From contig NZ_CP127385.1 of the NCBI RefSeq assembly GCF_030378205.1, positions 4,628,001 to 4,692,000 on the forward strand: DNA of 64,000 nucleotides. Direction: 5' to 3'. Source of the DNA: Bradyrhizobium sp. NP1 (GTDB lineage Bacteria; Pseudomonadota; Alphaproteobacteria; Rhizobiales; Xanthobacteraceae). A program made the translations under genes and the position numbers. Shown in pieces: positions 1-64,000 of the stretch (position 1 is the stretch's first letter; each line of letters begins with the position of its first letter). Below the pieces are notes generated by a model. That model was given only the letters and a program-made list of their open reading frames with translations. It did no database searches and had not been told where the DNA came from.

Positions 1-163
1 TCACCACGTCCTCGACCTCGCCGGGCGCGATGCCGGCGCGCTTCACGGCTTCGGCGATCACATGGCCGGCCATGGTCGGGCCGTCGGTGTTGTTGAGCGC
101 GCCGCGATAGGCTTTTCCGACGCCGGTACGCGCGGTGGAAACGATTACTGCTTCAGTCGTCAT
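1..163 (-). CDS. Thiolase (acetyl-CoA acyltransferase), N-terminal part only
   Basis: The gene starts at an ATG on the minus strand at 163 and runs off the left edge, leaving 54 residues. The N-terminus reads like a degradative thiolase: a short beta strand, then STARTGVGKAYRG, then an LNNTDG stretch. Thiolases of this type cleave 3-ketoacyl-CoA in beta-oxidation or condense acetyl-CoA. The catalytic Cys lies outside the window. It is the last visible gene of a minus-strand series and starts 15 bases after the upstream dehydrogenase stop, so it is probably co-transcribed with both acyl-CoA dehydrogenases. Family is clear; chain-length specificity cannot be judged. Confidence 0.85.
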   Translation of the reverse strand, partial: MTTEAVIVSTARTGVGKAYRGALNNTDGPTMAGHVIAEAVKRAGIAPGEVEDVV

Positions 164-178
164 GCTTGCCTCTTTGCT

Positions 179-1309
179 TTAAGCCGCGGCCTCGAGCTGT
201 GCGTAGCGCAGCACGTGATAGGCGGGATCGCCGAACTGGATGTTGATGGAAGAAATCCGCTTGAAGTAATGGCCCACATTCAGTTCATCAGTCATCCCCA
301 TGCCGCCATGGATCTGCACTGCCTGGTCGGCAATGAACTTGCCGGCGTAACCGACCTTCGACTTGACGCCCGAGGCGAGCCGCGAGACGCCGGCGCCGCC
401 TGCGTCGAGGCTGAGATTGAGATGCTGCATCAGCGAGAGCGCTTCCTGATGCGCGATGAACATGTCGACCATCCGGTGCTGCAGCACCTGGAAGCTGCCG
501 ATCGTGGCGCCGAACTGCCTGCGTGTCTTGGCGTATTCCAGCGTCGCGGAGTTCAACTCCCCGATCGCGCCAACCGCCTCGGCGCAAAGCGCGGCGATGG
601 CGCGGTCCCGGCAGGCCTCCAGCGCGGCGACGCCCTCACCTTCCTTGCCAAGCAGCTGTCCCCTGACGCCGCGCAGGCTGATCTCGGCGGCGTGGCGGCC
701 ATCGATGGTCTTGAAGCTTTGCAGGTCGAGATTGGCGGCGTGGCGGTCGACCACGAACAGGCTGACACCCCCACGATCGTGGCGATGACCCGACGTGCGC
801 GCGGAGACGATCAGATAATCGGCCCAGGGCGCGGCGATGACGGCTGCCTTCTCGCCGCTCAGCACGTAGTCCTTGCCCTCGCGACGCGCGCTGGTCGTGA
901 CGTTGGCAAGATCGAAGCGCGAAGCCTTCTCGGCCCAGGCCAACGCCCAGATCTCTCGTCCCGCAATGATGTCCGGGATTAGGGCCTGCTTCTGCTCTTC
1001 GGACCCAACATGCTCGATCAGCCCGCCGGCAAGCAAGATCGTCTCAAGGAACGGCTCGACCACGAGGTGGCGGCCGAACTCCTGCATGATGATCATGGTC
1101 GACAGCGTCCCACCGCCGAGGCCGCCAACATCCTCGGAGAACGGCGCGGCGAACAGGCCGAGCTCGGCAAATGCCTGCCATTGCGTCCGGCTCCAGCCCT
1201 CTTCGCTTGCGACGATCTTGCGACGTGCATCGAAGTCATACTGGTCGCGCAGCAGCCGCTGGACGCTGGATCGCAACAATTCCTGCTCTTCCGTGAACTG
1301 GATATCCAT
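179..1309 (-). CDS. Acyl-CoA dehydrogenase family protein (probable non-catalytic partner)
   Basis: This 376-residue protein has acyl-CoA dehydrogenase architecture: an N-terminal helical domain, a middle beta domain from about residue 120, and a C-terminal helical bundle with the FAD/dimer segment RRQFGATIGSFQVLQHRM. The C-terminal segment near residue 335 reads GGMGMTDELNVGHYFKR and lacks the EIQR-type motif of the neighbouring paralogue. It is encoded 23 bases downstream of that second dehydrogenase. Adjacent unequal pairs are known to form alpha2beta2 FadE enzymes in actinobacterial steroid degradation, and I infer a similar heteromer here. The substrate is probably a bulky or branched acyl-CoA, but this is not shown by the sequence. 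Confidence 0.85.
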   Translation of the reverse strand: MDIQFTEEQELLRSSVQRLLRDQYDFDARRKIVASEEGWSRTQWQAFAELGLFAAPFSEDVGGLGGGTLSTMIIMQEFGRHLVVEPFLETILLAGGLIEHVGSEEQKQALIPDIIAGREIWALAWAEKASRFDLANVTTSARREGKDYVLSGEKAAVIAAPWADYLIVSARTSGHRHDRGGVSLFVVDRHAANLDLQSFKTIDGRHAAEISLRGVRGQLLGKEGEGVAALEACRDRAIAALCAEAVGAIGELNSATLEYAKTRRQFGATIGSFQVLQHRMVDMFIAHQEALSLMQHLNLSLDAGGAGVSRLASGVKSKVGYAGKFIADQAVQIHGGMGMTDELNVGHYFKRISSINIQFGDPAYHVLRYAQLEAAA

Positions 1310-1332
1310 CCGATCCTCTTGTTTCGCGGTTG

Positions 1333-2514
1333 CTAGAGACCGAGCACCGCTTTGGCGATGATGTTGCGCTGGATCTCGTTCGATCCGCCGTAGATGCTGA
1401 GCTTGCGTGAGTTGAGGTATTTCTCCGACGCCGTGTGTCCGTAGTCCGGGCCCGGCATGAAATGATTGGCGCTGAAAGGATGTTCGCGGATCGCGAGCCC
1501 GTAATTGCCGATTGCGCGATGGGTCAGTTCGGTAATGTTCTGGAAGATCTCGGTCCCGCGGATCTTGAACAGCGACGCCGACGGCCCCGGATCGATGCCG
1601 CGCGCCATCTGCGCCACAACGCGAAGCTCGGTCGCCTCCAGCGCCAGCACGTCGAGCTCGACACGGGCGATGTCCCTGATGAATTCCAGATGAGCCGGAT
1701 CGTCTTCCGGGATCTCGGCCTTCACGATCTTCTTCAGACGCTCGATGTAGCGCGTCGAGCGGCCGATGCCGGCCATGGAGGTACGTTCATTGCCGAGCAG
1801 GAATTTGGCGTAGGTCCAGCCCTTGTTCTCCACGCCGATCAGGTTCTCGACGGGCACGCGGACGTTTTCCAGGAAAACGTCGTTGACCTCGTGCGAACCA
1901 TCGATGGTGATGATCGGCCGCACGGTGACGCCCGGCGATTTCATGTCGATCAAGAGGAACGAGATGCCGGACTGCGGCTTGGCCGACGGATCGGTGCGAA
2001 CCAGGCAGAAAATCCAGTCCGCATGCTGCGCCAGCGTGGTCCAGGTCTTGTGGCCATTGACGATGTAGTGGTCGCCGTCGCGGACCGCCTTGGTGCGAAC
2101 CGTGGCGAGATCGGATCCGGAGCCCGGCTCGGAATAGCCCTGGCACCACCAGTCCTCGCCCGACAGGATACGCGGCAGATGCCTCTTCTTCTGAGCCTCG
2201 TTGCCGAATGTGTAAATGACAGGGCCGACCATCGTGATGCTGAAGGCCAGTGGCGGCAGCGTACCCGCACGAGTGGCCTCCTGCTCGAAGATGAATCGGC
2301 GCGTGATCGACCAGCCGGGGCCACCATATTCCTTCGGCCAGAGCGGCGCGATCCAGCCCTTCTTGTACAGGATGCGATGCCAGAGCAGCATCTGCTCCTT
2401 GGTCAGGTCGGTCTCCGGGTTGGGGACGCGCATCTCTGCCGGATAGTTATCCTTGATGAACGCGCGCACCTCGTCGCGGAACGCCGTATCTTCTGGGGAT
2501 AGCGCGAGCTCCAT
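1333..2514 (-). CDS. Acyl-CoA dehydrogenase family protein
   Basis: A full-length 393-residue FAD-dependent acyl-CoA dehydrogenase. Visible elements include WPKEYGGPGW near residue 60, the FAD/substrate segment CQGYSEPGSGSDLA, GHKTWTTLAQHADW, and the C-terminal YGGSNEIQRNIIAKA (residues 375-389). In medium-chain enzymes the catalytic Glu follows the Tyr of this C-terminal motif; here that position is Gly, as in the FadE subgroup acting on steroid or terpenoid side chains, where the base comes from elsewhere. The gene lies 12 bases from the SDR upstream and 23 bases from the partner dehydrogenase, so it belongs to the same operon. Confidence 0.9.
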   Translation of the reverse strand: MELALSPEDTAFRDEVRAFIKDNYPAEMRVPNPETDLTKEQMLLWHRILYKKGWIAPLWPKEYGGPGWSITRRFIFEQEATRAGTLPPLAFSITMVGPVIYTFGNEAQKKRHLPRILSGEDWWCQGYSEPGSGSDLATVRTKAVRDGDHYIVNGHKTWTTLAQHADWIFCLVRTDPSAKPQSGISFLLIDMKSPGVTVRPIITIDGSHEVNDVFLENVRVPVENLIGVENKGWTYAKFLLGNERTSMAGIGRSTRYIERLKKIVKAEIPEDDPAHLEFIRDIARVELDVLALEATELRVVAQMARGIDPGPSASLFKIRGTEIFQNITELTHRAIGNYGLAIREHPFSANHFMPGPDYGHTASEKYLNSRKLSIYGGSNEIQRNIIAKAVLGL

Positions 2515-2526
2515 CGGTCGGGCTCC

Positions 2527-3264
2527 CTACCACTTCTCGCCGAAGGGCCGGATTTCCAGCTCAAAAGTCCAGGCGCTCTTCGGCTGTTGGTAGAGCTGCC
2601 AATAGGCGCCTGCGACCGAGGCCGGCGGCATCAACAGATCGGGATTGTCGAGCGCCTCCTTGCCCCAGATCTGCTCTCGGCGCTGCCGCACCCATTCGGT
2701 ATCGACGCCGGAGTCGATGATGAGATGCGCGACATGGATGTTCTTCGGCCCCAATTCGCGCGCCATCGCCTGGGCCACCGCGCGCAGACCGAACTTGGCG
2801 CTGGCAAACGCTGCATAGCCGGGGCCGCCGCGCAACGACGCGGTCGCCCCGGTGAAGAAGATATTGCCACTGCCCCGCGGCAGCATCAGCCGCGCCGCTT
2901 CGCGGCCGGCGAGAAAGCCGGAATAGCAGGCCATTTCCCAGACCTTGCGAAACACACGCTCGGTGGTGTCCAAAATCGGGAAATTGACGTTGGCGCCGAT
3001 ATTGAAGATGCAGGCTTCCATCGGCGCGTGCTTGTCGGCGTCGTTGAGGAAGGAGATGATCTCCTCCTCCTTCCGCGCATCCAGCGAGCGTGCGTGGATT
3101 TCACCACCGGCCGCTTCGATTTCCTTGACCAGCGGCTCGAGCTTGGCGCCGTTCCGGCGGCCCGCAAAGATCGTGAACCCTTCGGAAGCGAATTTCTTGG
3201 CAATCTCGGTGCCGATGTAGTCGCCGGCGCCTATCACCGCAACAGTCTTGTTTCTCTTCTGCAA
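2527..3264 (-). CDS. Atypical short-chain dehydrogenase/reductase with Phe in place of the catalytic Tyr
   Basis: The 245-residue protein has an SDR Rossmann fold beginning VAVIGAGDYIG (residues 8-18), an unusual nucleotide-binding loop compared with TGxxxGxG. The active-site helix reads GYAAFASAKFGLRAVAQ: Lys157 is present but the residue four before it is Phe153, not Tyr. A Tyr at 150 is seven residues before the Lys. The NNAG motif is replaced by NIGANVNF. The fold is therefore clear while ordinary ketone/alcohol chemistry is doubtful. Its place between the ligase and the dehydrogenases suggests a role in the same acyl-CoA pathway. Confidence 0.85.
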   Translation of the reverse strand: MQKRNKTVAVIGAGDYIGTEIAKKFASEGFTIFAGRRNGAKLEPLVKEIEAAGGEIHARSLDARKEEEIISFLNDADKHAPMEACIFNIGANVNFPILDTTERVFRKVWEMACYSGFLAGREAARLMLPRGSGNIFFTGATASLRGGPGYAAFASAKFGLRAVAQAMARELGPKNIHVAHLIIDSGVDTEWVRQRREQIWGKEALDNPDLLMPPASVAGAYWQLYQQPKSAWTFELEIRPFGEKW

Positions 3265-3311
3265 GGGTCTTCTCCGGCGTTGGCAAAGGATTGGTACGAG
3301 GTCTCCGGCGC

Positions 3312-4865
3312 TCAGCTGCGCAGCGATTCCGCTAGCTTGTGCTTCAGGAGCTTGCCTGTCGACGTCGCGGGCAGAGCATCCATCAGAATGATCTCCGACG
3401 GCCGCTTGCAGGAGGTGAGCTGCGGCGCGATATGGGCCATCAAGTCCTGCGCCGTGACATTCGATCCCTTCAGGAGCTGGACGAACGCGACAGCCTCTTC
3501 ATTGCCCTCGACCTGCCGCCCGACCACGGCAGACTGCACCACGGCGGGATGGGTGCTGATGACCGCCTCGATCTCGGCCGGATAGACGTTGAAGCCAGAG
3601 CGGATAATCATCTCTTTCGTGCGCCCGACGATGTACATCTGATCGCCCTCGAACCGGGCAAGATCACCGGTATTGAACCAGCCATCTTCGTCGATCGCTT
3701 TCGCGGTGAGCTCGGGCGCGCGGTAGTAACCACGCATCACGTTCGGGCCGCGGACGTGGAGCTCACCGATATCGCCATTCGTGACAATCGTCCCGTCCCG
3801 CGCAACAATGCGCGCCTCCAGGCCCGCCAGGATCGCTCCGACCGAATTGTCGCTACGCGGCGCATCGGGACGCACGCCGGATATTCCCGGCGAGCACTCG
3901 GTGATGCCGAAGGCGTTGAACAGGGGAAGGCCCAGCTCCTTTTCCACGCGCGCTTTCAGATCAAGATCGAGCGGGGCCCCGGCGACCGCGATCAGTCGGA
4001 GCGCGCCGCGGTCCAGTTTGGGCAGCCCCGCCGTCGCCTTGTATTCGAGAAGCCGTTGGTAGGTTGCGGGCACGCCGTTCAACAAGGTGACGCCCTCTTC
4101 GGCCATCGCCCTCACGAGCGCCGCCGGGGCGTATTTGACCACCAGACGGATCCTGGCGCCGACCATGAGTGTCATGATCAGAAGCGAAATTCCGACGATA
4201 TGAGAAATCGGCAGCACGCAATATTGCACGTCGGCTGCAGTCATATTGCGATGAATGGCCGTGCTCTTGGCGCTAAACAGCAGATTGCGATGCGTGAGCA
4301 TGACGCCTTTCGGCGTTCCCGTGGTTCCCGACGTGTAGATCAAGACAGCAACTTGCTTTGCACCATCGGCCTCAACGGGCTCGGCGCGGGTATTCTCATT
4401 CAGTGCCGCAACGCCGATATGAGCGAGCGGGCCAACGTCGCGAATGCCGGCTCCCGAGCGCGATGCATGGGCGGCCGCCTCCTCGGAAACGTCTGCAGTG
4501 AAGAAGACGCGACGGGCACCGCTGTGATCCCTGATCTGGTCGAGTTCACGCGGTGACAGACGTGGATTGGCCACGATGGCCCAGGCATCCAGCCGACTAG
4601 CGGCGAACAGCAGGCAAGCCAGCGATATACAGTTTTCACTGACGATCATGACGCGGTCGCCGGACCGGATTCCCAGCTCCCGCAGCGCATCGGCGGTTTC
4701 AGACACCGCGCGATCAAACTGGCGATAGGTCAACCTCTTGCCGTCCTCGACAAGGGCGATGCTGTCCGGCGTTGCCGCAACATAGTGCTCAAAGACCTGG
4801 TGGATGCGGTTCGGCAGGCTTTCAAGAATTTCGGCCGCCGCGTCGCTTCGCTCCGATGTCAGCAA
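3312..4865 (-). CDS. AMP-forming acyl-CoA ligase
   Basis: A 517-residue member of the ANL adenylating family. The phosphate-binding loop YTSGTTGTPKGVMLTHRN, the FGITE(C) substrate/AMP loop, GWFNTGDLARFEGDQ and the hinge GRTKEMIIRSGFNVYP are all intact, as is the C-terminal catalytic Lys in PATSTGKLLKHKL (about residue 505). It activates a carboxylic acid as an acyl-AMP and then transfers it to CoA, which would supply the substrate for the dehydrogenases downstream. It starts the run of five same-strand genes toward position 1, with a 47-base gap to the SDR. The substrate is not deducible. Confidence 0.9.
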   Translation of the reverse strand: MLTSERSDAAAEILESLPNRIHQVFEHYVAATPDSIALVEDGKRLTYRQFDRAVSETADALRELGIRSGDRVMIVSENCISLACLLFAASRLDAWAIVANPRLSPRELDQIRDHSGARRVFFTADVSEEAAAHASRSGAGIRDVGPLAHIGVAALNENTRAEPVEADGAKQVAVLIYTSGTTGTPKGVMLTHRNLLFSAKSTAIHRNMTAADVQYCVLPISHIVGISLLIMTLMVGARIRLVVKYAPAALVRAMAEEGVTLLNGVPATYQRLLEYKATAGLPKLDRGALRLIAVAGAPLDLDLKARVEKELGLPLFNAFGITECSPGISGVRPDAPRSDNSVGAILAGLEARIVARDGTIVTNGDIGELHVRGPNVMRGYYRAPELTAKAIDEDGWFNTGDLARFEGDQMYIVGRTKEMIIRSGFNVYPAEIEAVISTHPAVVQSAVVGRQVEGNEEAVAFVQLLKGSNVTAQDLMAHIAPQLTSCKRPSEIILMDALPATSTGKLLKHKLAESLRS

Positions 4866-4927
4866 GGATACCTCCTCCGCGATTGCCGCTTTTCCGGTCT
4901 CGTGTGCAACTCTCGGCTAACAGCGCT

Positions 4928-5566
4928 TCATGCCGTCTTGCGTCGCGCGACATTCAATTGCGCGACGATCTCTTCCTCGACATTGCGCAGACTGTCCTTG
5001 CCGAAGAAAATCTCATTCCCGACGAAGAAGGTCGGCGAGCCGAACGCACCGCGAGCCACCGCGTCGCTGGTGTTCTCGATCAGCTTCTTCTTGACGTCGT
5101 CCTGCTGCGTGCGCGCGATGAGGCGATCGATGTCGACGCCCGACGAAACGAACGCCTCGCGGAAGATTTGGGGATCGTCCATCTTCTTCGGCTCGACCCA
5201 CATGTGGTGGTAGGCCGCGCGGAAATAGATCTCGAACATCCCCTCGAACTGCGCGGCGACGGCGCCCCGCATCAGCGTCAACGTGTTCACCGGAAAGAAG
5301 GGATTGGACTTGAACTTCGTGATGTTGTGCCGGCGCAGGAAGCGCTGCGTCTCCAATGAGTTGTATTGCGGCTTGTTCTTGATCCCGCGCAAAGAGTCGA
5401 ACGGCGACATGTTGCCAGTGGCCTTGTAAACACCGCCCAGCAACACCGGGACATAGTCGAATTTCACGCCGGTCCGCCGCTCGATCTCCGGCAGGACGAG
5501 TTCCGCGAGATAGGCGTTGGGGCTGCCGAAATCGAATTGAAACTCGACCCTGAGCGGTGCGGCCAT
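4928..5566 (-). CDS. DsbA-fold 2-hydroxychromene-2-carboxylate isomerase family protein
   Basis: I place the start at the ATG at 5566 (212 residues) rather than at 5662 because AAGGGAAAGG lies just upstream. The protein begins VEFQFDFGSPNAYLAE, the NahD-type strand and Ser (residue 15) that replaces the CxxC of thioredoxin-like enzymes. A C-terminal GSPTFFVGNEIFFGKD is the usual DsbA-like cis-Pro/beta region. Relatives are glutathione-dependent isomerases of naphthalene degradation, but many act on unknown substrates. It is transcribed away from the HxlR regulator at 5786 and toward the acyl-CoA ligase, so it may be the first gene of that operon. Confidence 0.85.
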   Translation of the reverse strand: MAAPLRVEFQFDFGSPNAYLAELVLPEIERRTGVKFDYVPVLLGGVYKATGNMSPFDSLRGIKNKPQYNSLETQRFLRRHNITKFKSNPFFPVNTLTLMRGAVAAQFEGMFEIYFRAAYHHMWVEPKKMDDPQIFREAFVSSGVDIDRLIARTQQDDVKKKLIENTSDAVARGAFGSPTFFVGNEIFFGKDSLRNVEEEIVAQLNVARRKTA

Positions 5567-5630
5567 CGCGAGTGCCCTTTCCCTTGGTGCGGTGGCAGAC
5601 CGCCTGTCGTTGTTGTGACAGAGCGTATAA

Positions 5631-5647
5631 AGTTCTATTTTAGAACT
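5631..5647. promoter_or_regulatory. Perfect palindrome in the divergent promoter region, candidate HxlR operator
   Basis: AGTTCTA-TTT-TAGAACT is a perfect 7-base inverted repeat with a 3-base spacer, lying 64 bases upstream of the isomerase start and 139 bases upstream of the HxlR start. HxlR/DUF24 regulators bind short palindromes as dimers, commonly in divergent promoters, so it is a natural operator candidate. A diverged copy lies 76 bases away at 5707. Confidence 0.55.
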
Positions 5648-5706
5648 GTCAAACGGTTTCATACTTCCGTCCGGTGAAGGCGAACACGACCGGTTGAACT
5701 TGCCCT

Positions 5707-5723
5707 AGTTCCGAATTAGAATG
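5707..5723. promoter_or_regulatory. Diverged second copy of the AGTTC...TAGAA repeat
   Basis: AGTTCCGAATTAGAATG matches the palindrome at 5631 at 11 of 17 positions, including both AGTTC and TTAGAA half-sites. It is 63 bases before the HxlR start. It may be the autoregulatory half of a two-site arrangement. The match is imperfect, so confidence is limited. Confidence 0.35.
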
Positions 5724-5785
5724 GACAGTGCTTCGCTGCTTGTCTCGAGATTCACTGCTTGACGGCGAAGTGACTGGAGAAATAG

Positions 5786-6286
5786 ATGAAGTGGAATGCG
5801 CTTGAAGAACAACCATGCTCGCTCGCCCGCACCGTTGCGGTGATCGGCGATCGTTGGAGTCTATTGATCCTGCGGGAATGCTTTCTGCGCAAGCGACGGT
5901 TCGAAGCGTTTCAGGCGTCGCTCGGGATCACCCGCCACCTGTTGGCCGATCGCCTGAAGAAGCTGGTGCGCTTCGGCGTGCTGCGTCGGATTCCCTATCA
6001 GGAATCGCCCAAGCGCCACGAATACATCCTGACCCAGAAGGGCCTCGATCTCTATCCGATCATCATGTCGATCGTGCATTGGGGCAACATCCATATGGTG
6101 GATTCGCGCGGACGGCCCATGCTGCACCAGCATAAGAACTGCGGGCACACGTTCGATCCCGTGATGGTCTGTTCCGAATGCGGTGAACCGCTTTCGGCGA
6201 AAGCTGTGCATGTTCACCCCGGACCAGGCGCACGGAAATCCTCACCTGTCCACGCGCAGGCCGAGGAGACCAGGAAGGCGAAATAA
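5786..6286 (+). CDS. HxlR-family winged-helix transcriptional regulator with a cysteine-rich C-terminal extension
   Basis: A 166-residue regulator. Residues 9-100 match HxlR: PCSLARTVAVIGDRWSLLIL, then FQASLGITRHLLADRLKKLV as the recognition region, then the wing RRIPYQESPKRHEYILT. The N-terminal Cys11 is at the place where redox-sensing HxlR proteins such as HypR and YodB carry their sensor Cys. The C-terminus has Cys and His residues (NCGHTF, VCSECGEP) that could bind zinc. The gene is divergent from the isomerase/acyl-CoA ligase cluster and probably controls it. ATG at 5786 follows GGAG. Confidence 0.9.
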   Translation: MKWNALEEQPCSLARTVAVIGDRWSLLILRECFLRKRRFEAFQASLGITRHLLADRLKKLVRFGVLRRIPYQESPKRHEYILTQKGLDLYPIIMSIVHWGNIHMVDSRGRPMLHQHKNCGHTFDPVMVCSECGEPLSAKAVHVHPGPGARKSSPVHAQAEETRKAK

Positions 6287-6590
6287 GTGACTTTCGACGC
6301 CGACCGTTCTATTAGCCCAACAGGCCGGGCCGGTCCGCGCTGAAAACGGTACCGCCCTGATCCGAGCGAGTGCGCGTCCAGCGTTTGAACGCCGCGCAAT
6401 CCAGATTTGTGACGCAAAAACACACTAGCACCAACCGCGGCAGAGGGCGTCGAACGCCTGTATTCAGATAAATTTGGCGTTTGCGTCGTATTGTCTGCGG
6501 GGGGATGCCCGAAGGCACGCCCGCCTCACGCGCTCCCGTTCGGCAAACCGCGCGTGCTCGAGTCGAGCATCGAGGCTCCTTTCGTGCCCG
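6287..6590. other. Intergenic region, no gene seen
   Basis: This 304-base gap lies between two convergent genes. No start codon with a ribosome-binding site opens a convincing frame, and I see no strong hairpin followed by a T-run. Confidence 0.5.
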
Positions 6591-7382
6591 TCAATTCAGG
6601 ATTACGGCGGAACCGCCACCGTCGATCGCAAGCGCCTGACCGCTGACGTGGCGCGACGCTTCAGAGGCGAAGAACACGACCGGCCCCTTGATATCGTAGT
6701 CGCCGCCAGCGCGCCCCAGCGGCGTGACCTTCGCGATCTCATCGGCCCTTTCTGCTAGCCCGGCCGACAGCTTCGTCGGGAAATAGCCTGGACAGATGGC
6801 GTTGACGTTGATGTTGTGCTTGCCCCACTCGGTCGCGAGCGCTTGGGTGAGCGTGATCAGCGCGCCCTTGCTCGTATTGTAGGCGACCGAGAAGACCCCG
6901 CCGTCGGGGCGGGAGCCGCCGAACCCCGCGATCGACGCGATGTTGATGATCTTGCCGGAGTTATTGGGGATCATCGAGCGGCGCGCGACCTCGCGCGCAA
7001 CGAGAAAGCACGCATCGACGTTCAGCCCCATCACCTTGCGCCAGGCTTCCGGGCTGTGCTCGATGGCCGAGGCGCCCCACACCGTGCCGGCGTTGTTGAC
7101 GAGGATGTCGATCTTCCCATGGTGGTCGAGCACCGCGCCGACGAGGCTCGCGGCGGCGTCGGCGGTCGCAGCGCCGAGGTCGTTCGCGATGGTCAGGACC
7201 TCGATATTCGTCCGCCGGAGAGCGGCCGATGCGGCGTCGAGTTCGTGCTGCTTTCGCGCGCTGATCGCCAGCTTGCAGCCCATCTCGCCGAGCGCCTCGG
7301 CCATCTGGAATCCGATGCCTCGCGATCCGCCCGTGACCAGCGCAACCTTGCCGCCGAGATCAAACAGCTTGTTCGCCTGCAT
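6591..7382 (-). CDS. SDR-family oxidoreductase
   Basis: A 263-residue classical SDR. TGGSRGIG is at residues 17-24, NNAG at 96-99, Ser at about 150 (NIASIAG) and the YxxxK pair at Tyr168/Lys172. The C-terminus SGQALAIDGGGSAVIL is the usual dimer tail. Such enzymes interconvert hydroxyl and keto groups using NAD(P)H; a 3-hydroxyacyl-CoA or alcohol substrate fits the neighbourhood. It lies 166 bases downstream of the enoyl-CoA hydratase on the same strand. Sequence style is close to the SDR at 26646-27422, which may have a related role. Confidence 0.9.
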   Translation of the reverse strand: MQANKLFDLGGKVALVTGGSRGIGFQMAEALGEMGCKLAISARKQHELDAASAALRRTNIEVLTIANDLGAATADAAASLVGAVLDHHGKIDILVNNAGTVWGASAIEHSPEAWRKVMGLNVDACFLVAREVARRSMIPNNSGKIINIASIAGFGGSRPDGGVFSVAYNTSKGALITLTQALATEWGKHNINVNAICPGYFPTKLSAGLAERADEIAKVTPLGRAGGDYDIKGPVVFFASEASRHVSGQALAIDGGGSAVILN

Positions 7383-7548
7383 AGTCGCTCCTCTCCTTGA
7401 CCGTGTTCACCTCGCCGATGGACGATCCGGCTTCTGCCTCGCGCGCCAACAGGTCCACGACCTGTCTGGCGAGGCCGCGGCGATGCGTTCGAGTCAGAGA
7501 TTGCCGGCGCGCTCGTCCATGTTCAGCTCGAACTCCCGATCTACTTGC

Positions 7549-8352
7549 CTACAGGTCCGCGATCTGGCGACCGAGGTCGAGCTCGAACGCGCCGGCGGTC
7601 CCAAGGCCGCGTTCACGGGATTTGGCCATCTTTTCGAGTGCTGCCGAAGACCTCAAGGTCCCGCCGAAGATCGCTTGCGTCGATTGAAGCTCGGCCTGGC
7701 GGGGCAAGCCGTTTTGATTGAGGATCGACTTGGTGGCATTCAGCGCCTGGCTGTCGAATGACAGAATGCGGCGCACGAAATTGGCGACAAAGTCGTCGAG
7801 CTCCGCGTCAGGGATAGCGCGATTGATCCAGCCATATCTCTCAGCCGTCTCGGCATCGAAATCGTCTCCGCCGAGCGCGATCTCGATTGCCCTCGCGCGC
7901 CCGACCAGGAGCGGCAGGCGCGCAAGGGCGCCCCCGCCCGCAATTAGGCCGAATCCGACCTCCGGCTGACCAAAGACGGCTTTCTCTCGACTAGCGAAGC
8001 GCAGGTCGCAGGCCAAAGCGAACTCGGCGCCGCCCGCGCGCGTCCGGCCGCGAATGACCGCGATGCTGAGAACGTTGCTGTGGGCGAGCCTGGTCGCGGC
8101 CTCGATCCAACGCGGCTTGCCGAAGCGGCTGGTCGATTCCCCCACGCCATAGTGAGCGAGGAAGAAGTCCGGATTCGCGCTCTCGAAGGTCACGACCTTG
8201 AGGGAGGGCTCGGCCCCGATCGCTTCGACGAGGTCGAAGATCTCGTCGTACATCTGATCGTCGACCGTGTTGATCGGTGGGTGATTGAGCGTCACACGCC
8301 AGAAGCCTGGCACCTGCTTGTCGGTGGTGATCCTGGTCGTCACGTTGCCCAT
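7549..8352 (-). CDS. Enoyl-CoA hydratase/isomerase family protein
   Basis: A 267-residue crotonase-fold protein. The oxyanion-hole region IRGRTRAGGAEFALACDLRFA and the following FGQPEVGFGLIAGGG are present, as is the C-terminal trimerisation region. Crotonases hydrate enoyl-CoA or perform related CoA-thioester chemistry. The active-site entrance SANPDFFLAHYGV differs from fatty-acid hydratases, so the substrate is uncertain. ATG at 8352 is preceded by GGGAAAC. It follows the 14-base inverted repeat at 8486-8535, which could regulate it. Confidence 0.88.
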   Translation of the reverse strand: MGNVTTRITTDKQVPGFWRVTLNHPPINTVDDQMYDEIFDLVEAIGAEPSLKVVTFESANPDFFLAHYGVGESTSRFGKPRWIEAATRLAHSNVLSIAVIRGRTRAGGAEFALACDLRFASREKAVFGQPEVGFGLIAGGGALARLPLLVGRARAIEIALGGDDFDAETAERYGWINRAIPDAELDDFVANFVRRILSFDSQALNATKSILNQNGLPRQAELQSTQAIFGGTLRSSAALEKMAKSRERGLGTAGAFELDLGRQIADL

Positions 8353-8485
8353 TTTGTTTCCCTTCTCCGTCTGGGAAAAAGACGCCGCGTCACCCTACTT
8401 GCTATAGCAATCGAGGGGGGAGGACATAGATGCCTCCTTTCGGGACGCGTTGTCGAAGCAAAGTCGGGCCCGGCTGGCGCCTCGT

Positions 8486-8535
8486 ATCCGAAGTTCGCTT
8501 CATTTTTAACGCGCCTTCCGGAGCGAACTTCGGAT
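8486..8535. repeat. Perfect 14-base inverted repeat with a 22-base spacer
   Basis: ATCCGAAGTTCGCT (8486-8499) is exactly complementary to AGCGAACTTCGGAT (8522-8535). It lies between the unknown gene at 8551 and the enoyl-CoA hydratase start at 8352, both on the minus strand. It has no T-run, so I favour an operator over a terminator. Confidence 0.6.
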
Positions 8536-8550
8536 TCGGACACTAGCGCT

Positions 8551-9267
8551 TCAACTATAGGCAACGTTGCTGAAGTCGATCGCCACCATCAGTAATTCAG
8601 GGATCGGTCGGCGATCAGGCCCCATGGCAAATGCTCGTCGACGCGAAGGAAGCTTTATTCCATTTGCTTCGATGTAGTCGGTTGTGAGCTGCGCTGCCGC
8701 AAAGTTTCCAGCGACTTCGACGTTGTAGTCGTGTCGCCGAAGCAGGCGATCTGGCCCAAAATAGAATCGCTGAAGCGGACCGTGGCTGGCCAGTCGGCCT
8801 GGTAGATAGGCGCGGAGAACCCGCCAAACTTCATTGCCTTCATGCCACGGTTCTTCTTCTTCGACCGCGACGCCATCCCATTTCAGAAGAAATGGAGTGT
8901 TGAGATAGGTCCACATGGCATAGCCGTTGAAGTATGCGCGATGCTCAGCCCGCCAAGCGGTGCTCAAGCCGTGTCCTATGAAAGCGTTCCGTGGAAAGGC
9001 CCATTCGGCAACGACCGCGCCGTCCAACTTCTCGATCGCCAGTCGTTCAGGGGTGAACGATGTGCGCTGGTCCGCCGCTCCGAAGGGCGCGACTGAAGCG
9101 CGCTCCTCCTTCAACCAGACAGTCATCCGGCGTGTGCTGAGATCGGGCATGAGCCCTTTCAACGGGAAGAGGCCGCCACCAGTCACGGCGTCCGCTTCAA
9201 CTCGCGAAAGGCGTTGCCATCTGTCAAACCCGCCGTGGGCCTCCAGTACCTCATCGAGAAATGACAT
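8551..9267 (-). CDS. Conserved-looking protein of unknown function
   Basis: A 238-residue protein with no recognised catalytic motif. It begins MSFLDEVLEAHGGFDRWQRLSRVEADAVTGG, and the sequence alternates beta-like strands (RRMTVWLKEERASV, AVVAEWAF, RFYFGPDRLLRRHDYNVEV, AAQLTTDYIEANGIKLPSRRRAF). This resembles outer-membrane lipoprotein-sorting or other beta-sheet lipid-binding folds, but it lacks a signal peptide. It is on the same strand as the hydratase and SDR downstream, separated from them by a large inverted repeat. I do not recognise the family, and the function is unknown. Confidence 0.75.
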   Translation of the reverse strand: MSFLDEVLEAHGGFDRWQRLSRVEADAVTGGGLFPLKGLMPDLSTRRMTVWLKEERASVAPFGAADQRTSFTPERLAIEKLDGAVVAEWAFPRNAFIGHGLSTAWRAEHRAYFNGYAMWTYLNTPFLLKWDGVAVEEEEPWHEGNEVWRVLRAYLPGRLASHGPLQRFYFGPDRLLRRHDYNVEVAGNFAAAQLTTDYIEANGIKLPSRRRAFAMGPDRRPIPELLMVAIDFSNVAYS

Positions 9268-9789
9268 CTTGTCTGGTCCCCTGTTTGTTCAAGCCGTTGA
9301 TCGAAAAGCCGAGAAATCGCAATCAAATCCGAGTTCCACTTTCTCGGAGCCGGGCACTTCGGCGCGGGGCCCGGGCGCCCATCTCCTGGCGTGAAGATAG
9401 CGGTCGAGCCAACCCTACCCGCAATGTCTATGGTCGGGTGATGACATGGATGCCTCGTTTCGAGACAGATTTGCGGAGGAATTTCGAACCCCGAGCTGCG
9501 TCCATTGGCGACAGCTGGTCACTGTCAGCTGGGCCACAAATCTCTCGAACCTGGTTGAGGTCCGCTGGGCAGTGCTCCGGTCATCGGGCCTTTGCTGCTT
9601 TCGGCCAATGCCGCGACCAGCCGCATGGCCGAAATAGAGGCAACAATGACATGGAGGGTGCTGCCGAGCGGCAGTTATCTTGGCCCCGAAGCACGCGCGT
9701 CGCTCGCCGCATGAGGCCGACATCTTTCGAATTTTGTCGAAGCGCACCGGGGTGATCTGGCGTCCGGCGCACGGCTGCTGGAGGTTCGC
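9268..9789. other. Divergent intergenic region, no gene supported
   Basis: This 522-base gap separates the minus-strand unknown gene from the plus-strand reductase operon. Several short frames cross it, but none has convincing protein character. A weak dyad ACCCG-N13-CGGGT lies near 9417-9439. Promoters for both flanking units must be here. Confidence 0.45.
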
Positions 9790-10830
9790 ATGCGAAGGAT
9801 AGTCCACCACGAACTCGGGCAGCCGTCAGAATTGCTTCGGGTTGAAGAGGGTCCGTCCGAGCCGCTCGGGCCAAGCCTGGTTCGGGTTCGCGTTTCCTGT
9901 GCGCCGATCCATCCCGGCGATTTGCTGGGTGTCATGGGGTCGCCCGCATTCGGCACGCAGCCGTCGATAGGGCCAGGCGGGCGGGTCCCGGGATTTGAAG
10001 GTGCCGGTGTCGTCAGCGAAGTCGGGGCGCGCGTCGATGCAAGCCTGGGATTGAGGCAAGGGCTCAGGGTCGCGTTCTTTCCTGCGCCTGGCTCGTGGCG
10101 TGACGAAGTGGTCGTGCCGGCCGGGTCCGTAACGCCGTTGCCTGACACGATTCCAGACGAAATCGGCGCGCAACTCCTGATCAACACTGCCACGGCGCTC
10201 ACCGCGATCAGAACCGCGCATGAATCGGTGTCCCCAGACTCGCGCACTGGCGTTGTCGTGCTGCTGACCGCCGCGGGATCTGCTGTCGGGCGGCTCCTGG
10301 GCAAGCTCCTGACCGACCGAGGCGTGAAAGTCATCCGGCTGGTGCGAAGCGAAGCGGGCGCGGAGAAGCTGGCCGGGCTCCGGCCCGGCTCGCCGATCTT
10401 TGCGACTGACGCAGCCGGCTGGAAGGAGCGCGCTAGGGCCGCCGCTGGGGGCGCAAAGATTCACGTCGCGATCGACAGCGTCGGCGGCGCTCTGCTCGGC
10501 GACATCGCTGACCTCTTGGCTGAAGGGACCGGGACGGTCGTCAATTTTGGTTCACTGGGCGGCGAGGCGAGCGACATCCGGCTGTTTGCGCCCCGCGCCC
10601 TGACGCTCAAGGGTGTGTTCCTCGGGCAGTGGATGCAGCAGCCGGCCGACGTGCGCCAGGCCGATATTGCCATCGCGCAACGGCTCGCGCTCGAGCCCGG
10701 GCCACTGTTCGAGGTTGCGGCGAGCTATCCGCCATCGCGGATCGGCGACGCAGTCGCGCATGTGGGCCGGCCAGGCCGGAACGGCGTGGTTCTTTTTGAC
10801 TTCTCCAGCGCGCGGGGAGCGGGATCATGA
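9790..10830 (+). CDS. Zinc-free medium-chain dehydrogenase/reductase (quinone/enoyl reductase type)
   Basis: A 346-residue MDR protein with GGAGG five bases before ATG 9790. The N-terminal GroES-like domain contains SCAPIHPGDLLGVMG, the trans-2-enoyl reductase signature position, and the Rossmann region reads VVLLTAAGSAVGRLLGKLL. No structural or catalytic zinc Cys cluster is visible, so this is a quinone- or enoyl-thioester-reductase type enzyme that reduces activated double bonds with NADPH. Its stop overlaps the next gene by ATGA, so it begins a tightly coupled three-gene operon (9790-12427). Confidence 0.88.
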   Translation: MRRIVHHELGQPSELLRVEEGPSEPLGPSLVRVRVSCAPIHPGDLLGVMGSPAFGTQPSIGPGGRVPGFEGAGVVSEVGARVDASLGLRQGLRVAFFPAPGSWRDEVVVPAGSVTPLPDTIPDEIGAQLLINTATALTAIRTAHESVSPDSRTGVVVLLTAAGSAVGRLLGKLLTDRGVKVIRLVRSEAGAEKLAGLRPGSPIFATDAAGWKERARAAAGGAKIHVAIDSVGGALLGDIADLLAEGTGTVVNFGSLGGEASDIRLFAPRALTLKGVFLGQWMQQPADVRQADIAIAQRLALEPGPLFEVAASYPPSRIGDAVAHVGRPGRNGVVLFDFSSARGAGS

Positions 10831-11435
10831 GGTTCGGAACGATCGGTGCGGGCGCGGTTGCGCTTGGGTTCGCGCGAGAAGCCCTGAGGGCCGGTCATCA
10901 AGTGGTGTTGAGCAACAGGCGCGGTCCGGAATCCCTTGCCGACATGGTCGCCGGGCTCGGGAACGGTGCGGAGGCGGCCACGATCGCGGAGGCGGCGAGC
11001 CTTGACTATGTCCTGTTCGCCGTCCCCTGGCCGAATGTCGAGGACGCACTTCGAGGCCTGCCGGCGTGGAACGGACGCGTTCTCATCGATGCTACAAATC
11101 CGTTCAGTGCGTACAGCCCCAAACTCGTATTGGCGGACCTTGGTGACAAGGGGGCGAGCGAGATGGTCGCCGCGCTGGCACCCGGCGCCCGAGTCGTGAA
11201 AGCGTTCAATTCGATCGTCATCGAACGCTTCAACGAAGGGCCCACCAAGGAGGGTGGCCGCCGCATCATCTTCGTGTCCGGGGATCACACGGAGCCAGTC
11301 GAATTCGTGAAGAATCTGATCGCCAGTTTCGGCTTCGCGCCCATTCATCTTGGCGGCCTCGTGGCCGGCGGCCGCATGCAGCAGGCGGGCGGTCCCCTCG
11401 CTGGGCGCGACCTTGTCGACTTCGGCTACCACTGA
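10827..11435 (+). CDS. NADP-binding protein of the F420-dependent oxidoreductase family
   Basis: A 202-residue single Rossmann-domain protein starting MRFGTIGAGAVALGFAREAL with NRR after the second strand, a pattern of NADPH preference. Later blocks DATNPFS, VVKAFNS and GLVAGGRMQQAGGPLAG match Fno-like and Steap-like NADP oxidoreductases. In bacteria without F420 these proteins probably reduce flavins or other hydride acceptors. It overlaps the upstream MDR by four bases and is followed 20 bases later by a second MDR, so hydride transfer within one pathway is plausible but unproven. Confidence 0.85.
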   Translation: MRFGTIGAGAVALGFAREALRAGHQVVLSNRRGPESLADMVAGLGNGAEAATIAEAASLDYVLFAVPWPNVEDALRGLPAWNGRVLIDATNPFSAYSPKLVLADLGDKGASEMVAALAPGARVVKAFNSIVIERFNEGPTKEGGRRIIFVSGDHTEPVEFVKNLIASFGFAPIHLGGLVAGGRMQQAGGPLAGRDLVDFGYH

Positions 11436-11455
11436 TCTGAGGAAGGAAGCCGCAT

Positions 11456-12427
11456 ATGCGTGGAGCGAGAATCGAAGCCTTTGGTGAACCGACGAAAGTA
11501 CTCGAACTCGTCGATGAGCACGAACCGGCTGCGCCCGCGGCAGGCGAAGTGCTGGTCGGCGTCGAATACGCTCCGGTCAACATGAACGATCTGTACGTGA
11601 TCCAAGGCGTGTTCCCCGTTCGGCCTTCGCTGCCCAGCTTCGTCGGCAATGAGGGAGTCGGCCGAGTCCTGGCGCTGGGCGGCGGCGTCGAACATCTCAA
11701 GGTCGGTGATCGCATCCTGATTCCGCTCTATGCATTCAGTTGGCGCGAGCGTTTGGTGGTGCCCGCGGCTGGGCTTTTTAGGCTCCCTGACACCGATCCC
11801 AAGCAACTCGCGATGCTTGGTATCAACCCGCCGACCGCCTCTCTTCTTCTCGACGAAGCCTCTGATCTGAGACCGGGCGATTGGATCGTTCAAAATGCGG
11901 CGAATTCAGGCGTTGGCCGCTCGGTCATCGCCATCGCGAAGGCTCGTGGCCTGAAGACGATCAATGTCGTGCGCCGGCCGGAGCTCATTCCCGAGCTCGA
12001 AGCCATCGGCGCCGATTTCGTGATCGTCGATGAAGACGGTTCAATCGACAAGATCCATGCCGCCGTCGGCGATGATCGCGTGCAGCTCGCGATCGACGGT
12101 GTCGCGGGCAAGAGCAGCGCGCTGATTGCGGGCGCGCTGACAGCACACGGAACCTTCGTGGTCTACGCCTACATGAGCGGGGGACTGGTGACGATCAGCC
12201 CGTTCGAGCTGATCGTGAAGCGCGTCATCGCCAGGGGGTTCTTCATGAACCATGCCGATATCGAGCCGAAGATACCCGCGGCACTGCGCGAGGCTGTTCC
12301 ACTCGTCGCCTCTGGAGCTATCCATGTGCCGATCGCCGCGGTCTACCCTTTGTCATCGCTGCGCGAAGCGGTTCTTCACGCCGAGCGCGGCGGAAAGGTT
12401 CTCCTCGAACTCGGCGGAGCGGACTGA
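11456..12427 (+). CDS. Zinc-free medium-chain dehydrogenase/reductase (2-enoyl thioester reductase type)
   Basis: A 323-residue MDR. VEYAPVNMNDLYVIQGVFPVRPSLPSFVGNEGVG is the substrate-domain entrance typical of mitochondrial-type trans-2-enoyl-CoA reductases, and the cofactor loop reads VQNAANSGVGRSVIAIAKARG. NVVRRPE after the second strand suggests NADPH. Zinc ligands are absent. GGAAGG lies before ATG 11456. It ends the plus-strand operon and faces the minus-strand MDR at 12468 across a 40-base gap that contains a hairpin. Confidence 0.88.
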   Translation: MRGARIEAFGEPTKVLELVDEHEPAAPAAGEVLVGVEYAPVNMNDLYVIQGVFPVRPSLPSFVGNEGVGRVLALGGGVEHLKVGDRILIPLYAFSWRERLVVPAAGLFRLPDTDPKQLAMLGINPPTASLLLDEASDLRPGDWIVQNAANSGVGRSVIAIAKARGLKTINVVRRPELIPELEAIGADFVIVDEDGSIDKIHAAVGDDRVQLAIDGVAGKSSALIAGALTAHGTFVVYAYMSGGLVTISPFELIVKRVIARGFFMNHADIEPKIPAALREAVPLVASGAIHVPIAAVYPLSSLREAVLHAERGGKVLLELGGAD

Positions 12428-12438
12428 AAATCCGGAGA

Positions 12439-12461
12439 TCGATCGACAGCCGGGCGATCGA
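12439..12461. terminator. Hairpin between convergent genes
   Basis: TCGATCG (12439-12445), a 9-base loop and CGATCGA (12455-12461) form a perfect 7-base stem in the 40-base gap between two convergent reading frames. There is no T-run, so termination is inferred from position only. Confidence 0.35.
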
Positions 12462-12467
12462 CGCTGC

Positions 12468-13610
12468 CTACTCGATGGCCAGGCTCGGGTTGATCAGGAA
12501 TTTTTCGCCCGTCGCTCGGCGGCTGTAGGCCGCAATGACATCGGGATCGAGCGCCTCAAGCAGGGAGATGGTGCGGGTGTATTGGCTGGCGAAGGTCGTC
12601 CTGATTTCAGTGGCAACCCGCGCTTTCAACCGCGCCTCGACCTCCGGACCCACCTTGGCCAAGAAGTGAAAGAGCAGCCAGCCGCCGATACCCCACGCCA
12701 TGCCGGCGCCACGCGTTAGCTCAATCGGTCCAGGATCGAGAGTACCATAGATGTAGACCTGCTTGTGAACGGAAGTACCGTACATGTTGTACGTTTCTCC
12801 GGATGTGCCGGCAGCGACGGCCTCCATGGCGTTGAGGATCTGGCCGGCGAGCTTGCCTCCGCCGATGGCGTCGAAGGCGAGTGTTGCTCCCGTCGCCTTG
12901 AGAGCCGAGACCAGATCGTCTCTGAAAGTTGCCTGAGCCGAGTTGACGATATGCCCCGCCCCAAGGCCCCTCAAAATTCGGACCTGCTCTTCACTGCGGA
13001 CGATATTCACCAGTGGAACCCCATCCGCCTGGCACAATCGGTTTAGTATCTGGCCAAGGTTCGACGCCGCTGCTGTATGCACGAGGCCCCTGTGTCCCTC
13101 CCTTCTCGCGGTCTCCAGCATGCCAAGAGCGGTTAGCGGATTGACGAAGGCGGACGCGGCCTCTTCCGGCTTGATTCCGGCGGGCAGAACCAGACAGTCG
13201 GCGGCCCTGGCTTTCCGAAGTTGTCCATACATCCCCCCGCCGAAGATCGACACTGTCTTCCCGAGCAGCGCCTGGGCTTCCGGCGACGCGCCGGCGTGCG
13301 TCACCATACCTGCTCCTTCAAGACCGACCGGCATTGACTTCCCGATCCGAGCGGAGAGCGCGCGCATCACCGCGGGCGCAATCGGCGCCGTCACGACCGT
13401 CTGGCTGCCTTGGCCCGATGCCTTTGCAGAGCTTGCGTCTGCGGCGGCAAGCAACAGCCCAAGATCGGAGGGGTTGATCGGCGTCGCCTCGACGCGAACA
13501 ACCACCTCATCGGCCGTTGGCGACGGCACGCTCACCGCAGCGAGCGATAACTCGAGCGTTCCATCCTGCTTAACCAGCGATCGCAGTTCCAAGCTTGTCT
13601 GATTGGCCAA
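12468..13610 (-). CDS. Zinc-binding-type medium-chain dehydrogenase, TTG start
   Basis: I choose the TTG at 13610 (380 residues) because AAGGAG sits 7 bases upstream, whereas the ATG at 13697 has no ribosome-binding site and adds a non-family 29-residue extension. The MDR core follows: VVVRVEATPINPSDLGLLLA, VGLEGAGMV, AFVNPLTALGMLET, HTAAASNLGQILNRL and NIVRSEEQ. The domain layout resembles NADPH:quinone or crotonyl-type reductases that use a long interdomain insert (MYGQLRKARAADCLVLPAG). It lies 111 bases downstream of the cytochrome c gene on the same strand and may be part of the molybdenum-hydroxylase unit. Confidence 0.85.
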   Translation of the reverse strand: MANQTSLELRSLVKQDGTLELSLAAVSVPSPTADEVVVRVEATPINPSDLGLLLAAADASSAKASGQGSQTVVTAPIAPAVMRALSARIGKSMPVGLEGAGMVTHAGASPEAQALLGKTVSIFGGGMYGQLRKARAADCLVLPAGIKPEEAASAFVNPLTALGMLETARREGHRGLVHTAAASNLGQILNRLCQADGVPLVNIVRSEEQVRILRGLGAGHIVNSAQATFRDDLVSALKATGATLAFDAIGGGKLAGQILNAMEAVAAGTSGETYNMYGTSVHKQVYIYGTLDPGPIELTRGAGMAWGIGGWLLFHFLAKVGPEVEARLKARVATEIRTTFASQYTRTISLLEALDPDVIAAYSRRATGEKFLINPSLAIE

Positions 13611-13721
13611 AGACTTGCTCCTTAGCTGAGATGACGGACGGAAATCAGGCGACTTGATCAAGATGTCTATCGAGATCCTCGCAGGTGAGCCGGTCACGGT
13701 CTCGATGGATTCTCAAGTCAT

Positions 13722-14114
13722 TCACTCAGGACTACCATCAGCGTTGAATTGCAGGAGATAGGCCCACAGCCCCGCAATTTCGGCTTGATCCTTCATGCCC
13801 GCGAACGCCATTTTGTTTCCGGGGACCTTTGTTCTCGGATTTTGCATGAACGCCGCGAAGCTCGACTGATCCCAGGTGAAGCCGGCGTTTTTAAAAGCGG
13901 ACGAGTACTGATATCCCGCAGCCGCTCCGGCTTTGCGGCCGGCCAACCCATTCAGCTCTGGGCCGAGCTTGTTTTTTGCCCCTTGACCGACGGCGTGGCA
14001 GGCTTGGCATTTGGCGAAGGAGACTTTGCCTGGCGCGCTGTCCTGTGCGACTGCCACCCCGGCCCCGGCAAGAAGCGCTGCGGCAACCACCATGAATGCA
14101 GCTTTTTCTTCCAC
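13722..14114 (-). CDS. Secreted mono-heme class I cytochrome c
   Basis: The start is taken at GTG 14114, which has GGAGG six bases upstream, giving 130 residues; the earlier ATG at 14165 would overlap the upstream stop region and add a non-signal extension. Residues 8-23 form a signal peptide ending AVAQ. The heme motif C36-QA-C39-H40 and a distal Met in PGNKMAFAGM are present, matching cytochrome c2/c550. It begins 47 bases after the molybdenum hydroxylase stop and is therefore the probable periplasmic electron acceptor of that enzyme. Confidence 0.9.
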   Translation of the reverse strand: MEEKAAFMVVAAALLAGAGVAVAQDSAPGKVSFAKCQACHAVGQGAKNKLGPELNGLAGRKAGAAAGYQYSSAFKNAGFTWDQSSFAAFMQNPRTKVPGNKMAFAGMKDQAEIAGLWAYLLQFNADGSPE

Positions 14115-14161
14115 GTTCCGCCTCCAATTGTTCGCGTGCCCGCGCAGCCCGCGTCGATCAG

Positions 14162-16345
14162 TCAAACGAAGGTCACACCATTGCCCCCGAAGGGCGTGGT
14201 CCGAATACGCTTGCCGGTTGCTGAGACGATCGCGTTACCCAAAGCTGAACACATCGGCATCGTGCCGACCTCTCCGAAGCTGCCGGGCTCGTCGCCGACA
14301 GAGATGATCTCGACGGTGACGTCGGGGGCCTGATCGATCCGGAGGAGCTGATAGGTATCGAAGTTGGTCTGCTCGGGCGCTCCGCCCGCGAGCGTGATAC
14401 TTTCACTCATCGCATTGCTCAGTCCAAAGATCATTCCCGCTTCGACCGCTCGTTCAGCGAGCATCGGGTTGATGGCGAGACCGGAATCACAGACGCCGAC
14501 GAGCCGCTCCACCTTCAAGGCGTCAGCTGTTCCGGAGACCTCCACAATCACGGCGAGCCGACAGTGGTAGAAGTCCGACTGCCAAAACGCCACGCCCTGG
14601 TGGTGGCCCGCGGCAACCTTGCCCCAGCCGGCGATCGCGGCAGCTCGATCGAGTACAACGGTGCTTCGCGCATCATTCGCCAGCAGCCTGCGACGATAGG
14701 CCAACGGATCCATTCCCGCCTGGCGGGCCGCATCGTCGATCATCGACTCCAGCATGAAGCCATTATGTGTATCGTTGTTGCCGCGGAAGGCGCCGATCCG
14801 GACGGGCAGCGGGACATTGACGTAGGTTCCTGCCTCATTTGGAATTCCGTAAGAGCTGCCCACAAGGCTAAATGTCGGCAGGTCTACCGGCTTCTTCGTG
14901 GCGTAGAACCAGGGAAAGAGCCGCTGCCACAGTCCATCACAGGCGATTTTTGCTTCATAAGCGACGGGCATCCCGTCAGCACTGAGCCCCATACGCGCGC
15001 GACCCAAGAATGCCGTACGGTGCTGATCGACCCTCAGGTCCTCTTCGCGCGTCCAAACGACTTTCACGGCCCGCCCGGTCGCCTTAGCCAGCAGCACCGC
15101 CTCGGTCGTGTGCTCCATCCCGGAGCGTCGGCCGAAGTCGCCGCCCTGGTATTCGTTGTGAACGACGATGGATGACGGGTCGATGCCGAGCGCGCGCGCC
15201 GCGTGGACGGCATCCAGGCTCGGGGACTTGGTGGAAAGCCACAACTCCACTTGGTCGCCGACCCGGGCTGTGCATGACACCGGCTCCATGCAAGCGTGCG
15301 AGAGGAATGGCATCGAAAACTCCGCCTCGAGGATCTTCGCGGCGGATTTCATGGCGGCGGGGACATCTCCGTGGCTTCCAGTGGTCGAAACGCCGGGCTG
15401 CTCCAATCCCCGCCGCAGCGCAGCCTCGACCGTTGCGGAAGAGGCCTCGCTGTTCGGATGGCTGGCATAGGTCTCGCGTACCTCAGCCAACGCCTTGGCG
15501 GCCTGCCAATACTGCTCAGCAACGACGGCAACGCCTTGGGGCACCGCCATGACCAGTCTGACTCCTGGCATGGATCTGGCCTTGGCGTCATCGATCTGCG
15601 TAACCGTCGATCCGTAGGCTGGGCCGTGTCTGACGGCCGCGTACAACATGTCCGGCGCTTCATGGTCCAGTCCGAAGCGAGCGCTTCCATTGACCTTCGC
15701 GGGCACGTCCAGCCGGTCCAACCGCTGACCGATCAAATGGAGTTCGTTCCTGGTACGCAGCCGAGGCTTTGCGGGAACCTGCTCCTTGGCGGCGTCGGCG
15801 GCGAGTTGTCCGAAGGTGAAATAGCGGGCGGATGGCGAATGCGTGACTTTGGACTCGGCGACGGAAAACTCGTCAGGTCTGGCACCCAATCGCCTCGCGG
15901 CGGCCGCAACAAGCATTTCTCGCGTCGCCGCCGCCGCCTGACGCATTGCGCCATAGAAACCCGGAATCGAAGAGCTCCCCGCAGTGAGGACAAGCCCCTC
16001 GTAGAGTATGGGATTGATGTATTCTGCGCGGCGTTCGGTGGTGAACTGATATCGCATCCGTGGCCAGGCGGCGCCCAACTCGGCGGCGATGATTTGTGTC
16101 ATCCCGGTGGAGTTCCCCTGTCCGCCCTCGGCTTGAGCAATGATCGCGGTAACGATGTCGTCCTCGCCGATCGCAAGAAAGGCGTTGAACTGACCCGGGC
16201 GCAGCGGCGTTTCCTTTGCGCGGGCGCCTGTGATCGTGATTTGGAAGGCGAGAAGAAAGCCGGTTGTACCGATCCCTTCGAGGAGGGCGCGTCGGCTCGG
16301 TAACGCTCGAGGGCCGCGGTTTGAGCTTTGTCGTTCGATGTTCAT
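14162..16345 (-). CDS. Molybdopterin-binding large subunit of an isoquinoline 1-oxidoreductase-type dehydrogenase
   Basis: A 727-residue protein from the ATG at 16345, 11 bases after the Fe-S subunit stop; the ATG at 16438 lies inside that subunit and is rejected. Residues 17-40 look like a twin-arginine signal (PSRRALLEGIGTTGFLLAF). The remainder matches the single-chain Mo subunit of the IorB class, with VIAQAEGGQGNSTGMTQI, MEPVSCTAR, EYQGGDFGRRSG and GAFRGNNDTHNGFMLESMID. These enzymes hydroxylate N-heterocycles or aldehydes using water and pass electrons to 2Fe-2S clusters. The gene order Fe-S, Mo, cytochrome c is typical of periplasmic members. Confidence 0.9.
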   Translation of the reverse strand: MNIERQSSNRGPRALPSRRALLEGIGTTGFLLAFQITITGARAKETPLRPGQFNAFLAIGEDDIVTAIIAQAEGGQGNSTGMTQIIAAELGAAWPRMRYQFTTERRAEYINPILYEGLVLTAGSSSIPGFYGAMRQAAAATREMLVAAAARRLGARPDEFSVAESKVTHSPSARYFTFGQLAADAAKEQVPAKPRLRTRNELHLIGQRLDRLDVPAKVNGSARFGLDHEAPDMLYAAVRHGPAYGSTVTQIDDAKARSMPGVRLVMAVPQGVAVVAEQYWQAAKALAEVRETYASHPNSEASSATVEAALRRGLEQPGVSTTGSHGDVPAAMKSAAKILEAEFSMPFLSHACMEPVSCTARVGDQVELWLSTKSPSLDAVHAARALGIDPSSIVVHNEYQGGDFGRRSGMEHTTEAVLLAKATGRAVKVVWTREEDLRVDQHRTAFLGRARMGLSADGMPVAYEAKIACDGLWQRLFPWFYATKKPVDLPTFSLVGSSYGIPNEAGTYVNVPLPVRIGAFRGNNDTHNGFMLESMIDDAARQAGMDPLAYRRRLLANDARSTVVLDRAAAIAGWGKVAAGHHQGVAFWQSDFYHCRLAVIVEVSGTADALKVERLVGVCDSGLAINPMLAERAVEAGMIFGLSNAMSESITLAGGAPEQTNFDTYQLLRIDQAPDVTVEIISVGDEPGSFGEVGTMPMCSALGNAIVSATGKRIRTTPFGGNGVTFV

Positions 16346-16355
16346 GGTCGCGCGC

Positions 16356-16817
16356 TCACTGTCTTCCGAGAGAGCTCGAGGCGTCTGTGATCGCGGCGCG
16401 AATTCGTGGATACGTGCCGCATCGACAGAGATTTCCACTCATCGCTGAGTTGATGTCGTCACGCGAGGGCTTCGGGTTGGACTCAAGCAACGCAAGCGCA
16501 GCCATGATCTGACCCGATTGGCAGTAGCCACATTGGGGAACATTGTTCTTGATCCAGGCCGACTTGACGGCTTCCGCAACGCGTCCGGCTATCCCTTCGA
16601 TCGTGGTGACTTTGCTGTCTCCGACGTCGGCAAGAGGTGTCTGGCACGAACGGACTGGCTGCCCGTCCATGTGCACGGTGCAAGCGCCGCAGAGCGCCTG
16701 CCCGCACCCAAACTTGGTTCCTTTCAGACCAAGGAGGTCGCGGATGGCCCACAAGAGAGGCATCGTCGGGTCGACCCCATCCAGGACGCGCTCCTGTCCG
16801 TTTACGGTGAGCTTCAT
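16356..16817 (-). CDS. 2Fe-2S subunit of a molybdenum hydroxylase
   Basis: A 153-residue protein with both cluster motifs: the plant-ferredoxin-type site C38, C43, C46 and C58, and the helical-bundle site C96, C99, C131 and C133 ([17 protein letters not shown]). This is the small subunit of xanthine-oxidase-family enzymes, closest in style to IorA. It transfers electrons from the Mo cofactor to a c-type cytochrome. GAGGG precedes ATG 16817. It heads the operon that continues to 13722 and perhaps to 12468. Confidence 0.93.
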
Positions 16818-17323
16818 CGCGCGGCCCTCGTTGTTTCGATTTACCCCTTACGCTCTCGTGGACAAGGTCAAGCCTTGCTGCTTCCCTTCGGGCTGACGGC
16901 ATCCTCTTGAGTTGCGCCTCTTCTTCAGTCGCGTCCTTCAGACCGCCATTCTTGCTCAAGCACTGCCTTGCGCCGCTCGCTCGCGCGTGCACGCGGGATC
17001 GCATCATCCCGCCCCCTCCGGCCATCGACGGCCGCCGGCTGCTCTCCGAACAATGCGGCCGCGAGCACCCTAGGCGGGCGCTGGTTTATCGCGCCATGTC
17101 GTTGATGCCACCATTTCGGCCACAGCATACTTCGCAGTGAGAGGTGCTTCGGGTTGCGAACGAATCCTCCGCGCCAAGTGGCAGCCTTATCGAGCTTCGT
17201 CGGCGTGCCCCGGATGGCCGAAGAATCGGCAATTCCACATGTGTCCGGGTGTTGAAAACCAATACCCTCCGTGGCCAAGCGGCGCGGACGCGAGGCAATC
17301 GGACACACCCGAGTGAGGACGAT
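16818..17323. other. Divergent intergenic region, no gene supported
   Basis: The 506 bases separate the Fe-S subunit from the broken hydrolase. I find no convincing coding frame. Related blocks TGTGTCCGGGTG (around 17237) and CGGACACACCCG (around 17300) share short complementary segments, but they do not form one clean palindrome. Confidence 0.4.
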
Positions 17324-17977
17324 ATGGCGAAGTCATCAGACATAATTCTAGTGCACGGCGCTTGGGCGGACGGCGAAGGTGATCCCGCTCCTTGCCGCCA
17401 GAGGTCACTCCGTCACCGCCGTGCAGCTTCCCCTGACGTCGCTCGGCGACGACGTGGCGACGGTCAGGCGGGCTATCGCGCTCGCGTCGGGTCCAATCAT
17501 CCTGGCAGGCCACTCCTACGGCGGCGCCGTTATATCCGAGGCCGGAAACGACCCGAAGGTCGAGGCGCTCGTGTACATCGCGGCCTTCGCTCCGGACGCG
17601 GGTGAGTCGGCAGGATCTCTCGGTGCGAGCGTCGAGCCTGCGCCGCTGGGTGCGGAAGTCCGCCCTGACGCGGAGGGGTATCTAAAGCTCACCCAATCGG
17701 GCGTGAGCTGCTCCTTTGCGCAGGATCTGACCGACACGGAAAAGCTGGTCCTCCATTCCGCCCAGTCGCCAACAGCGGGTGTTGCGTTGGGTGGAACGGT
17801 GTCCGCGCCGGCATGGCGCGGCAGGACGTGTCGCTATCTCGTCGCAACGAACGACCGCGCCATCCAGCCCGCCGGAGCATGGCCAAGCGCCTCAACGCGG
17901 CGGTTGTCGAGGTTGCCGCCAGCCATGTCGCGATGCTGTCACATCCGCAAGAAGTGGCGTCGCTGATAGCTGGATAA
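17324..17977 (+). pseudogene. Alpha/beta hydrolase broken by two short deletions
   Basis: Reading three frames in turn gives one hydrolase of about 220 residues. Frame 1 from ATG 17324 gives MAKSSDIILVHGAWADG. The frame opening just after 17365 gives KVIPLLAARGHSVTAV, the nucleophile elbow GPIILAGHSYGGAVIS and the body as far as NDRAIQPA. The frame from 17880 gives MAKRLNAAVVEVAASHVAML, whose SHVAML supplies the catalytic His, then SHPQEVASLIAG and TAA at 17977. About 10 bases appear missing near 17362 and a few near 17873. Intact relatives are small esterase-like hydrolases. The product is probably not made unless these are assembly errors. Confidence 0.8.
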
Positions 17978-18098
17978 GACGGGAAGCGCGGTTCATGTTG
18001 AAAATTTGCGAGGCTTCGGAGCTGAGGAGGATGAACCGAACGGCCGGCTCGGCAATGCCGGCGGCATCGCCTCTCTTGAGTCGGGCCGCCCTCCCGCG

Positions 18099-19112
18099 TC
18101 AGGAAACGCGGACAAGCGTTTTTCCAAAGTTGTGTCCCTCGAGCATACCGATGAATGCCTGCGGGGCCGCTTCCAAACCCTCGACAACATGCTCCCGGTG
18201 ACGAATGCGTCCGGAGTGAACCAACGGGGTTATCTCCGAGAGGAAGGCTCGATAGAGTTCTGGCGCGAACTCTGTGTTGATGAAGCCCCTGATCAGCAGG
18301 CTTCGCCGGAGGATCGCCAACATCGTCTCCACGACAGAATTCGGCTCGGCGGGTGCGTCCCCGTTGTAATATGCGATTAAGCCACAGACGGGAACGCGGG
18401 CGTAGCGGTTCAGGAGCGGCAAGACCGCGTTCCAGATCGGTCCGCCAACATTCTCGAAGTAGACATCGATCCCGTCGGGGCATGCAGCCGCGACCGCCTT
18501 CGAGAGGCCCCGCGCCTTGTGGTCAACGACGGCGTCGAATCGAAGCTCGTCACGCACATAGGCGCACTTTGCCGCGCCTCCGGCGATGCCGACCGCACGA
18601 GCGCCCGCCAATTGGGCCAGTTGGCCGACCACGGATCCAACTGCGCCTGCCGCGGACGAGACGACCACTGTTTCTCCGGGTTTGGGTTGCCCGATGGCTT
18701 GAAGGCCTGCATAGGCAGTGAACCCGGGCATTCCCAGGACACCCAGTGAGGTCTGAGGGGGGTTAAGCCCGGTCTCCACCCTTTGCAGGTCTCGCGGTAC
18801 GACCGCCGCGTGTGTGCGCCAGCCGATCCGCCCCTGGACGAGCTCTCCTCGGCTAAAGGATGGATGCCGCGAACGGACGACCTCGGCGACGACCTCCCCC
18901 TCCATGACACCGCCGACCTTGACTGGCGGGGCATAGGACTCGGCGTCGTTCATGCGTCCGCGCATGTAGGGGTCCAGCGAAAGAAACTTCGTCGCCACGA
19001 GGACCTGTCCCTCAAGCGGTTCGGGCAATGCACCGGTTTCCAGACGAAAATCACCCGCCCGGGGCAAGCCCTTCGGCCGCGCCGCCAAAACCACCTGTCT
19101 GTAGGGATCCAT
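18099..19112 (-). CDS. NADP-dependent oxidoreductase of the prostaglandin/leukotriene reductase (CurA-like) MDR class
   Basis: I take ATG 19112 (337 residues), preceded by GGGAG, over the longer frame to 19229. The N-terminus FLSLDPYMRGRMNDAESYAPP is diagnostic of the LTB4 12-hydroxydehydrogenase/prostaglandin reductase/curcumin reductase class. MPGFTAYAGL, VVVSSAAGAVGSVVGQLA and VYFENVGGPIWNAVLP follow in order. Zinc ligands are absent. These enzymes reduce alpha,beta-unsaturated ketones and aldehydes with NADPH. It is divergent from the GlxA-type regulator at 19454, which may control it. Confidence 0.92.
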   Translation of the reverse strand: MDPYRQVVLAARPKGLPRAGDFRLETGALPEPLEGQVLVATKFLSLDPYMRGRMNDAESYAPPVKVGGVMEGEVVAEVVRSRHPSFSRGELVQGRIGWRTHAAVVPRDLQRVETGLNPPQTSLGVLGMPGFTAYAGLQAIGQPKPGETVVVSSAAGAVGSVVGQLAQLAGARAVGIAGGAAKCAYVRDELRFDAVVDHKARGLSKAVAAACPDGIDVYFENVGGPIWNAVLPLLNRYARVPVCGLIAYYNGDAPAEPNSVVETMLAILRRSLLIRGFINTEFAPELYRAFLSEITPLVHSGRIRHREHVVEGLEAAPQAFIGMLEGHNFGKTLVRVS

Positions 19113-19432
19113 CGCAAACTCCCGGAGCGCGCTCCCTGGACAACGGGAAGGTTCAAACACTCCACGGCAATGTCGCTGGTCACTTCTATATGGCACCACC
19201 GGTTCCACAAAAGGTCGGAGATGCCGCAATTCAAGACATGGCGGTCAGACGTGGCCGCCCTCATGCGCGAACCGTTTAAGCCATTCGGTGGCGTCCCGAA
19301 TGGAGGCAAATATGTCCTGCGGCGACGCCCGGATTCGAGTAGGGTTCCTCCGTTAACTTGAACGTCGGGGCGATTGCCCCCATGTCCTGACAACCACCCG
19401 AAGCCACCTCGTTCGCCGATTGGGAGGCCACT
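19113..19432. other. Divergent promoter region between the enone reductase and the AraC regulator
   Basis: No gene is supported. The 8-mer ATGTCCTG occurs twice on the plus strand, near 19312 and 19382, and GGCGG-N10-CCGCC forms a weak dyad near 19245. GGGAGG at 19422-19427 is the likely ribosome-binding site of the regulator. Confidence 0.4.
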
Positions 19433-19453
19433 ATTCTGCGACTCGGGCTCCTC

Positions 19454-20377
19454 TTGCCGACAGGCTTCAGCGTGATGAGCTTCGCGCCGATCTCGGCTTT
19501 TGAAGCAGCCAATCTCGTTGCCGGCGAACGCTTCTATGATCTCCGAATTCTGTCGGAGACAGGTGAGCCACTTACAAACTCGCTCGGCTGGACGATGAAT
19601 ACCGAACCGCTGGGCGAAGGCAGTTTTGACACGCTCATGGTGGGCTCGGCGCCGGATTTGGTGCCGCCATCGCCACGCACGGTTGCCTATTTGCGCGAGG
19701 CCGTATCAACGACAAGGCGTATCACCTCAGTCTGCATTGCAGCGTTCACGCTGGCGGAAGCGGGAATTCTGGATGGCCGACGTGCGACCACGCACTGGTT
19801 GCGTGCCGAGGAACTTGGCAGGCGATTCCCCAAAGTCACCGTCGAAATGGATCGGATATTCATTGCCGACGGACCCGTGTGGACGTCGGCTGGGATGACG
19901 GCTGGCATTGATCTCGCGCTTGGTCTTATTGAACGCGACTTGGGCCAGCAGGCAGCGCAACGCACCGCGAGGGTGCTTGTCGTCCATCATCGCCGCGCTG
20001 GCGGTCAATCGCAGCATTCCGCAATGCTGCAGCTCGATGCCAAATCCGATCGCGTTCAAATTGCGCTGGCCTTTGCAAAGCAGAACCTTCGCGAACCGCT
20101 GACGGTCGAGCTGTTGGCCGACGCTGCCCGGCTAAGCCCTCGACAATTTAGTCGAGTGTTCCGGACAGAGACCGGCCTTTCGCCGGCAAAGGCAATTGAA
20201 AACCTGCGCCTCGAGGCCGCAAGGTTCATGCTCGAGCAAGGCCGGCTGCCAATCGAGGAAATTGCTCGCGAGACAGGATTCGGCGATCGCGAGCGAATGC
20301 GGCGCAGTTTCCTTCGTACCTTCAGTGCTACGCCCCAAGCCCTTCGCAACGCAGCGCATCCGCTGGCGACCATCTAA
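19454..20377 (+). CDS. GlxA-type AraC-family regulator (DJ-1/PfpI domain plus AraC HTH)
   Basis: The 307-residue frame starts at a TTG, but family N-termini and the GGGAGG at 19422 point to a start about seven codons earlier at ATT 19433 or CTG 19436, giving [I/M]LRLGLLLPTGFSVMSF; no ATG exists there. Residues 1-175 form a DJ-1/PfpI-like domain with the nucleophile-like Cys in SVCIAAFTLAEAGILDG. The C-terminal 100 residues hold the two AraC helix-turn-helices (LTVELLADAARLSPRQFSRVF and LPIEEIARETGFGDRERMRR). It probably controls the divergent enone reductase or downstream genes. A mutated start codon is possible. Confidence 0.88.
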   Translation: MPTGFSVMSFAPISAFEAANLVAGERFYDLRILSETGEPLTNSLGWTMNTEPLGEGSFDTLMVGSAPDLVPPSPRTVAYLREAVSTTRRITSVCIAAFTLAEAGILDGRRATTHWLRAEELGRRFPKVTVEMDRIFIADGPVWTSAGMTAGIDLALGLIERDLGQQAAQRTARVLVVHHRRAGGQSQHSAMLQLDAKSDRVQIALAFAKQNLREPLTVELLADAARLSPRQFSRVFRTETGLSPAKAIENLRLEAARFMLEQGRLPIEEIARETGFGDRERMRRSFLRTFSATPQALRNAAHPLATI

Positions 20378-20657
20378 CCGTTCGATGACCGCGATAGCGG
20401 CGCGGGCATTCGCTTCTCAAGCGCGGCGCTTCCACATCCAACTACGGCTTAGCCTCCTAGCCGCGTGCGGAGCTCCATCTGAACCTCCCATGTCTCGCTG
20501 GCATGGGGACCAGCTTACAAAGTCTTTTTCAGGCCGGACCGCCGCGCCTATAGCAAGACGGCACTGTGCGCGGGTCTGCCTGGCAGGCAGGGCTTCGCGG
20601 CCTCGATCCGTCAGCCCGGCACGAAGGCCAGCGCCTTGAACCTAGCGGAGCGTGCTC

Positions 20658-21281
20658 ATGTGCAACGGCATCAAGGCCTCGCTGTTCCTCCTTCTGTCGA
20701 TCACCATGTCTGGCGCAGCCGCGGCGCAGTCCGCCAGCGATCAACCGAAGGCAAGCGGCGTGGAAACAGACATCGCGAGGATCAAGCAGGCGATGCTCGG
20801 AAACTGGGAGAGCATCGCTCCGGAAGTGCGGCCGAGCGCAGGCAAGAGCCCCGACGGCTCGCTCAAGCCGTTCTACCTCAAGCGCGCTTTCAAGTATCTG
20901 CCGTCCGACCGGTTCGAGCTCGAGGTCGTCAACTCCGCCGACCCTTACGGTGCCGTGCCGCTCGCGCTCATCAAGATCGGCGGACATATGCTGTGGCAGG
21001 GCCCCCACCCGATCGCTGCGGGTGCGCAGAAGGTCGATTTCGTTGCCGATGAGAGCTACGAGGTCACTCCGCTCGCAGCGGGATTTGCCGACGTGCTCAA
21101 CAAGGTCGCCCCGGCAGGCTACGCCCCCTGGGCGGTCAACTCGCCGCAGAGCATCTTCGGGAAGACGTTTGTCCCGTTCGGTCTGAAGGAAGGGACGAGT
21201 TTCATGGAGTACGATCTCGTTTACCTCAGAGGAGACCTGCTGTTCTGGGGCGCGCGCAATATCCGACGGCCGCGGCTTTGA
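20658..21281 (+). CDS. Secreted protein of unknown function, probable frameshift at its 3' end
   Basis: I choose ATG 20658 with GGAG seven bases upstream (207 residues). Residues 1-24 are a signal peptide ending GAAAAQS. The mature part shows an N-terminal helix, VETDIARIKQAMLGNWESIAPEVRPSAGK-type sequence and a beta-rich core, with no known catalytic motif. The last codons read NIRRPRL. Skipping one C at 21263-21264 instead gives NIDGRGFDTEQNRPTNLQ and a natural stop at 21333. I infer the original protein ended there. The gene begins a plus-strand run toward the SDR, VOC and metallo-hydrolase genes. Function unknown. Confidence 0.7.
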   Translation: MCNGIKASLFLLLSITMSGAAAAQSASDQPKASGVETDIARIKQAMLGNWESIAPEVRPSAGKSPDGSLKPFYLKRAFKYLPSDRFELEVVNSADPYGAVPLALIKIGGHMLWQGPHPIAAGAQKVDFVADESYEVTPLAAGFADVLNKVAPAGYAPWAVNSPQSIFGKTFVPFGLKEGTSFMEYDLVYLRGDLLFWGARNIRRPRL

Positions 21282-21394
21282 TACCGAACAGAACCGGCCT
21301 ACCAACCTGCAGATCCCGCTGGTCCGAAAGTAGCGCGGGTGTGATAGAGTAATCGCGCTTTGGTCTTGAAAAATTGACTTGAGCAGGTACCTCC

Positions 21395-22306
21395 ATGGCC
21401 GGCTCTCCACAAGGCGAAATCCCTTCGCAGCTCGGCAAGACAGCCGTTGTCACGGGAGCCACGGGCGGCCTCGGCTACGAGACGGCCTTGGCCTTGGCCA
21501 AAGCCGGCGCAGAAGTCATACTGACCGGCCGCGACGATCGGAAGGGGCAATCGGCTCTCGAGAAAATCAGCGGCGAAGTGATCGGCGCCAAAGTAAGCTA
21601 CGAACATCTCGATCTGGCCAGCCTCGCATCGATCGCTGACTTCGCACAGCGGATGCACGTCCGGCAGTCCCTTGATCTCCTGATCAACAATGCGGGAGTG
21701 ATGGCGCTGCCCCGCCGGCAAACAACGGCGGATGGTTTTGAGATGCAATTAGGAACAAACTATCTGGGTCACTTCGCTCTCACGGCTCGGCTGATGCCAT
21801 TGTTGCGCCGGGCAGGCGAACCAAGAGTTGTCAGCGTCAGCAGCCTTGCGCACCGGACCGCGCGCATCGATTTCGGCGATCTGCAGGGTGCACGCCTGTA
21901 CTCGCCATGGAAGGCATACGGCCAATCCAAGCTCGCGTGTTTGATATTTGCGCTCGAACTGCAGCGGCGCAGTGACGCGGCCCGCGGGAACCTGATCAGT
22001 AACGCCGCCCATCCTGGATTTTCCCGAACCAACCTGTTCGCGAGCGGCCCGGGCGGCTTTATTTCTCTTGCGACCGCTTTCGCAGCGCCATTGTTAGGTC
22101 AGTCCGCGGCAGACGGCGCGAGGCCGATCCTGTTCGCAGCGACAAGCCCGCAAGCAAGGCCGGGCGCCTATTACGGACCCGGTGGAATCGGCGAATTGCG
22201 AGGCGCGCCAGCGCCCGCCCTGATCATGCCTCAAGCCCGCGACGCAACGACAGCTGCAAGACTTTGGGATGTGTCCGAAAAGCTGGTCGGTACGTCATTC
22301 GCTTGA
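21395..22306 (+). CDS. SDR-family oxidoreductase, retinol-dehydrogenase-like
   Basis: A 303-residue extended SDR of the retinol/protochlorophyllide reductase-like group. TGATGGLGYE (residues 28-37), NNAGVM, SVSSLAHRT and YGQSK supply the cofactor loop and the catalytic Asn, Ser, Tyr and Lys. The tail AYYGPGGIGELRGAPAPA is characteristic of this group. Enzymes of this type reduce or oxidise varied hydrophobic alcohols and carbonyls. It is followed 10 bases later by the VOC protein, so the two are probably co-translated. Confidence 0.9.
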   Translation: MAGSPQGEIPSQLGKTAVVTGATGGLGYETALALAKAGAEVILTGRDDRKGQSALEKISGEVIGAKVSYEHLDLASLASIADFAQRMHVRQSLDLLINNAGVMALPRRQTTADGFEMQLGTNYLGHFALTARLMPLLRRAGEPRVVSVSSLAHRTARIDFGDLQGARLYSPWKAYGQSKLACLIFALELQRRSDAARGNLISNAAHPGFSRTNLFASGPGGFISLATAFAAPLLGQSAADGARPILFAATSPQARPGAYYGPGGIGELRGAPAPALIMPQARDATTAARLWDVSEKLVGTSFA

Positions 22307-22316
22307 GGTACGACAG

Positions 22317-23003
22317 ATGCAACTCGCCAAGCAGATCATCGACGTCGGACTTTCGACCAACGATCTGGAGTCGATGCTGCGGTTCTGGCAGGAGGATGTC
22401 GGTCTGCGCTTCGATCATGTGCAGCCGATTCGCCGCGGACAGAAACAGTACAGGCACAATGAGCAAGGCTCGGTCATCAAGCTCAACCATCATGCGGAGC
22501 CCCTGCCCGAGGCCGCACCGAGCGGTTACCGCGAACTGATTATCGCGCGAGAGGGTCTGCAGAAACCGCGACGGATGGCCGATCCCGACGGCAATCGCGT
22601 TCAGCTGGTGCCGCCGGGATACGATGGTGTCACCCAGATAGCCGTCACCGTGGCGGTCCGCAGCCTCAGCGAACATCGCAGGTTCTATGGCGACATCCTC
22701 GGCTTCAGCGAACAGTCATGGTCGGACGGTCCGGCCTTTCGCCTGGGCGACAGCTTTGTTCTTCTCCAGGAAGACCGTGCGGCGACCGTCGATCCGATTC
22801 GTCAGGCACGCGGCTGGCGCTACATCACCCTGCAGATATCAGATATCGACGCCGTGCATGACGAACTGCGAAGCAAGGGCGTGCGCGAAGGTCTTGCACC
22901 GATCACGCTTGGAGACGTGGCGCGGATCTCGATGATCCTCGATCCGGACGGCAATTGGATCGAGCTGTCCCGCCGCGCCTCGATCGTCGGAAGCCTGTCT
23001 TGA
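22317..23003 (+). CDS. VOC-superfamily protein with two glyoxalase-like modules
   Basis: Start taken at ATG 22317 with GAGGT upstream (228 residues). The first module (IIDVGLSTNDLESMLRFWQEDVGLRF) and the second (AVTVAVRSLSEHRRFYGDILGF) each carry the beta-alpha-beta-beta-beta VOC fold, ending in MADPDGNRVQL and ILDPDGNWIEL, where the final Glu is a metal ligand in the second copy. Glyoxalases, extradiol dioxygenases and epimerases share this fold, so the reaction is open. It lies in the run 21395-24648 with the SDR and a metallo-beta-lactamase-fold enzyme. Confidence 0.88.
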   Translation: MQLAKQIIDVGLSTNDLESMLRFWQEDVGLRFDHVQPIRRGQKQYRHNEQGSVIKLNHHAEPLPEAAPSGYRELIIAREGLQKPRRMADPDGNRVQLVPPGYDGVTQIAVTVAVRSLSEHRRFYGDILGFSEQSWSDGPAFRLGDSFVLLQEDRAATVDPIRQARGWRYITLQISDIDAVHDELRSKGVREGLAPITLGDVARISMILDPDGNWIELSRRASIVGSLS

Positions 23004-23151
23004 GGAGAAATACTGTGGCCACCCATCCAAACCGGGCAGCGAAGATAGCCGCGACCGTTCCAACTGGAGCTTCGGAGGCGGGAGGGGGAATGCTGTCGGG
23101 CCCGTCCGAGGCCGGGTTCAGGTCGGATCAACAGAGCACGTAAAACCTCGG

Positions 23152-24648
23152 ATGCCCGGAGTGCCTCCACGATCTTCTTGGAAAGTGGGCATCTTCGCCC
23201 TGTCGGTGGCCGCCATGTTCGCCGGTCCCTTACCGGCCCAAAATGCCGGGCTCGATGCCGACGAAGTGATCCGCAAAGCTCAAGCCGCCATCGGGGGGCC
23301 TTCGGTGCATTCCATTCAAGTGATCGGTGTCGGTTCAGGCTCGTTGTTCGGCCAAGCGCTCGAACCCGATTTCGTATGGCCGAAATTGACGTACACCAGA
23401 TTCATTCGAGCGATGGATTTCGAAAATAATTCTTATCGGGAGGATGTGATTCGGGCCCGCGGCGAGTTGCTGGGAGGCGGAGCGACCCCTCCGTTCGGTC
23501 TCGGCGGCCTCCTGACCATCGGATTGCTCAAGGATGATCTCTGCTGGAACACAGCAAGACCGTTCGTCGGCCCCGCGCCCGGACAGCTCGAGGCTCGGGT
23601 CAACGATCTATGGACCACATCGCCGCAAGGAGTGCTCCTGGCTGCGAAACGCTACGGCGCCGTCGCCGCGAACAAGGTCGTGAATGGAGAGACTTTCACG
23701 ACTCTCAGTTTCGCCATCCCGCGCACATTGATGGCCGTCGTATGGCTCAACAAGGCGGGTTTCGTCGTCAGAATCGCTTCCAGAGTACCCGATGCGGTCC
23801 TTGGCGATACTGACATCGTCACCAGATTCGAAGATTACCGCGACGTTGAAGGACTGAAATTTCCCATGCGACTGCGGCAATCTCAGGCTGGGACGGAAGT
23901 GTTCGATATCGCGATTCAGAATGTGAAGGTCGATTTGCCCTTGCGGGTCGACGTACCTGCCGGCATTCGTGGAGCGAAGCCTTCGATCAACGTTCAGAAT
24001 GTGGGCTCGGGAGTTTGGTTTCTCGAGGGACCGACCCACAATAGCGTAGCGATCGAGATGAAGGACCAGATCGTGCTGGTCGAAAGTCCGATATCCGGCG
24101 GCTATGCCGAGCAGATGTTCCTCGCAGCCAACGCGTTGGTCGCCAGAAAGAAGGTGGGGACCGTGATCGCAACGCACCATCATTTCGATCACGCGGGCGG
24201 GTTGAGATACGCCGCAGCGGAAGGAGCCAAGCTGATGGTGAGTTCGTTGGCGCTGCCCTTTTACGAAAAGGTCTTCGCGAATCCGAACACCATCCATCCC
24301 GATCAACTCGCTGGGAGCGGCCGCAAGCCAGTTTTAGTCGGCGTCGACGAAGGCACGGTTCTCTCTGACGGTACGCAGAAGATCGAAATTCATGAAGTGC
24401 ACGACAGCTCTCATTCCCGCGGGTTCCTGATGGCCTATATTCCCGAGGGCCGGATCCTGATCGAGGCAGACGAGTTCCAAATCCCGCCCGCGGCCGCGTC
24501 TCTGCCCTTGCCCGTCGGCAGCGAGATCAACCTGGTCGAAAATCTGAATCGGCTCAAACTGCAGGTCGACACGATCTTGCCGCTTTACTCTCATGCCCTC
24601 ACAGGAAGAGAGCTTATAGTCCGTACCGAGAGGCCGCTGCAGAGGTAG
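23152..24648 (+). CDS. Secreted metallo-beta-lactamase-fold hydrolase with a large N-terminal domain
   Basis: A 498-residue protein. Residues 1-31 form a signal peptide (FALSVAAMFAGPLPAQN). Residues 32-280 are a beta-rich domain resembling lipoprotein-carrier folds. The metallo-hydrolase domain follows, with the metal motif ATHHHFDHAGG and later HDSSHSRG and ILIEADEFQ, so zinc ligands appear complete. The protein is probably periplasmic. The gene is 148 bases after the VOC gene. No strong ribosome-binding site precedes ATG 23152, so the start is moderately certain. Substrate unknown; a lactonase or ester hydrolase is possible. Confidence 0.87.
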   Translation: MPGVPPRSSWKVGIFALSVAAMFAGPLPAQNAGLDADEVIRKAQAAIGGPSVHSIQVIGVGSGSLFGQALEPDFVWPKLTYTRFIRAMDFENNSYREDVIRARGELLGGGATPPFGLGGLLTIGLLKDDLCWNTARPFVGPAPGQLEARVNDLWTTSPQGVLLAAKRYGAVAANKVVNGETFTTLSFAIPRTLMAVVWLNKAGFVVRIASRVPDAVLGDTDIVTRFEDYRDVEGLKFPMRLRQSQAGTEVFDIAIQNVKVDLPLRVDVPAGIRGAKPSINVQNVGSGVWFLEGPTHNSVAIEMKDQIVLVESPISGGYAEQMFLAANALVARKKVGTVIATHHHFDHAGGLRYAAAEGAKLMVSSLALPFYEKVFANPNTIHPDQLAGSGRKPVLVGVDEGTVLSDGTQKIEIHEVHDSSHSRGFLMAYIPEGRILIEADEFQIPPAAASLPLPVGSEINLVENLNRLKLQVDTILPLYSHALTGRELIVRTERPLQR

Positions 24649-25157
24649 GCTACCCGCGGAAGAAGACCGGCGGGACGACAGCGCGTCCTGCCGTGGGGGC
24701 GTTCAAATCGAACAGAGCTTGAGCCGTCAGGAGACGGCGTCGCCAGCGATCTGGATACACGCCCCGGCCGACCCGCCAGATACTGCTAGCAGCAGCGCGC
24801 CCCGTTCACAGCATATCCGGGACAGCCCGGCGCGCGTATTGCTACACAATCAAGCGCCTGATAGATTAGTGATTGTCTTTTGAAGCTGGCATGGCCGTTT
24901 GACCTTGGTTCTTGCCCGAAAGTCGATCACGATGCCGACTGCGTGCCCGAGGGCGCTCCAAAGGATCAGGAACCATGCGCGCGGCGCGACCGGGTTCGAT
25001 CCCGGGCGGACCTCGTCCAACATTCAGATTCTTATTGTGCGGAACGTCAACCGCCGTGGTTATCGCGGCGCACCCGGCGTCAAGGAGTAAGACGGCAAAA
25101 TACGTTCCAACTCGGAGCAAAAGACTCCGAGGGAATACAAATGAGGGGAGTAAACAA
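24649..25157. other. Intergenic region before the MFS transporter
   Basis: No gene is supported in these 509 bases. The first 50 bases hold a terminator-like hairpin. Near 24989-25010 the sequence GGTTCGATCCCGGG resembles a tRNA T-arm, but no acceptor partner or anticodon arm exists. AGGGGAG at 25144-25150 is the transporter's ribosome-binding site. Confidence 0.45.
24668..24693. terminator. Terminator-like hairpin after the metallo-hydrolase gene
   Basis: CGGCGGGACG (24668-24677), loop ACAGCG and CGTCCTGCCG (24684-24693) pair over 10 bases with one G-U. It lies 20 bases after the stop codon and has no T-run, so efficiency is uncertain. Confidence 0.45.
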
Positions 25158-26528
25158 ATGGCTATTCACGCAACCGGCGTCCGTACAATTCCTTCCGCTG
25201 AAAAGGAGCCGATCGCCGTCACAAAGCTGTTCTCCAAGATCGGCTGGCGGATTCTACCCTTCCTGATTGTTTGTTACATGATCGCGTTTCTGGATCGCAT
25301 CAACATCGGATATGCCCAGCTTCAGATGAAGCAGACGCTGACTTTCAGCGATGCGACATACGGCTTCGGCGCCGGCATATTCTTCGTCGGCTACTTCCTG
25401 TTCGAAGTACCCAGCAACCTGCTGCTCGAGCGCATCGGCGTTCGCAAGACGTTGCTGCGCATCATGTTCACATGGGGCATTGTTGCGTGCGCCATGGCGT
25501 TCGTGCAGACGCCGCTGCAATTCTATGTTGCCCGGTTCCTGCTCGGCGCACTCGAAGCGGGCTTCTTCCCCGGCATCATTCTCTATCTGACGTACTGGTA
25601 CCCTTCAGCACGGCGCGGCCAGATTATCGCGATGTTCATGACCGCAACAGCCATCGCGTCCGTGATTGCCGGTCCGCTTTCCGGCGCAACGATGAAGTAT
25701 CTTAACGACATCCAAGGCTGGCATGGCTGGCAGTGGCTCTTCATTTCCCAAGGCCTGCCCGCGTCAATCCTCGGTCTTGCCGCCTACTTCTATCTTCAGG
25801 ATAAACCCGAAGACGCCAAGTGGCTGAGTCCCGAGGAAAAAACCGCGCTGCGCTTCCAGCTCGATCACGATCACAAGGACGTCGAGTCCGCGCATCACGC
25901 CGGATTCTTCCAGATGCTGAAGGATCCGAAGGTCTACGGCCTTGCGTTCACCTACTTTCTGCTGCTGGGCGCGACCTACACCATGGTGTTCTGGATTCCC
26001 TCGCTGATCAAGAGCTGGGGCGTGGCCGATCTGTTGCACGTAGGTCTGCTTGCCACCTTGCCGCAGATCGCAGGCATCATCGGCACGATTCTGATGGGGC
26101 GTCACTCGGACAAGACCAGAGAGCGGCGGTGGCACTACGCCACCTGCGTAGCCGTCGCGGCAGTCGGCCTGTTGGCCATCACATTTTCCAACGGCAATTT
26201 GGTTGCGTCGATCGTAGGCCTGACGCTCGCCGGCCTCGGGTTCATCTCGGCGACGCCATTGTTCTTCACCACCACGACTGAGTACCTGTCCAAGGCAAGC
26301 GCCGCCGGCGGCATCGCGCTCATCAGCAGCCTCGGCAATCTCGGCCCGGCTGTCGCACCTTCCCTCACCGGCTACATTACCGCAACGACCGGCAACTCGC
26401 TCTTCAGCACCTATCTTATCGTGGCAGCCTACCTGCTGTCCGGCCTGCTGTTGCTGATCATCGTAAAGGCTGCGGACCCAAACGAGGTCCTGAACGAACC
26501 AGCTATCGAGGCCGGATTGACATCTTGA
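25158..26528 (+). CDS. Major facilitator superfamily transporter (anion/cation symporter type)
   Basis: Start placed at ATG 25158 with AGGGGAG seven bases upstream (456 residues). There are twelve hydrophobic segments, starting RILPFLIVCYMIAFLDRINIGYAQ; the DRxNIGYA motif identifies the ACS family that imports organic acid anions such as tartrate, phthalate or hydroxyphenylacetate. LLERIGVRKTLLRIMFTWG is the conserved loop 2-3 motif. It faces the SDR gene of the acetoacetate-decarboxylase-type operon across a bidirectional terminator. It might import that operon's substrate, but this is inferred from position only. Confidence 0.92.
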   Translation: MAIHATGVRTIPSAEKEPIAVTKLFSKIGWRILPFLIVCYMIAFLDRINIGYAQLQMKQTLTFSDATYGFGAGIFFVGYFLFEVPSNLLLERIGVRKTLLRIMFTWGIVACAMAFVQTPLQFYVARFLLGALEAGFFPGIILYLTYWYPSARRGQIIAMFMTATAIASVIAGPLSGATMKYLNDIQGWHGWQWLFISQGLPASILGLAAYFYLQDKPEDAKWLSPEEKTALRFQLDHDHKDVESAHHAGFFQMLKDPKVYGLAFTYFLLLGATYTMVFWIPSLIKSWGVADLLHVGLLATLPQIAGIIGTILMGRHSDKTRERRWHYATCVAVAAVGLLAITFSNGNLVASIVGLTLAGLGFISATPLFFTTTTEYLSKASAAGGIALISSLGNLGPAVAPSLTGYITATTGNSLFSTYLIVAAYLLSGLLLLIIVKAADPNEVLNEPAIEAGLTS

Positions 26529-26564
26529 AGGCAGCCGTCCGATGGTCCTGATAATTCAAGGTCC

Positions 26565-26596
26565 AAAAAGGGCGCCGCATCAAGCGGCGCCTTTTT
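26565..26596. terminator. Bidirectional rho-independent terminator
   Basis: AAAAA-G-GGCGCCGC-ATCAA-GCGGCGCC-TTTTT: a perfect 8-base GC stem (26571-26578 with 26584-26591), flanked by A5 on one side and T5 on the other. It serves the MFS gene on the plus strand and the SDR gene on the minus strand. Confidence 0.9.
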
Positions 26597-26645
26597 CGAG
26601 GTTCTTGAGGTCCATACGCTCAAGTCTTGCCTTCGAGCGCGAGCC

Positions 26646-27422
26646 TTAGGCCGTCGTGGCCAATCCGCCGTCGACCGGAATGACCGCACCGCAGACAAAA
26701 CCGCTCGCCCTCGAGGCGAGGTAGATGGCAATGCCCGCGAGGTCGTCCGCATGTCCCATACGTTTCATGGGCGCATCGTCGATGACTTCCTTCGCACCAT
26801 GCTCATCGATCGCATCGGTCATTTTCGACGGGAAGTAGCCGGGCGCGATCGCATTGACCGCAATGTGCTTTGGGGCAAGAAACTTTGCCATGATGCGCGT
26901 TAGATGGTTCACGCCTGCCTTCGACGCAGCATATGAGTAGGCTTCGAGATGCGACGTTCTGATGCCCTCGATCGAGCCGATGTTGATCACTCGCGAGTAG
27001 GAATTCGCCGATCCCGCCGCTTCCAACAGATCGAGCAGACTCTGGGTCAGGAAGAACACCGACTTCACGTTGAGGTCCATCACCTTGTCCCACCCATTTT
27101 CGGGGAACTCGGCGAAGGTCGCGCCCCAGCTTGCACCTGCATTGTTGACCAGAATATCGAGCTTCTTCTCCCGCTTGTGAAGCTCGCCGGACAGGCGCGC
27201 AATCTCCTCCATGCGTGAAAGATCCGCCGGGATGGCGATACATTCGCCGAACTGCGACAGCTCTTTTGCAAGCGCCTCGCAGGCTTCGGCGCGCCGCGCG
27301 GTGATATAGACCTTGGCGCCGTTTTCGACGTAGGCGCGGGCGATCATTTCGCCAAGACCTCGACTACCTCCGGTGACGAGAGCGACCTTTCCCCGGACCG
27401 AGAACAGCTCTTCGATTTTCAT
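26646..27422 (-). CDS. SDR-family oxidoreductase
   Basis: A 258-residue classical SDR with TGGSRGLGEM (residues 17-26), NNAGASWGATF, NIGSIEG and YSYAASK as cofactor and catalytic motifs. The ending GAVIPVDGGLATTA is normal. The NNAGxSWGA signature is shared with the RhlG/gluconate 5-dehydrogenase-like group and with the SDR at 6591. It is the last gene of the minus-strand operon that includes the CoA transferase 38 bases upstream, so it probably reduces or oxidises a keto/hydroxy intermediate of that pathway. Confidence 0.92.
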   Translation of the reverse strand: MKIEELFSVRGKVALVTGGSRGLGEMIARAYVENGAKVYITARRAEACEALAKELSQFGECIAIPADLSRMEEIARLSGELHKREKKLDILVNNAGASWGATFAEFPENGWDKVMDLNVKSVFFLTQSLLDLLEAAGSANSYSRVINIGSIEGIRTSHLEAYSYAASKAGVNHLTRIMAKFLAPKHIAVNAIAPGYFPSKMTDAIDEHGAKEVIDDAPMKRMGHADDLAGIAIYLASRASGFVCGAVIPVDGGLATTA

Positions 27423-27460
27423 GCGACGCTCCTGATGAACTGGAAATGCGTTGTCGTTAC

Positions 27461-28663
27461 TCAGCCAATGGCGCCGACGGCGCGCATCTGGGCGATCGTC
27501 GCCGCATCGAAACCTGCCTCCTTCAGCACCTCATCGCTGTGCTGGCCCACCGAAGGCGGCATCCTTGGTTGGACCTTGTCTGCGCCACGCAGCGCAATCG
27601 GGCTATTGATCGTCCTTGTTTCGCTGCCGGCGAAGGGAACGAGAATGTCGTTGTCGATGAGCTGCTGGTCTGACGGAATATCCTCCGGCGTGGCCACAAC
27701 GTCGAACACGATCCCCCTTTCCGTCAGGCGCTTGCGCAATTCCGCACGATCCACCTTCTCGAATTCCTTGTCGAGCAATGCGATCAGTTCGCGCGATCGC
27801 GTCAATCGATCCACCTTCTTGGCAAAACGCGGGTCATCGATCAGATCCTCGCGACCGAGACATTTCATGAACTCCGGCCACTGCTTTTCTTCATTGAGAA
27901 TGGTCAGGATCAGCCAACGACCGTCACGGCACTTGTAATAGTTTGTCAGCGCGTTGAATGCGACCTCGCGTGCCGGACGGTCTGTGAAGGTCGCGCCGCA
28001 CAATGCTGCTTGCGCGTTATAGCCGTTGGCCCAAAGTCCGTTCGCCACCAGCGACGACGACACCTCCGTGCCCTTGCCCGTGTTCTGGCGCTGATAAAGG
28101 GCCATCACGATGCCGGAATAGAGCGTGAAACCGGCGGAGTGATCGCCCATGCCGTTCGCGGGTCGCACCGGCACTGCCTCCGATGACGCGCGAACTGTGT
28201 CCATCAAGCCCGACCGCGCCCACCATGCCGTGACATCGAAGCCTGGCTTGGTCGCCTCGGCGCCGTTTTCGCCATAACCGGAGAACGAAGCGTAGATCAG
28301 CCTGTCGTTCAGCGACGACAGGGCTTCATAGCCGATGCCGAGCTTTTTGCGGACGGCGGCGGGATAGTTGGTGATGAAGACATCTGCCTGCGAGGCTAGA
28401 CGCTGGATCGCGATCTTGCCCTCGGGTTTCGCCATATCGACCGCGAGGCTGCGCTTGTTGCGCGAACCGAGCATCCACGCGTAATTCTGATCGCTCCTGG
28501 GATGGCCGGGAAGCTTCGTAAGATGCCGGTAGGGATCCCCTGCTCCCGGCGGCTCGATTTTGATGACATCGGCGCCGAAGTCCGACAGAATCGTGGCCGC
28601 CGCCGGCGCTGCGATGAAGCTGCCGCAATCGATCACCTTCAGGCCCTCGAACAAAAGTCCCAT
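27461..28663 (-). CDS. CaiB/BaiF (class III) CoA transferase
   Basis: A 400-residue class III CoA transferase. The N-terminus GLKVIDCGSFIAAPAAATILSDFGADVIKIEPP, then NKRSLAVDMAKPEGK, YASFSGYGENG and MGDHSAGFTLYSGIVMALYQRQ are the usual family blocks. The expected catalytic Asp follows in the latter segment. It moves CoA from an acyl-CoA donor to a carboxylic acid. Here it sits between an SDR and a 3-hydroxyacyl-CoA dehydrogenase, pointing to short-chain hydroxy- or keto-acid metabolism. Compare the truncated family copy at 60320. Confidence 0.93.
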   Translation of the reverse strand: MGLLFEGLKVIDCGSFIAAPAAATILSDFGADVIKIEPPGAGDPYRHLTKLPGHPRSDQNYAWMLGSRNKRSLAVDMAKPEGKIAIQRLASQADVFITNYPAAVRKKLGIGYEALSSLNDRLIYASFSGYGENGAEATKPGFDVTAWWARSGLMDTVRASSEAVPVRPANGMGDHSAGFTLYSGIVMALYQRQNTGKGTEVSSSLVANGLWANGYNAQAALCGATFTDRPAREVAFNALTNYYKCRDGRWLILTILNEEKQWPEFMKCLGREDLIDDPRFAKKVDRLTRSRELIALLDKEFEKVDRAELRKRLTERGIVFDVVATPEDIPSDQQLIDNDILVPFAGSETRTINSPIALRGADKVQPRMPPSVGQHSDEVLKEAGFDAATIAQMRAVGAIG

Positions 28664-28717
28664 TTCGTCCTCCCGTTGATCGCGCCTCAGGCCCCGACGC
28701 CGCGATTGCAGCGCATG

Positions 28718-29680
28718 TTATTTGCCAGCCTTCACCGCTTTAAGCGCGCGGATGATGGCCAGTTGTTTGGCGTCGCGTTCACTTTCGAGCTGCTCAGGAG
28801 GTTGCGCCGCAAAGGATGCCTCGGCCTGCGCGATGATCTTGTCCTGCGCGGCCTCATCCAGATTGACCGACGCCATGTTCTTCCAGGCCTCGTTGAGACC
28901 CGGACCGAACTGCTTGAAGAACGATTTGAACCCACCCGCGCCGCCACCGAGATGGAACGAGCGGAACGGACCGTCCGCCGCCCATCGCAGGCCGATCGAA
29001 CTCGTCACGATGTCGTCGAGTTCGTCGACTTTGACGACGCCCTGAATGACCAGGTAGCAGCATTCCCTGAAAATCGCCCGTTGCAGGCGGTTCGCGACGA
29101 AGCCGGGCATTTCCTTGTGCACCACGCGGGGCACCTTGCCAAGCGCCGCGTAGAACGCGACCGCGTCATCCAGCGCCTCCGGGCTCGTTTTCTCGCCGGG
29201 AACGACTTCGACCAATGGAATCAAATGGGGCGGGTTGAAGGGGTGCCCCACCAGCAGCCGCTCGGGTCGGGACGTCTTCAGCGCCTGCTCCGTCGCGGTC
29301 TTGGCAGAGCTCGACGAAAGCATCAGCGCGTGCGCGCCCGCGACCTTGCCGATGCGCGCCCATAGATCCTGCTTGAACTCGATCCGCTCCGGTCCGTTTT
29401 CCTGAACAAGATCGGCGCCCGTCACCGACCGCTCGAGATCGGCCTCGAAGCTCAGCCTCTTTTCCAGATTGTCCGTCGGCAGCCCAAGCTCCTTGAGCGT
29501 CGACAGATTGTTGCGAATATAGTCTCGGACGATGGTCTCGACGTCCGGGCGCGGATCGTTGACGACCACCGCCAGCCCGTGCGCGAGAAAGAGCGCCGTC
29601 CACGATGCGCCGATGACGCCGGCGCCGACCACCGTAACTTTCGAATACCGATTGAGAATATCCCGCTGGGTTGTGGCCAT
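28718..29680 (-). CDS. 3-hydroxyacyl-CoA dehydrogenase-type NAD-binding protein
   Basis: Start chosen at ATG 29680 (320 residues), 10 bases after the upstream stop; the longer frame to 29722 overlaps it. The Rossmann motif GAGVIGASW is at residues 19-27. LVQENGPERIEFKQDLWARIG, SSSSAKTATEQAL and GHPFNPPHLIPLVEVVPG carry the catalytic Ser, His and Asn region, and the C-terminal dimer domain is complete. Length and C-terminal composition suggest the L-carnitine/3-hydroxybutyryl-CoA dehydrogenase group. It would oxidise a hydroxyacyl intermediate for the neighbouring CoA transferase or decarboxylase. Confidence 0.92.
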   Translation of the reverse strand: MATTQRDILNRYSKVTVVGAGVIGASWTALFLAHGLAVVVNDPRPDVETIVRDYIRNNLSTLKELGLPTDNLEKRLSFEADLERSVTGADLVQENGPERIEFKQDLWARIGKVAGAHALMLSSSSAKTATEQALKTSRPERLLVGHPFNPPHLIPLVEVVPGEKTSPEALDDAVAFYAALGKVPRVVHKEMPGFVANRLQRAIFRECCYLVIQGVVKVDELDDIVTSSIGLRWAADGPFRSFHLGGGAGGFKSFFKQFGPGLNEAWKNMASVNLDEAAQDKIIAQAEASFAAQPPEQLESERDAKQLAIIRALKAVKAGK

Positions 29681-29690
29681 CACATCCGCC

Positions 29691-30458
29691 TTACTTCTTA
29701 TCTGAACTGGTCGAAGGCGCACTGTCGGTGAGATAGTCGTAGATGACGGTGGCCGGCGAAAGCGTGAGATCCGTCAGGATGTGCGTGGCCGAAATGATCT
29801 CACGGACGGGAAGATCCGCAAGCGGCGCCAGCACATGTTCGAACAGTTGCAGCCGCGCCGGACCCCGCCACGCACCCTTCACCGAGATATTGGTGATTTC
29901 GGTGCGCACCAGTTCGCAAATGCGCGGGCGCCTTTCGTAGCTCGGGAGAATTTTCAACATGAACGTGGGCACGCAGATTTCTTGCCGCGCCTTTTCCAGA
30001 TCCATCGGCTTGTGCTTGTAGCCCATCGTCGCGCGGGCGACGCTGAGCGTACCGTAGTCCAGCGTGCCTACCAGCGTATCGGAATCGACGAACAGCTTTG
30101 CCGAGCCGAGCTTCTTCGGAAACGCACTGAGCTCGCGGCCCGCGGCAATCGCCGGCAGATTGTCGAGATACATGCCTATGATGTATTCGCCGCGTTCTTC
30201 CTTGTGTCGCACGACCGCGGCCTGCCCACACTCAACATACGAACCGTATCCCGTGGTGTCGGGCATGTTCATCACTTCGAAGCGTACCAGCGGTTCGTCG
30301 ACTTCAAGCGGCTCGGGCACTTGCTTGACGAGAGCTTCCCGATCTGTCCGGTAGGTGATGTTCAGATATTCGCGCGATGTGAAGCGATGCGGGCCTGGAA
30401 CAAACGCCGGAGCTCCGGTCGGCGTGGTGTATTGCCTGAGCACATCCTCTTTTTTCAT
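29691..30458 (-). CDS. Acetoacetate decarboxylase family protein
   Basis: From ATG 30458 (255 residues, AAGGGTGAG upstream). The motif SAFPKKLGSA places Lys115 and Lys116 exactly at the Schiff-base and pKa-tuning lysines of the classical clostridial enzyme, and RELSAF supplies the usual upstream Glu. The beta-cone strands MYLDNLPAIAAG and YGTLSVARATMGYKHKP match the fold. Such proteins decarboxylate beta-keto acids or catalyse related lysine-dependent reactions. It directly precedes the 3-hydroxyacyl-CoA dehydrogenase by 10 bases, implying a keto-acid step in the operon. Confidence 0.9.
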   Translation of the reverse strand: MKKEDVLRQYTTPTGAPAFVPGPHRFTSREYLNITYRTDREALVKQVPEPLEVDEPLVRFEVMNMPDTTGYGSYVECGQAAVVRHKEERGEYIIGMYLDNLPAIAAGRELSAFPKKLGSAKLFVDSDTLVGTLDYGTLSVARATMGYKHKPMDLEKARQEICVPTFMLKILPSYERRPRICELVRTEITNISVKGAWRGPARLQLFEHVLAPLADLPVREIISATHILTDLTLSPATVIYDYLTDSAPSTSSDKK

Positions 30459-30690
30459 CTTGACGCTCACCCTTGAGTTAGACGTTTCAGCGTTCGGTAT
30501 CGGCGCCACCCTCACAACATATTCGCGGCGTTCCGCACCGGCCGCCAGTACGGACCTTTAGGCCCGTCACTGCAAGGCGGATCATTGTGAAATCGCAGGG
30601 CCTTGTCCCGGAGACGTGCCGCGCCAATATTCTTTCGCGTTGCAGCAGAGCCTGTCGGTACCGTCCCTCATACGAGGCGGATCTCGCGTA

Positions 30691-31113
30691 TCAGACCTTC
30701 CTGGACTCGATGGCCGCCCGCGCTTCGGCAAAGCTATCGCGCATTCGATCAAGAATGATCCTGGGCGCTTCGCTGTTCGATTTCTGGACCAGTTCAGCGA
30801 GGTCCCTGGTATTCTTGACTGTCGCTTCGAACACTCGCTTGGCCAGCTCAGCCTGCTTGGTCGCAACTTCCTGAGGAGAACCGCCTGGCCTGAAGTCAGC
30901 GATCAGTTGCCGTGCCTCGCGGCCAACCTCCGCCAGGATTTCCTGTTGCTTCGCGAGAACCGCACGGCCCCCCTCCGACGCCACCGCAGTGGACTTCTGC
31001 ATCGCCTCGATGTTCTTGCGGTGGATATCGACAAACGCCTCGTAGTCGATCTTCGGCAGGCTAATCTGCTTCGCCATATCGGCGAACATATCGATGACTG
31101 TCTTCTCGGCCAT
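30691..31113 (-). CDS. Phasin-family protein
   Basis: A 140-residue, almost fully helical protein with a phasin signature: FADMAKQISLPKIDYEAFVDIHRKNIEAM, QEILAEVGREARQLI and KRVFEATVKNTRDLAELVQKSNSEA. Phasins coat polyhydroxyalkanoate granules and are amphipathic. It lies between the acyl-CoA ligase and the acetoacetate-decarboxylase family gene, with gaps of 142 and 232 bases, so it may have its own promoter. Its presence links the module to polyhydroxybutyrate or acetoacetyl-CoA metabolism. GGGAG precedes the ATG. Confidence 0.9.
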   Translation of the reverse strand: MAEKTVIDMFADMAKQISLPKIDYEAFVDIHRKNIEAMQKSTAVASEGGRAVLAKQQEILAEVGREARQLIADFRPGGSPQEVATKQAELAKRVFEATVKNTRDLAELVQKSNSEAPRIILDRMRDSFAEARAAIESRKV

Positions 31114-31255
31114 TTTTCCCTCCCGGTTGATTCATGCGTGGAGCTGTTTGCATTGCCCACATCGCTGTTTGGCTCTCATCATCGTCAGACCTACTTCGCC
31201 CAATTAAGCAAATAATCGATCAAATAAGATACCAGCCCGGGTATCTTCCTTCAGG

Positions 31256-32902
31256 CTAACCGTCCCCGTATTTCGCGCGCAGCACCTTTTTGTCGATCTT
31301 GCCGACGCTTGTCTTGTCGAGCGCTTCGACAAACTTGATCCTGTCCGGAATGGCAAAACGCGAGATCACGCCCTTTTCTGCATAGGCTTTAACGTGCTTC
31401 TGAACAGCCGCATCATCCACGTTGCCGCCGGGACGGACGACAAGAATGGCGAGCGGACGCTCACCCCATTTGGCATCCGTAACGCCGATGATCGCGGCCT
31501 CGCTCAGACCTGGCATCTGGAGCAGGATGTCCTCCAACTCGATCGACGAAATCCATTCGCCTCCGGTCTTGATCACATCCTTGATCCGGTCGGTGATCTG
31601 GACGACGCCGTGCGCGGTCATGGTGCCGATGTCGCCGGTGTGAAGATAGCCGCCCTCCCAGAGCTTTTCCGACGACGCCGGATTATTGAGGTATCCCATC
31701 GTCAGCCACGGCGCGCGGACGACGATTTCTCCAGCGGTGCGGCCGTCGTGAGCGACGTCCTTCATCTCGGCATCCACGATGCGGAAGTCGACGAGCGGCA
31801 CCGGCGTTCCGGTCTTGGTGCGAAGCTCGACCTCCTCATCGAGGTTTCCGGTCAGCTCATGCTCCTTGAGCTGAGCGATCGTCAAGATGGGACCGGACTC
31901 CGACATGCCATAGCCCGCGAAGATGTCGATGCCACGCTGCATCGCCGCCTTGGCCAGCGCTTTGGTCAGTGCCGCGCCGCCGATCACCATTTTCAATCTG
32001 GAAAGATCGACGTCCTTGCTGTTGGGCGCCGACAGCAACATTTGCAGGATCGTCGGAACGCAATGGCTAAACGTCACGCCCTCGGTCTTGATCAGCTTCA
32101 AGAGAAGTTCGGGTTGATACCGACCGGGATAGACCTGCTTTACGCCCGCTGCGGTCGCGGCATAGGGCAATCCCCAGCCGTGGACGTGAAACATCGGCGT
32201 GATCGGCATGTACACGTCTTCACGGTGAAACCGCCCTTGCCGCCCCGGCGAGCCGAATCCGACCAGATCGATCAGCGTGTGAAGCACAAGCTGGCGATGG
32301 CTGAAGTAGACGCCTTTGGGCGCGCCGGTTGTTCCCGTGGTGTAAAACATGGTCGCACGAGTGTTCTCGTCGAAATCCTCGAACGTGAAATCGGGTGAAC
32401 TCTTTGCCAGGATCTCCTCATATTGACCGACGGCCTTGATCGGGCAGTTCGGAAACACGCCGTCATCCGACATCAGAATGATGCCTTCGACGGATTCAAG
32501 CTGCCCTTGCAACTGCTCGATCAACGGAAGAAACTCTACGTTCACCAACAGCAGCTTCGGACGCGCATGATTGAGCGTGAACAGAATCTGCTCGGGCGAC
32601 AGCCGTATATTGACAGTTTGAAGCGTGGCGCCGAGCATCGGGATCGCAAAATAGCATTCCAGATAGCGGTGACTGTCCCAATCCAGTACGCCGACCACAT
32701 CGCCGCGACGGACGCCCTTCGAAGTGAGACCATCCGCAAGACGCCCGATTCGTTCGCGCAGGTCGCTATAGGTGTAGCTGCTGAGATCGCGGTAGACGAT
32801 CTCCTGATCGGCCGACTGTGCCATCGGCGCGTGAAGAAGGTGTTTGATCAGCAGCGGGTACTTGTAGGCCGACGGCGTATGCTCGATCAGGAAATCAGAC
32901 AT
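31256..32902 (-). CDS. Long-chain or medium-chain acyl-CoA ligase (AMP-forming)
   Basis: Start set at ATG 32902 with GGGAG upstream (548 residues), rejecting a 73-residue upstream extension. It contains FYTTGTTGAPKGVYFSHRQLV (P-loop), GYGMSESGP, MGYLNNPASSEKLWEGGYLHTGDIG, DRIKDVIKTGGEWISSIELED and the terminal catalytic Lys in TSVGKIDKKVLRAKYG. This is the FadD3/medium-chain acyl-CoA synthetase style. It is separated from the phasin by 142 bases and probably activates the acid used by the module. A TTCTAT...ATAGAA repeat upstream may bind the divergent TetR protein. Confidence 0.92.
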   Translation of the reverse strand: MSDFLIEHTPSAYKYPLLIKHLLHAPMAQSADQEIVYRDLSSYTYSDLRERIGRLADGLTSKGVRRGDVVGVLDWDSHRYLECYFAIPMLGATLQTVNIRLSPEQILFTLNHARPKLLLVNVEFLPLIEQLQGQLESVEGIILMSDDGVFPNCPIKAVGQYEEILAKSSPDFTFEDFDENTRATMFYTTGTTGAPKGVYFSHRQLVLHTLIDLVGFGSPGRQGRFHREDVYMPITPMFHVHGWGLPYAATAAGVKQVYPGRYQPELLLKLIKTEGVTFSHCVPTILQMLLSAPNSKDVDLSRLKMVIGGAALTKALAKAAMQRGIDIFAGYGMSESGPILTIAQLKEHELTGNLDEEVELRTKTGTPVPLVDFRIVDAEMKDVAHDGRTAGEIVVRAPWLTMGYLNNPASSEKLWEGGYLHTGDIGTMTAHGVVQITDRIKDVIKTGGEWISSIELEDILLQMPGLSEAAIIGVTDAKWGERPLAILVVRPGGNVDDAAVQKHVKAYAEKGVISRFAIPDRIKFVEALDKTSVGKIDKKVLRAKYGDG

Positions 32903-33412
32903 TGATTTCTCCCTGGGTCTAGAGGACGTCGGCACCCATGTCGGCGGAACTGTTTCGCCTGCTTTTGCCCGCTCGGCTTGTCGTCCCTTCCGCGCCCTGT
33001 CGGAAGCAGCTAGGCCGATCCGATTTCTTATTCTATCGTTCGCTTGGTTGAATAGAAAGTCAAGCCAAATCCAAGACCGGGCAGAGTGCGGGCTTGTCCC
33101 AGCGCGCGCGTATCGATGCACCGCATGATCAATGAAAGGCTTTGCTCACTGGGCGCTCCAGGTCCGCCTCACGCCAGCAGAGATGCCGGCGAATCGGCGT
33201 TAGCGCGAAGGTCCTGCGAACCGGCCGGCTAACGGATCGTTTTCGCCTATCGGTCGCTTGATCGATTCTCGACAATACCTCTGCAAAAGTGTAGAGGTCG
33301 GCGATCCATTGAAACGGTTTCTGCGGGCCTCGCCGAAGCGAACGGAAGCCAGGAGTTTGCCAGGTCTCATGTTAGCGGCCGGGTTCTTCATCATTGACGG
33401 AATGAGAAGAAA
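32903..33412. other. Divergent promoter region between acyl-CoA ligase and TetR genes
   Basis: No gene is supported. Two dyads are visible: TTCTAT-N15-ATAGAA at 33031-33057, and ACCTCT-N10-AGAGGT near 33278-33299. On the minus strand TTGACT, a possible -35 element, lies just outside the first dyad. Confidence 0.45.
33031..33057. promoter_or_regulatory. Inverted repeat, candidate TetR operator
   Basis: TTCTAT (33031-33036) and ATAGAA (33052-33057) flank 15 bases, about 130 bases upstream of the ligase start. The TTGACT on the minus strand overlaps its distal side, so binding here could block transcription. Confidence 0.35.
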
Positions 33413-34042
33413 ATGACGAAGCCCTTGGCGCGTGCGAAGGCGCGTACGAAAAAGCCGAAATCGTTACGAAAAGGCCCCGACCGCCGCCGGCAGATCATTG
33501 CCGCAGCGTCCGAACTGTTTGCGCGGAATGGATTTGAAGGCACGTCGATCCGCGATATCGCAGCCGCGTCAGGCGTTTTGTCCGGTTCGCTGTACTATCA
33601 CTTCCCGTCCAAGGAAGATCTGCTCTTCACGGTGCACCAGGAGAGCCTTACGGCGATGCGCCAGGAGGTCGAGACCGCCATTGCCGGAATCAACGAGCCC
33701 TGGCGGCGGCTCGACGAGGCCATCGTTGCGCACTGCCGGATATTGCTCGGCGGCAGCGTGACTCGCGCGATCCTCACGCCGCCACGCTACTACAATCTCA
33801 AAGGTGTTCGAAAACTCGTCCGCCAGCGCGACGAATACGAGCAGATTTTCGCGAGGCTCATCGACGAATTGCCTCTGCGTGCCGATTGCGACCGGCATGT
33901 GTTCCGGCTGTCGATCCTTGGCGCCATGAACTGGACCGTGTTCTGGTACACCGCAGGCGGCCGCTTAAGCGTCGACGATGTCGGCCGGCAGATCGCCCTA
34001 ATGGTGCGAGGCGCCACCAGCAGCGCCACGACAAAAAAATAG
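33413..34042 (+). CDS. TetR/AcrR-family transcriptional regulator
   Basis: A 209-residue TetR protein. After a basic N-terminal tail rich in Lys/Arg (KARTKKPKSLRKG), the HTH domain covers about residues 23-70: RRRQIIAAASELFARNGFEGTSIRDIAAASGVLSGSLYYHFPSKEDLLF. The ligand domain follows and is not assignable. TetR proteins next to acyl-CoA genes commonly bind acyl-CoAs. It is divergent from the acyl-CoA ligase/phasin/decarboxylase module and is the natural candidate regulator. Confidence 0.92.
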   Translation: MTKPLARAKARTKKPKSLRKGPDRRRQIIAAASELFARNGFEGTSIRDIAAASGVLSGSLYYHFPSKEDLLFTVHQESLTAMRQEVETAIAGINEPWRRLDEAIVAHCRILLGGSVTRAILTPPRYYNLKGVRKLVRQRDEYEQIFARLIDELPLRADCDRHVFRLSILGAMNWTVFWYTAGGRLSVDDVGRQIALMVRGATSSATTKK

Positions 34043-34260
34043 CGATCGCGTTCGTTCGCAAATCGGTATCCGGGAAAGCTGTATCCGAAGTACGGATGTG
34101 ATCAGTTGTTGGAATGCATTCGCTGGAAGACGCTCCTCAACGGCGCGATACTGCATTTGGCACAGCATGGCCGACCACAACCCCCGTTTAAATGCTGATC
34201 GCGCTTCGCTTTTCGCGCTCAGTCAGTCCAGTCCATCAAGGTTGCAGAGTCCATAGAGGC

Positions 34261-34455
34261 CTACGCGCCAGCCGGCCGTCTCTTCTCGGCCTCTTCCGCG
34301 AGCTTGATCCAGTCGTCTTCCAGCCGCAGCCACGCCTCCTGATCGATGGGGCTGGTCGCCCGTTCCGCCAGTTGCTGACATTCCTTGGCTTCGCGGCGGA
34401 ACCGTTCCACGTCGGTTTCGGTCGTGACGACACCGGAAACTGAGGGAAATCTCAT
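34261..34455 (-). CDS. Small helical protein of unknown function
   Basis: A 64-residue protein from ATG 34455. It reads MRFPSVSGVVTTETDVERF followed by a charged helix with many Glu, Ala and Arg residues (REAKECQQLAERATSPIDQEAWLRL, EDDWIKLAEEAEKRR). Proteins of this look, with one or two amphipathic helices, are common in Bradyrhizobium. No motif indicates function. It is the first of several orphan small genes through 37263. Confidence 0.65.
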   Translation of the reverse strand: MRFPSVSGVVTTETDVERFRREAKECQQLAERATSPIDQEAWLRLEDDWIKLAEEAEKRRPAGA

Positions 34456-34604
34456 ACAAAGCCCCGCCGACGCGCGAATCTTCACGGGCCAGCCACCGGG
34501 TACACGGGCCCGAACGAATTTTTCCGCAAAGATGGGCCCCGTCGTCTCGCCGTCGGCGCGGCCGCCGCCAACGCGAAAGCCCGGTGCCTCCGCGAGTGTC
34601 CTAA

Positions 34605-34790
34605 CTAGGACAGCACCCGCGCCTCGGAAGCGGGGGTCGCGAGAAGCGTAGCGCCGTCAGAGCCGCTGACGTTGCCAACCGTTTCCTGGATTTCAGGACC
34701 GTTCGTCTGGATCAGGGATAGCTGTTTCCGCATCTCGGCGAGGCGAGCACGGCAATATTCACGGTACAGAAAATCGAAAATGGCGGGCAT
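34605..34790 (-). CDS. Small protein of unknown function
   Basis: A 61-residue protein with GGAGGG seven bases before ATG 34790. MPAIFDFLYREYCRARLAEMRKQL forms an amphipathic helix, and the remainder is Gly/Ser/Thr-rich. The good ribosome-binding site and codon bias support expression. Function unknown. Confidence 0.6.
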   Translation of the reverse strand: MPAIFDFLYREYCRARLAEMRKQLSLIQTNGPEIQETVGNVSGSDGATLLATPASEARVLS

Positions 34791-34999
34791 GGTCGAACCC
34801 TCCGTCGTTTTGAACAAGCCGCCGGCTAGGGGGAGCGGTACCACCCTTCTGCGGCCCCAGATGTGAACAGGATCACACTTACGAGTATAAATTCCCGCCG
34901 AGCCCGAACCGCCTCGGAGGTGGAGGCGGCGAAGGGCGCGACCAGCGCGGGCGTGCGTCAATCGAGGCCGGCCACCACACCAAGAAGGAGAAAGCCTCT

Positions 35000-35218
35000 C
35001 TACGGCAGCGACCCTCTCAGGCCTGCGACACTCTCAGAGGTGTGGGTGCTGGGCTCACTGTGTTTGGGCACAGCGATGAGCCGTTCACCTCTCTCAACCG
35101 GTACCTCACTTCGAACGAGGACCGCGCCAAGCAAGAGCATCGTGACCAGCAGCCCACTCAGGGCCGCACCCAGCCATAGATCGGACCCATGGCGCATCAT
35201 TGCAGCACCCACGCGCAT
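35000..35218 (-). CDS. Small predicted single-pass membrane protein
   Basis: A 72-residue frame with one clear transmembrane segment, LWLGAALSGLLVTMLLLGAVLV, after a short N-terminus, then a polar Ser/Thr/Pro tail. The start may be the ATG at 35218 or those at 35200/35197. No motif for function. Confidence 0.5.
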   Translation of the reverse strand: MRVGAAMMRHGSDLWLGAALSGLLVTMLLLGAVLVRSEVPVERGERLIAVPKHSEPSTHTSESVAGLRGSLP

Positions 35219-35507
35219 CGCCCCCGGCCCGCTGCAACAAGCGTTGTTGAGTCGTTAGGCGCTTTGGTGGCGGGATTTTGCCGGATCGATGCGTGCACGC
35301 CCATCCGGGTGCCCGCCGAAGCGGACCTTTTAGATCACAATAAGCGTTGAGACGGTAACGCCGGGGCAGGACCGCGAGCCCTGGAGTGTGGGTTATGGGT
35401 ACGATCCCTCTGGACCTTTAAAGAAAGTGCGAACAGCGGTGGGCTGCTAGATTTGCCCGGCGCGTTCCGCCGTCGGCGCCGCCCGAGCACATGGTTGAAA
35501 AGCCGGA

Positions 35508-35789
35508 TCAGCAGCAAGCTCCGCCTGGCACAACAAAGAAGAAGGCCGGCCGGGCGAAAGCGGCAGGCTTGAAGTCCGCACCGGCGGTGTGAGCGCGGGA
35601 CCGAAGCCCCGCCCCGCTCTCTTCACCGTCTAAGCCCTCCGCGGCTTCAAGAGCCAATTCCCGCTCAATCATTTTCAGCCGTTTTCTAAGAGCGCGATCT
35701 ATAATGCTGGCCTCTCTTGGCGCGATTCTTCCACTGGTGATATCGGTCAGCATCCTGCACTGAAACGCCGCGATCTGGTCCAGCGTCAT
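35508..35789 (-). CDS. Small protein of unknown function
   Basis: A 93-residue frame from ATG 35789. The first 55 residues are convincing protein: MTLDQIAAFQCRMLTDITSG, then an acidic/basic helix IIDRALRKRLKMIERELALEA. The tail is low in character (FFFVVPGGACC), so the C-terminus or the frame there is doubtful. No function assigned. Confidence 0.5.
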   Translation of the reverse strand: MTLDQIAAFQCRMLTDITSGRIAPREASIIDRALRKRLKMIERELALEAAEGLDGEESGAGLRSRAHTAGADFKPAAFARPAFFFVVPGGACC

Positions 35790-35882
35790 CTGCTCTATTT
35801 GAGCTAGCCGAATGGGCGGTGCGCTCTTTGGAACACCGAACGTCCCACGGCGACACGAATAGCCATAGATGAGGTTTTCTGT

Positions 35883-36065
35883 GTGGGGTTACGCAACGAG
35901 ACCGCTCGGATGCACGGGCAGATCCGCGCCCAGGAGCGCGAGGTCCGCATGCTGCAGCGCGCTGGCGTCACGACAGCGTCGGCGGAGCTATTGCTCGTTC
36001 GCATGCGGGGCAAGATCGACGACCTCTGCCGCGAGCGGGAAGCGCTCCGAAAGGCGGTCGACTAG
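35883..36065 (+). CDS. Small coiled-coil-like protein, GTG start
   Basis: A 60-residue protein from GTG 35883 with GAGG eight bases upstream. It is almost all helix (RMHGQIRAQEREVRMLQRAG, RMRGKIDDLCREREALRKAVD) with heptad-like spacing. The stop overlaps that of the next, convergent gene by four bases. Function unknown. Confidence 0.6.
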   Translation: MGLRNETARMHGQIRAQEREVRMLQRAGVTTASAELLLVRMRGKIDDLCREREALRKAVD

Positions 36066-36244
36066 GTCTCGGCCGGCGGCTTCAGCGGGCTGGCGGCCCA
36101 CCTTCTGACGGTGTCGTCGTGCAGCGGATCCCCATCGCAACGGAAGCAGACATAGTGCTCGCGACCGGCCGTCTCGTCGCGGACGAGCTTCATCGGCCTT
36201 CCGCAGACCGGGCACGGCTCTCGGACCGGATGCAGCACCGACAT
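36062..36244 (-). CDS. Small zinc-ribbon protein
   Basis: A 60-residue protein with two Cys pairs: CPVCGRPMKL near residue 11 and YVCFRCDGDPL near residue 32, the spacing of a single zinc ribbon. Such proteins are common small orphan genes in rhizobia. It is convergent with the coiled-coil gene, with overlapping stop codons. No function can be assigned. Confidence 0.7.
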   Translation of the reverse strand: MSVLHPVREPCPVCGRPMKLVRDETAGREHYVCFRCDGDPLHDDTVRRWAASPLKPPAET

Positions 36245-36416
36245 TTTGTCTTTCCTGCCACGATCAGCTTAGTTCCCTGTGTTGCTCGAGCACAAGCGTC
36301 GTCGCAAACTTGTCCGTGAACGTTCGACGGCGTAGGCGCCGATCGGCTTGCCGACGGGTCAATACGGAAGCTCGACGCCCTCGGGAAGATCGTCCGGGTC
36401 CAGCTTCATCTCCAAC

Positions 36417-36854
36417 CTATAGCCATGGAGCGTCGCCCGCCGGTGGCTTCGTGCCGTGCATCACGACGAACTTGAAGCGCTCCCCGATCATCATTTGCAG
36501 GATCGGCGGCAGCGCATCCATGGGCACCGGAAGGAGCCCGGTGATAGGGTCGCCGTACCCATCGAGAGATCCGACGCCGAGCGGCCGCAGCGCCTTCCGC
36601 TCCTCCGGATCCAGGTCCCTCGAAGGCAGCAAGGTCAGGTCGATCCGGTCAGTCCTCAGCCCCTTCGGATGCAGCAGCCTGCCCCGGACCTGCAGATGGC
36701 GGAATTCATGGTAGGGGTCGATCGGCTGCCGGTCCGTGTTGAGACTGAGCGAATAGCCCCAACCCCAGTCCTCGATCGCCACAACGTAGTAGACGTCCAG
36801 TTCGCGCGGGCTGCGCCGGCGCTTCTTCCCGGTCGGCTTCGGATCGGCAGCCAT
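36417..36854 (-). CDS. Protein of unknown function, possible 3' frameshift
   Basis: A 145-residue frame from ATG 36854. After a basic start (KPTGKKRRRSPRELD) comes a beta-rich domain: YYVVAIEDWGWGYSLSLN, FRHLQVRGRLLHPKGLRTD and LPPILQMMIGERFKFVVMHG. It ends GDAPWL. A one-base shift at about 36431 instead gives GDA-LHGYRLEMKLDPDDLPE and a stop at 36359, an acidic tail that looks more natural. The family is rhizobial in style. Function unknown. Confidence 0.65.
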   Translation of the reverse strand: MAADPKPTGKKRRRSPRELDVYYVVAIEDWGWGYSLSLNTDRQPIDPYHEFRHLQVRGRLLHPKGLRTDRIDLTLLPSRDLDPEERKALRPLGVGSLDGYGDPITGLLPVPMDALPPILQMMIGERFKFVVMHGTKPPAGDAPWL

Positions 36855-36909
36855 GATCCCGCTCTCTGCCCAGAGGCGCCAGGCTATCCGAGTCGGGCCC
36901 CACCGAAAA

Positions 36910-37263
36910 TCAGTCGAATCCGTGAGCCGCGCCCACGATCGCCTGCGTCGCCGCGAACGCGCCGCCCGGCTTGAGAAACGCCTCGACTTCAGCCTCGAAG
37001 TCGGCGCGCGGCATCCGAGCCAGGTCGCGCCAGCGCTCGGAAGCATGCGGCTCAAAGAACTCGTTGCCGAGAACCAACATGAACTGGGTCTGCACCAGCT
37101 CGTTCTCGCGAAGGCGATCCCGCAGCACGGGCACGGCGCCGGCGGCCTCGTTGACGGCACCGACCCTTGAGGTCTCGTCCCGCAGCGCCTCCCGGAGCTT
37201 CTCCTCCGTGAAGTCCAACACGTCGAGTACGAAGTCGGCGAAGTCAGTACGTCGTGGTGTCAT
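36910..37263 (-). CDS. Helical protein of unknown function
   Basis: A 117-residue protein from ATG 37263, rich in acidic and amphipathic helices (FADFVLDVLDFTEEKLREALRDETSR, VLRDRLRENELVQTQFMLVLGNEFFE). No signal peptide, transmembrane segment or catalytic motif. It is 55 bases upstream of the previous gene on the same strand and may be co-transcribed with it. Function unknown. Confidence 0.65.
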   Translation of the reverse strand: MTPRRTDFADFVLDVLDFTEEKLREALRDETSRVGAVNEAAGAVPVLRDRLRENELVQTQFMLVLGNEFFEPHASERWRDLARMPRADFEAEVEAFLKPGGAFAATQAIVGAAHGFD

Positions 37264-37454
37264 GGCAATGGCTCCGTTCTATGAAGGTACGGGACGGAGT
37301 AACTGCCGAAGGTTTCACAGGAGTCTCATCCGCAGTCGTTGCGGCAATATTTTGTCGACGAAAATGAAGCTTAGTTTCCCATCGATCTTCAAGAGATACT
37401 GTAGAAGCGCCTCCGACGCTCTGCATGATCACAGACGGCTCCGCCGAGCTACCC

Positions 37455-38207
37455 TCAAAGCGCGCTCAATCCGCCATCGACGACGAGATCGGCGCCGGCA
37501 ACGTAACTGCTCTCGTCGGAAGCCAGGAACAGCGCGGCGGCAGCGATCTCCTCGGGTCGGCCAAGCCGGTCGAGCGGAGTTGCAGCCCTGAAGCTCGCCC
37601 TGATCGCGTCGGCGCCTTCTTTCGTTGCCGCCTGAGCATCGATGATGGGCGTGTCAATCGCGCCGGGACTGATCGCGTTGATACGGATGCCGCGGTCCTT
37701 CAGTTCGGCCGTCCACGTGCGCACAAAGGAACGAACGCTGGCCTTGGTTGCGCTGTAGGCGGTGTAGCGCGGAATGCCCTTGAACGCGGCGATGGACGAA
37801 ATCAGGACGATGGCGCCTCCGTCACGGAAGAGAGGCAGCGCCTTCTGAACCGTGAAGAGAAGCCCGCGTACATTGATGCCGAAGGTCTGGTCGAAATTCT
37901 TCTCCGTGACCTCGACGAGCGGCTCCGGATCGATGAAACCCGCGTTCGCGACCAGGATATCGATCTTCCCGTTCTCACTCTTGATCCTGTCGTAAAGCCG
38001 ATCGAGATCCTGCAAGTTCTGCACGTCCCCTCGAACGGCCGCAGCACGATCTCCAATGAGAGAAATCGCCATGTCGAGTTCGTCCTGTCGGCGGCCGGTG
38101 ATGTAGACGAATGCCCCCTCCCTCGCAAACCGCTGGGCCGTCGCGAGCCCCAGGCCACTGCTGCCGCCTGTAACCACCGCCACTTTACCCTGTAGCCTGA
38201 GCATCAT
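37455..38207 (-). CDS. SDR-family oxidoreductase
   Basis: A 250-residue classical SDR with TGGSSGLGLA (residues 13-22), VANAGFI, LISSIAAFKG and the active site YTAYSATKASVRS, including Tyr and Lys. GADLVVDGGLSAL ends the protein. NITGRR after the second strand suggests NADPH. It is the last gene of the seven-gene minus-strand operon beginning at 43174 and would reduce or oxidise a small carbonyl or hydroxyl intermediate there. Confidence 0.93.
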   Translation of the reverse strand: MMLRLQGKVAVVTGGSSGLGLATAQRFAREGAFVYITGRRQDELDMAISLIGDRAAAVRGDVQNLQDLDRLYDRIKSENGKIDILVANAGFIDPEPLVEVTEKNFDQTFGINVRGLLFTVQKALPLFRDGGAIVLISSIAAFKGIPRYTAYSATKASVRSFVRTWTAELKDRGIRINAISPGAIDTPIIDAQAATKEGADAIRASFRAATPLDRLGRPEEIAAAALFLASDESSYVAGADLVVDGGLSAL

Positions 38208-38279
38208 TCTTCTCCTTTCAGATCAGCTCCCTTCAGATCAGAGATTTTCGCGACCAGTGTGCCGCGCACAAACCCCGCA

Positions 38280-39395
38280 TCATTTGGACGCCGGAGGCAG
38301 GAATTTGCGGTCGATCAGAGACTGTAGCGCGTTGCGGAACGAGATCTCGGTGTCAACCGTCTTTGCGAACCCGGCCTGGCGCAGCTTGATGGTACTCACG
38401 AAGGCTCGCGGTCCCGCCGGGGCGCCATAGGCGAACGCGAAGTCAGCATGCTGGTCTCCTTGACCGACCAGCTCCCGCAAGCTCCGCGAGCGAAGACCAT
38501 ACTTCGCGGCGATCTTGTCCCAGATCGCGGCGTTTTCGGCGAGGTAGGCCGTCACGCTCGTCGGCATGTCCGGTCCGGCCTTGACGCCAAGGGTCTCGGC
38601 GATACCCGGCCACACATTGCGCCACTCAAACACGTCTCCGTTGGTGATGTTGAAAGCCTCATTCGCTGCCTGAGGCGATTGCGCGGCCCAGACCGCCACG
38701 TCTGCAACGAGATCGGCATCGGCGGCTTCCCAAACGAACGACGGACCTCCCGGGAAGCCGAGCGGCTCCCCCTTCTCGCGGCGGATCGCCGCGTAGACTC
38801 CGATGGCAGGGAGAACATTCAACGCGCCTGGGGTGGGACCGGTGACGAGCTGCGGACGCAGAGCCGTGTAGTTGAAACCGCGCTTGGCACCCATCTCGCC
38901 GACATAGGCTTCCTGGTCGAAGAAGAAGTTCGGGTGATCCTTGCGGGCATCACGTTCGCGAGCCGGGATGGGAATGGGATGCAGGTGGACGCCGTAGACC
39001 TTCGTCCCCTGCAGAATGCTGATGTGCTGGAAATTCCTGGCGCCGCGGACGATCGGCTCGACCACGTTGCGCAGCATGGCATTGTTGGCCTCGATCTGAT
39101 CCTTGCTCGACCAGCCGGCGACCAGCTCGGGCTTTTCGTGGAGAGCCGTATAGGCGATGTGTGTGACGTCGGTCAGCGGTTCGAATGCGGCGCGGGTCTT
39201 GTCCTGGTCACGCAAATCGACCGACAGAAAGTCGACGTTGCGGCCGCTCGGCAGCGCTGGCTTGCGGCGCGAGACGCCGACGACCTCCCAACCCGCGTCA
39301 AGAAACCTCTCGATGGCCGCGACGCCCAGCAGGCCGCTAGCACCTGTGATCAAGACCTTCTTCGGAATGTCTTTGCTCTGATTGGCCGTGCTCAT
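38280..39395 (-). CDS. Extended SDR related to progesterone 5-beta-reductase/iridoid synthase (PRISE)
   Basis: A 371-residue extended SDR with TGASGLLGVAAIERFLDAGWEVVGVSRR at residues 18-45, the PRISE N-terminus. ILQGTKVYGVH carries Lys132, matching the catalytic Lys of PRISE enzymes. The following NFFFDQEAYV corresponds to the plant NFYYxxED motif, but both Tyr positions are Phe. PRISE enzymes reduce activated C=C bonds with NADPH, a reaction that fits the enone theme of the window. It is fifth in the cupin/hydrolase/dehydrogenase series. Confidence 0.85.
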   Translation of the reverse strand: MSTANQSKDIPKKVLITGASGLLGVAAIERFLDAGWEVVGVSRRKPALPSGRNVDFLSVDLRDQDKTRAAFEPLTDVTHIAYTALHEKPELVAGWSSKDQIEANNAMLRNVVEPIVRGARNFQHISILQGTKVYGVHLHPIPIPARERDARKDHPNFFFDQEAYVGEMGAKRGFNYTALRPQLVTGPTPGALNVLPAIGVYAAIRREKGEPLGFPGGPSFVWEAADADLVADVAVWAAQSPQAANEAFNITNGDVFEWRNVWPGIAETLGVKAGPDMPTSVTAYLAENAAIWDKIAAKYGLRSRSLRELVGQGDQHADFAFAYGAPAGPRAFVSTIKLRQAGFAKTVDTEISFRNALQSLIDRKFLPPASK

Positions 39396-39444
39396 GATTT
39401 CAATCCTCGTTGTCTAGTAAGTGTTTGTCGCGCGTGAGGACGGG

Positions 39445-40386
39445 TTACGCAGCCGCGGCGTTGGCCTCGAGCCACTTCGTGATGTTGGCTGCGGCATCGC
39501 CGTAGAAGGTCCGATAGAGATCTTCGGTCACGTAGCCGATGTGAGGGGTCGCCAGGAGGTTCTGCAGCTTCCGGAACGGATGATCCGGGGGCAGTGGCTC
39601 CACGTCGAATACGTCGACCGCCGCGCCGGCAATCCGGTGCGACTGCAGCGCTTCGATCAGAGCTGCTTCGTCCACTATCGGACCACGCGACGTGTTGATG
39701 AGCCTTGCCGTCGGCTTCATCAGGGCGAGTTCGGGCGCCCCAATCAACCCCTTGGTACGATGGCTCAGGACGAGATGGACTGTCACGATGTCCGCTTCGC
39801 GGAACAGCGTCGGCTTGTCCACGAGGGTGGCACCAGCGGCGCTGGCTTTCTCCTGCGTGAGGTTTTGGCTCCAGGCGATCACCTTCATGCCAAAGGCAAG
39901 ACCGATCCGCGCGATTTCTTTTCCTATGTTTCCCAACCCGACGACCGCGAGCGTCTTGCCTCGCAGGTTCGAGCCGAGCCCGATCTGCCAGCCGCCCGCC
40001 TTGAGCGACGCCGCCTCCCGGTCGATGCCCCGCATGTTCGCCAGGATCAGCGACCAGGTGAACTCGATGGTCGGGGTAGAATCGTAGCCCGTCGCGGTGA
40101 CCGCGATGCCGAGATCGGTCGCGGCCTGGCTGTCGATGGACGCGTTTCGCGGTCCCGTCGAAGCAATCAGCTTGAGGTTCGGTAGCTGCTGCAGAATCTC
40201 CCTTGGAAGCGGCGTACGTTCGCGCATCACGCACACCACATCGAACGGTCGCAACTGTTCGATGACCGCCGAGGCCTCGACCACGTGGTCGTTGAACACG
40301 ACGATCTCGGCGTACCGACGGACGTCAGACCAGTCAGCGAGCCGCAGCGCCACGTTCTGGTAGTCGTCTAGGATAGCAATCTTCAT
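39445..40386 (-). CDS. D-2-hydroxyacid dehydrogenase
   Basis: A 313-residue NAD-dependent 2-hydroxyacid dehydrogenase. The cofactor motif GLGNIGKEIARIGLAFGMKVIAWS, the catalytic Arg in NTSRGPIVDEAAL, and the Glu and His in NLLATPHIGYVTEDLY are all present. It interconverts 2-keto and 2-hydroxy acids. It follows the alpha/beta hydrolase by 12 bases and precedes the PRISE-like gene, consistent with a keto-acid product being processed. Confidence 0.93.
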   Translation of the reverse strand: MKIAILDDYQNVALRLADWSDVRRYAEIVVFNDHVVEASAVIEQLRPFDVVCVMRERTPLPREILQQLPNLKLIASTGPRNASIDSQAATDLGIAVTATGYDSTPTIEFTWSLILANMRGIDREAASLKAGGWQIGLGSNLRGKTLAVVGLGNIGKEIARIGLAFGMKVIAWSQNLTQEKASAAGATLVDKPTLFREADIVTVHLVLSHRTKGLIGAPELALMKPTARLINTSRGPIVDEAALIEALQSHRIAGAAVDVFDVEPLPPDHPFRKLQNLLATPHIGYVTEDLYRTFYGDAAANITKWLEANAAAA

Positions 40387-40398
40387 TGCACCCCTCCC

Positions 40399-41223
40399 TC
40401 AGCGTTCGGCGACGAAGAACTCGGCCAGAGATCCCGCGACCGCCTTGGGATTGTTCTCCATCGGAATGTGTCCGGCCGACTTGATCCGGACGAGCCGCGT
40501 TTCTGGGATCTCCCGTGCGTAGCGTTCGGCATAGTCGATGGTCTGAAACGGGTCGTCCTCGCCCCACACCAAGAGCTTTGACTTCCTGGACTGCAGTAAT
40601 GCCGGCAGCATCTCCATGGTGTAGCGATGGTCGGCAGCGCCCGCGAGCGCCAGCCAGGATCGGGCGACCCGTGGATCCGTCCAAGGATCGAGATACTCCG
40701 CGATCTCGGCCTCGCTGGCCGGTCGTCCGAGCGCCTTCACGACCGATACGCGACGCGCAGCCAGAATATCGTCGCGCGTCGTTGCCGCAGCGACCGCCGG
40801 ATCCCGGAAGCGGGCAACGCCTGGCACCGGCCACGAGTCGTACATGATTCCGTTCACGACCGCCACGCGCGGCACCTTCACCTCCTTTGCGAGCATAAGA
40901 TGCTGCGCAACGCCTCCACCGATGTCGTGGCCGGCCACCATAACAGGGCCCTTATGCCCGAGCGCCTGGAGGAAACGTATCAGCCAAGCCGAGAGACGCG
41001 GCACCGAAGCCTCGCTAATAGTGAGTTCACCTCCGGATCGGCCGAAGCCGGGGAAATCGACCGCCACTGGGCGGAGACCGGCGGAAGCGATGCCCTCGAG
41101 CACAGGCTGCCAGACGCGGCTCCAATAGGTTCCGTGAAGCAGGAGAACCAAGGGTCCGCCTTTGCCGGCGGTCAGATAGCTGATCGGCACGCCATCCACA
41201 TCGACAGTCTCTCGCCTCGTCAT
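40399..41223 (-). CDS. Alpha/beta hydrolase with an Asp nucleophile elbow
   Basis: A 274-residue alpha/beta hydrolase. HGTYWSRVW at residue 30 is the oxyanion strand and MVAGHDIGGG places an Asp (residue 100) at the nucleophile position, as in haloalkane dehalogenases, haloacetate dehalogenases and epoxide hydrolases. The C-terminal His is in SAGHIPMENNP. Its stop region overlaps the cupin gene by four bases (41220-41223), indicating translational coupling. The Asp nucleophile argues against a simple esterase. Confidence 0.9.
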   Translation of the reverse strand: MTRRETVDVDGVPISYLTAGKGGPLVLLLHGTYWSRVWQPVLEGIASAGLRPVAVDFPGFGRSGGELTISEASVPRLSAWLIRFLQALGHKGPVMVAGHDIGGGVAQHLMLAKEVKVPRVAVVNGIMYDSWPVPGVARFRDPAVAAATTRDDILAARRVSVVKALGRPASEAEIAEYLDPWTDPRVARSWLALAGAADHRYTMEMLPALLQSRKSKLLVWGEDDPFQTIDYAERYAREIPETRLVRIKSAGHIPMENNPKAVAGSLAEFFVAER

Positions 41224-41780
41224 CGCACGATCCTCTTCACATGGTCCTTGCCGAGCCCGACGGCTTCGTAGTGCTGCATGGCGTGTTCGAGCTTGGTGAA
41301 GACATCTTCGTATCCGAGCGCCTCGCCGTAAGGATCGACGTACGTGTACCCGCCCGTCACGTGGAAAAGCGTGGCCATCTCCTTGACGTCATCGGGAACA
41401 ACAAGCGTGTGCGTCTCGCCGGGCGGCTCGAACGCATAGTCCCCAGGGGACGCGACCCAGTCGTGCTCGAGGTACCGCCAGCTTCCTCGCAACGTGAAGG
41501 CATGCACCGGTCCGGAATGCCGGTGGCGCGACAACACGCCCGAGGATCGGACTCGAAGGATGTTGATGTAGTAGCCTTGGCTCACATTGAGCACGAGCGG
41601 CCTGAAGGCGACGGTCGGCGATTGCGGGACCCATTCCCGCTCGTCCCCGTTAAGCTCCAGCGCAGAGCCGATGAATACATCCGGCACCATGCCAATGGGC
41701 TGCGGTTTCTGGTAAGCGATCTTCCTTTGATCGATGGACCTGCTTTCGGACGCCTGCATGTTTTCCGACGAGGACTTCAT
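41220..41780 (-). CDS. Cupin protein of the 2,4'-dihydroxyacetophenone dioxygenase family
   Basis: A 186-residue single-domain cupin. SRHRHSGPVHAFTLRG contributes metal-ligand His residues and SPGDYAFEPPGETHTLVVPDD the second cupin motif with His. Strand and length match 2,4'-dihydroxyacetophenone dioxygenases, which cleave aryl ketone C-C bonds using a non-haem iron. The neighbours (hydrolase, 2-hydroxyacid dehydrogenase) fit processing of the resulting acids. Many members have unknown substrates, so the exact substrate is an inference. Confidence 0.85.
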   Translation of the reverse strand: MKSSSENMQASESRSIDQRKIAYQKPQPIGMVPDVFIGSALELNGDEREWVPQSPTVAFRPLVLNVSQGYYINILRVRSSGVLSRHRHSGPVHAFTLRGSWRYLEHDWVASPGDYAFEPPGETHTLVVPDDVKEMATLFHVTGGYTYVDPYGEALGYEDVFTKLEHAMQHYEAVGLGKDHVKRIVR

Positions 41781-41824
41781 CGCTGTTCTCCTTCCATCGC
41801 GTGAAACGAGGTTCTATCCCTCCG

Positions 41825-42529
41825 TCAGGCCACCGACGCCCTGCTCGCTGTTTGCCCGAAAAGGATCTTCTTTCCCTCTTCCGTAACCGCAGGGCGGCTC
41901 GAGTATGGTTCGCCTTTCGCGTAGGCCCGTTGCGTGCCGGGGCGCTGGCGCACCGCATGGAACCAGCGCCCCAGGTTCGGGAAGTCGTCCAGATTCTGCT
42001 GCTGGCGCTTCCAGGGCACGACCCAGGGATATGAAGCCATGTCGGCGATGCTGTAGGTGTCGCCGACGATGAACGCGCGGTTTTCGAGGTGCCGATCGAG
42101 CACGCCGTAAAGACGGTTCGTCTCCTTGACGTAGCGGTCGATCGCGTAGGGGATCTTGGTCGGCGCGTAGACTCCGAAATGGTGGTTCTGACCGGCCATC
42201 GGCCCAAGGCCACCGACCTGCCAAAACAACCATTCCGTCGCGGTCTTGCGGCCACGCACGTCCTTGGGCAGGAAGCGGCCGGTCTTCTCAGCTAGGTACA
42301 GCAGAACGGCCCCCGACTCGAATACGCTGATTACCTCGCCACGGTCGGCAGGCGCGGTATCGATGATCGCCGGCATGCGGTTGTTCGGCGAGATCGCGAG
42401 AAATTCGGGCTTGAACTGATCGCCGGCGCTGATGTCGACCGGATGGATCGCGTACTCTAGCCCGGCTTCTTCCAGGAACATCGTGATCTTGTGGCCGTTC
42501 GGCGTGGGCCAGTAGTAGAGCTCGATCAT
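41825..42529 (-). CDS. Glutathione S-transferase, YfcG/YghU-like
   Basis: From ATG 42529 (234 residues). The N-terminal thioredoxin-like domain starts MIELYYWPTPNGHKITMFLEEAG, with Thr/Asn at the glutathione site instead of Tyr or Ser, as in the disulfide-bond oxidoreductases YfcG and YghU. NRMPAIID supplies the cis-Pro and FESGAVLLYLAEKTG the glutathione Glu-Ser pair. The C-terminal helical domain is complete. It could protect against or use thiol adducts of the operon's electrophilic intermediates. Confidence 0.92.
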   Translation of the reverse strand: MIELYYWPTPNGHKITMFLEEAGLEYAIHPVDISAGDQFKPEFLAISPNNRMPAIIDTAPADRGEVISVFESGAVLLYLAEKTGRFLPKDVRGRKTATEWLFWQVGGLGPMAGQNHHFGVYAPTKIPYAIDRYVKETNRLYGVLDRHLENRAFIVGDTYSIADMASYPWVVPWKRQQQNLDDFPNLGRWFHAVRQRPGTQRAYAKGEPYSSRPAVTEEGKKILFGQTASRASVA

Positions 42530-42598
42530 CTCCGGTCTCCTTGTGCGCCAGGTGCAAAGGCTGCCCCCGCGCAATAGCGAGGGCAGCCTTCGGTGTCG

Positions 42599-43174
42599 TC
42601 AGGCGGCCGGCTTCAGTTTGCCGGGCGCATTCCACTCGGCGCCCTTCATGAACGAATCGTTCGGGGTCTCGGCGAGATGATTGGTGTAGTTGGAGATGAG
42701 CTTGGTCGCGGCGAGGACGAGCACGTCCAGCACCGACTGATTGTCGTAGCCCGCGGCCTTGAAGGCGGCGACGTCGGCCTGGCTCACGACGCCGCGCTGC
42801 CGGGTGACCTTGGTCGCGAACTGGCGCAAGGCCTCGAGCTTCGCGTCGGCGATGGGGCGGCCCTCGCGGACGGCGGAGATCGCCTCCGGCTCTACCTTGG
42901 CCATGCGCGACAGATTGGTGTGACCGGCCATGCAATAAGTGCACTCGTTCTCGTAGATGATAGCGAGATAGACGATGTTGCGCTCTTGCGGGGTGAAACT
43001 CGTCTTTTCGGCGATCCCCCAAAGGGTGCTGTAGGCCTCAAGTGCTGCCGGACTTTGTGCGAGGACGCGGTGCAGGTTGGGCACGAAACCCCAAGACTTC
43101 TGAACGCCGTTGAGGATTTCAGTGGAAGCCGCCGGCGCGGTGTTCGTGTCGTGAAGCGTGAAGCCGTTGATCAT
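42599..43174 (-). CDS. Carboxymuconolactone decarboxylase/AhpD-family protein
   Basis: From ATG 43174 with GGGAGAG upstream (191 residues). The AhpD core motif is C78-TY-C81-MAGH85, the same residue numbers as the paralogue at 57113. This catalytic CxxC-xxx-H arrangement is typical of AhpD-like peroxidase or disulfide-reducing members. It is the first gene of the seven-gene operon, 69 bases before the GST. Its promoter region carries an exact ATTCC-N5-GGAAT box at 43264. Confidence 0.92.
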   Translation of the reverse strand: MINGFTLHDTNTAPAASTEILNGVQKSWGFVPNLHRVLAQSPAALEAYSTLWGIAEKTSFTPQERNIVYLAIIYENECTYCMAGHTNLSRMAKVEPEAISAVREGRPIADAKLEALRQFATKVTRQRGVVSQADVAAFKAAGYDNQSVLDVLVLAATKLISNYTNHLAETPNDSFMKGAEWNAPGKLKPAA

Positions 43175-43559
43175 TTTTCTCTCCCTTCTCGAGGTCACAA
43201 CGTGGGACCGCACCCTCACCCATTCCTCGGCGCTGCGGCAGACGCGATCTGGCGATATTATTTATTCCGATGGGGAATGGGTCTCCTTCTGCAAATGAGC
43301 CATCAATTCCCTTGAGCAGCGGCGATGGGCCGCGGAGCGCTCCCGAGACGTCCTCCCGATTGCTCTCCGTTCCTCTCCTTGCGCGGAGTGTCTAGCTTCG
43401 TCCGCTCCCTCTTCGGATCGCGTGGCGAAAATGGAAAAGCGCTGACGCTAACGTCGCGCGACTTCTTGTCGGAGGCGAGTTAAACGTTCTAAGATTTTGT
43501 AAATCGTGACGGGCGAGCAAACATTGCTGGAAATTGGGGAACCCGACGGCTGGTGAACG
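43175..43559. other. Intergenic region upstream of the AhpD/GST/cupin operon
   Basis: No gene is supported in these 385 bases. It contains the ATTCC-N5-GGAAT box at 43264 and TTGTAAATCG at 43497-43506, a 10-mer repeated at 44029. Confidence 0.5.
43264..43278. promoter_or_regulatory. ATTCC-N5-GGAAT box upstream of the AhpD/GST/cupin operon
   Basis: ATTCC GATGG GGAAT, a perfect 5-base inverted repeat with a 5-base spacer, 90 bases upstream of the operon's first ATG. It contains T-N11-A, the core of LysR-type boxes. It is one of three exact copies in promoter regions of the window (also 47219 and 53915). Confidence 0.6.
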
Positions 43560-43943
43560 TCAGATATCGTGACGATTGCGCAGAATGATCAATTGGACGA
43601 TGAGTTCGTTGTGGGGCGTGAAGTAAAAGGCCAGGGCAAGAGGGTCCGGCAAGCCGCGCTTGTCGAAGTTTCCATCAACATTGGCAGTGACAATGAAATT
43701 GCCGTAGTGACTCACAACTTTTGTAACCGCGATCGATAATTTCTCGCCGATGATGTCCCGCTCCGCCCAGTTCCTAACGGCCGTCTCACCCCAGTAGTCG
43801 CGCAGTTGATCGTTGACGAGCGCGTCATGGGCAAATGTGGCCATCAACCGATCCAGATCGAAGCTATTCGCAGCCCCCACAAACTCCGAAATTAGGGGTG
43901 GAAGCGTAGTCGGTCCATTCGTCGAAGAACGGGGGCTTGGCAT
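43560..43943 (-). CDS. SnoaL/NTF2-like protein
   Basis: A 127-residue NTF2-fold protein: SEFVGAANSFDLDRLMATFAHDALVNDQLRDYWGETAVRNWAERDI is the classical helix-strand opening, followed by sheet strands ending ELIVQLIILRNRHDI. Family members are small polyketide cyclases, isomerases or ligand-binding proteins. It stands alone between the operon and the large regulator, bracketed by two copies of TTGTAAATCG (43497 and 44029). Function unknown. Confidence 0.85.
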   Translation of the reverse strand: MPSPRSSTNGPTTLPPLISEFVGAANSFDLDRLMATFAHDALVNDQLRDYWGETAVRNWAERDIIGEKLSIAVTKVVSHYGNFIVTANVDGNFDKRGLPDPLALAFYFTPHNELIVQLIILRNRHDI

Positions 43944-44093
43944 ATGAATCAGCGACCGTCGGGATTGACATCATTCCCAACAACATGCCCCAGTTGCCGA
44001 ACCTTTGCTCATTGTATGATGTAAAAACTTGTAAATCGGACCCTTACACCTGTAGGTCTCTGCTTAACCTACGCAAGCTGCATCGATTTAGGG

Positions 44094-46943
44094 CTATGCC
44101 GTTATGATCGCATGCGCCAATTTTAGATCCGCAGTATCGAAACCTTCCGTAAATCGGTCGTACACACCAGCCACGCATTGACGCGCTTCCGCACCCTCGC
44201 CTCCGTCCTGAAAAAGACGTGCGAGTGTCATGGCGGATCTGAGCTCAAGACTGAGCGCATGTTGAGTCTGAGCTTTAGCAATCGACTCCCTCACACATGT
44301 CGTCGCCGCAAGGTGGTCCTTTCGCGCTGCGAAGATTTGCCCTTTGATGCGCAACAATTCGGGCAAGTCAAATTCGGCGCCCGTTTCGATCGATCGAGAA
44401 ATTGCACTATTCACCGTGAAGAGCGCGTCTTCCAACTCCCCCACCTTTAGAAGGCCGCCTGCGAGCGCCCCCATGAGGGTGCCGCGAACCACATTGTACT
44501 GCTCAACCTGCATGATTTCCAAAGCCTCCCTCAATGACTTTATTCCCGCCCGCACCTCATCGCTCGCGACCTGCAGTTCGCCCTTCAGCCCAATCCCCGC
44601 GGCACGATAGGGTCCCAACGAGTGTCGTCCGGCAAACCCGATCAACTGCTCGACCAATTTCCAAGTTCTAGAGAAATCACCTGTCCAGAACATCACCGAA
44701 CCGCCATAGAGAAGTGAGGTGCAAACAGAGACTGGATGATTTCGACCGCAGCTCATTTCTTCAATCGCCTTCAGCGCAGTTCCTGTTGCCCGGTCGGGAA
44801 ACCCGCGCAGCCACAGAACTCGAGCAAGAGCCACGATAGCTCCTATTCGATTGACAGTTCCGAAGTAGTTGGCGTGATGCGAGCCGAGTTCGGCTGCAAG
44901 CGACATTCCTCTTTCGAGATGGGACTGCGCCGCGGCTTGATCTCCACTCACGTGGTGCGAGACACCTATCATCCACTCGGCCCAGATGAGGCCCGCAGGG
45001 TCTGAAATTGCCTGTGCTACGCTCCTTCCACGCTCGACAGCCGCCCTGGCGCCCTGAAGGTCACCTTTTCGGACGAGAAGGAGATTCAAGCTTGCGAGGA
45101 GTTGCAATTGGCGGGGCCTGTCCTCGAGCGCTTCGGCCAGCGCGAGCCCGCGATCGATCGCGGCGCGAACCGTGCCGTGGTTCCCACGGGTGTACATCGA
45201 CGCCAGCGCCAGCGACTCCTGGAGAATCATCTCCGTTCTCGAGCAATCGCCGGTATCGTTGATAATGGCCAGGGCCCTTTCGCAGAAGCGCCTGCACTCT
45301 TCCAACAGAGATAGGCCGAGCAGAAGCGGCGCCGCCTGCGCAACAAGAGCCACTCCAAAGGCCGAATCGCGGCGATCGGACAGGGCCCACTCCAGCGCCG
45401 CACGCACGTTGCTGACGTGTGGTGCGTATACGGATAGATCGTGCTTACCTATCCTTGAGCGGAGGATCTCGTCGCTTTGGAGAAACTTGAAATAGAATTC
45501 CGCGTGAAGTCGGGCAACGTGAGCGACTTCCCCTCGTTCGTCGAGTTTTGCTCTGGCATATGCGCGTGTCGTGTCGAGCAGCCGGTGGAGTACGGACCCG
45601 ACCACCTGAGTGGTCGATAGCAGCGACTTCTCAAGTAGGCTTTGGATGGTCTCCGCAACGCGCGCCTCATCCAGGTCTGTTCCCGACGCAACAGCGCAGG
45701 CTGCCTCAATCGTGAAATCTCCCGCGAAGACCGAGAGCCGCCGAAAGACAGCCTTTTCGTGATCGGGAAGGAGGTTGTAACTCCAATCGAGCATCGCGTT
45801 CAGCGTCTGATGTCGAGGGAGCGCGGTTCGGCGTCCATGCCAAAGCATACTGAAGCGATTGTCGAGCAATTCCGCGATTCCACGAATCCCGAGAGAGCCT
45901 GCGCGACCGCCGGCGAGTTCGATGGCGAGGGCGATCCCATCGAGCCGACGACAGATCATTGCGACGGTCGGTGCGTCTACGTCGCTCAACGCTGCGCGAT
46001 AGCCACTCGCTATAGCCCGTTCCATGAAAAGTTGAGCTGCCGGAAATCTCAGCACTTCCGCGGCAGTGAGATCGGCATTCTCCGCGGGCGGACAATCGAG
46101 TGAATACAACAAATGGACGCGTTCACCCTCAACGCGCAGCGCTTCGCGGCTGGTCGCCAGGATATGCGCTTGTGGTGCTTCGCCGACGACCCGTTCAGCC
46201 AATTTCGCCGCCGCATCGATCACGTGCTCGCAGTTGTCGAGAACGAGGAGGATCTTCCTGTCGCCCAGGAACGCCACAAGGCTGCCGTAGGGATCGTGAG
46301 CCTGGATCATGAAGCCGAGTGCCGAGGCGACTGCGGCTGGAACGAGCTGGGCATTCGTCAACGCGCTCAGATCGACAAAGGAAACGGCACCACTGAAACC
46401 GCTCAACAATGCGTGCGCCACCGAAATGGCCACGGTGGTCTTGCCTATGCCGCCTGGACCGACGATGCTCACGAAACGGTCCGTGACGAGCTGCTCCGAT
46501 ACGGCTCGAACAGCTTCATCTCGACCGACCATCCGCGCCAACGGCGGCGGCAGTTTTCTGGGCTGCTCGCCGTCCGGAGATCCTCCCGCAACGGTCAGCT
46601 GCTCCGTCGAACACGACACGGGCGCGACAAAACAATAGCCGCGACCGGCAACGTTCGATATGTAGCGAGCCCCCTCCTCTCCGCCGAGCGCTTTCCGCAA
46701 GGTGGCAATTTGAACGCGGAGATTGGCCTCATCCACTGTCACATTTGACCACGCGAGCGAGATCAGTTCGCTGTAGCTGACGACCTGGCCCGCCCGTTCC
46801 ATCAGGGCGATCAGGACGTCGAGGGCGCGTCCGCCAAGCGGTATCGTCTCGTCAGCCCTCTTAAGCAGCCTGCCCGCCACGGACAGACTGAACGGACCAA
46901 AGGAAAACACGTCACCGGGCTGGATGTTGCGACGAGCGTTCAT
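44094..46943 (-). CDS. Large winged-helix, P-loop NTPase and TPR transcriptional regulator
   Basis: From ATG 46943 (949 residues). Residues 1-108 form an OmpR-type winged-helix domain (RALDVLIALMERAGQVVSYSEL, RYISNVAGRGYCFVAP). A STAND-type ATPase follows, with Walker A GPGGIGKTT near residue 160, Walker B KILLVLDNCEHV near 230, and ILATSREALRVEGE. The remaining half is helical repeats of TPR character. This architecture resembles signal-transducing activators such as MalT/AfsR relatives. It lies between two catabolic operons. The ligand and DNA targets are unknown. It is divergent from the thiolase operon. Confidence 0.92.
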   Translation of the reverse strand: MNARRNIQPGDVFSFGPFSLSVAGRLLKRADETIPLGGRALDVLIALMERAGQVVSYSELISLAWSNVTVDEANLRVQIATLRKALGGEEGARYISNVAGRGYCFVAPVSCSTEQLTVAGGSPDGEQPRKLPPPLARMVGRDEAVRAVSEQLVTDRFVSIVGPGGIGKTTVAISVAHALLSGFSGAVSFVDLSALTNAQLVPAAVASALGFMIQAHDPYGSLVAFLGDRKILLVLDNCEHVIDAAAKLAERVVGEAPQAHILATSREALRVEGERVHLLYSLDCPPAENADLTAAEVLRFPAAQLFMERAIASGYRAALSDVDAPTVAMICRRLDGIALAIELAGGRAGSLGIRGIAELLDNRFSMLWHGRRTALPRHQTLNAMLDWSYNLLPDHEKAVFRRLSVFAGDFTIEAACAVASGTDLDEARVAETIQSLLEKSLLSTTQVVGSVLHRLLDTTRAYARAKLDERGEVAHVARLHAEFYFKFLQSDEILRSRIGKHDLSVYAPHVSNVRAALEWALSDRRDSAFGVALVAQAAPLLLGLSLLEECRRFCERALAIINDTGDCSRTEMILQESLALASMYTRGNHGTVRAAIDRGLALAEALEDRPRQLQLLASLNLLLVRKGDLQGARAAVERGRSVAQAISDPAGLIWAEWMIGVSHHVSGDQAAAQSHLERGMSLAAELGSHHANYFGTVNRIGAIVALARVLWLRGFPDRATGTALKAIEEMSCGRNHPVSVCTSLLYGGSVMFWTGDFSRTWKLVEQLIGFAGRHSLGPYRAAGIGLKGELQVASDEVRAGIKSLREALEIMQVEQYNVVRGTLMGALAGGLLKVGELEDALFTVNSAISRSIETGAEFDLPELLRIKGQIFAARKDHLAATTCVRESIAKAQTQHALSLELRSAMTLARLFQDGGEGAEARQCVAGVYDRFTEGFDTADLKLAHAIITA

Positions 46944-47331
46944 ACAAGCATTCCGCGGTGTTAGCTCGCTATCGCGGCTCTCTTTGCGCAAGGCAACTGC
47001 CCGCGCCGGACCCGCCGTATTCTAGCGCGCGTTCCCTCCCTTGGGCGACTCGGCCGCCAGCGCGTCCACTCATCGGAGCGTCTGTCGAATACGGCCGAAA
47101 TTGCAGTACAAACAAGGAGGTACAGCATACGCCGACGGTGCGAGGTCGACAAGTTTGGAGCCTGGCGACGCACGATTTCGATGAGAAAAGGCGCTCTCTG
47201 GGAAGCGCGCATCGTATATTCCTAGCAGGAATAGACGTTATTGCGATAAGCGCTCTGCCGAGATCGTCGCCGGCGCCGCAATTTGGTCGGCACGCGTTCC
47301 CTGCGCGTCATCTCGGCGGAGGCCTTTTTTC
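46944..47331. other. Divergent promoter region between the large regulator and the thiolase operon
   Basis: No gene is supported in 388 bases. A second ATTCC-N5-GGAAT box lies at 47219. An AGGAGG sequence near 47116 is followed by no useful reading frame. GGAGG at 47318-47322 serves the thiolase ATG. Confidence 0.5.
47219..47233. promoter_or_regulatory. ATTCC-N5-GGAAT box upstream of the thiolase operon
   Basis: ATTCC TAGCA GGAAT, extended to TATTCC...GGAATA, about 98 bases upstream of the thiolase start. It matches the boxes at 43264 and 53915 in both half-sites and spacer length. Confidence 0.6.
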
Positions 47332-48522
47332 ATGACATCGAAGCACTCGGTAGTGATCGTTGAGCCGGTTCGAACGGCCATCGGAACATTCGGCGGCACC
47401 TTGAAGGATATTCCGGCCGTCGAACTGGGCGCGGCGGCCATCAATGCCGCTCTTCAGCGTTCCAACCTGCGGCCTGACGAGATAGGCACGGTCGTCATGG
47501 GAAACACGGTGCAGGCCGGCAACAAGATGAATCCCGCGCGCCAGGCCGCGATCCACGGGGGACTTCCGGTGCAGGTACCTGCCATGACGGTGAATCGCGT
47601 CTGCGGCTCCGGCGCGCAGGCAATCGTTTCCGCGGCACACGAAATCCTGATGGGTTCGGTGGATGCAGCCATCGCCGGCGGCATGGAGAACATGGACGCA
47701 GCTCCGTACCTGGTCGCGCACGGCCGATGGGGCCACCGCTTGGGGGACGGCTCCATCTACGACAGCGTGTTGCGCGACGGCCTCAACGATGCCTTCTCAG
47801 ACGCGCACTCGGGCTGGCACACGGAAGACCTGGTCACAAAGTTTCAGATCAGCCGCGCGCAGCAAGACGAATGGGCCTTGCGTTCTCACAGGCGCTTCTC
47901 TGCAGCGCAGAGCGCCGGTAAATTCGACGGCGAGATCGTGCCCGTCGAAGTTCGCGTGCGAAAGGGACCGAGCACGTTCCGGGTCGACGAGCATAACCGT
48001 CCGGACGCGACGATCGAGGCGCTGGCCAAGCTGAAGCCGGCTTTCCGCGATGGCGGTACGATCACCGCCGGCAATGCGCCGGGCTTGAATACGGCCGCTG
48101 CGGCGATGGTGCTGGCAGGAGAGGATTGGGCGGACAAACGCGGTCTGACGCCGATTGCCCGACTGGTGTCGTACGGCATCGCTGCGGTGGAACCGGGTAT
48201 GTTCGGGCTCGGCCCGATCCCCGCCGTCAGACAGGCGCTGGCGCGCGCAGGCTGGAGCAATGATGACGTCGAGCGCTTCGAGATCAACGAAGCGTTTGGC
48301 GCCATAGCGCTTGCAGTCATGCAGGAGCTCAAGCTGCCGCCCGAGATCGTGAACGTCGAGGGTGGCGCCATCGCGCACGGGCATCCGATCGGTGCGACCG
48401 GCGCTGTGCTGACGACCCGCCTCCTCCATTCGATGCGTCGGGACGGTCTCAAGAAAGGTATCGTCACGATGTGCATCGGCGGTGGCCAGGGGATCGCTCT
48501 GGCCCTCGAGATGATCGCTTGA
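47332..48522 (+). CDS. Acetyl-CoA C-acyltransferase (thiolase)
   Basis: A 396-residue complete thiolase. TVNRVCGSGAQAIVSAAHEI carries the acyl-accepting Cys, FEINEAFGAIALAV the NEAF motif, GGAIAHGHPIGATGAV the His motif and TMCIGGGQGIALA the second Cys. It cleaves 3-ketoacyl-CoA or condenses acetyl-CoA. It opens the plus-strand operon with the beta-propeller, dehalogenase-like and unknown genes. Length and motifs are normal and it should be active. Confidence 0.95.
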   Translation: MTSKHSVVIVEPVRTAIGTFGGTLKDIPAVELGAAAINAALQRSNLRPDEIGTVVMGNTVQAGNKMNPARQAAIHGGLPVQVPAMTVNRVCGSGAQAIVSAAHEILMGSVDAAIAGGMENMDAAPYLVAHGRWGHRLGDGSIYDSVLRDGLNDAFSDAHSGWHTEDLVTKFQISRAQQDEWALRSHRRFSAAQSAGKFDGEIVPVEVRVRKGPSTFRVDEHNRPDATIEALAKLKPAFRDGGTITAGNAPGLNTAAAAMVLAGEDWADKRGLTPIARLVSYGIAAVEPGMFGLGPIPAVRQALARAGWSNDDVERFEINEAFGAIALAVMQELKLPPEIVNVEGGAIAHGHPIGATGAVLTTRLLHSMRRDGLKKGIVTMCIGGGQGIALALEMIA

Positions 48523-48543
48523 GGATAAGCACAGGAGGCTTCG

Positions 48544-49371
48544 ATGGTCCTTCTTGTGACGAGCGCCTCGGGCGCGAATGGCCCGGGTTACGGCAAGCTC
48601 CTGGCATTCGATCCGGACGGCGAGTTGCTTGGCCCGTTCAGTGAGGACGCCCGGATCATCGACCCGCGCGGACTCGGCGTCGACGGTTCGCTGCTCTTCC
48701 TCAATAGCGGCGCAAACCGCATTCTGGCGCTCGATGGCAAAGGCCGTGTGGTGCGCGAGACGGGCGCGATACCCGGACTGAACCCAGGCGGCGGCAATTT
48801 CGGACCCGACGGCCGGTATTATGTCGGATTGCGCGCTGCGCGGACGATCATGGCCTTTACCCCCACTCTCGATGGAGCCGGCGAAGCTGTGCTTCCGAGC
48901 GCGGTGGTCCCATTCCCACGCGGATTTGCCTTCGGGCAGGATGGCACTCTCTTTCTCGCGTCCGGTATCGGCCCGGGCGGCGAAGGCGACAACACGATTC
49001 TGGCGTTCGATCCGGCGCGAACGGTCAAGTCTTCCTGGAAGGTCCAAGATCCGGATCTCGGCCCTCTCGACCTTACGATCGCACCGAACGGAAACGTGGT
49101 CGTCAGCAGCGAACATCCCTTCGGTGCTCCGGACTCGGCGACGACCATCCGCGAATATGACCGATCCGACGGCCGTCTCGTTCGCGTCCTGACTCCGGAT
49201 CGTGGGATCGGATTCCGGAAACCCCGCGGGCTACGCTTCGGGCTGGACGGAAAGCTGTATTGCGTCGCCCAGGATGAAGTCGTCGCGTTCGATTTCGCGA
49301 CCGGCAAATCCCTGGGCCCGGTCGTTAGACTACCAGGTCTCAACGGCCAGGCCGTGATCTTCTTTGGATAG
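48544..49371 (+). CDS. Beta-propeller protein, SMP-30/NHL-like
   Basis: A 275-residue protein made of repeated beta-blade units (KLLAFDPDGELLGPF, NRILALDGKGRVVRETG, NTILAFDPARTVKSS, PRGLRFGLDGKLYCV). No signal peptide is present, so it is cytoplasmic. Some relatives are lactonases or gluconolactonases that use a calcium ion, but their acidic ligands cannot be assigned with certainty here. It sits 21 bases after the thiolase and 11 bases before the hydrolase, so co-expression is likely. Confidence 0.82.
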   Translation: MVLLVTSASGANGPGYGKLLAFDPDGELLGPFSEDARIIDPRGLGVDGSLLFLNSGANRILALDGKGRVVRETGAIPGLNPGGGNFGPDGRYYVGLRAARTIMAFTPTLDGAGEAVLPSAVVPFPRGFAFGQDGTLFLASGIGPGGEGDNTILAFDPARTVKSSWKVQDPDLGPLDLTIAPNGNVVVSSEHPFGAPDSATTIREYDRSDGRLVRVLTPDRGIGFRKPRGLRFGLDGKLYCVAQDEVVAFDFATGKSLGPVVRLPGLNGQAVIFFG

Positions 49372-49382
49372 GGAGGAAAGGA

Positions 49383-50306
49383 ATGCAGACATCGGGAGAA
49401 GAGCATCGGTTCGCGCACGGCCAATGGCCGTACGAGCCGAGATTCAAGCAAGTCAACGGCTGGCGCATGCACTACGTCGACGAGGGCATCGGCGATCCGG
49501 TCGTTCTCCTGCACGGCAATCCGGCTTGGGGATTTCTGTACCGGAAATTTATCAAACCGCTGACTGCGGCGGGTAGGCGCGTGATCGTGCCGGACATGGT
49601 CGGCTTCGGGCTGTCCGAGAAGCCCACCCGCGAACAGGCCCACACGCTCGACGGCCACATCGCCAATCTAACCGGCCTCCTGCGACAGCTCGACGTGCGC
49701 AACGCGACCATCGTCTGTCACGATTGGGGCGGCCCCACTGGCCTCGGGTTCGCCCTGTCCAGTCCGGACCGCGTCCGCGCTCTGGTCATCATGAGCACCT
49801 GGGCCTGGCCGCTGCCTCCGGCCGAGTTCCACAAGCGGATTTTCCCATGGCGCATGATGCATGCGCCCCTCGTCGGACCCTATCTTCTCGGACGTCACAA
49901 CGCGCTTGCAGGTCGCGGAATGTATCTTTCCGTGGTCGACCGCAAGAAGTTCAGGGCGGAGGCCCAGAGCGTCTATGAGAACATCCTGCCAGATCCCGCA
50001 TCGCGTCTACTCACATGGACCTGGCCGCGCTGGATCCCGCTCGACAAAAGCGCGCGCGCCTTGGCCCGCTTCGAATGGCTCGAACGCGAGCTGAAGAAGT
50101 CGAAATTTCCGACGCTGCTGGTCTGGGGGCGGGAAGACGAGGTCTTCGACCACAAGACGTTCGCAACACGCTTCAAAGAGCTTTTGCCGCACGCCGAGGG
50201 ACCCGAGCTGGTGACGGGCCGGCATTTTCTGCAGGAGGACTCAGGCGAGGAGATCGCCGGCAAGATCAACCGTTTCCTGGACCGTATCGAGGGAAGGCAG
50301 TCATGA
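49383..50306 (+). CDS. Haloalkane-dehalogenase-like alpha/beta hydrolase
   Basis: A 307-residue alpha/beta hydrolase. HGNPAW (residues 44-49) matches the halide-binding Asn and oxyanion region of haloalkane dehalogenases; CHDWGGPTG puts an Asp nucleophile at 114 with Trp next to it, and GRHFLQEDSG carries the catalytic His near 281. It could hydrolyse halides or act on an epoxide or ester, since the same motifs occur in related hydrolases. It is in the thiolase operon and overlaps the next gene by ATGA. Confidence 0.9.
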   Translation: MQTSGEEHRFAHGQWPYEPRFKQVNGWRMHYVDEGIGDPVVLLHGNPAWGFLYRKFIKPLTAAGRRVIVPDMVGFGLSEKPTREQAHTLDGHIANLTGLLRQLDVRNATIVCHDWGGPTGLGFALSSPDRVRALVIMSTWAWPLPPAEFHKRIFPWRMMHAPLVGPYLLGRHNALAGRGMYLSVVDRKKFRAEAQSVYENILPDPASRLLTWTWPRWIPLDKSARALARFEWLERELKKSKFPTLLVWGREDEVFDHKTFATRFKELLPHAEGPELVTGRHFLQEDSGEEIAGKINRFLDRIEGRQS

Positions 50307-50704
50307 CACCTATTCAAGTCATCGAAAATCCGACGCTCGAAGGCAAGAGGAGAGCGTTCGTGCTCGCGGAAGACCGCGTCGGACACTACCCGGAATTCCG
50401 CGAATTCTTCGTCAAGCAGTTCTCTCTGGAGACGAACGCCCTATCGCGCCCCGGCTACGTGCGGGCGCCCTCGGGAATGGTCTACGCGCTCGTCTTCATC
50501 GGCCGCAGCGGGGAACCATTTCCCGACGGGATCGAGATCTACGCCCTGCCCGACGCGTTGGAGCCGTTGAACGATCCGGAGATCGACGCCGATCTTTGGG
50601 CGCTGCTCAGGTGGATGATGGCCGGCGTCGGCGGCGACTGGCGCGTGGAGGACCTGGATGCGACCGGGCGGCTATACCAGTTGAGCGTGGCCGCAAGCGC
50701 GTGA
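50303..50704 (+). CDS. Protein of unknown function in the thiolase operon
   Basis: A 133-residue protein from ATG 50303, overlapping the dehalogenase-like stop by four bases; GGGAAGG precedes it. Mixed sheet and helix without a recognised motif (VYALVFIGRSGEPFPDGIEIYALPDALEPLN, WALLRWMMAGVGGDWRVEDLD). The end points toward the convergent patatin gene with 14 bases between stops. Its tight coupling to the hydrolase suggests an accessory role. Function unknown. Confidence 0.75.
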   Translation: MTPIQVIENPTLEGKRRAFVLAEDRVGHYPEFREFFVKQFSLETNALSRPGYVRAPSGMVYALVFIGRSGEPFPDGIEIYALPDALEPLNDPEIDADLWALLRWMMAGVGGDWRVEDLDATGRLYQLSVAASA

Positions 50705-50718
50705 TGGCTCGTGGTCGC

Positions 50719-51891
50719 TCATTCGGCGACGAGCGCTGTCAGGTCCTTGGCTTCGTGAAGGATAACACCCGACAGTGGGTCGAAATGGTCCGTCCAGGGC
50801 TTACGCGCGAGCACGGCTTTGGTGTGCGTATAGCCTGCTTCCCAACGCTGCTCGATTGCGGTCTGGCTGAAATCGATGTCCTTGGTGTGATCTTCATACT
50901 CCAACTGCGGCGCGAGCAATTGGACCACATGCATTCGGGTCTGGCAGCCATAGCCCAGCAATTCCCTGACCTCCGGGTTGCTGCGCTCGCTTTCGGGCAG
51001 CCGCGATGCGAGTTCGTTGATGACGTGACGCAACCGATGCGTCTGCCGGTGGCGCGCGATCTGACTCGCAATGCGGCTCGAATACTGGACGTCCTTGTGG
51101 CGGTTGAGAACATCGGCCATCGTCATCGGCTCGGGTCCCACCGAATTCCACAAATGGACGGAGAAGATCACCGAGTCCCTTCTCGGATTGTCATCGAACA
51201 CCGCCTCGGTGGGTGTATTGGAAAGGATGCCGCCGTCCCAGTAGAGTTCGCCGTCGATACGCACGGGCGGAAAGGCAGGCGGAAGAGCCCCAGAAGCCAT
51301 GATATGCCTCACGTCGAGCCTGCCATCGCGGCTGTCGAAATTGCGCATCCGGCTGGTTCGCACATGCGCCGCGCCCACAGTCAGGCGCGGCCTTCCCTGA
51401 TTGATCAGGTCGAAGTTCACCAGCTCGGCGAGAGTGTGTTCGAGCGGCGCCGTCGAGTAGTAGCCGGCGTGGTCGGCGCCCAGCGGAAAGGCGTCTCCGG
51501 CATGGGCAAGCGGGTTCGGCGTGAAAAATCCGGGGATGCCCTGGGTCAGCGTGCTCCAGTGCGACCAGCGTCCGTCCAGTCCAGGGAAAGCGCCCTCAAA
51601 GCCCCAATGCGGGACGCGCTGCACGCGGCTCCAGAACGCATGCAGCCGCTCCAGCCGGCGCTGCGGCTCGTTTCCGGCAATCAGACTTGCGTTGATGGCG
51701 CCGATCGAGGTGCCGATGATCCAGTCCGGCTCGATTCCGACTTCCTGCAGCCCTTGATAGACACCGGCCTGATAGGATCCCAGTGCGCCGCCGCCTTGCA
51801 GAACGAGCACCACCTGTCCCGGGAGGTCAGCGCGATCCGCCCGGCGCTGCGAACGATCCGCGGCTTCAGGCCGTTCAGTCGGTCGGTTCAT
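50719..51891 (-). CDS. Patatin-like phospholipase
   Basis: A 390-residue patatin family protein. The glycine-rich oxyanion loop GGGALGSYQAGVYQGL (residues 33-48), the nucleophile GTSIG with Ser62, and the catalytic Asp in YWDGGILSNTP are all present. A C-terminal helical extension follows. Patatins hydrolyse acyl esters of membrane or granule lipids. It lies between the catabolic operon and a small membrane protein gene on the same strand and could release fatty acids for the acyl-CoA enzymes nearby. Confidence 0.93.
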   Translation of the reverse strand: MNRPTERPEAADRSQRRADRADLPGQVVLVLQGGGALGSYQAGVYQGLQEVGIEPDWIIGTSIGAINASLIAGNEPQRRLERLHAFWSRVQRVPHWGFEGAFPGLDGRWSHWSTLTQGIPGFFTPNPLAHAGDAFPLGADHAGYYSTAPLEHTLAELVNFDLINQGRPRLTVGAAHVRTSRMRNFDSRDGRLDVRHIMASGALPPAFPPVRIDGELYWDGGILSNTPTEAVFDDNPRRDSVIFSVHLWNSVGPEPMTMADVLNRHKDVQYSSRIASQIARHRQTHRLRHVINELASRLPESERSNPEVRELLGYGCQTRMHVVQLLAPQLEYEDHTKDIDFSQTAIEQRWEAGYTHTKAVLARKPWTDHFDPLSGVILHEAKDLTALVAE

Positions 51892-51993
51892 GCGGGCCCT
51901 CCTACTTTCAAGTAACTCTTCGCCGATTCAAGGCCGGAACGGCGTTCTGTCGATCTGTCCACCGGCCACCACGATGGTCGATATCGGTACGTC

Positions 51994-52227
51994 CTAGCCG
52001 CGTCCGTGGGCGGCGCAGCGAAGCAACATCTCGAGATGGGGCGCGACGAGGATGGCCAGGCTCGCCACCGCACTGCCCGTCATCGCATAGGCGAACAAGG
52101 CATCCCTTGCCGTCGCTCTCAGGATCGGAACCGCTTCGCTTGGGACCGCCTTCGCGCGGATCGAACGGATCCGGTCGGCGCCGGCGGCCCGGACGAGGCT
52201 CGCGATCGGGTGTTCGTTCGTGCCCAT
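51994..52227 (-). CDS. Small protein with one hydrophobic segment
   Basis: A 77-residue protein from ATG 52227, which follows AAGGAGAG closely. MGTNEHPIASLVRAAGADRIRSIRAK is polar; ATARDALFAYAMTGSAVASLAIL is a membrane-like stretch. It is divergent from the LysR gene. Function unknown. It could be co-transcribed with the patatin downstream (103-base gap). Confidence 0.65.
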   Translation of the reverse strand: MGTNEHPIASLVRAAGADRIRSIRAKAVPSEAVPILRATARDALFAYAMTGSAVASLAILVAPHLEMLLRCAAHGRG

Positions 52228-52285
52228 TGCGTCTCTCCTTTGCGTGGAGAGTGGCCAGTTCTTTTCAGTCATGGCAGACAGGACG

Positions 52286-52299
52286 GAGCGATATCGCTC
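52286..52299. promoter_or_regulatory. Perfect 14-base palindrome between the small protein and the LysR gene
   Basis: GAGCGATATCGCTC is self-complementary without a spacer. It lies in the 90-base divergent gap immediately upstream of the degenerate ATTCC box, so it is well placed to act as a regulatory site. Confidence 0.5.
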
Positions 52300-52314
52300 A
52301 TTCCTGCGGAGAAT
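52300..52314. promoter_or_regulatory. Degenerate ATTCC-N5-AGAAT box at the LysR start
   Basis: ATTCC TGCGG AGAAT differs from the consensus by one base in the second half-site. It overlaps the ribosome-binding site of the LysR gene, a position that suits negative autoregulation. Confidence 0.4.
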
Positions 52315-52317
52315 AGG

Positions 52318-53199
52318 ATGGATCGTCTAGCTTCAATGGAGACGTTCGTGCGGGTCGTTGAAACGGGCTCCTTCTCCGGAGCGGCCCGACAGCTTCGGGT
52401 GGGGCAGCCAGCCGTCTCCAAATCGGTCGCCCAACTGGAGGAATACCTCGGGGTCAAGCTGCTGACGCGTTCGACGCGCGGCCTCACCCCGACGGAAGCC
52501 GGGCTCGGTTATCTCGAGCGCGCCAGGCGGGCTCTCGAGGAAGCGGCCGAGGCCGAGCTCGCCGCACGCGGAGCCGGAGCAGGTCTTAAAGGACGATTGC
52601 GCGTCTGCGCCGCCGTCACGTTCGCACGCATCCATCTCATTCCGATGTTGCCGCAGTTCATGGCTCAGCATCCCGAATTGGATCTCGAGGTGGTCCTGGA
52701 CGACCGTCAGATCGACCTCGTCCAGGAGGGCATCGATGTGGCGCTCCGGATGGGAAAGATGATGGATTCGACACTGACCGTTCGCCGCGTCGCAAGGTGC
52801 AAGCGGCTCGTCCTCGGGACGCCCACCTACTTCGATCGGGCGGGCATACCCTCGACTCCGAGCGAGCTGAGCAAGCACCAGGCCGTGGTCTATCTGCAGG
52901 GAGAAGGCAGTGTGTGGTCCTTCAGGCGCGAAAGCACGGAATTGTCCGTTAACGTTCAAAGCAGATTGCGGGTGACCGCCGCGGAAGGCGTAAGAGCCGC
53001 AGTGCTCTCTCATGCAGGCCTAACCATCGCGTCGGAGTGGATGTTCAGTCCGGAACTGCAATCGGGCGCCGTTCGCACCGTCCTATCCGAATGGAGTCTC
53101 CCGCCGCTCGACCTGTGGGCGGTGCTTCCGACCGGCCGTGCGGCGACAGCCAAGGCGCGAGCCTTCGTCGGGTTCTTCGAACGTTCGTTCAACGCCTAA
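52318..53199 (+). CDS. LysR-family transcriptional regulator
   Basis: A 293-residue LysR protein from ATG 52318. The winged helix-turn-helix occupies about residues 3-60 (METFVRVVETGSFSGAARQLRVGQPAVSKSVAQLEEYLGVKLLTRSTRG). The co-inducer domain follows with normal length. CrgA-type LysR proteins bind dyads with a T-N11-A core. A candidate site lies on its own start and exact copies lie upstream of three other units (43264, 47219, 53915), so this protein is a strong candidate regulator of them. Confidence 0.93.
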   Translation: MDRLASMETFVRVVETGSFSGAARQLRVGQPAVSKSVAQLEEYLGVKLLTRSTRGLTPTEAGLGYLERARRALEEAAEAELAARGAGAGLKGRLRVCAAVTFARIHLIPMLPQFMAQHPELDLEVVLDDRQIDLVQEGIDVALRMGKMMDSTLTVRRVARCKRLVLGTPTYFDRAGIPSTPSELSKHQAVVYLQGEGSVWSFRRESTELSVNVQSRLRVTAAEGVRAAVLSHAGLTIASEWMFSPELQSGAVRTVLSEWSLPPLDLWAVLPTGRAATAKARAFVGFFERSFNA

Positions 53200-53581
53200 G
53201 TTCGGAGAAGATCGGACCCTACTGCCGCTCGCGAGGCGGTTCGGTCTCGGCGGTCGCCGGAATGGTTCTCGTCGATGCTGGCGGGGCATGAGGCGGAGAT
53301 CCCGGTCAACCACGGAGGCTTCGTCGGGCAAGATCTCGGAAGTGCCCATATGACCGTTCTCTCCGACGAGAGCGCGATCTAGCCGTCCCGCATCACGTCA
53401 GACGACCGCAAGCGCTCGGCGACCGCGCAGCGTGCGACCGCAGCCATGGGGCGCATCTCGGGAGTTCGTGAGACGAACAAGCATGTCTTCGAGCCCCACC
53501 GACATTCAACATCTCAAGCAGATCAGTACGGTGACACGCATGGAGTTGCTCATCTCGAGCCTCCTGCAAAGGAGTGTCATC
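53200..53581. other. Intergenic region with one short open stretch
   Basis: No full gene. Bases 53275-53382 contain a 35-codon frame (MLAGHEAEIPVNHGGFVGQD, then LGSAHMTVLSDESAI and TAG) of protein-like composition without a ribosome-binding site, perhaps a gene remnant. AAAGGAG before 53582 belongs to the next gene. Confidence 0.4.
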
Positions 53582-53899
53582 ATGTCCCGCACCTCGACCT
53601 TGAAGCGCTCACTCAGCGCAGCCGCTGCCGTGGCCGTCTTTGTCGCTCTGCTGTCGCCGGCGAACGCAACCGACCGGCAAGATACGGCTGCTGTTTACCC
53701 CGATGTGTCGATCAGGGCCGCCACGGATCGTGCGCCGATCGTGTTGACCTCACGCTTGCCCTGGCTTGCTCCGGTCGGCCATCGGCAGCCCCGCCAGGCA
53801 GACGTCCCCCGTCATGAAGCCGTCTCAACATGGGAACGCCAGCAACAGCAGGTGGACCAGGAGTTGGACCGCAAGCTGATCATCTGCCGTGGCTGCTGA
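53582..53899 (+). CDS. Small secreted protein with C-terminal CxxC
   Basis: A 105-residue protein from ATG 53582, preceded by AAAGGAG. Residues 8-32 form a signal peptide (LSAAAAVAVFVALLSPANA). The mature chain is Pro/Arg/Gln-rich and ends in ICRGC, a CxxC pair that could be redox active or bind metal. Its start context is nearly identical to that of the AhpD-like gene at 57113. It starts the redox cluster. Function unknown. Confidence 0.7.
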   Translation: MSRTSTLKRSLSAAAAVAVFVALLSPANATDRQDTAAVYPDVSIRAATDRAPIVLTSRLPWLAPVGHRQPRQADVPRHEAVSTWERQQQQVDQELDRKLIICRGC

Positions 53900-53914
53900 G
53901 ATTGGGCGGTTCTC

Positions 53915-53929
53915 ATTCCGGGCCGGAAT
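53915..53929. promoter_or_regulatory. ATTCC-N5-GGAAT box upstream of the peroxiredoxin gene
   Basis: ATTCC GGGCC GGAAT is the third exact copy, 120 bases before the peroxiredoxin ATG and 16 bases after the preceding stop. Both half-sites and the spacer length match the boxes at 43264 and 47219. Confidence 0.6.
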
Positions 53930-54048
53930 AAGCGCTAGTCCGTCGTGCCCGCTACCTCATACGGCGGCCTCCTTTAGCTTTCTGCACGTGAGTTCAACCA
54001 AACGGGCGGCGCCGCCGTCCTCCACGCCGACGCCAACGGAGAACCGTC

Positions 54049-54723
54049 ATGTCGCTTCAAGCCAAGCTCGATGCCTTCAAAGCCGATTTCGAGGCTGGAA
54101 AGCCGCCCTATAGCGTTCCTCGCTCCGTCATCGAGACGATGCACCGCGCCACCGCAGAACTGATCGAATCGGGCGCGGCCAAGCGCGCCAAGAAGGCCGG
54201 CGACCTCGCTCCAACCTTCTCGCTCAAGGATCCGGAGGGCAATGTCGTGAGCTCGGCCGACCTGCTGAAGCGCGGCCCGCTGATGCTCAGCTTCTACCGC
54301 GGTGTCTGGTGCCCCTACTGCAACATGGAGCTGCAGGCGCTCGAAGCCGCCAAGCCGGAGTTCGACAAGTACGGCGCTTCGCTCGTCGCGATCTCGCCGC
54401 AGACCGCTCCGAACAGCCGCAAGTCGGTGCGCCAGAACAAGCTGTCCTTTCCAATCCTGTCGGACGCGAAGGGCAAGGTCGGCGCCGCGTTCGGCCTGCG
54501 CTTCAACCTGCCCGACTATCTGGTCGAGCTCTACAAGCAGCTCAAGAACGATCTGCCGACGTTCAACGACGACCCGAGTTGGACCCTGCCAATGCCGGCC
54601 CGCTACGTCATCGGACAGGACGGCGTCATCCTCTATTCCGAAGTGAACCCCGACTACACCCGCCGGCCGGAGCCTGAAGACATGGTCCCGGTCCTCCAGC
54701 GGGCGGCGGCCGTCAAGGTGTGA
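54049..54723 (+). CDS. Peroxiredoxin-like (AhpC/TSA family) protein
   Basis: A 224-residue thioredoxin-fold protein. GVWCPYCNMELQALE gives C88 and C91, the redox pair, after an N-terminal helical segment of about 45 residues. DLAPTFSLKDPEGNVVSS is the usual AhpC/TSA opening. It probably reduces peroxides or quinones with a thiol donor. It precedes the Old Yellow Enzyme by 79 bases on the same strand and carries the ATTCC-N5-GGAAT box upstream. Confidence 0.92.
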   Translation: MSLQAKLDAFKADFEAGKPPYSVPRSVIETMHRATAELIESGAAKRAKKAGDLAPTFSLKDPEGNVVSSADLLKRGPLMLSFYRGVWCPYCNMELQALEAAKPEFDKYGASLVAISPQTAPNSRKSVRQNKLSFPILSDAKGKVGAAFGLRFNLPDYLVELYKQLKNDLPTFNDDPSWTLPMPARYVIGQDGVILYSEVNPDYTRRPEPEDMVPVLQRAAAVKV

Positions 54724-54802
54724 CGGCACATGAGGCGGCCGGTGGGGCGCAATGACCACCGGCCGCTGTCCTTCCACTCAAGCACCCGAAAGGAATGTAC
54801 CC

Positions 54803-55906
54803 GTGGCCAAGCTCTTCACCCCGACCCAGGTCGGCCCCTATCGTTTGTCCCATCGCGTCGCCATGGCGCCGTTGACGCGGATGCGCTCCGACCCCGGCGA
54901 CATCCCGAGCGAGCTGATGGTCGAATACTACAAGCAGCGCACGACCAAGGACGGCCTGATCATCTCCGAAGCGTCGCCGGTCTCGATCCGCGGCAACGGT
55001 TATGCCGGTGCGCCCGGCATCTACTCGGACACTCAGATCGCGGGATGGCAGCGCGTCACCGAGACGGTCCACGCCAGGGGCGGCCGCATCTTCCAGCAGT
55101 TGTGGCACGTCGGCCGGCAGTCGCATGTCGACCTGCAGCCGAACGGGGACGCGCCGGTCGCGCCCTCCGCCATCGCGGCCGAGGGCCACGCGTACTCCAC
55201 GCGCGGCGAGGTCCCGTTCTCGATGCCGCGCGCACTCGCGCTGCATGAGATCCCCGCCATCATCGAGGAGTTTCGGTCGGGCGCCGAGCGGGCGCTGCGG
55301 GCGGGCTTCGACGGCGTCGAAATCCATGGCGCGAACGGCTACCTGCCCGACCAGTTCCTGCAGGACGGAACGAACAAGAGGACTGACGAATACGGCGGCC
55401 CCATCGAAAACCGCGCCCGCTTCATGCTGGAGGTGACGCAGGCCGCCATCTCGGTCTGGGGAGCCGATCGCGTCGGCGTGCGCATCGCACCGAGCGGCAC
55501 CTACGGATCCATGTCGGACAGCGATCCGGCGGCGACCTTCGGCTACGTGACGACGCAGCTTGACCGCCTGGGCATCGCCTACCTCCACGTCGTCGAGCCG
55601 CGCATCAAGGGCACCGAGGAGCTCTCGCATGGCCGGGCGCCGATCGCCGCTCAGCATCTGCGGCCGAAGTTCTCGCGAACTTTGATCGCGGCTGGCGGCT
55701 TCACCCCGGCTTCCGCGGAAGCCATCGTCACCTTCGGCGACGCCGACCTCGTCGCCTTCGGTCGCCATTTCATCTCGAATCCGGATCTGCCGGAGCGGAT
55801 CCGCCAGGGCTTGCCGCTCACCCGTTACGACCGGTCGACCTTCTACGGCGGCGACGCGCGCGGCTACACCGACTACCCGACCGCAGAGGCGGCGGCAGCA
55901 GCCTGA
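54803..55906 (+). CDS. Old Yellow Enzyme-family alkene reductase (NemA-like), GTG start
   Basis: I choose GTG 54803 with AAAGGA upstream (367 residues), starting AKLFTPTQVGPYRLSHRVAMAPLTR. HGANGYLPDQFLQDGTNKRTDEYGG holds the substrate His175, Asn178 and Tyr180 of OYE enzymes. The FMN regions are normal. NemA-type enzymes reduce N-ethylmaleimide, nitro compounds and unsaturated carbonyls with NADPH, a typical electrophile defence. It is downstream of the peroxiredoxin and convergent with the RclR-like regulator. Confidence 0.94.
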   Translation: MAKLFTPTQVGPYRLSHRVAMAPLTRMRSDPGDIPSELMVEYYKQRTTKDGLIISEASPVSIRGNGYAGAPGIYSDTQIAGWQRVTETVHARGGRIFQQLWHVGRQSHVDLQPNGDAPVAPSAIAAEGHAYSTRGEVPFSMPRALALHEIPAIIEEFRSGAERALRAGFDGVEIHGANGYLPDQFLQDGTNKRTDEYGGPIENRARFMLEVTQAAISVWGADRVGVRIAPSGTYGSMSDSDPAATFGYVTTQLDRLGIAYLHVVEPRIKGTEELSHGRAPIAAQHLRPKFSRTLIAAGGFTPASAEAIVTFGDADLVAFGRHFISNPDLPERIRQGLPLTRYDRSTFYGGDARGYTDYPTAEAAAAA

Positions 55907-55922
55907 ACCCTGCTCGCGTCTG

Positions 55923-56979
55923 TCATCTCTCGGCCAGCGAGGGTGCATCGCCGCCCTTCGCTGGCCTACGCTCGTCAACCGCATCGGCTTCAATGACCTT
56001 CGCCGGATTCGCATCGGCAGGAGCTGCCGGCCTTGCGAAGATGTCCTGACCCGACGGCTCCTGCATCTTGCGCCACTGCGCCGGAGTGACGCCCATGTGG
56101 CTCTTTGAAGGCGCGTTGGAAAGCGGCTTCGGATTGGTAGCCAACCGCCTCCGCCACGGCGCCCGTCGAAAGAGACGACCTCCTCAACTCGTTCGCCGCG
56201 AGCGTCATCCGGACGTCAGTCAGAAGATCGGAGGCCGAGCGCCCGAGCTTCTCCTGGAATTGCCGGGCGAGCGTGGCGCGCGACATATTGCACAGGCGCG
56301 CGAGGTCGGGCAGCGACCATGCGCGCGCAGGCTCGTTGAAGAGAGCCGCCACGGCCGGCGACAGGCGCGGATGACCGGCAAGCGCGAGGAGACCACGCGG
56401 TGCGTCGTCGGCCTCGCTTGCGAGCCGCAGCACCAGCGCGAACATTGCGGTCGACAGCGCATTCAGCATCGCGCGACCGCCGAGATGATCGTCCGCCGAC
56501 TCCCCGCGCATCAGGGCGACCAGGCCGGCGAGCTGTGCGGCGTTCTCTCCTCCGTCCTGACCACGGGTATGTACCACCAGGTGAGGCGGCAGATAGGCGC
56601 GCAGCAGGCGATCGTGCGGAGGCGCGATCGCGAAATGCCCGCAAAGCAAGTCGAGTCGGTCTCCCCTGCCGGCGTTCTCGCTGATGATGAAATTGAGCTC
56701 CCGGCGATCTCGCGCCGGCCTGGGCCGAGCGCCGCCGCCGTCATGCATGACGTGGCGCGGATTGCCCGGCAGCAGCAGGATATCCCCGGTCTCCAGCCGG
56801 AGCGGCTTGCCGCCGGCCGGGTCTTCCAACACGGCCGAACCACCGACGACCGCGTGATAGGGCATCTCATTCGCCTCGCCCGGCCCCTGATCGATCCGCC
56901 ATGGCGCGCCATAGGAGCAGCGCAGATCGAGCCGCCCGCGCACCGGCATCATCTCGAACAGCCTGCTGAGCCGGTCCAT
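55923..56979 (-). pseudogene. RclR-like AraC-family regulator with a one-base frameshift in the last helix
   Basis: From ATG 56979 (GGGAGG upstream). The N-terminal cupin_6 domain carries C21 (LDLRCSYGAPW) and C113 (LDLLCGHF), the places of the two redox cysteines of E. coli RclR, the HOCl sensor. The AraC double HTH follows (WSLPDLARLCNMSRATLARQF; LSTGAVAEAVGYQSEAAFQRAFK). At about 56103 the frame changes: an extra G turns FK-SHMGVTPAQWRKM into FKEPHGRHSGA and runs to 55990. The corrected frame ends at 55923. A functional protein would require an assembly error or read-through. Confidence 0.85.
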
Positions 56980-57112
56980 GGCGACCTCCCGAACGGACGA
57001 AGGGATTGAGACGATAGAGCATATAGTCGAGTATTCGCGACATTCAAAGTCTCGCCCACTGCTCATACTGTCACTCCGCAATCGTTCACCATCCCAACAA
57101 AGGAGTGCCATC

Positions 57113-57649
57113 ATGTCCCGTCTTGCCGTCCCCAATCTCGAATCCGATGCCGGTCCGTCCGGCCAGGTCTACGCGCAGATCAAGAAGGCGATCGGCAGCG
57201 TGCCGAACACCTTTGCGGCCATCGCTGCCCACGGTCCGGCTGCGCTCAAGTCGGTTCTCGCCGCTGATGCGGTGCTCGCATCTGGCTCGCTTAGCAAGCG
57301 CGACCAGGAAACCATCAAGCTGATCATCAGCGGTGTCGCTGGCTGCGACTACTGCGTGGCTGCACACAGCCTGCTCGGCAAGCTCGCAGGATTGAAGCCC
57401 GACGAGCTCAAGAACATCCGCGATGGCAGGCCCACAGGCGATTCCAAGCGCGATGCATTGGCCCGCTTCGTCCGCAAGCTCGCGGAAACCAGCGGCACCG
57501 TCAGCGACGAGGAGTTCGCGGCGATCAAGGCCGCCGGCTACAGCGACGCCCAGCTGGTCGAGATCAGCCTGGCTTTCGCGACCACCGTCTTCACCAACGT
57601 CTTCAACAACATCAATGACACCGAGATCGACTTCCCCGCCGTCGCGTGA
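57113..57649 (+). CDS. Carboxymuconolactone decarboxylase/AhpD-family protein
   Basis: From ATG 57113 with AAAGGAG (178 residues). The catalytic motif C78-DY-C81-VAAH85 stands at the same residues as in the paralogue at 42599. AhpD-like proteins with this motif act as peroxidase-coupled disulfide reductases. It is divergent from the RclR-like regulator and 47 bases before the DUF417 gene, as in reactive-chlorine gene clusters. Confidence 0.93.
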   Translation: MSRLAVPNLESDAGPSGQVYAQIKKAIGSVPNTFAAIAAHGPAALKSVLAADAVLASGSLSKRDQETIKLIISGVAGCDYCVAAHSLLGKLAGLKPDELKNIRDGRPTGDSKRDALARFVRKLAETSGTVSDEEFAAIKAAGYSDAQLVEISLAFATTVFTNVFNNINDTEIDFPAVA

Positions 57650-57696
57650 GGCGACCGTGCGATCCGTCAGATCTCAAACATGAAAGGATCACGACC

Positions 57697-58203
57697 ATGA
57701 CTACGCTGTCCACCACCGTTCACAATCCGCTCGTCCGCGCGCTGCACAGCTCCGGCCTGCTGGCCGAGGACCTCGACTACCACCTGCTCCGCGCCGCAAT
57801 GGTGATCATCTTCGCGTGGTTCGGGTACGACAAATGGTTCGAAGCGGAGATCAGAGGACTGCTGCCCATAATTACCCACGGCCCGTTTATCTTCTGGACG
57901 ATTCCGGTTTTGGGCATTCGCGGCACCGCCATTTTTCTCGGCACCTCAGAATGGACCTTTGGCACGTTGCTGCTTCTGGGTTTCTGGAACAAGAAAGCCG
58001 GCATGCTCGGCGCCCTCGGTTCGACCTTCACCTTCATCGCTACCTTCACGGTCCTGCCGTTCGTTCCTGACGCGTGGGATGCTGGCGCCGGAGGCTTTCC
58101 AGCGATGACGATTAATTCGGCCTTCCTTCTGAAGGATCTCGTGCTGCTCGCCGTCTCGCTCTACCTGCTGAGACAGGATGTGGTTCGCCTGACGCGGCAA
58201 TAG
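57697..58203 (+). CDS. DUF417/RclC-type inner-membrane protein
   Basis: From ATG 57697 (168 residues). Four hydrophobic helices are visible, with FAWFGYDKWFEAEIRGLLPIITHGPFIFW as the family signature block. E. coli RclC (YkgB) belongs to DUF417 and is induced with RclA/RclB by reactive chlorine under RclR control. Co-occurrence with the RclR-like regulator and an AhpD protein supports the same role here. A strong hairpin follows the stop codon. Confidence 0.88.
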   Translation: MTTLSTTVHNPLVRALHSSGLLAEDLDYHLLRAAMVIIFAWFGYDKWFEAEIRGLLPIITHGPFIFWTIPVLGIRGTAIFLGTSEWTFGTLLLLGFWNKKAGMLGALGSTFTFIATFTVLPFVPDAWDAGAGGFPAMTINSAFLLKDLVLLAVSLYLLRQDVVRLTRQ

Positions 58204-58813
58204 GGTGGCACCCTGCTGACGGCGATGCGTCGCCGGTGAGCTTCACGCTCGCCGGCGATTGCGCGTTCCAAAAATGCCGAAGGAGTGCTGCGGAAAATTC
58301 CGCGGCAATCAAACTGTTTGTGCGCCCGACGGTCTGATGCACCTGGCGGGCCAAGGCGCAAACAGAAAACTGACGAGGATACGAGCGATCGGCCATGTGA
58401 GGCGTGTCCGCTTTGTTCCGCCACAAGCGGCCTCGCGCCAAGTCACATTCTGGATCCTTCTGAGACGAGCGGCTTCGGCCGAATGTCCGCTTTGCCGCCA
58501 AAACCTCGCGGTGCTTGAAGCTGGAGCTTTGGACGCCCCGCCCCTCTGTACGATCAAGTACGCTGCAATGCTCCGTTAGCGAAAACGCGTTGGATTACCG
58601 ACCTCAACCGGGATAAGCTAGCTCACTACTTCGGTCGGCGTCCTCAATGCGAAAGGAAGCGAGAACAACTCCACCAGACTACGCAAAACTGCGATAGCAG
58701 CCGGCCGCACTACCCCCACTCGATTGTCAATTGATCGACTAAACCCGCCCCAGCATTGAGGTTTGCGGCATCGCGTTTACGCCGTACCGTCACGCGTACC
58801 GTCAAGATTTTTG
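58204..58813. other. Intergenic region, no gene supported
   Basis: These 610 bases hold the hairpin after the DUF417 gene and then nothing I can assign. GTCCGCTTTG occurs twice (near 58406 and 58486), a fragment also typical of rhizobial intergenic debris. The short reading frames here lack protein character. Confidence 0.4.
58230..58258. terminator. Terminator-like hairpin after the DUF417 gene
   Basis: TCGCCGGTGAGC (58230-58241), loop TTCAC and GCTCGCCGGCGA (58247-58258) pair over 12 bases with one G-U. No T-run follows. Placement 26 bases after the stop suggests transcript termination or stabilisation. Confidence 0.5.
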
Positions 58814-59645
58814 TCAGGCACCGCTGCGGTAGCGATCTAGCCAATGGCGCAGGTCGAGATAGTCCTTCAGGGAAACCTGGTAGCGAAGGTCACTGGCGAA
58901 TTCACGGGCCGGCGCAGTGAAGTAGGACGTCGTCATGACCATCGCCGCGTTGACACGCTCGTGCTGAGCCACGCCGTGCAGCGCACGCACGACGCCAACG
59001 CCGACAGGACGGTCGGGTGCATGCCGCTTATATTCAACCACATAGAGGAACGATCCAACATCATCCCGCCGGGCTGCGTACATGTCCTTGCCGCCGTCGC
59101 GCGTCTGTGGGGTAAGCGTCACTGTGTAGCCATGGCGCTCTAAGAGCTCGGCGACGAATTCTTCGAAACGGCGTGGCGGCATCTCAAACAAGAGCCGAGG
59201 ATCGTCAGCGACTTGGCGACGAAGGCATCGCTGATGACGCGGACATCGGTGATGATCCGGCGTTCCCTCTCACCGCCGGGGCGAAGCGGCCGCCCGTCCG
59301 TCCCGACCAGCCCCGGGGTGTGCCAAGGAGACAGCAGCGCCGCAAGCGCGCCAACATCCGGCACATGACCCGCGCGCCACTGATCCTCCAAGACTCGCGC
59401 CAAGCGTGGATTGCCACCTGTCGCGGTCAAGAGCCTTTTCATCGTCTCCGTGTCTAGTTTCCCGTCGAAGACGCGGTCGAGGAATGCGACGAAAGATTCT
59501 GCGTTTAGTGGCGGGAGTCGGATGGGCGTGCCGAGTCCGAGCTCGCGATGACTTGCGACAGTGGAAAACCGCCACGGACCCGTCTCCAGCTGTTTGATAC
59601 CCTCCAGCGTCTGTTTTGGGTCGACCAGGTCCGCTCCATCGATGA
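58814..59645 (-). pseudogene. Mrr-type restriction endonuclease fragment with a frameshift and truncated N-terminus
   Basis: Two frames make one protein. The C-terminal part (58814 to about 59212) is an Mrr-like PD-(D/E)xK nuclease: FEEFVAELLERHGYTVTLTPQTRDGGKDMYA with Asp, then LYVVEYKR with Glu and Lys. The upstream part (to about 59645) is a helical domain (ESFVAFLDRVFDGKLDTETM, LLTATGGNPRLARVLEDQW) like an ATPase lid. One missing G at about 59211-59214 would join AFVAK to VADDPRLLFEMPP. The protein lacks its start, cut near 59645 where transposase sequence begins. Confidence 0.75.
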
Positions 59646-59649
59646 TGGT

Positions 59650-60255
59650 CCTTGTCATCCGGCCCGAAACGCTCGTGCGTTGGCACAGAGCCGGTTTTCG
59701 CTGCTACTGGCGCTGGAAGTCACGATCTTTGGGAGGCCGGCCGCAGATTGAGGCCAGGCTGCGTGCGTTGATCCGGCGGATGAGCATGGACAACCCTCTT
59801 TGGGGCGCGCCCCCCATCCACGGCGAACTGCTCAAGCTTGGGTTTGGGATCGCGCAATCGAGCGTTGCCAAATACATGGTCAAACGGCAGCAGCCACCCA
59901 GCCAGGGATGGCGGACCTTCTTGCGCAACCACGCGCCGGACATTGCCGCCATGGACCTGTTCGTTGTTCCAACGCTCGGGTTCGACCTGCTTTATGCCTT
60001 CGTCGTGGTCCGGCTCGACCGCAGAGAGCTCGTCTGGATCAACGTCACCGCAAATCCAACGGCTGAATGGGTTGCACGTCAAATAACGGAGGCATTTCCT
60101 TGGGATGAGGCTCCGGGCTACATGATCCGCGATCGGGACCGGGTCTATGGCAGCGTTGTCACACGAAGATTGCGCGCGCTGCGCATCCGGGACAGGCCTA
60201 CCGCACCAGCGGCGCCTTGGCAGAATGGCTTTGCCGAACGGCTGATCGGATCGAT
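59650..60255 (+). mobile_element. Internal fragment of a DDE transposase (integrase-core type)
   Basis: From about 59652 to 60250 the plus strand encodes PETLVRWHRAGFRCYWRWKS, GRPQIEARLRALIRRMS, AMDLFVVPTLG, MIRDRDRVYGS and APWQNGFAERLIGSM. The D-D-E residues of an rve transposase are present, but the protein begins inside the family (HTH missing) and is cut after GS, continuing into unrelated sequence. No terminal repeats or target duplication are visible. It is an inactive remnant between a nuclease remnant and a CoA-transferase remnant. Confidence 0.8.
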
Positions 60256-60319
60256 GCAGTCTCTCTCTCGACCTCAAGAGACCAGAGGCGATTGACGTAG
60301 CTTGCAAGCTGGCCGAGAA

Positions 60320-60625
60320 AGTGATGTCTTGATCGAACGGTTCCGGCCAGGCGTAATGGCGCGGCTCGGTTTAGGCTACGAAAGGCTCAGCAAAGACAAC
60401 CCTCGTCTGATTTACCTGTCGATCAGCGGCTTCGGACAAGAGGGTCCCTATTCTCAGCGCCCATGCTCGGATTCCGTGGCACAGGCGTTTTCCGGATTGG
60501 TATCGGTCAATGTCGGAGCCGACAACATCCCGCATCGGGTTGGCGCCACTCTCTCCGACGTTTGCACCGGCCTGTACGCCTTCCAGGCCGTCTCAACCGC
60601 CCTGTTTGCAGCGGGCAAAGGTAGC
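60320..60625 (+). pseudogene. Internal fragment of a CaiB/BaiF CoA transferase
   Basis: About 100 codons match class III CoA transferases: SDVLIERFRPGVMARLGLGYERLSKDNPRLIYLSISGFGQEGPY, then VGATLSDVCTGLYAFQAVSTALFA. The N-terminal CoA-binding part and the C-terminal half are missing. The open frame after about 60625 (GKGSGGALPTFHPTVLR) is not family-like. The fragment cannot be active. The intact family member in the window is at 27461. Confidence 0.75.
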
Positions 60626-61326
60626 GGGGGAGCGCTACCTACGTTCCACCCGACCGTTCTCCGCTGAGTTTTTGGTGTCCGTGGCCTAAACGGCACGCTC
60701 TTGGGCCTTCCGGCGCCTCAAATGAGCGTCGGGCCGATGCCAGCGGTGAACGCCCCCTAAGCGAGCCCAGTTGACATCGATTATCATGGCATATTGCGCC
60801 CAAGGCATACCCGGGCTTGCGCTGCACGCGTTTCACAGTTTGATCTATGGGCTGTGAAATTCTCGCACTGAGCCCCGCCCCGGTTCGGACACCCGCACGA
60901 CGTGTCTTTTTTGGCCAAGGCTCGGGACGAGCGCCGCCGGCCTATTCGTTCAATTGAACAGCATCAGCAGGGTTGCTGCCACCCCAGCAAATCCAGAGGC
61001 GGCGACGAAAAGGAAGCAGACTTCAGTACGGTCCATGTCCAGCGTCCGTATCAGTCCCTGCCAGACCTTCAACATCGGTCCCACCCGGCCGGTTCCTCAA
61101 ATGAAACACGGCGGGGCGGCGACGGTGGTAGGCTCAAACGAGAAGCCGCCCAACGTTTGCGTTGCCGCATTCTGGTGCCATTGGGACCCCGGCCGGTTCC
61201 GAAAAAAGGACCTTTCGCAACCGTTTGTGGAACATTAGTAGCCATCACCGGCAAATTCCTTGTCGTAGGCGGCCCGGTGGCTGACAGACCAATTGCGCTC
61301 CGTCTGAAAAAAGAAGGAGGAGTGCC
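60626..61326. other. Region without a supported gene
   Basis: These 701 bases hold only low-quality reading frames on both strands. One inverted repeat is present (60831-60859). The segment may be decayed DNA beside the transposase remnant. Confidence 0.4.
60831..60859. repeat. Inverted repeat TTTCACAG-N13-CTGTGAAA
   Basis: A perfect 8-base dyad (60831-60838 with 60852-60859). It has TCACA/TGTGA halves in inverted order compared with a CRP site. No gene start lies nearby, so its role is unclear. Confidence 0.4.
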
Positions 61327-61527
61327 ATGCTCGAAGGGCGCCGTTTCAAGCAGCTCACCACATTCAAAGACAGGTTGCAGGTGCGGGCAAAAGAGGTCCA
61401 CGACCAAGCCGAAAAACTACCGGCCGGTCCCGAACGGGACGCGCTTCTGAAGAAGGCACGTCAGGCCGACACCGCTGCTCATTTAAACGACTGGGCTAAC
61501 TCGCGGGGATTGCAGCCTCCAAAGTAG
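61327..61527 (+). CDS. Small helical protein of unknown function
   Basis: A 66-residue protein with AAGGAGG six bases before ATG 61327. The sequence is one or two amphipathic helices rich in Lys, Glu, Arg and Ala (RRFKQLTTFKDRLQVRAKEVH; ERDALLKKARQADTAAHLNDW). Such proteins are widespread small orphan genes in Bradyrhizobium. Function unknown. Confidence 0.75.
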   Translation: MLEGRRFKQLTTFKDRLQVRAKEVHDQAEKLPAGPERDALLKKARQADTAAHLNDWANSRGLQPPK

Positions 61528-61663
61528 CGATAGGGCGGGTAGGCTGCCGCGCGGCCCCAAGCCGGCGCTTGGCGCATCTCTTGCGGCCTCGGGAAACCTG
61601 TTGCCACTGGCCTCCTAGATTGGGAAAAATGGCTAACGCACACGGGTGTGAGGCGTGAAGCTG

Positions 61664-61999
61664 ATGAGGGAGTACCGGGTCTAGGTCATCGGCCGGCACG
61701 GCCGCATCATCAATCGTATCGACGCGCATTGCACCACTGAGGGCGACGCCAAGGAGCGGGCGGAGCAGCTCGCCGAAGGTCAGGTGGTAGAGCTTTGGGA
61801 AGGCACCCGCATGATCGAACGATTTGATTTGAACCGAAGAAGTAAAGCCGTCCCTTTAAATGGGCCAGCACAGGATTGCGGTCGCTTGTGCCCGCCGCGT
61901 GGACAAACGCGGCACCTGGCTAGGGTAAGCAGCGCAGCCGCGCCCCGTCGGCAGCATCGTGGCCGTTTCACCTTTACCGAGGAACCGCCATCGTCATGA
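61664..61999 (+). pseudogene. Small rhizobial-type protein interrupted by a nonsense codon
   Basis: From ATG 61664 the frame reads MREYRV, TAG (61682-61684), then VIGRHGRIINRIDAHCTTEG, DAKERAEQLAEGQVVELWEG, TRMIERFDLN and onward to 61999. The part after the stop has the usual shape of a short rhizobial protein whose family repeats a DAxxxAxxL-EGxxVELW pattern; the original sixth-to-seventh codon was probably TAC (Tyr). The useful part ends near 61840. Confidence 0.55.
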
Positions 62000-62254
62000 T
62001 TGATCGTACAGCATGTGTGCAAAGTGCTGAGAGATCACGAACGAATTGGGCATCTTAGAAGTCTGGCTAGTCGCCTCACGGATCAGCGGACGCATGACGG
62101 CATCGCGGTCCTGATTGCGGATCTCGAAGCGCAAAGGGCTGCTCTGCACCCGGATTGAAAGGAGCGGCCCCAATCTGATCCGCGTCAACCCGATGATTTC
62201 CCCGGAGCACCGGCAGCATTTTCTTCGACCAATTTGACTGTCGAGATCGGCCAT
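61994..62254 (-). CDS. Small protein with a Cys cluster, unknown function
   Basis: An 86-residue frame from ATG 62254: RRKCCRCSGEIIGLTRIRLGPLLSIRVQ then IRNQDRDAVMRPLIREATSQ and PNSFVISQHFAHMLYD. The Cys-Cys-x-Cys and later composition look protein-like, but the ribosome-binding site is weak. It may not be expressed. Function unknown. Confidence 0.45.
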   Translation of the reverse strand: MADLDSQIGRRKCCRCSGEIIGLTRIRLGPLLSIRVQSSPLRFEIRNQDRDAVMRPLIREATSQTSKMPNSFVISQHFAHMLYDQS

Positions 62255-62417
62255 TGGCCTTCATGGCCTTGCCACGGAAACGCGCAGGCCATGCAGCTCA
62301 TCGAGAAAGACCCTATCGATTGTTCCGGCTTTGCCGTCGGAGAAGACCACGGCTTTGCCGACAAGCTCGACCCGTGCGAAAAGCGCGGGACCGAAGCCCC
62401 GCGCCCCTATCATGTGC

Positions 62418-64000
62418 TTACTCCACCGACTGGCCAGTGCTGGCAACCAAGCTTCGCGCACGCGCAAGCAACTGCGCGTTAATGGCGACGATGATCGTGC
62501 TTGCCGACATGAGGGCGGCGCCAACGGCTGGACTTATGACGATCCCCCACGGATAGGCCACGCCGGCGGCCAGCGGAATAGCAACAATATTGTAACCCGT
62601 CGCCCACAAGAGATTTTGAACTATCTTTCGATAAGTCGCACGCGAGAGCGCCACGATGGCGAAAACGTCGCGGGGATCGCTGCGCACCAATACGACGTCC
62701 GCTGACTCAACCGCGATTTCGGTTCCGGCGCCAATCGCAATGCCGAGATCGGACTCGACCAAGGCTGGCGCATCATTGACACCATCGCCGATCATCGCAA
62801 CGGTCACGCCGCGTGCCTTCACCTCGCGGACTTTCTCAAGCTTTTGGTGCGGCAAGACTTCAGCGAAGTAGTCGTCGAGACCAAGCCGAGCGGCGACCGA
62901 CTTGGCAACCGCCGTGGCGTCGCCTGTGATCATCAGGCAGCTGATCCCCATGGCTTTGAGACGTGCGATGGCATCGAAGGACTCTTTGCGAATCACGTCG
63001 GCAAGAGCGATCGCGCCGACTGGCTTGTCATCGATCAGCAGGTAGACGACGGTATTGCCTTCGTCGGCCAATTCCTTGATACGCTCGTGCCGCGTGTCCA
63101 GTCCTCGCTTGCGGACATAGTCGGGGCTCACGACTCTGACGCTATGTCCTTCGATCACGGCCTCAGCACCTTGGCCCGGCAGGTTTTTGAAATCCCGGAC
63201 CGGCTTCGGCGTGACGCTGCGCTGCTTGGCACCTCGCATGAGGCCCTGCGCAATCGGATGCTCTGATTGACTTTCAAGCCCTGCGGCCCACGCGAGTATC
63301 TCGCTCTCGCACAAATCAGACAGCGTCACGACTTCGACAATTCCAAACCGACCTTCTGTCAAGGTTCCCGTCTTGTCGAATAGCGCGGTGCCCAGATTGT
63401 GGGCGCGTTCGAACGCGGCGCGGTCGCGGATAAGAAGGCCATTCTGAGCCGTAAGCCGCGTGCTCACTGCAACGACCAGAGGCACTGCGAGACCGAGCGC
63501 GTGCGGACAGGCGATGACCATGACAGTTGCCATCCGCTCGATCGCATAGTCAAAGCCGAAGCCAAAGCCGAGCCACGCCACGAGGGTTGCGCCGCCGACG
63601 GATAGAGCAATGTAGGTCAGCCACAAGGCGGCGCGATTGGCCAAATCCTGGGTCCGCGAGCGGGTCTCCTGTGCCTGTTGGACCAGCGCAATGACCTGGG
63701 CCAGATACGTCTGATCCCCGGTCTTGCGCACAACAACGGTCACGGCACCCTCGCCGTTCACCGCCCCGCCGACAACCTCTTGGCCTTCAGTCTTCTCAAC
63801 AGGCCGCGACTCTCCGGTCAGCATCGATTCATTGAAGCTGGAGTAACCCTTGGTGATCACACCATCGATCGGTACCCTCTCGCCGGGCTTGACCAAAACG
63901 CGGTCGCCCGGGCGCAATTCGGCGATTGGGACATCTTCGGCGTCTTCATTGGGTTTGAGCCGGTGCGCGGTCGCCGGCAGAAGCTGAACCAGCGCCTCCA
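62418..64000 (-). CDS. copB: CopB-type heavy-metal-translocating P-type ATPase, N-terminus outside the window
   Basis: A C-terminal 527 residues run in from beyond 64000. TGES (actuator), CPHALGLAVPL (transmembrane metal site with CPH rather than CPC), DKTGTLTEGRF (phosphorylated Asp), the HP pair in QSEHPIAQGL, and GDGVNDAPAL are present. The tail YNIVAIPLAAGVAYPWGIVISPAVGAALMS is typical of CopB. CPH places it in subgroup P1B-3, which exports Cu2+ or related ions. The in-frame TTG at 63917 is not the start, since coding continues upstream. Confidence 0.92.
   Translation of the reverse strand, partial: EALVQLLPATAHRLKPNEDAEDVPIAELRPGDRVLVKPGERVPIDGVITKGYSSFNESMLTGESRPVEKTEGQEVVGGAVNGEGAVTVVVRKTGDQTYLAQVIALVQQAQETRSRTQDLANRAALWLTYIALSVGGATLVAWLGFGFGFDYAIERMATVMVIACPHALGLAVPLVVAVSTRLTAQNGLLIRDRAAFERAHNLGTALFDKTGTLTEGRFGIVEVVTLSDLCESEILAWAAGLESQSEHPIAQGLMRGAKQRSVTPKPVRDFKNLPGQGAEAVIEGHSVRVVSPDYVRKRGLDTRHERIKELADEGNTVVYLLIDDKPVGAIALADVIRKESFDAIARLKAMGISCLMITGDATAVAKSVAARLGLDDYFAEVLPHQKLEKVREVKARGVTVAMIGDGVNDAPALVESDLGIAIGAGTEIAVESADVVLVRSDPRDVFAIVALSRATYRKIVQNLLWATGYNIVAIPLAAGVAYPWGIVISPAVGAALMSASTIIVAINAQLLARARSLVASTGQSVE

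Follow-up and report, generated by a model that had tools for sequence, protein, structure and literature searches.

The window, by which we mean the whole 64-kb stretch of the Bradyrhizobium sp. NP1 genome (one contig, 7.71 Mb) that was analysed, carries the gene of a LysR-type regulator whose two domains both score over the Pfam cut-offs (PF00126, 80.5 bits; PF03466, 135.8 bits), together with four predicted operators and the gene groups that they face (Table 1). The genes of target unit 1 are separated by gaps of -4 to 72 bp in the list of open reading frames, and the sequence gives the ATG at 43174-43172, after AAGGGAGAG, as the probable start of AhpD. The small gene next to the regulator is listed as an open reading frame spanning 51994-52272, and its probable start is at 52227, after AAAGGAGAG. 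The terms 'aryl-ketone-like catabolism' and 'dehalogenation', which a sequence-only reading of this DNA had attached to these units, are best taken as labels from protein families.

Table 1. Predicted operators, target units and the LysR-type regulator (positions within the window; mismatches counted against the 42-bp element described in the text)
Feature	Position	Strand	Dyad	Element mismatches	Content or direction
Target unit 1	37455..43174	-			AhpD-like, GST, cupin, alpha/beta hydrolase, D-2-hydroxyacid dehydrogenase, NAD-epimerase-like, SDR
Operator 1	43237..43278	-	exact, 43264-43278	0	toward AhpD operon; dyad + TATCGC + TCTGCC
Operator 2	47218..47259	+	exact, 47218-47232	0	toward thiolase operon
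Target unit 2	47332..50704	+			BktB-like thiolase, SMP-like protein, haloalkane-dehalogenase-like hydrolase, small protein
Possible target unit 3	50719..52227	-			small protein (77 aa), patatin-like gene (50719-51891, Pfam)
Operator 3	52273..52314	-	variant, 52300-52314 (ATTCT arm)	1	dyad + TATCGC + TCTGCC
LysR-type regulator	52318..53199	+			293 aa; Pfam HTH_1 + LysR_substrate
Operator 4	53915..53956	+	exact, 53915-53929	0	toward peroxiredoxin
Target unit 4	54049..55906	+			AhpC/TSA-type peroxiredoxin, old yellow enzyme (OYE; N-ethylmaleimide-reductase-like)

Three further features lie among these units. A 965-aa winged-helix/NB-ARC/TPR (STAND) regulator (44094-46991) is encoded between units 1 and 2, and among the compared loci it had a 65% relative in L049 only, plus a weak match in L048. 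A small open reading frame of about 105 aa (53584-53899) between LysR and the peroxiredoxin gene is 49-67% alike in several loci and unmatched in others. Downstream, at 55990-58203, an AraC-type regulator with a Cupin_6 domain is grouped with a second AhpD-like gene and a DUF417 gene, a set that resembles the reactive-chlorine (Rcl) set. This group is close to LysR in many loci, and no box was found within 400 bp of those of its genes whose 5' ends were compared.

The dyad ATTCC-N5-GGAAT occurs exactly three times in the window and once as the variant ATTCCTGCGGAGAAT at 52300-52314; all four copies proposed by the sequence-only reading are present, except that the second begins at 47218 rather than 47219. 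The three exact copies compare with a mean of 0.08 in shuffled sequence, close to the 0.06 estimated earlier, and no shuffle in 100 gave three or more. The bare dyad at up to two mismatches is not enriched in the window (21 observed, 24.45 expected), and an additional one-mismatch copy at 48912, within a coding open reading frame, lacks the longer element described below. As a look-elsewhere control, every 5-base dyad with a spacer of 0-20 was searched for at least three copies inside 11 kb, in the window and in 12 simulations. Eight such dyad types were found in the window and 4-19 in the simulations, so that three clustered copies of one dyad or another are nothing unusual. ATTCC-N5-GGAAT is the sole clustered type with two or fewer G/C per arm, and no type of this composition clustered in any of the 12 simulations. 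T2 and A14 of its 15 bases lie 11 bases apart, and the T-N11-A core thus fits LysR proteins as had been claimed.

Across the genome the exact dyad occurs at only seven places in 7.71 Mb, three of them in the window, and the check for many genome-wide copies therefore did not tell against the proposal. Two of the others are at a LysR paralogue (1827230) and upstream of a pair of SDR genes (5368185), and the remaining two, 259608 and 448873, both lack the longer element. At up to one mismatch the count rises to 152 places, as against 26 for a reversed-pattern control, which makes the bare dyad a poor detector. The idea that the bare dyad is the entire signal was rejected, because two of its seven exact genomic copies are without the longer element, two-mismatch copies are at chance level, and exact dyads also occur in same-genus genomes that lack this LysR.

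Each of the four window boxes begins a longer, oriented element of 42 bp, ATTCC-N5-GGAAT-N6-TAnnnC-N10-CTrCC. At up to three mismatches this element has four copies in the window, precisely at the four boxes, where 0.04 would be expected. The alignment, anchored on the dyad, comprised 87 sites of nine gene classes, and additional conserved columns were seen on the gene side only, which read TA(t)..C over positions 22-27 and CTrCC over positions 38-42. The mean information over positions 16-42 was 0.76 bits, as compared to 0.20 and 0.21 in the flanks. Eight of the 87 sites had been found by the element pattern itself, five AhpD sites had been re-picked and 24 LysR sites were read in reverse; when the pattern-found, re-picked AhpD and LysR sites were left out (51 sites, seven classes) the values were 0.81 against 0.24 and 0.28 bits, with the same conserved columns. 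The SMP/dehalogenase class deviates at the CTrCC end, with G at position 41 in six of seven sites. In its own genome the element at 0-1 mismatch occupies seven places, and the next four places have three mismatches. Besides the four in the window, two of the seven are at an 88% identical LysR paralogue (genome 1825913) with peroxiredoxin and OYE genes after it, and one is upstream of the SDR pair (5368185), a site that another genome (G259) also has in front of this SDR pair. These comparisons indicate that the working unit of the control site is the 42-bp oriented element; the dyad put forward as the regulon site is only a part of that element.

The copy at the LysR start needs separate description. 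It is present and overlaps the LysR Shine-Dalgarno sequence as the sequence-only reading had stated, yet its orientation is away from LysR and toward the divergent small gene and patatin gene. Operator 3 ends at 52273, ahead of the probable start of the small gene on the minus strand, and the small gene/patatin unit may be driven from it. The changed arm reads AGAAT on the LysR strand, overlying the Shine-Dalgarno GGAG, and it may depart from the consensus because of this overlap. Abutting the LysR start, operator 3 is also well placed for autorepression.

The boxes are kept at orthologous loci, and the second check proposed with the dyad thus did not refute it. The comparison covered 35 records (the window, L048-L059, L063-L082, L089 and L094). 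In all 29 loci where the 5' end of the peroxiredoxin gene was identified, an exact box lies 118-140 bp ahead of the ATG, and these 29 boxes carry 28 different spacers. Of the 33 records with an identified LysR 5' end, 28 have the dyad at up to one mismatch no more than 30 bp from the LysR start, the five misses being L056 (3 mismatches), L059, L068 (2 mismatches), L078 and L079. AhpD orthologues are preceded by an exact dyad in seven loci including the window, and the AhpD-facing site is the ATTCT-arm variant in five more. Operator 2 is exact in L049 and L052 and has one mismatch in L077. In L051, L053, L055, L063 and L071 the exact dyad is accompanied by another at a distance of 70-74 bp. A reading of this other dyad as a weak second site was rejected, for it matches the operator that faces AhpD in a divergent pair.

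The box appears to go with the leading gene of a unit. Where the SMP-like and dehalogenase-like genes lie downstream of the thiolase (the window, L049 and L052), no box was found within 400 bp of them, and a box is present where SMP leads (L053, L065, L071) or where the dehalogenase-like gene leads (L051, L055, L063, L067). The GST gene has its own box in only one of nine loci (L054), SDR in two of four (L067, L080) and the NAD-epimerase-like gene in two of four (L051, L055). The last two boxes qualify the rule, as the gap before them is wider but the order of the genes around them is otherwise conserved. In the genome G027 the patatin and AhpD genes are broken into several frames (L050, 7810-8937 and 19179-19525) and the operators are retained.

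The association of the element with this LysR was examined in 265 same-genus genomes, with the element counted at up to one mismatch and LysR at E <=1e-80. The element was found in 45 genomes and LysR in 48; both occurred in 43, the element only in two, LysR only in five and neither in 215. Thus 43 of the 48 genomes with this LysR have the element, versus 2 of 217 without it. The Fisher p of 2e-41 for this table describes the association and proves nothing, because related genomes are not independent. Both element-only exceptions are decayed loci: in G249, 24 LysR residues are left adjoining a broken peroxiredoxin gene, and in G172 the examined stretch has no LysR and an OYE fragment close to the contig end. 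Among the LysR-only genomes, three (G001, G129, G158) have the element at two mismatches at the LysR start, G066 has it at three, and G090 has a dyad variant with TATCAC. Two of the 48 (G088, G219) hold a sole LysR copy with an internal stop, and in G137 the element and LysR are on separate contigs. Within the genus the recognition helix is of the GQPAVS type in LysRs both with and without the operator, so that it is no guide to which of them have a box.

The alternative that survives best, although we consider it improbable, is that LysR shares the sites with another, unlinked factor recognising the same dyad. Exact dyads number 3-13 per genome in same-genus genomes that lack this LysR, and 16 in G015 (60 relatives scanned); the genomic dyad 448873 recurs with an unchanged spacer in three genomes. 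Against this, the two such dyads inspected, 259608 and 448873, are without the longer element, and it is the longer element that tracks LysR. For the LysR-bearing genomes the exact dyads number 7 in NP1 itself, 9 in G004, 10 in G009, 14 in G031, 17 in G027 and 22 in G025. Two observations are recorded here in their own right. The dyad at 448873 (G000:C1:448873; L061 9874) has the spacer TTGAC and recurs on either strand in G002, G014 and G022, which are without this LysR; the 16 exact dyads of G015, which has no such LysR, may signal another factor with a similar site.

Outside the genus, a survey of 391 genomes of the family found LysR (E <=1e-80) in 26, nine of these in other genera at 59-92% identity, the closest being a 92% identical copy in another genus of the family (G449). 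In named records, from which those of the own genome may be excluded, all relatives of at least 75% identity are from Bradyrhizobium. Of ten other-genus loci inspected, eight carry the element at the LysR start with up to one mismatch; in L134 it has two mismatches, and L140 has a dyad variant with TATCAC. A DNA-first search, in which 397 genomes of the order were scanned by the element alone, returned 14 genomes, 12 of them new. Five of these 12 encode a LysR of 60-64% identity, with six element copies 4-8 bp from its start; the other seven have no such LysR, and their element looks like chance. Near some LysRs of 54-62% identity the element is absent or weak: L078 (a Burkholderiales bin, 60%) and L079 (Variovorax, 54%), both from other orders and without the site, have the differing recognition helices GQSSVSK and GQAIVSK, and the copies in L120, L125 and L126 are 58-62% identical.

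Twenty-four loci with LysRs of 58-65% identity (L112-L126, L133-L138, L140-L142) represent an older arrangement. Seventeen of them have a peroxiredoxin gene (56-81% identity) running divergently from LysR, and GST and SDR often accompany it; in the window this divergent position is taken by the small gene/patatin unit instead. Most of those examined have a single divergent element copy. These loci also bear on a rival that we regard as slightly less probable than a second factor, namely that the AraC-type protein (55990-57135) or the STAND protein binds the boxes instead. Both genes are located among the boxed units, the operator 2 box is situated between the STAND gene and the thiolase, and AraC orthologues occur in many compared loci, but no AraC or STAND relative was matched in the 24 older loci, of which 18 have the element at up to three mismatches at the LysR start and three more have a dyad with TATCAC or a three-mismatch copy, and the symmetric T-N11-A dyad is LysR-like, which argues against AraC or STAND binding. 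Chance clustering of a dyad, to which the triple clusters of 4-19 dyad types in simulated sequence and the lack of enrichment of two-mismatch copies might point, is refuted by the conservation and the co-occurrence with LysR and has next to no probability.

The preferred reading is accordingly that several separate units form a LysR regulon, a proposal of the sequence-only reading that conservation and the co-occurrence of element and LysR strongly support. Common control of the separate gene groups by this LysR is very probably real, and we hold with high confidence that the four boxes are operators of the LysR encoded in the window, with probable activation and autorepression. We infer binding, activation, autorepression, the -35/-10 geometry and an inducer from the sites, their orientation, their conservation and their co-occurrence with LysR. 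In 15 of the older loci CAT or GAT starts at position 62, with CATAAC in several (positions 62-67). This is likely the -10, and the dyad would then be centred near -65, with CTrCC near -35. The -10 candidate is less clear in the window promoters and not visible in each, and A is the commonest base at position 63 in seven of nine classes, the exceptions being peroxiredoxin and SDR. GGAA is found around positions 53-58 in several older sites and in the window AhpD operator. In the latter an extra GGAAT half-site lies at 43222-43226, about 42 bp (four helical turns) past the GGAAT arm, and several older loci (L133-L142) have GGAA at a similar place; this is possibly a -10-side activation site.

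In the mechanism that we propose, the T-N11-A dyad would anchor the LysR protein, and the TAnnnC and CTrCC elements lie on the target-gene side of it. With the dyad near -65 and CTrCC near -35, this spacing makes LysR most likely an activator, which together with an inducer would switch on three units (AhpD, thiolase and peroxiredoxin/OYE), and perhaps the small gene/patatin unit too. Through operator 3, which abuts its own start, LysR most likely represses lysR as well. The oldest part of the response (peroxiredoxin, GST and SDR) probably serves to protect the cell from reactive electrophiles or organic peroxides, and the catabolic operons would have been added to it in Bradyrhizobium. On balance we favour a wider history, in which an old divergent LysR/peroxiredoxin pair (often GST/peroxiredoxin/SDR) exists across several families of the order and Bradyrhizobium copied the 42-bp operator before new catabolic operons, up to 13 copies per genome, building a joint regulon of electrophile/peroxide defence and catabolism whose operator is specific enough for the regulator gene to be found from DNA alone. 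The 48 LysR-bearing genomes of the genus have from none to 13 element copies (0-1 mismatch), as compared to the single divergent copy in most older loci, and this may serve as a case of regulon growth by operator gain.

By sequence, the nearest solved structures are those of the CrgA-like LysR group, PDB 3mz1 (E 1.7e-42) and 3hhg (E 1.4e-36), the latter presumably CrgA itself; this group differs in targets and operator, and it offers no close solved relative of the window LysR. The best named NCBIfam LysR models are YafC, TtdR and AaeR, with YafC on top, and an equivalog identity with any of them was rejected because the scores are far under the curated cut-offs (187.8 of 470, 136.9 of 398 and 123.9 of 425 bits, respectively). 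A previously uncharacterised LysR group thereby gains a defined predicted operator and a predicted gene set. A text search of limited literature found no published record of the dyad, or of ATTC-N7-GAAT with LysR, although other spellings of the dyad would escape it, and in the same limited literature the pairings searched gave no paper joining a Bradyrhizobium LysR with GST, peroxiredoxin, N-ethylmaleimide reductase or old yellow enzyme.

The operator set appears real and is very probably that of this LysR, and its architecture is usual for the LysR type and ordinary in kind. According to PMC8407307, LysR-type regulators recognise a T-N11-A site near -65 and act from sites at -35/-10, the whole covering 50-60 bp, with a divergent target gene and autorepression. 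The window operators have the T-N11-A dyad and a divergent gene, and their predicted promoter position and autorepression would fit this layout; they differ from it in the arms ATTCC/GGAAT and in the fixed TAnnnC and CTrCC elements. Activation of several promoters by one LysR-type protein in multi-operon catabolic systems is reported for ThnR (PMC4834489) and PnpR (PMC5603801). Those systems involve other organisms, targets and sites, whereas the conserved core target here is peroxiredoxin with GST and SDR.
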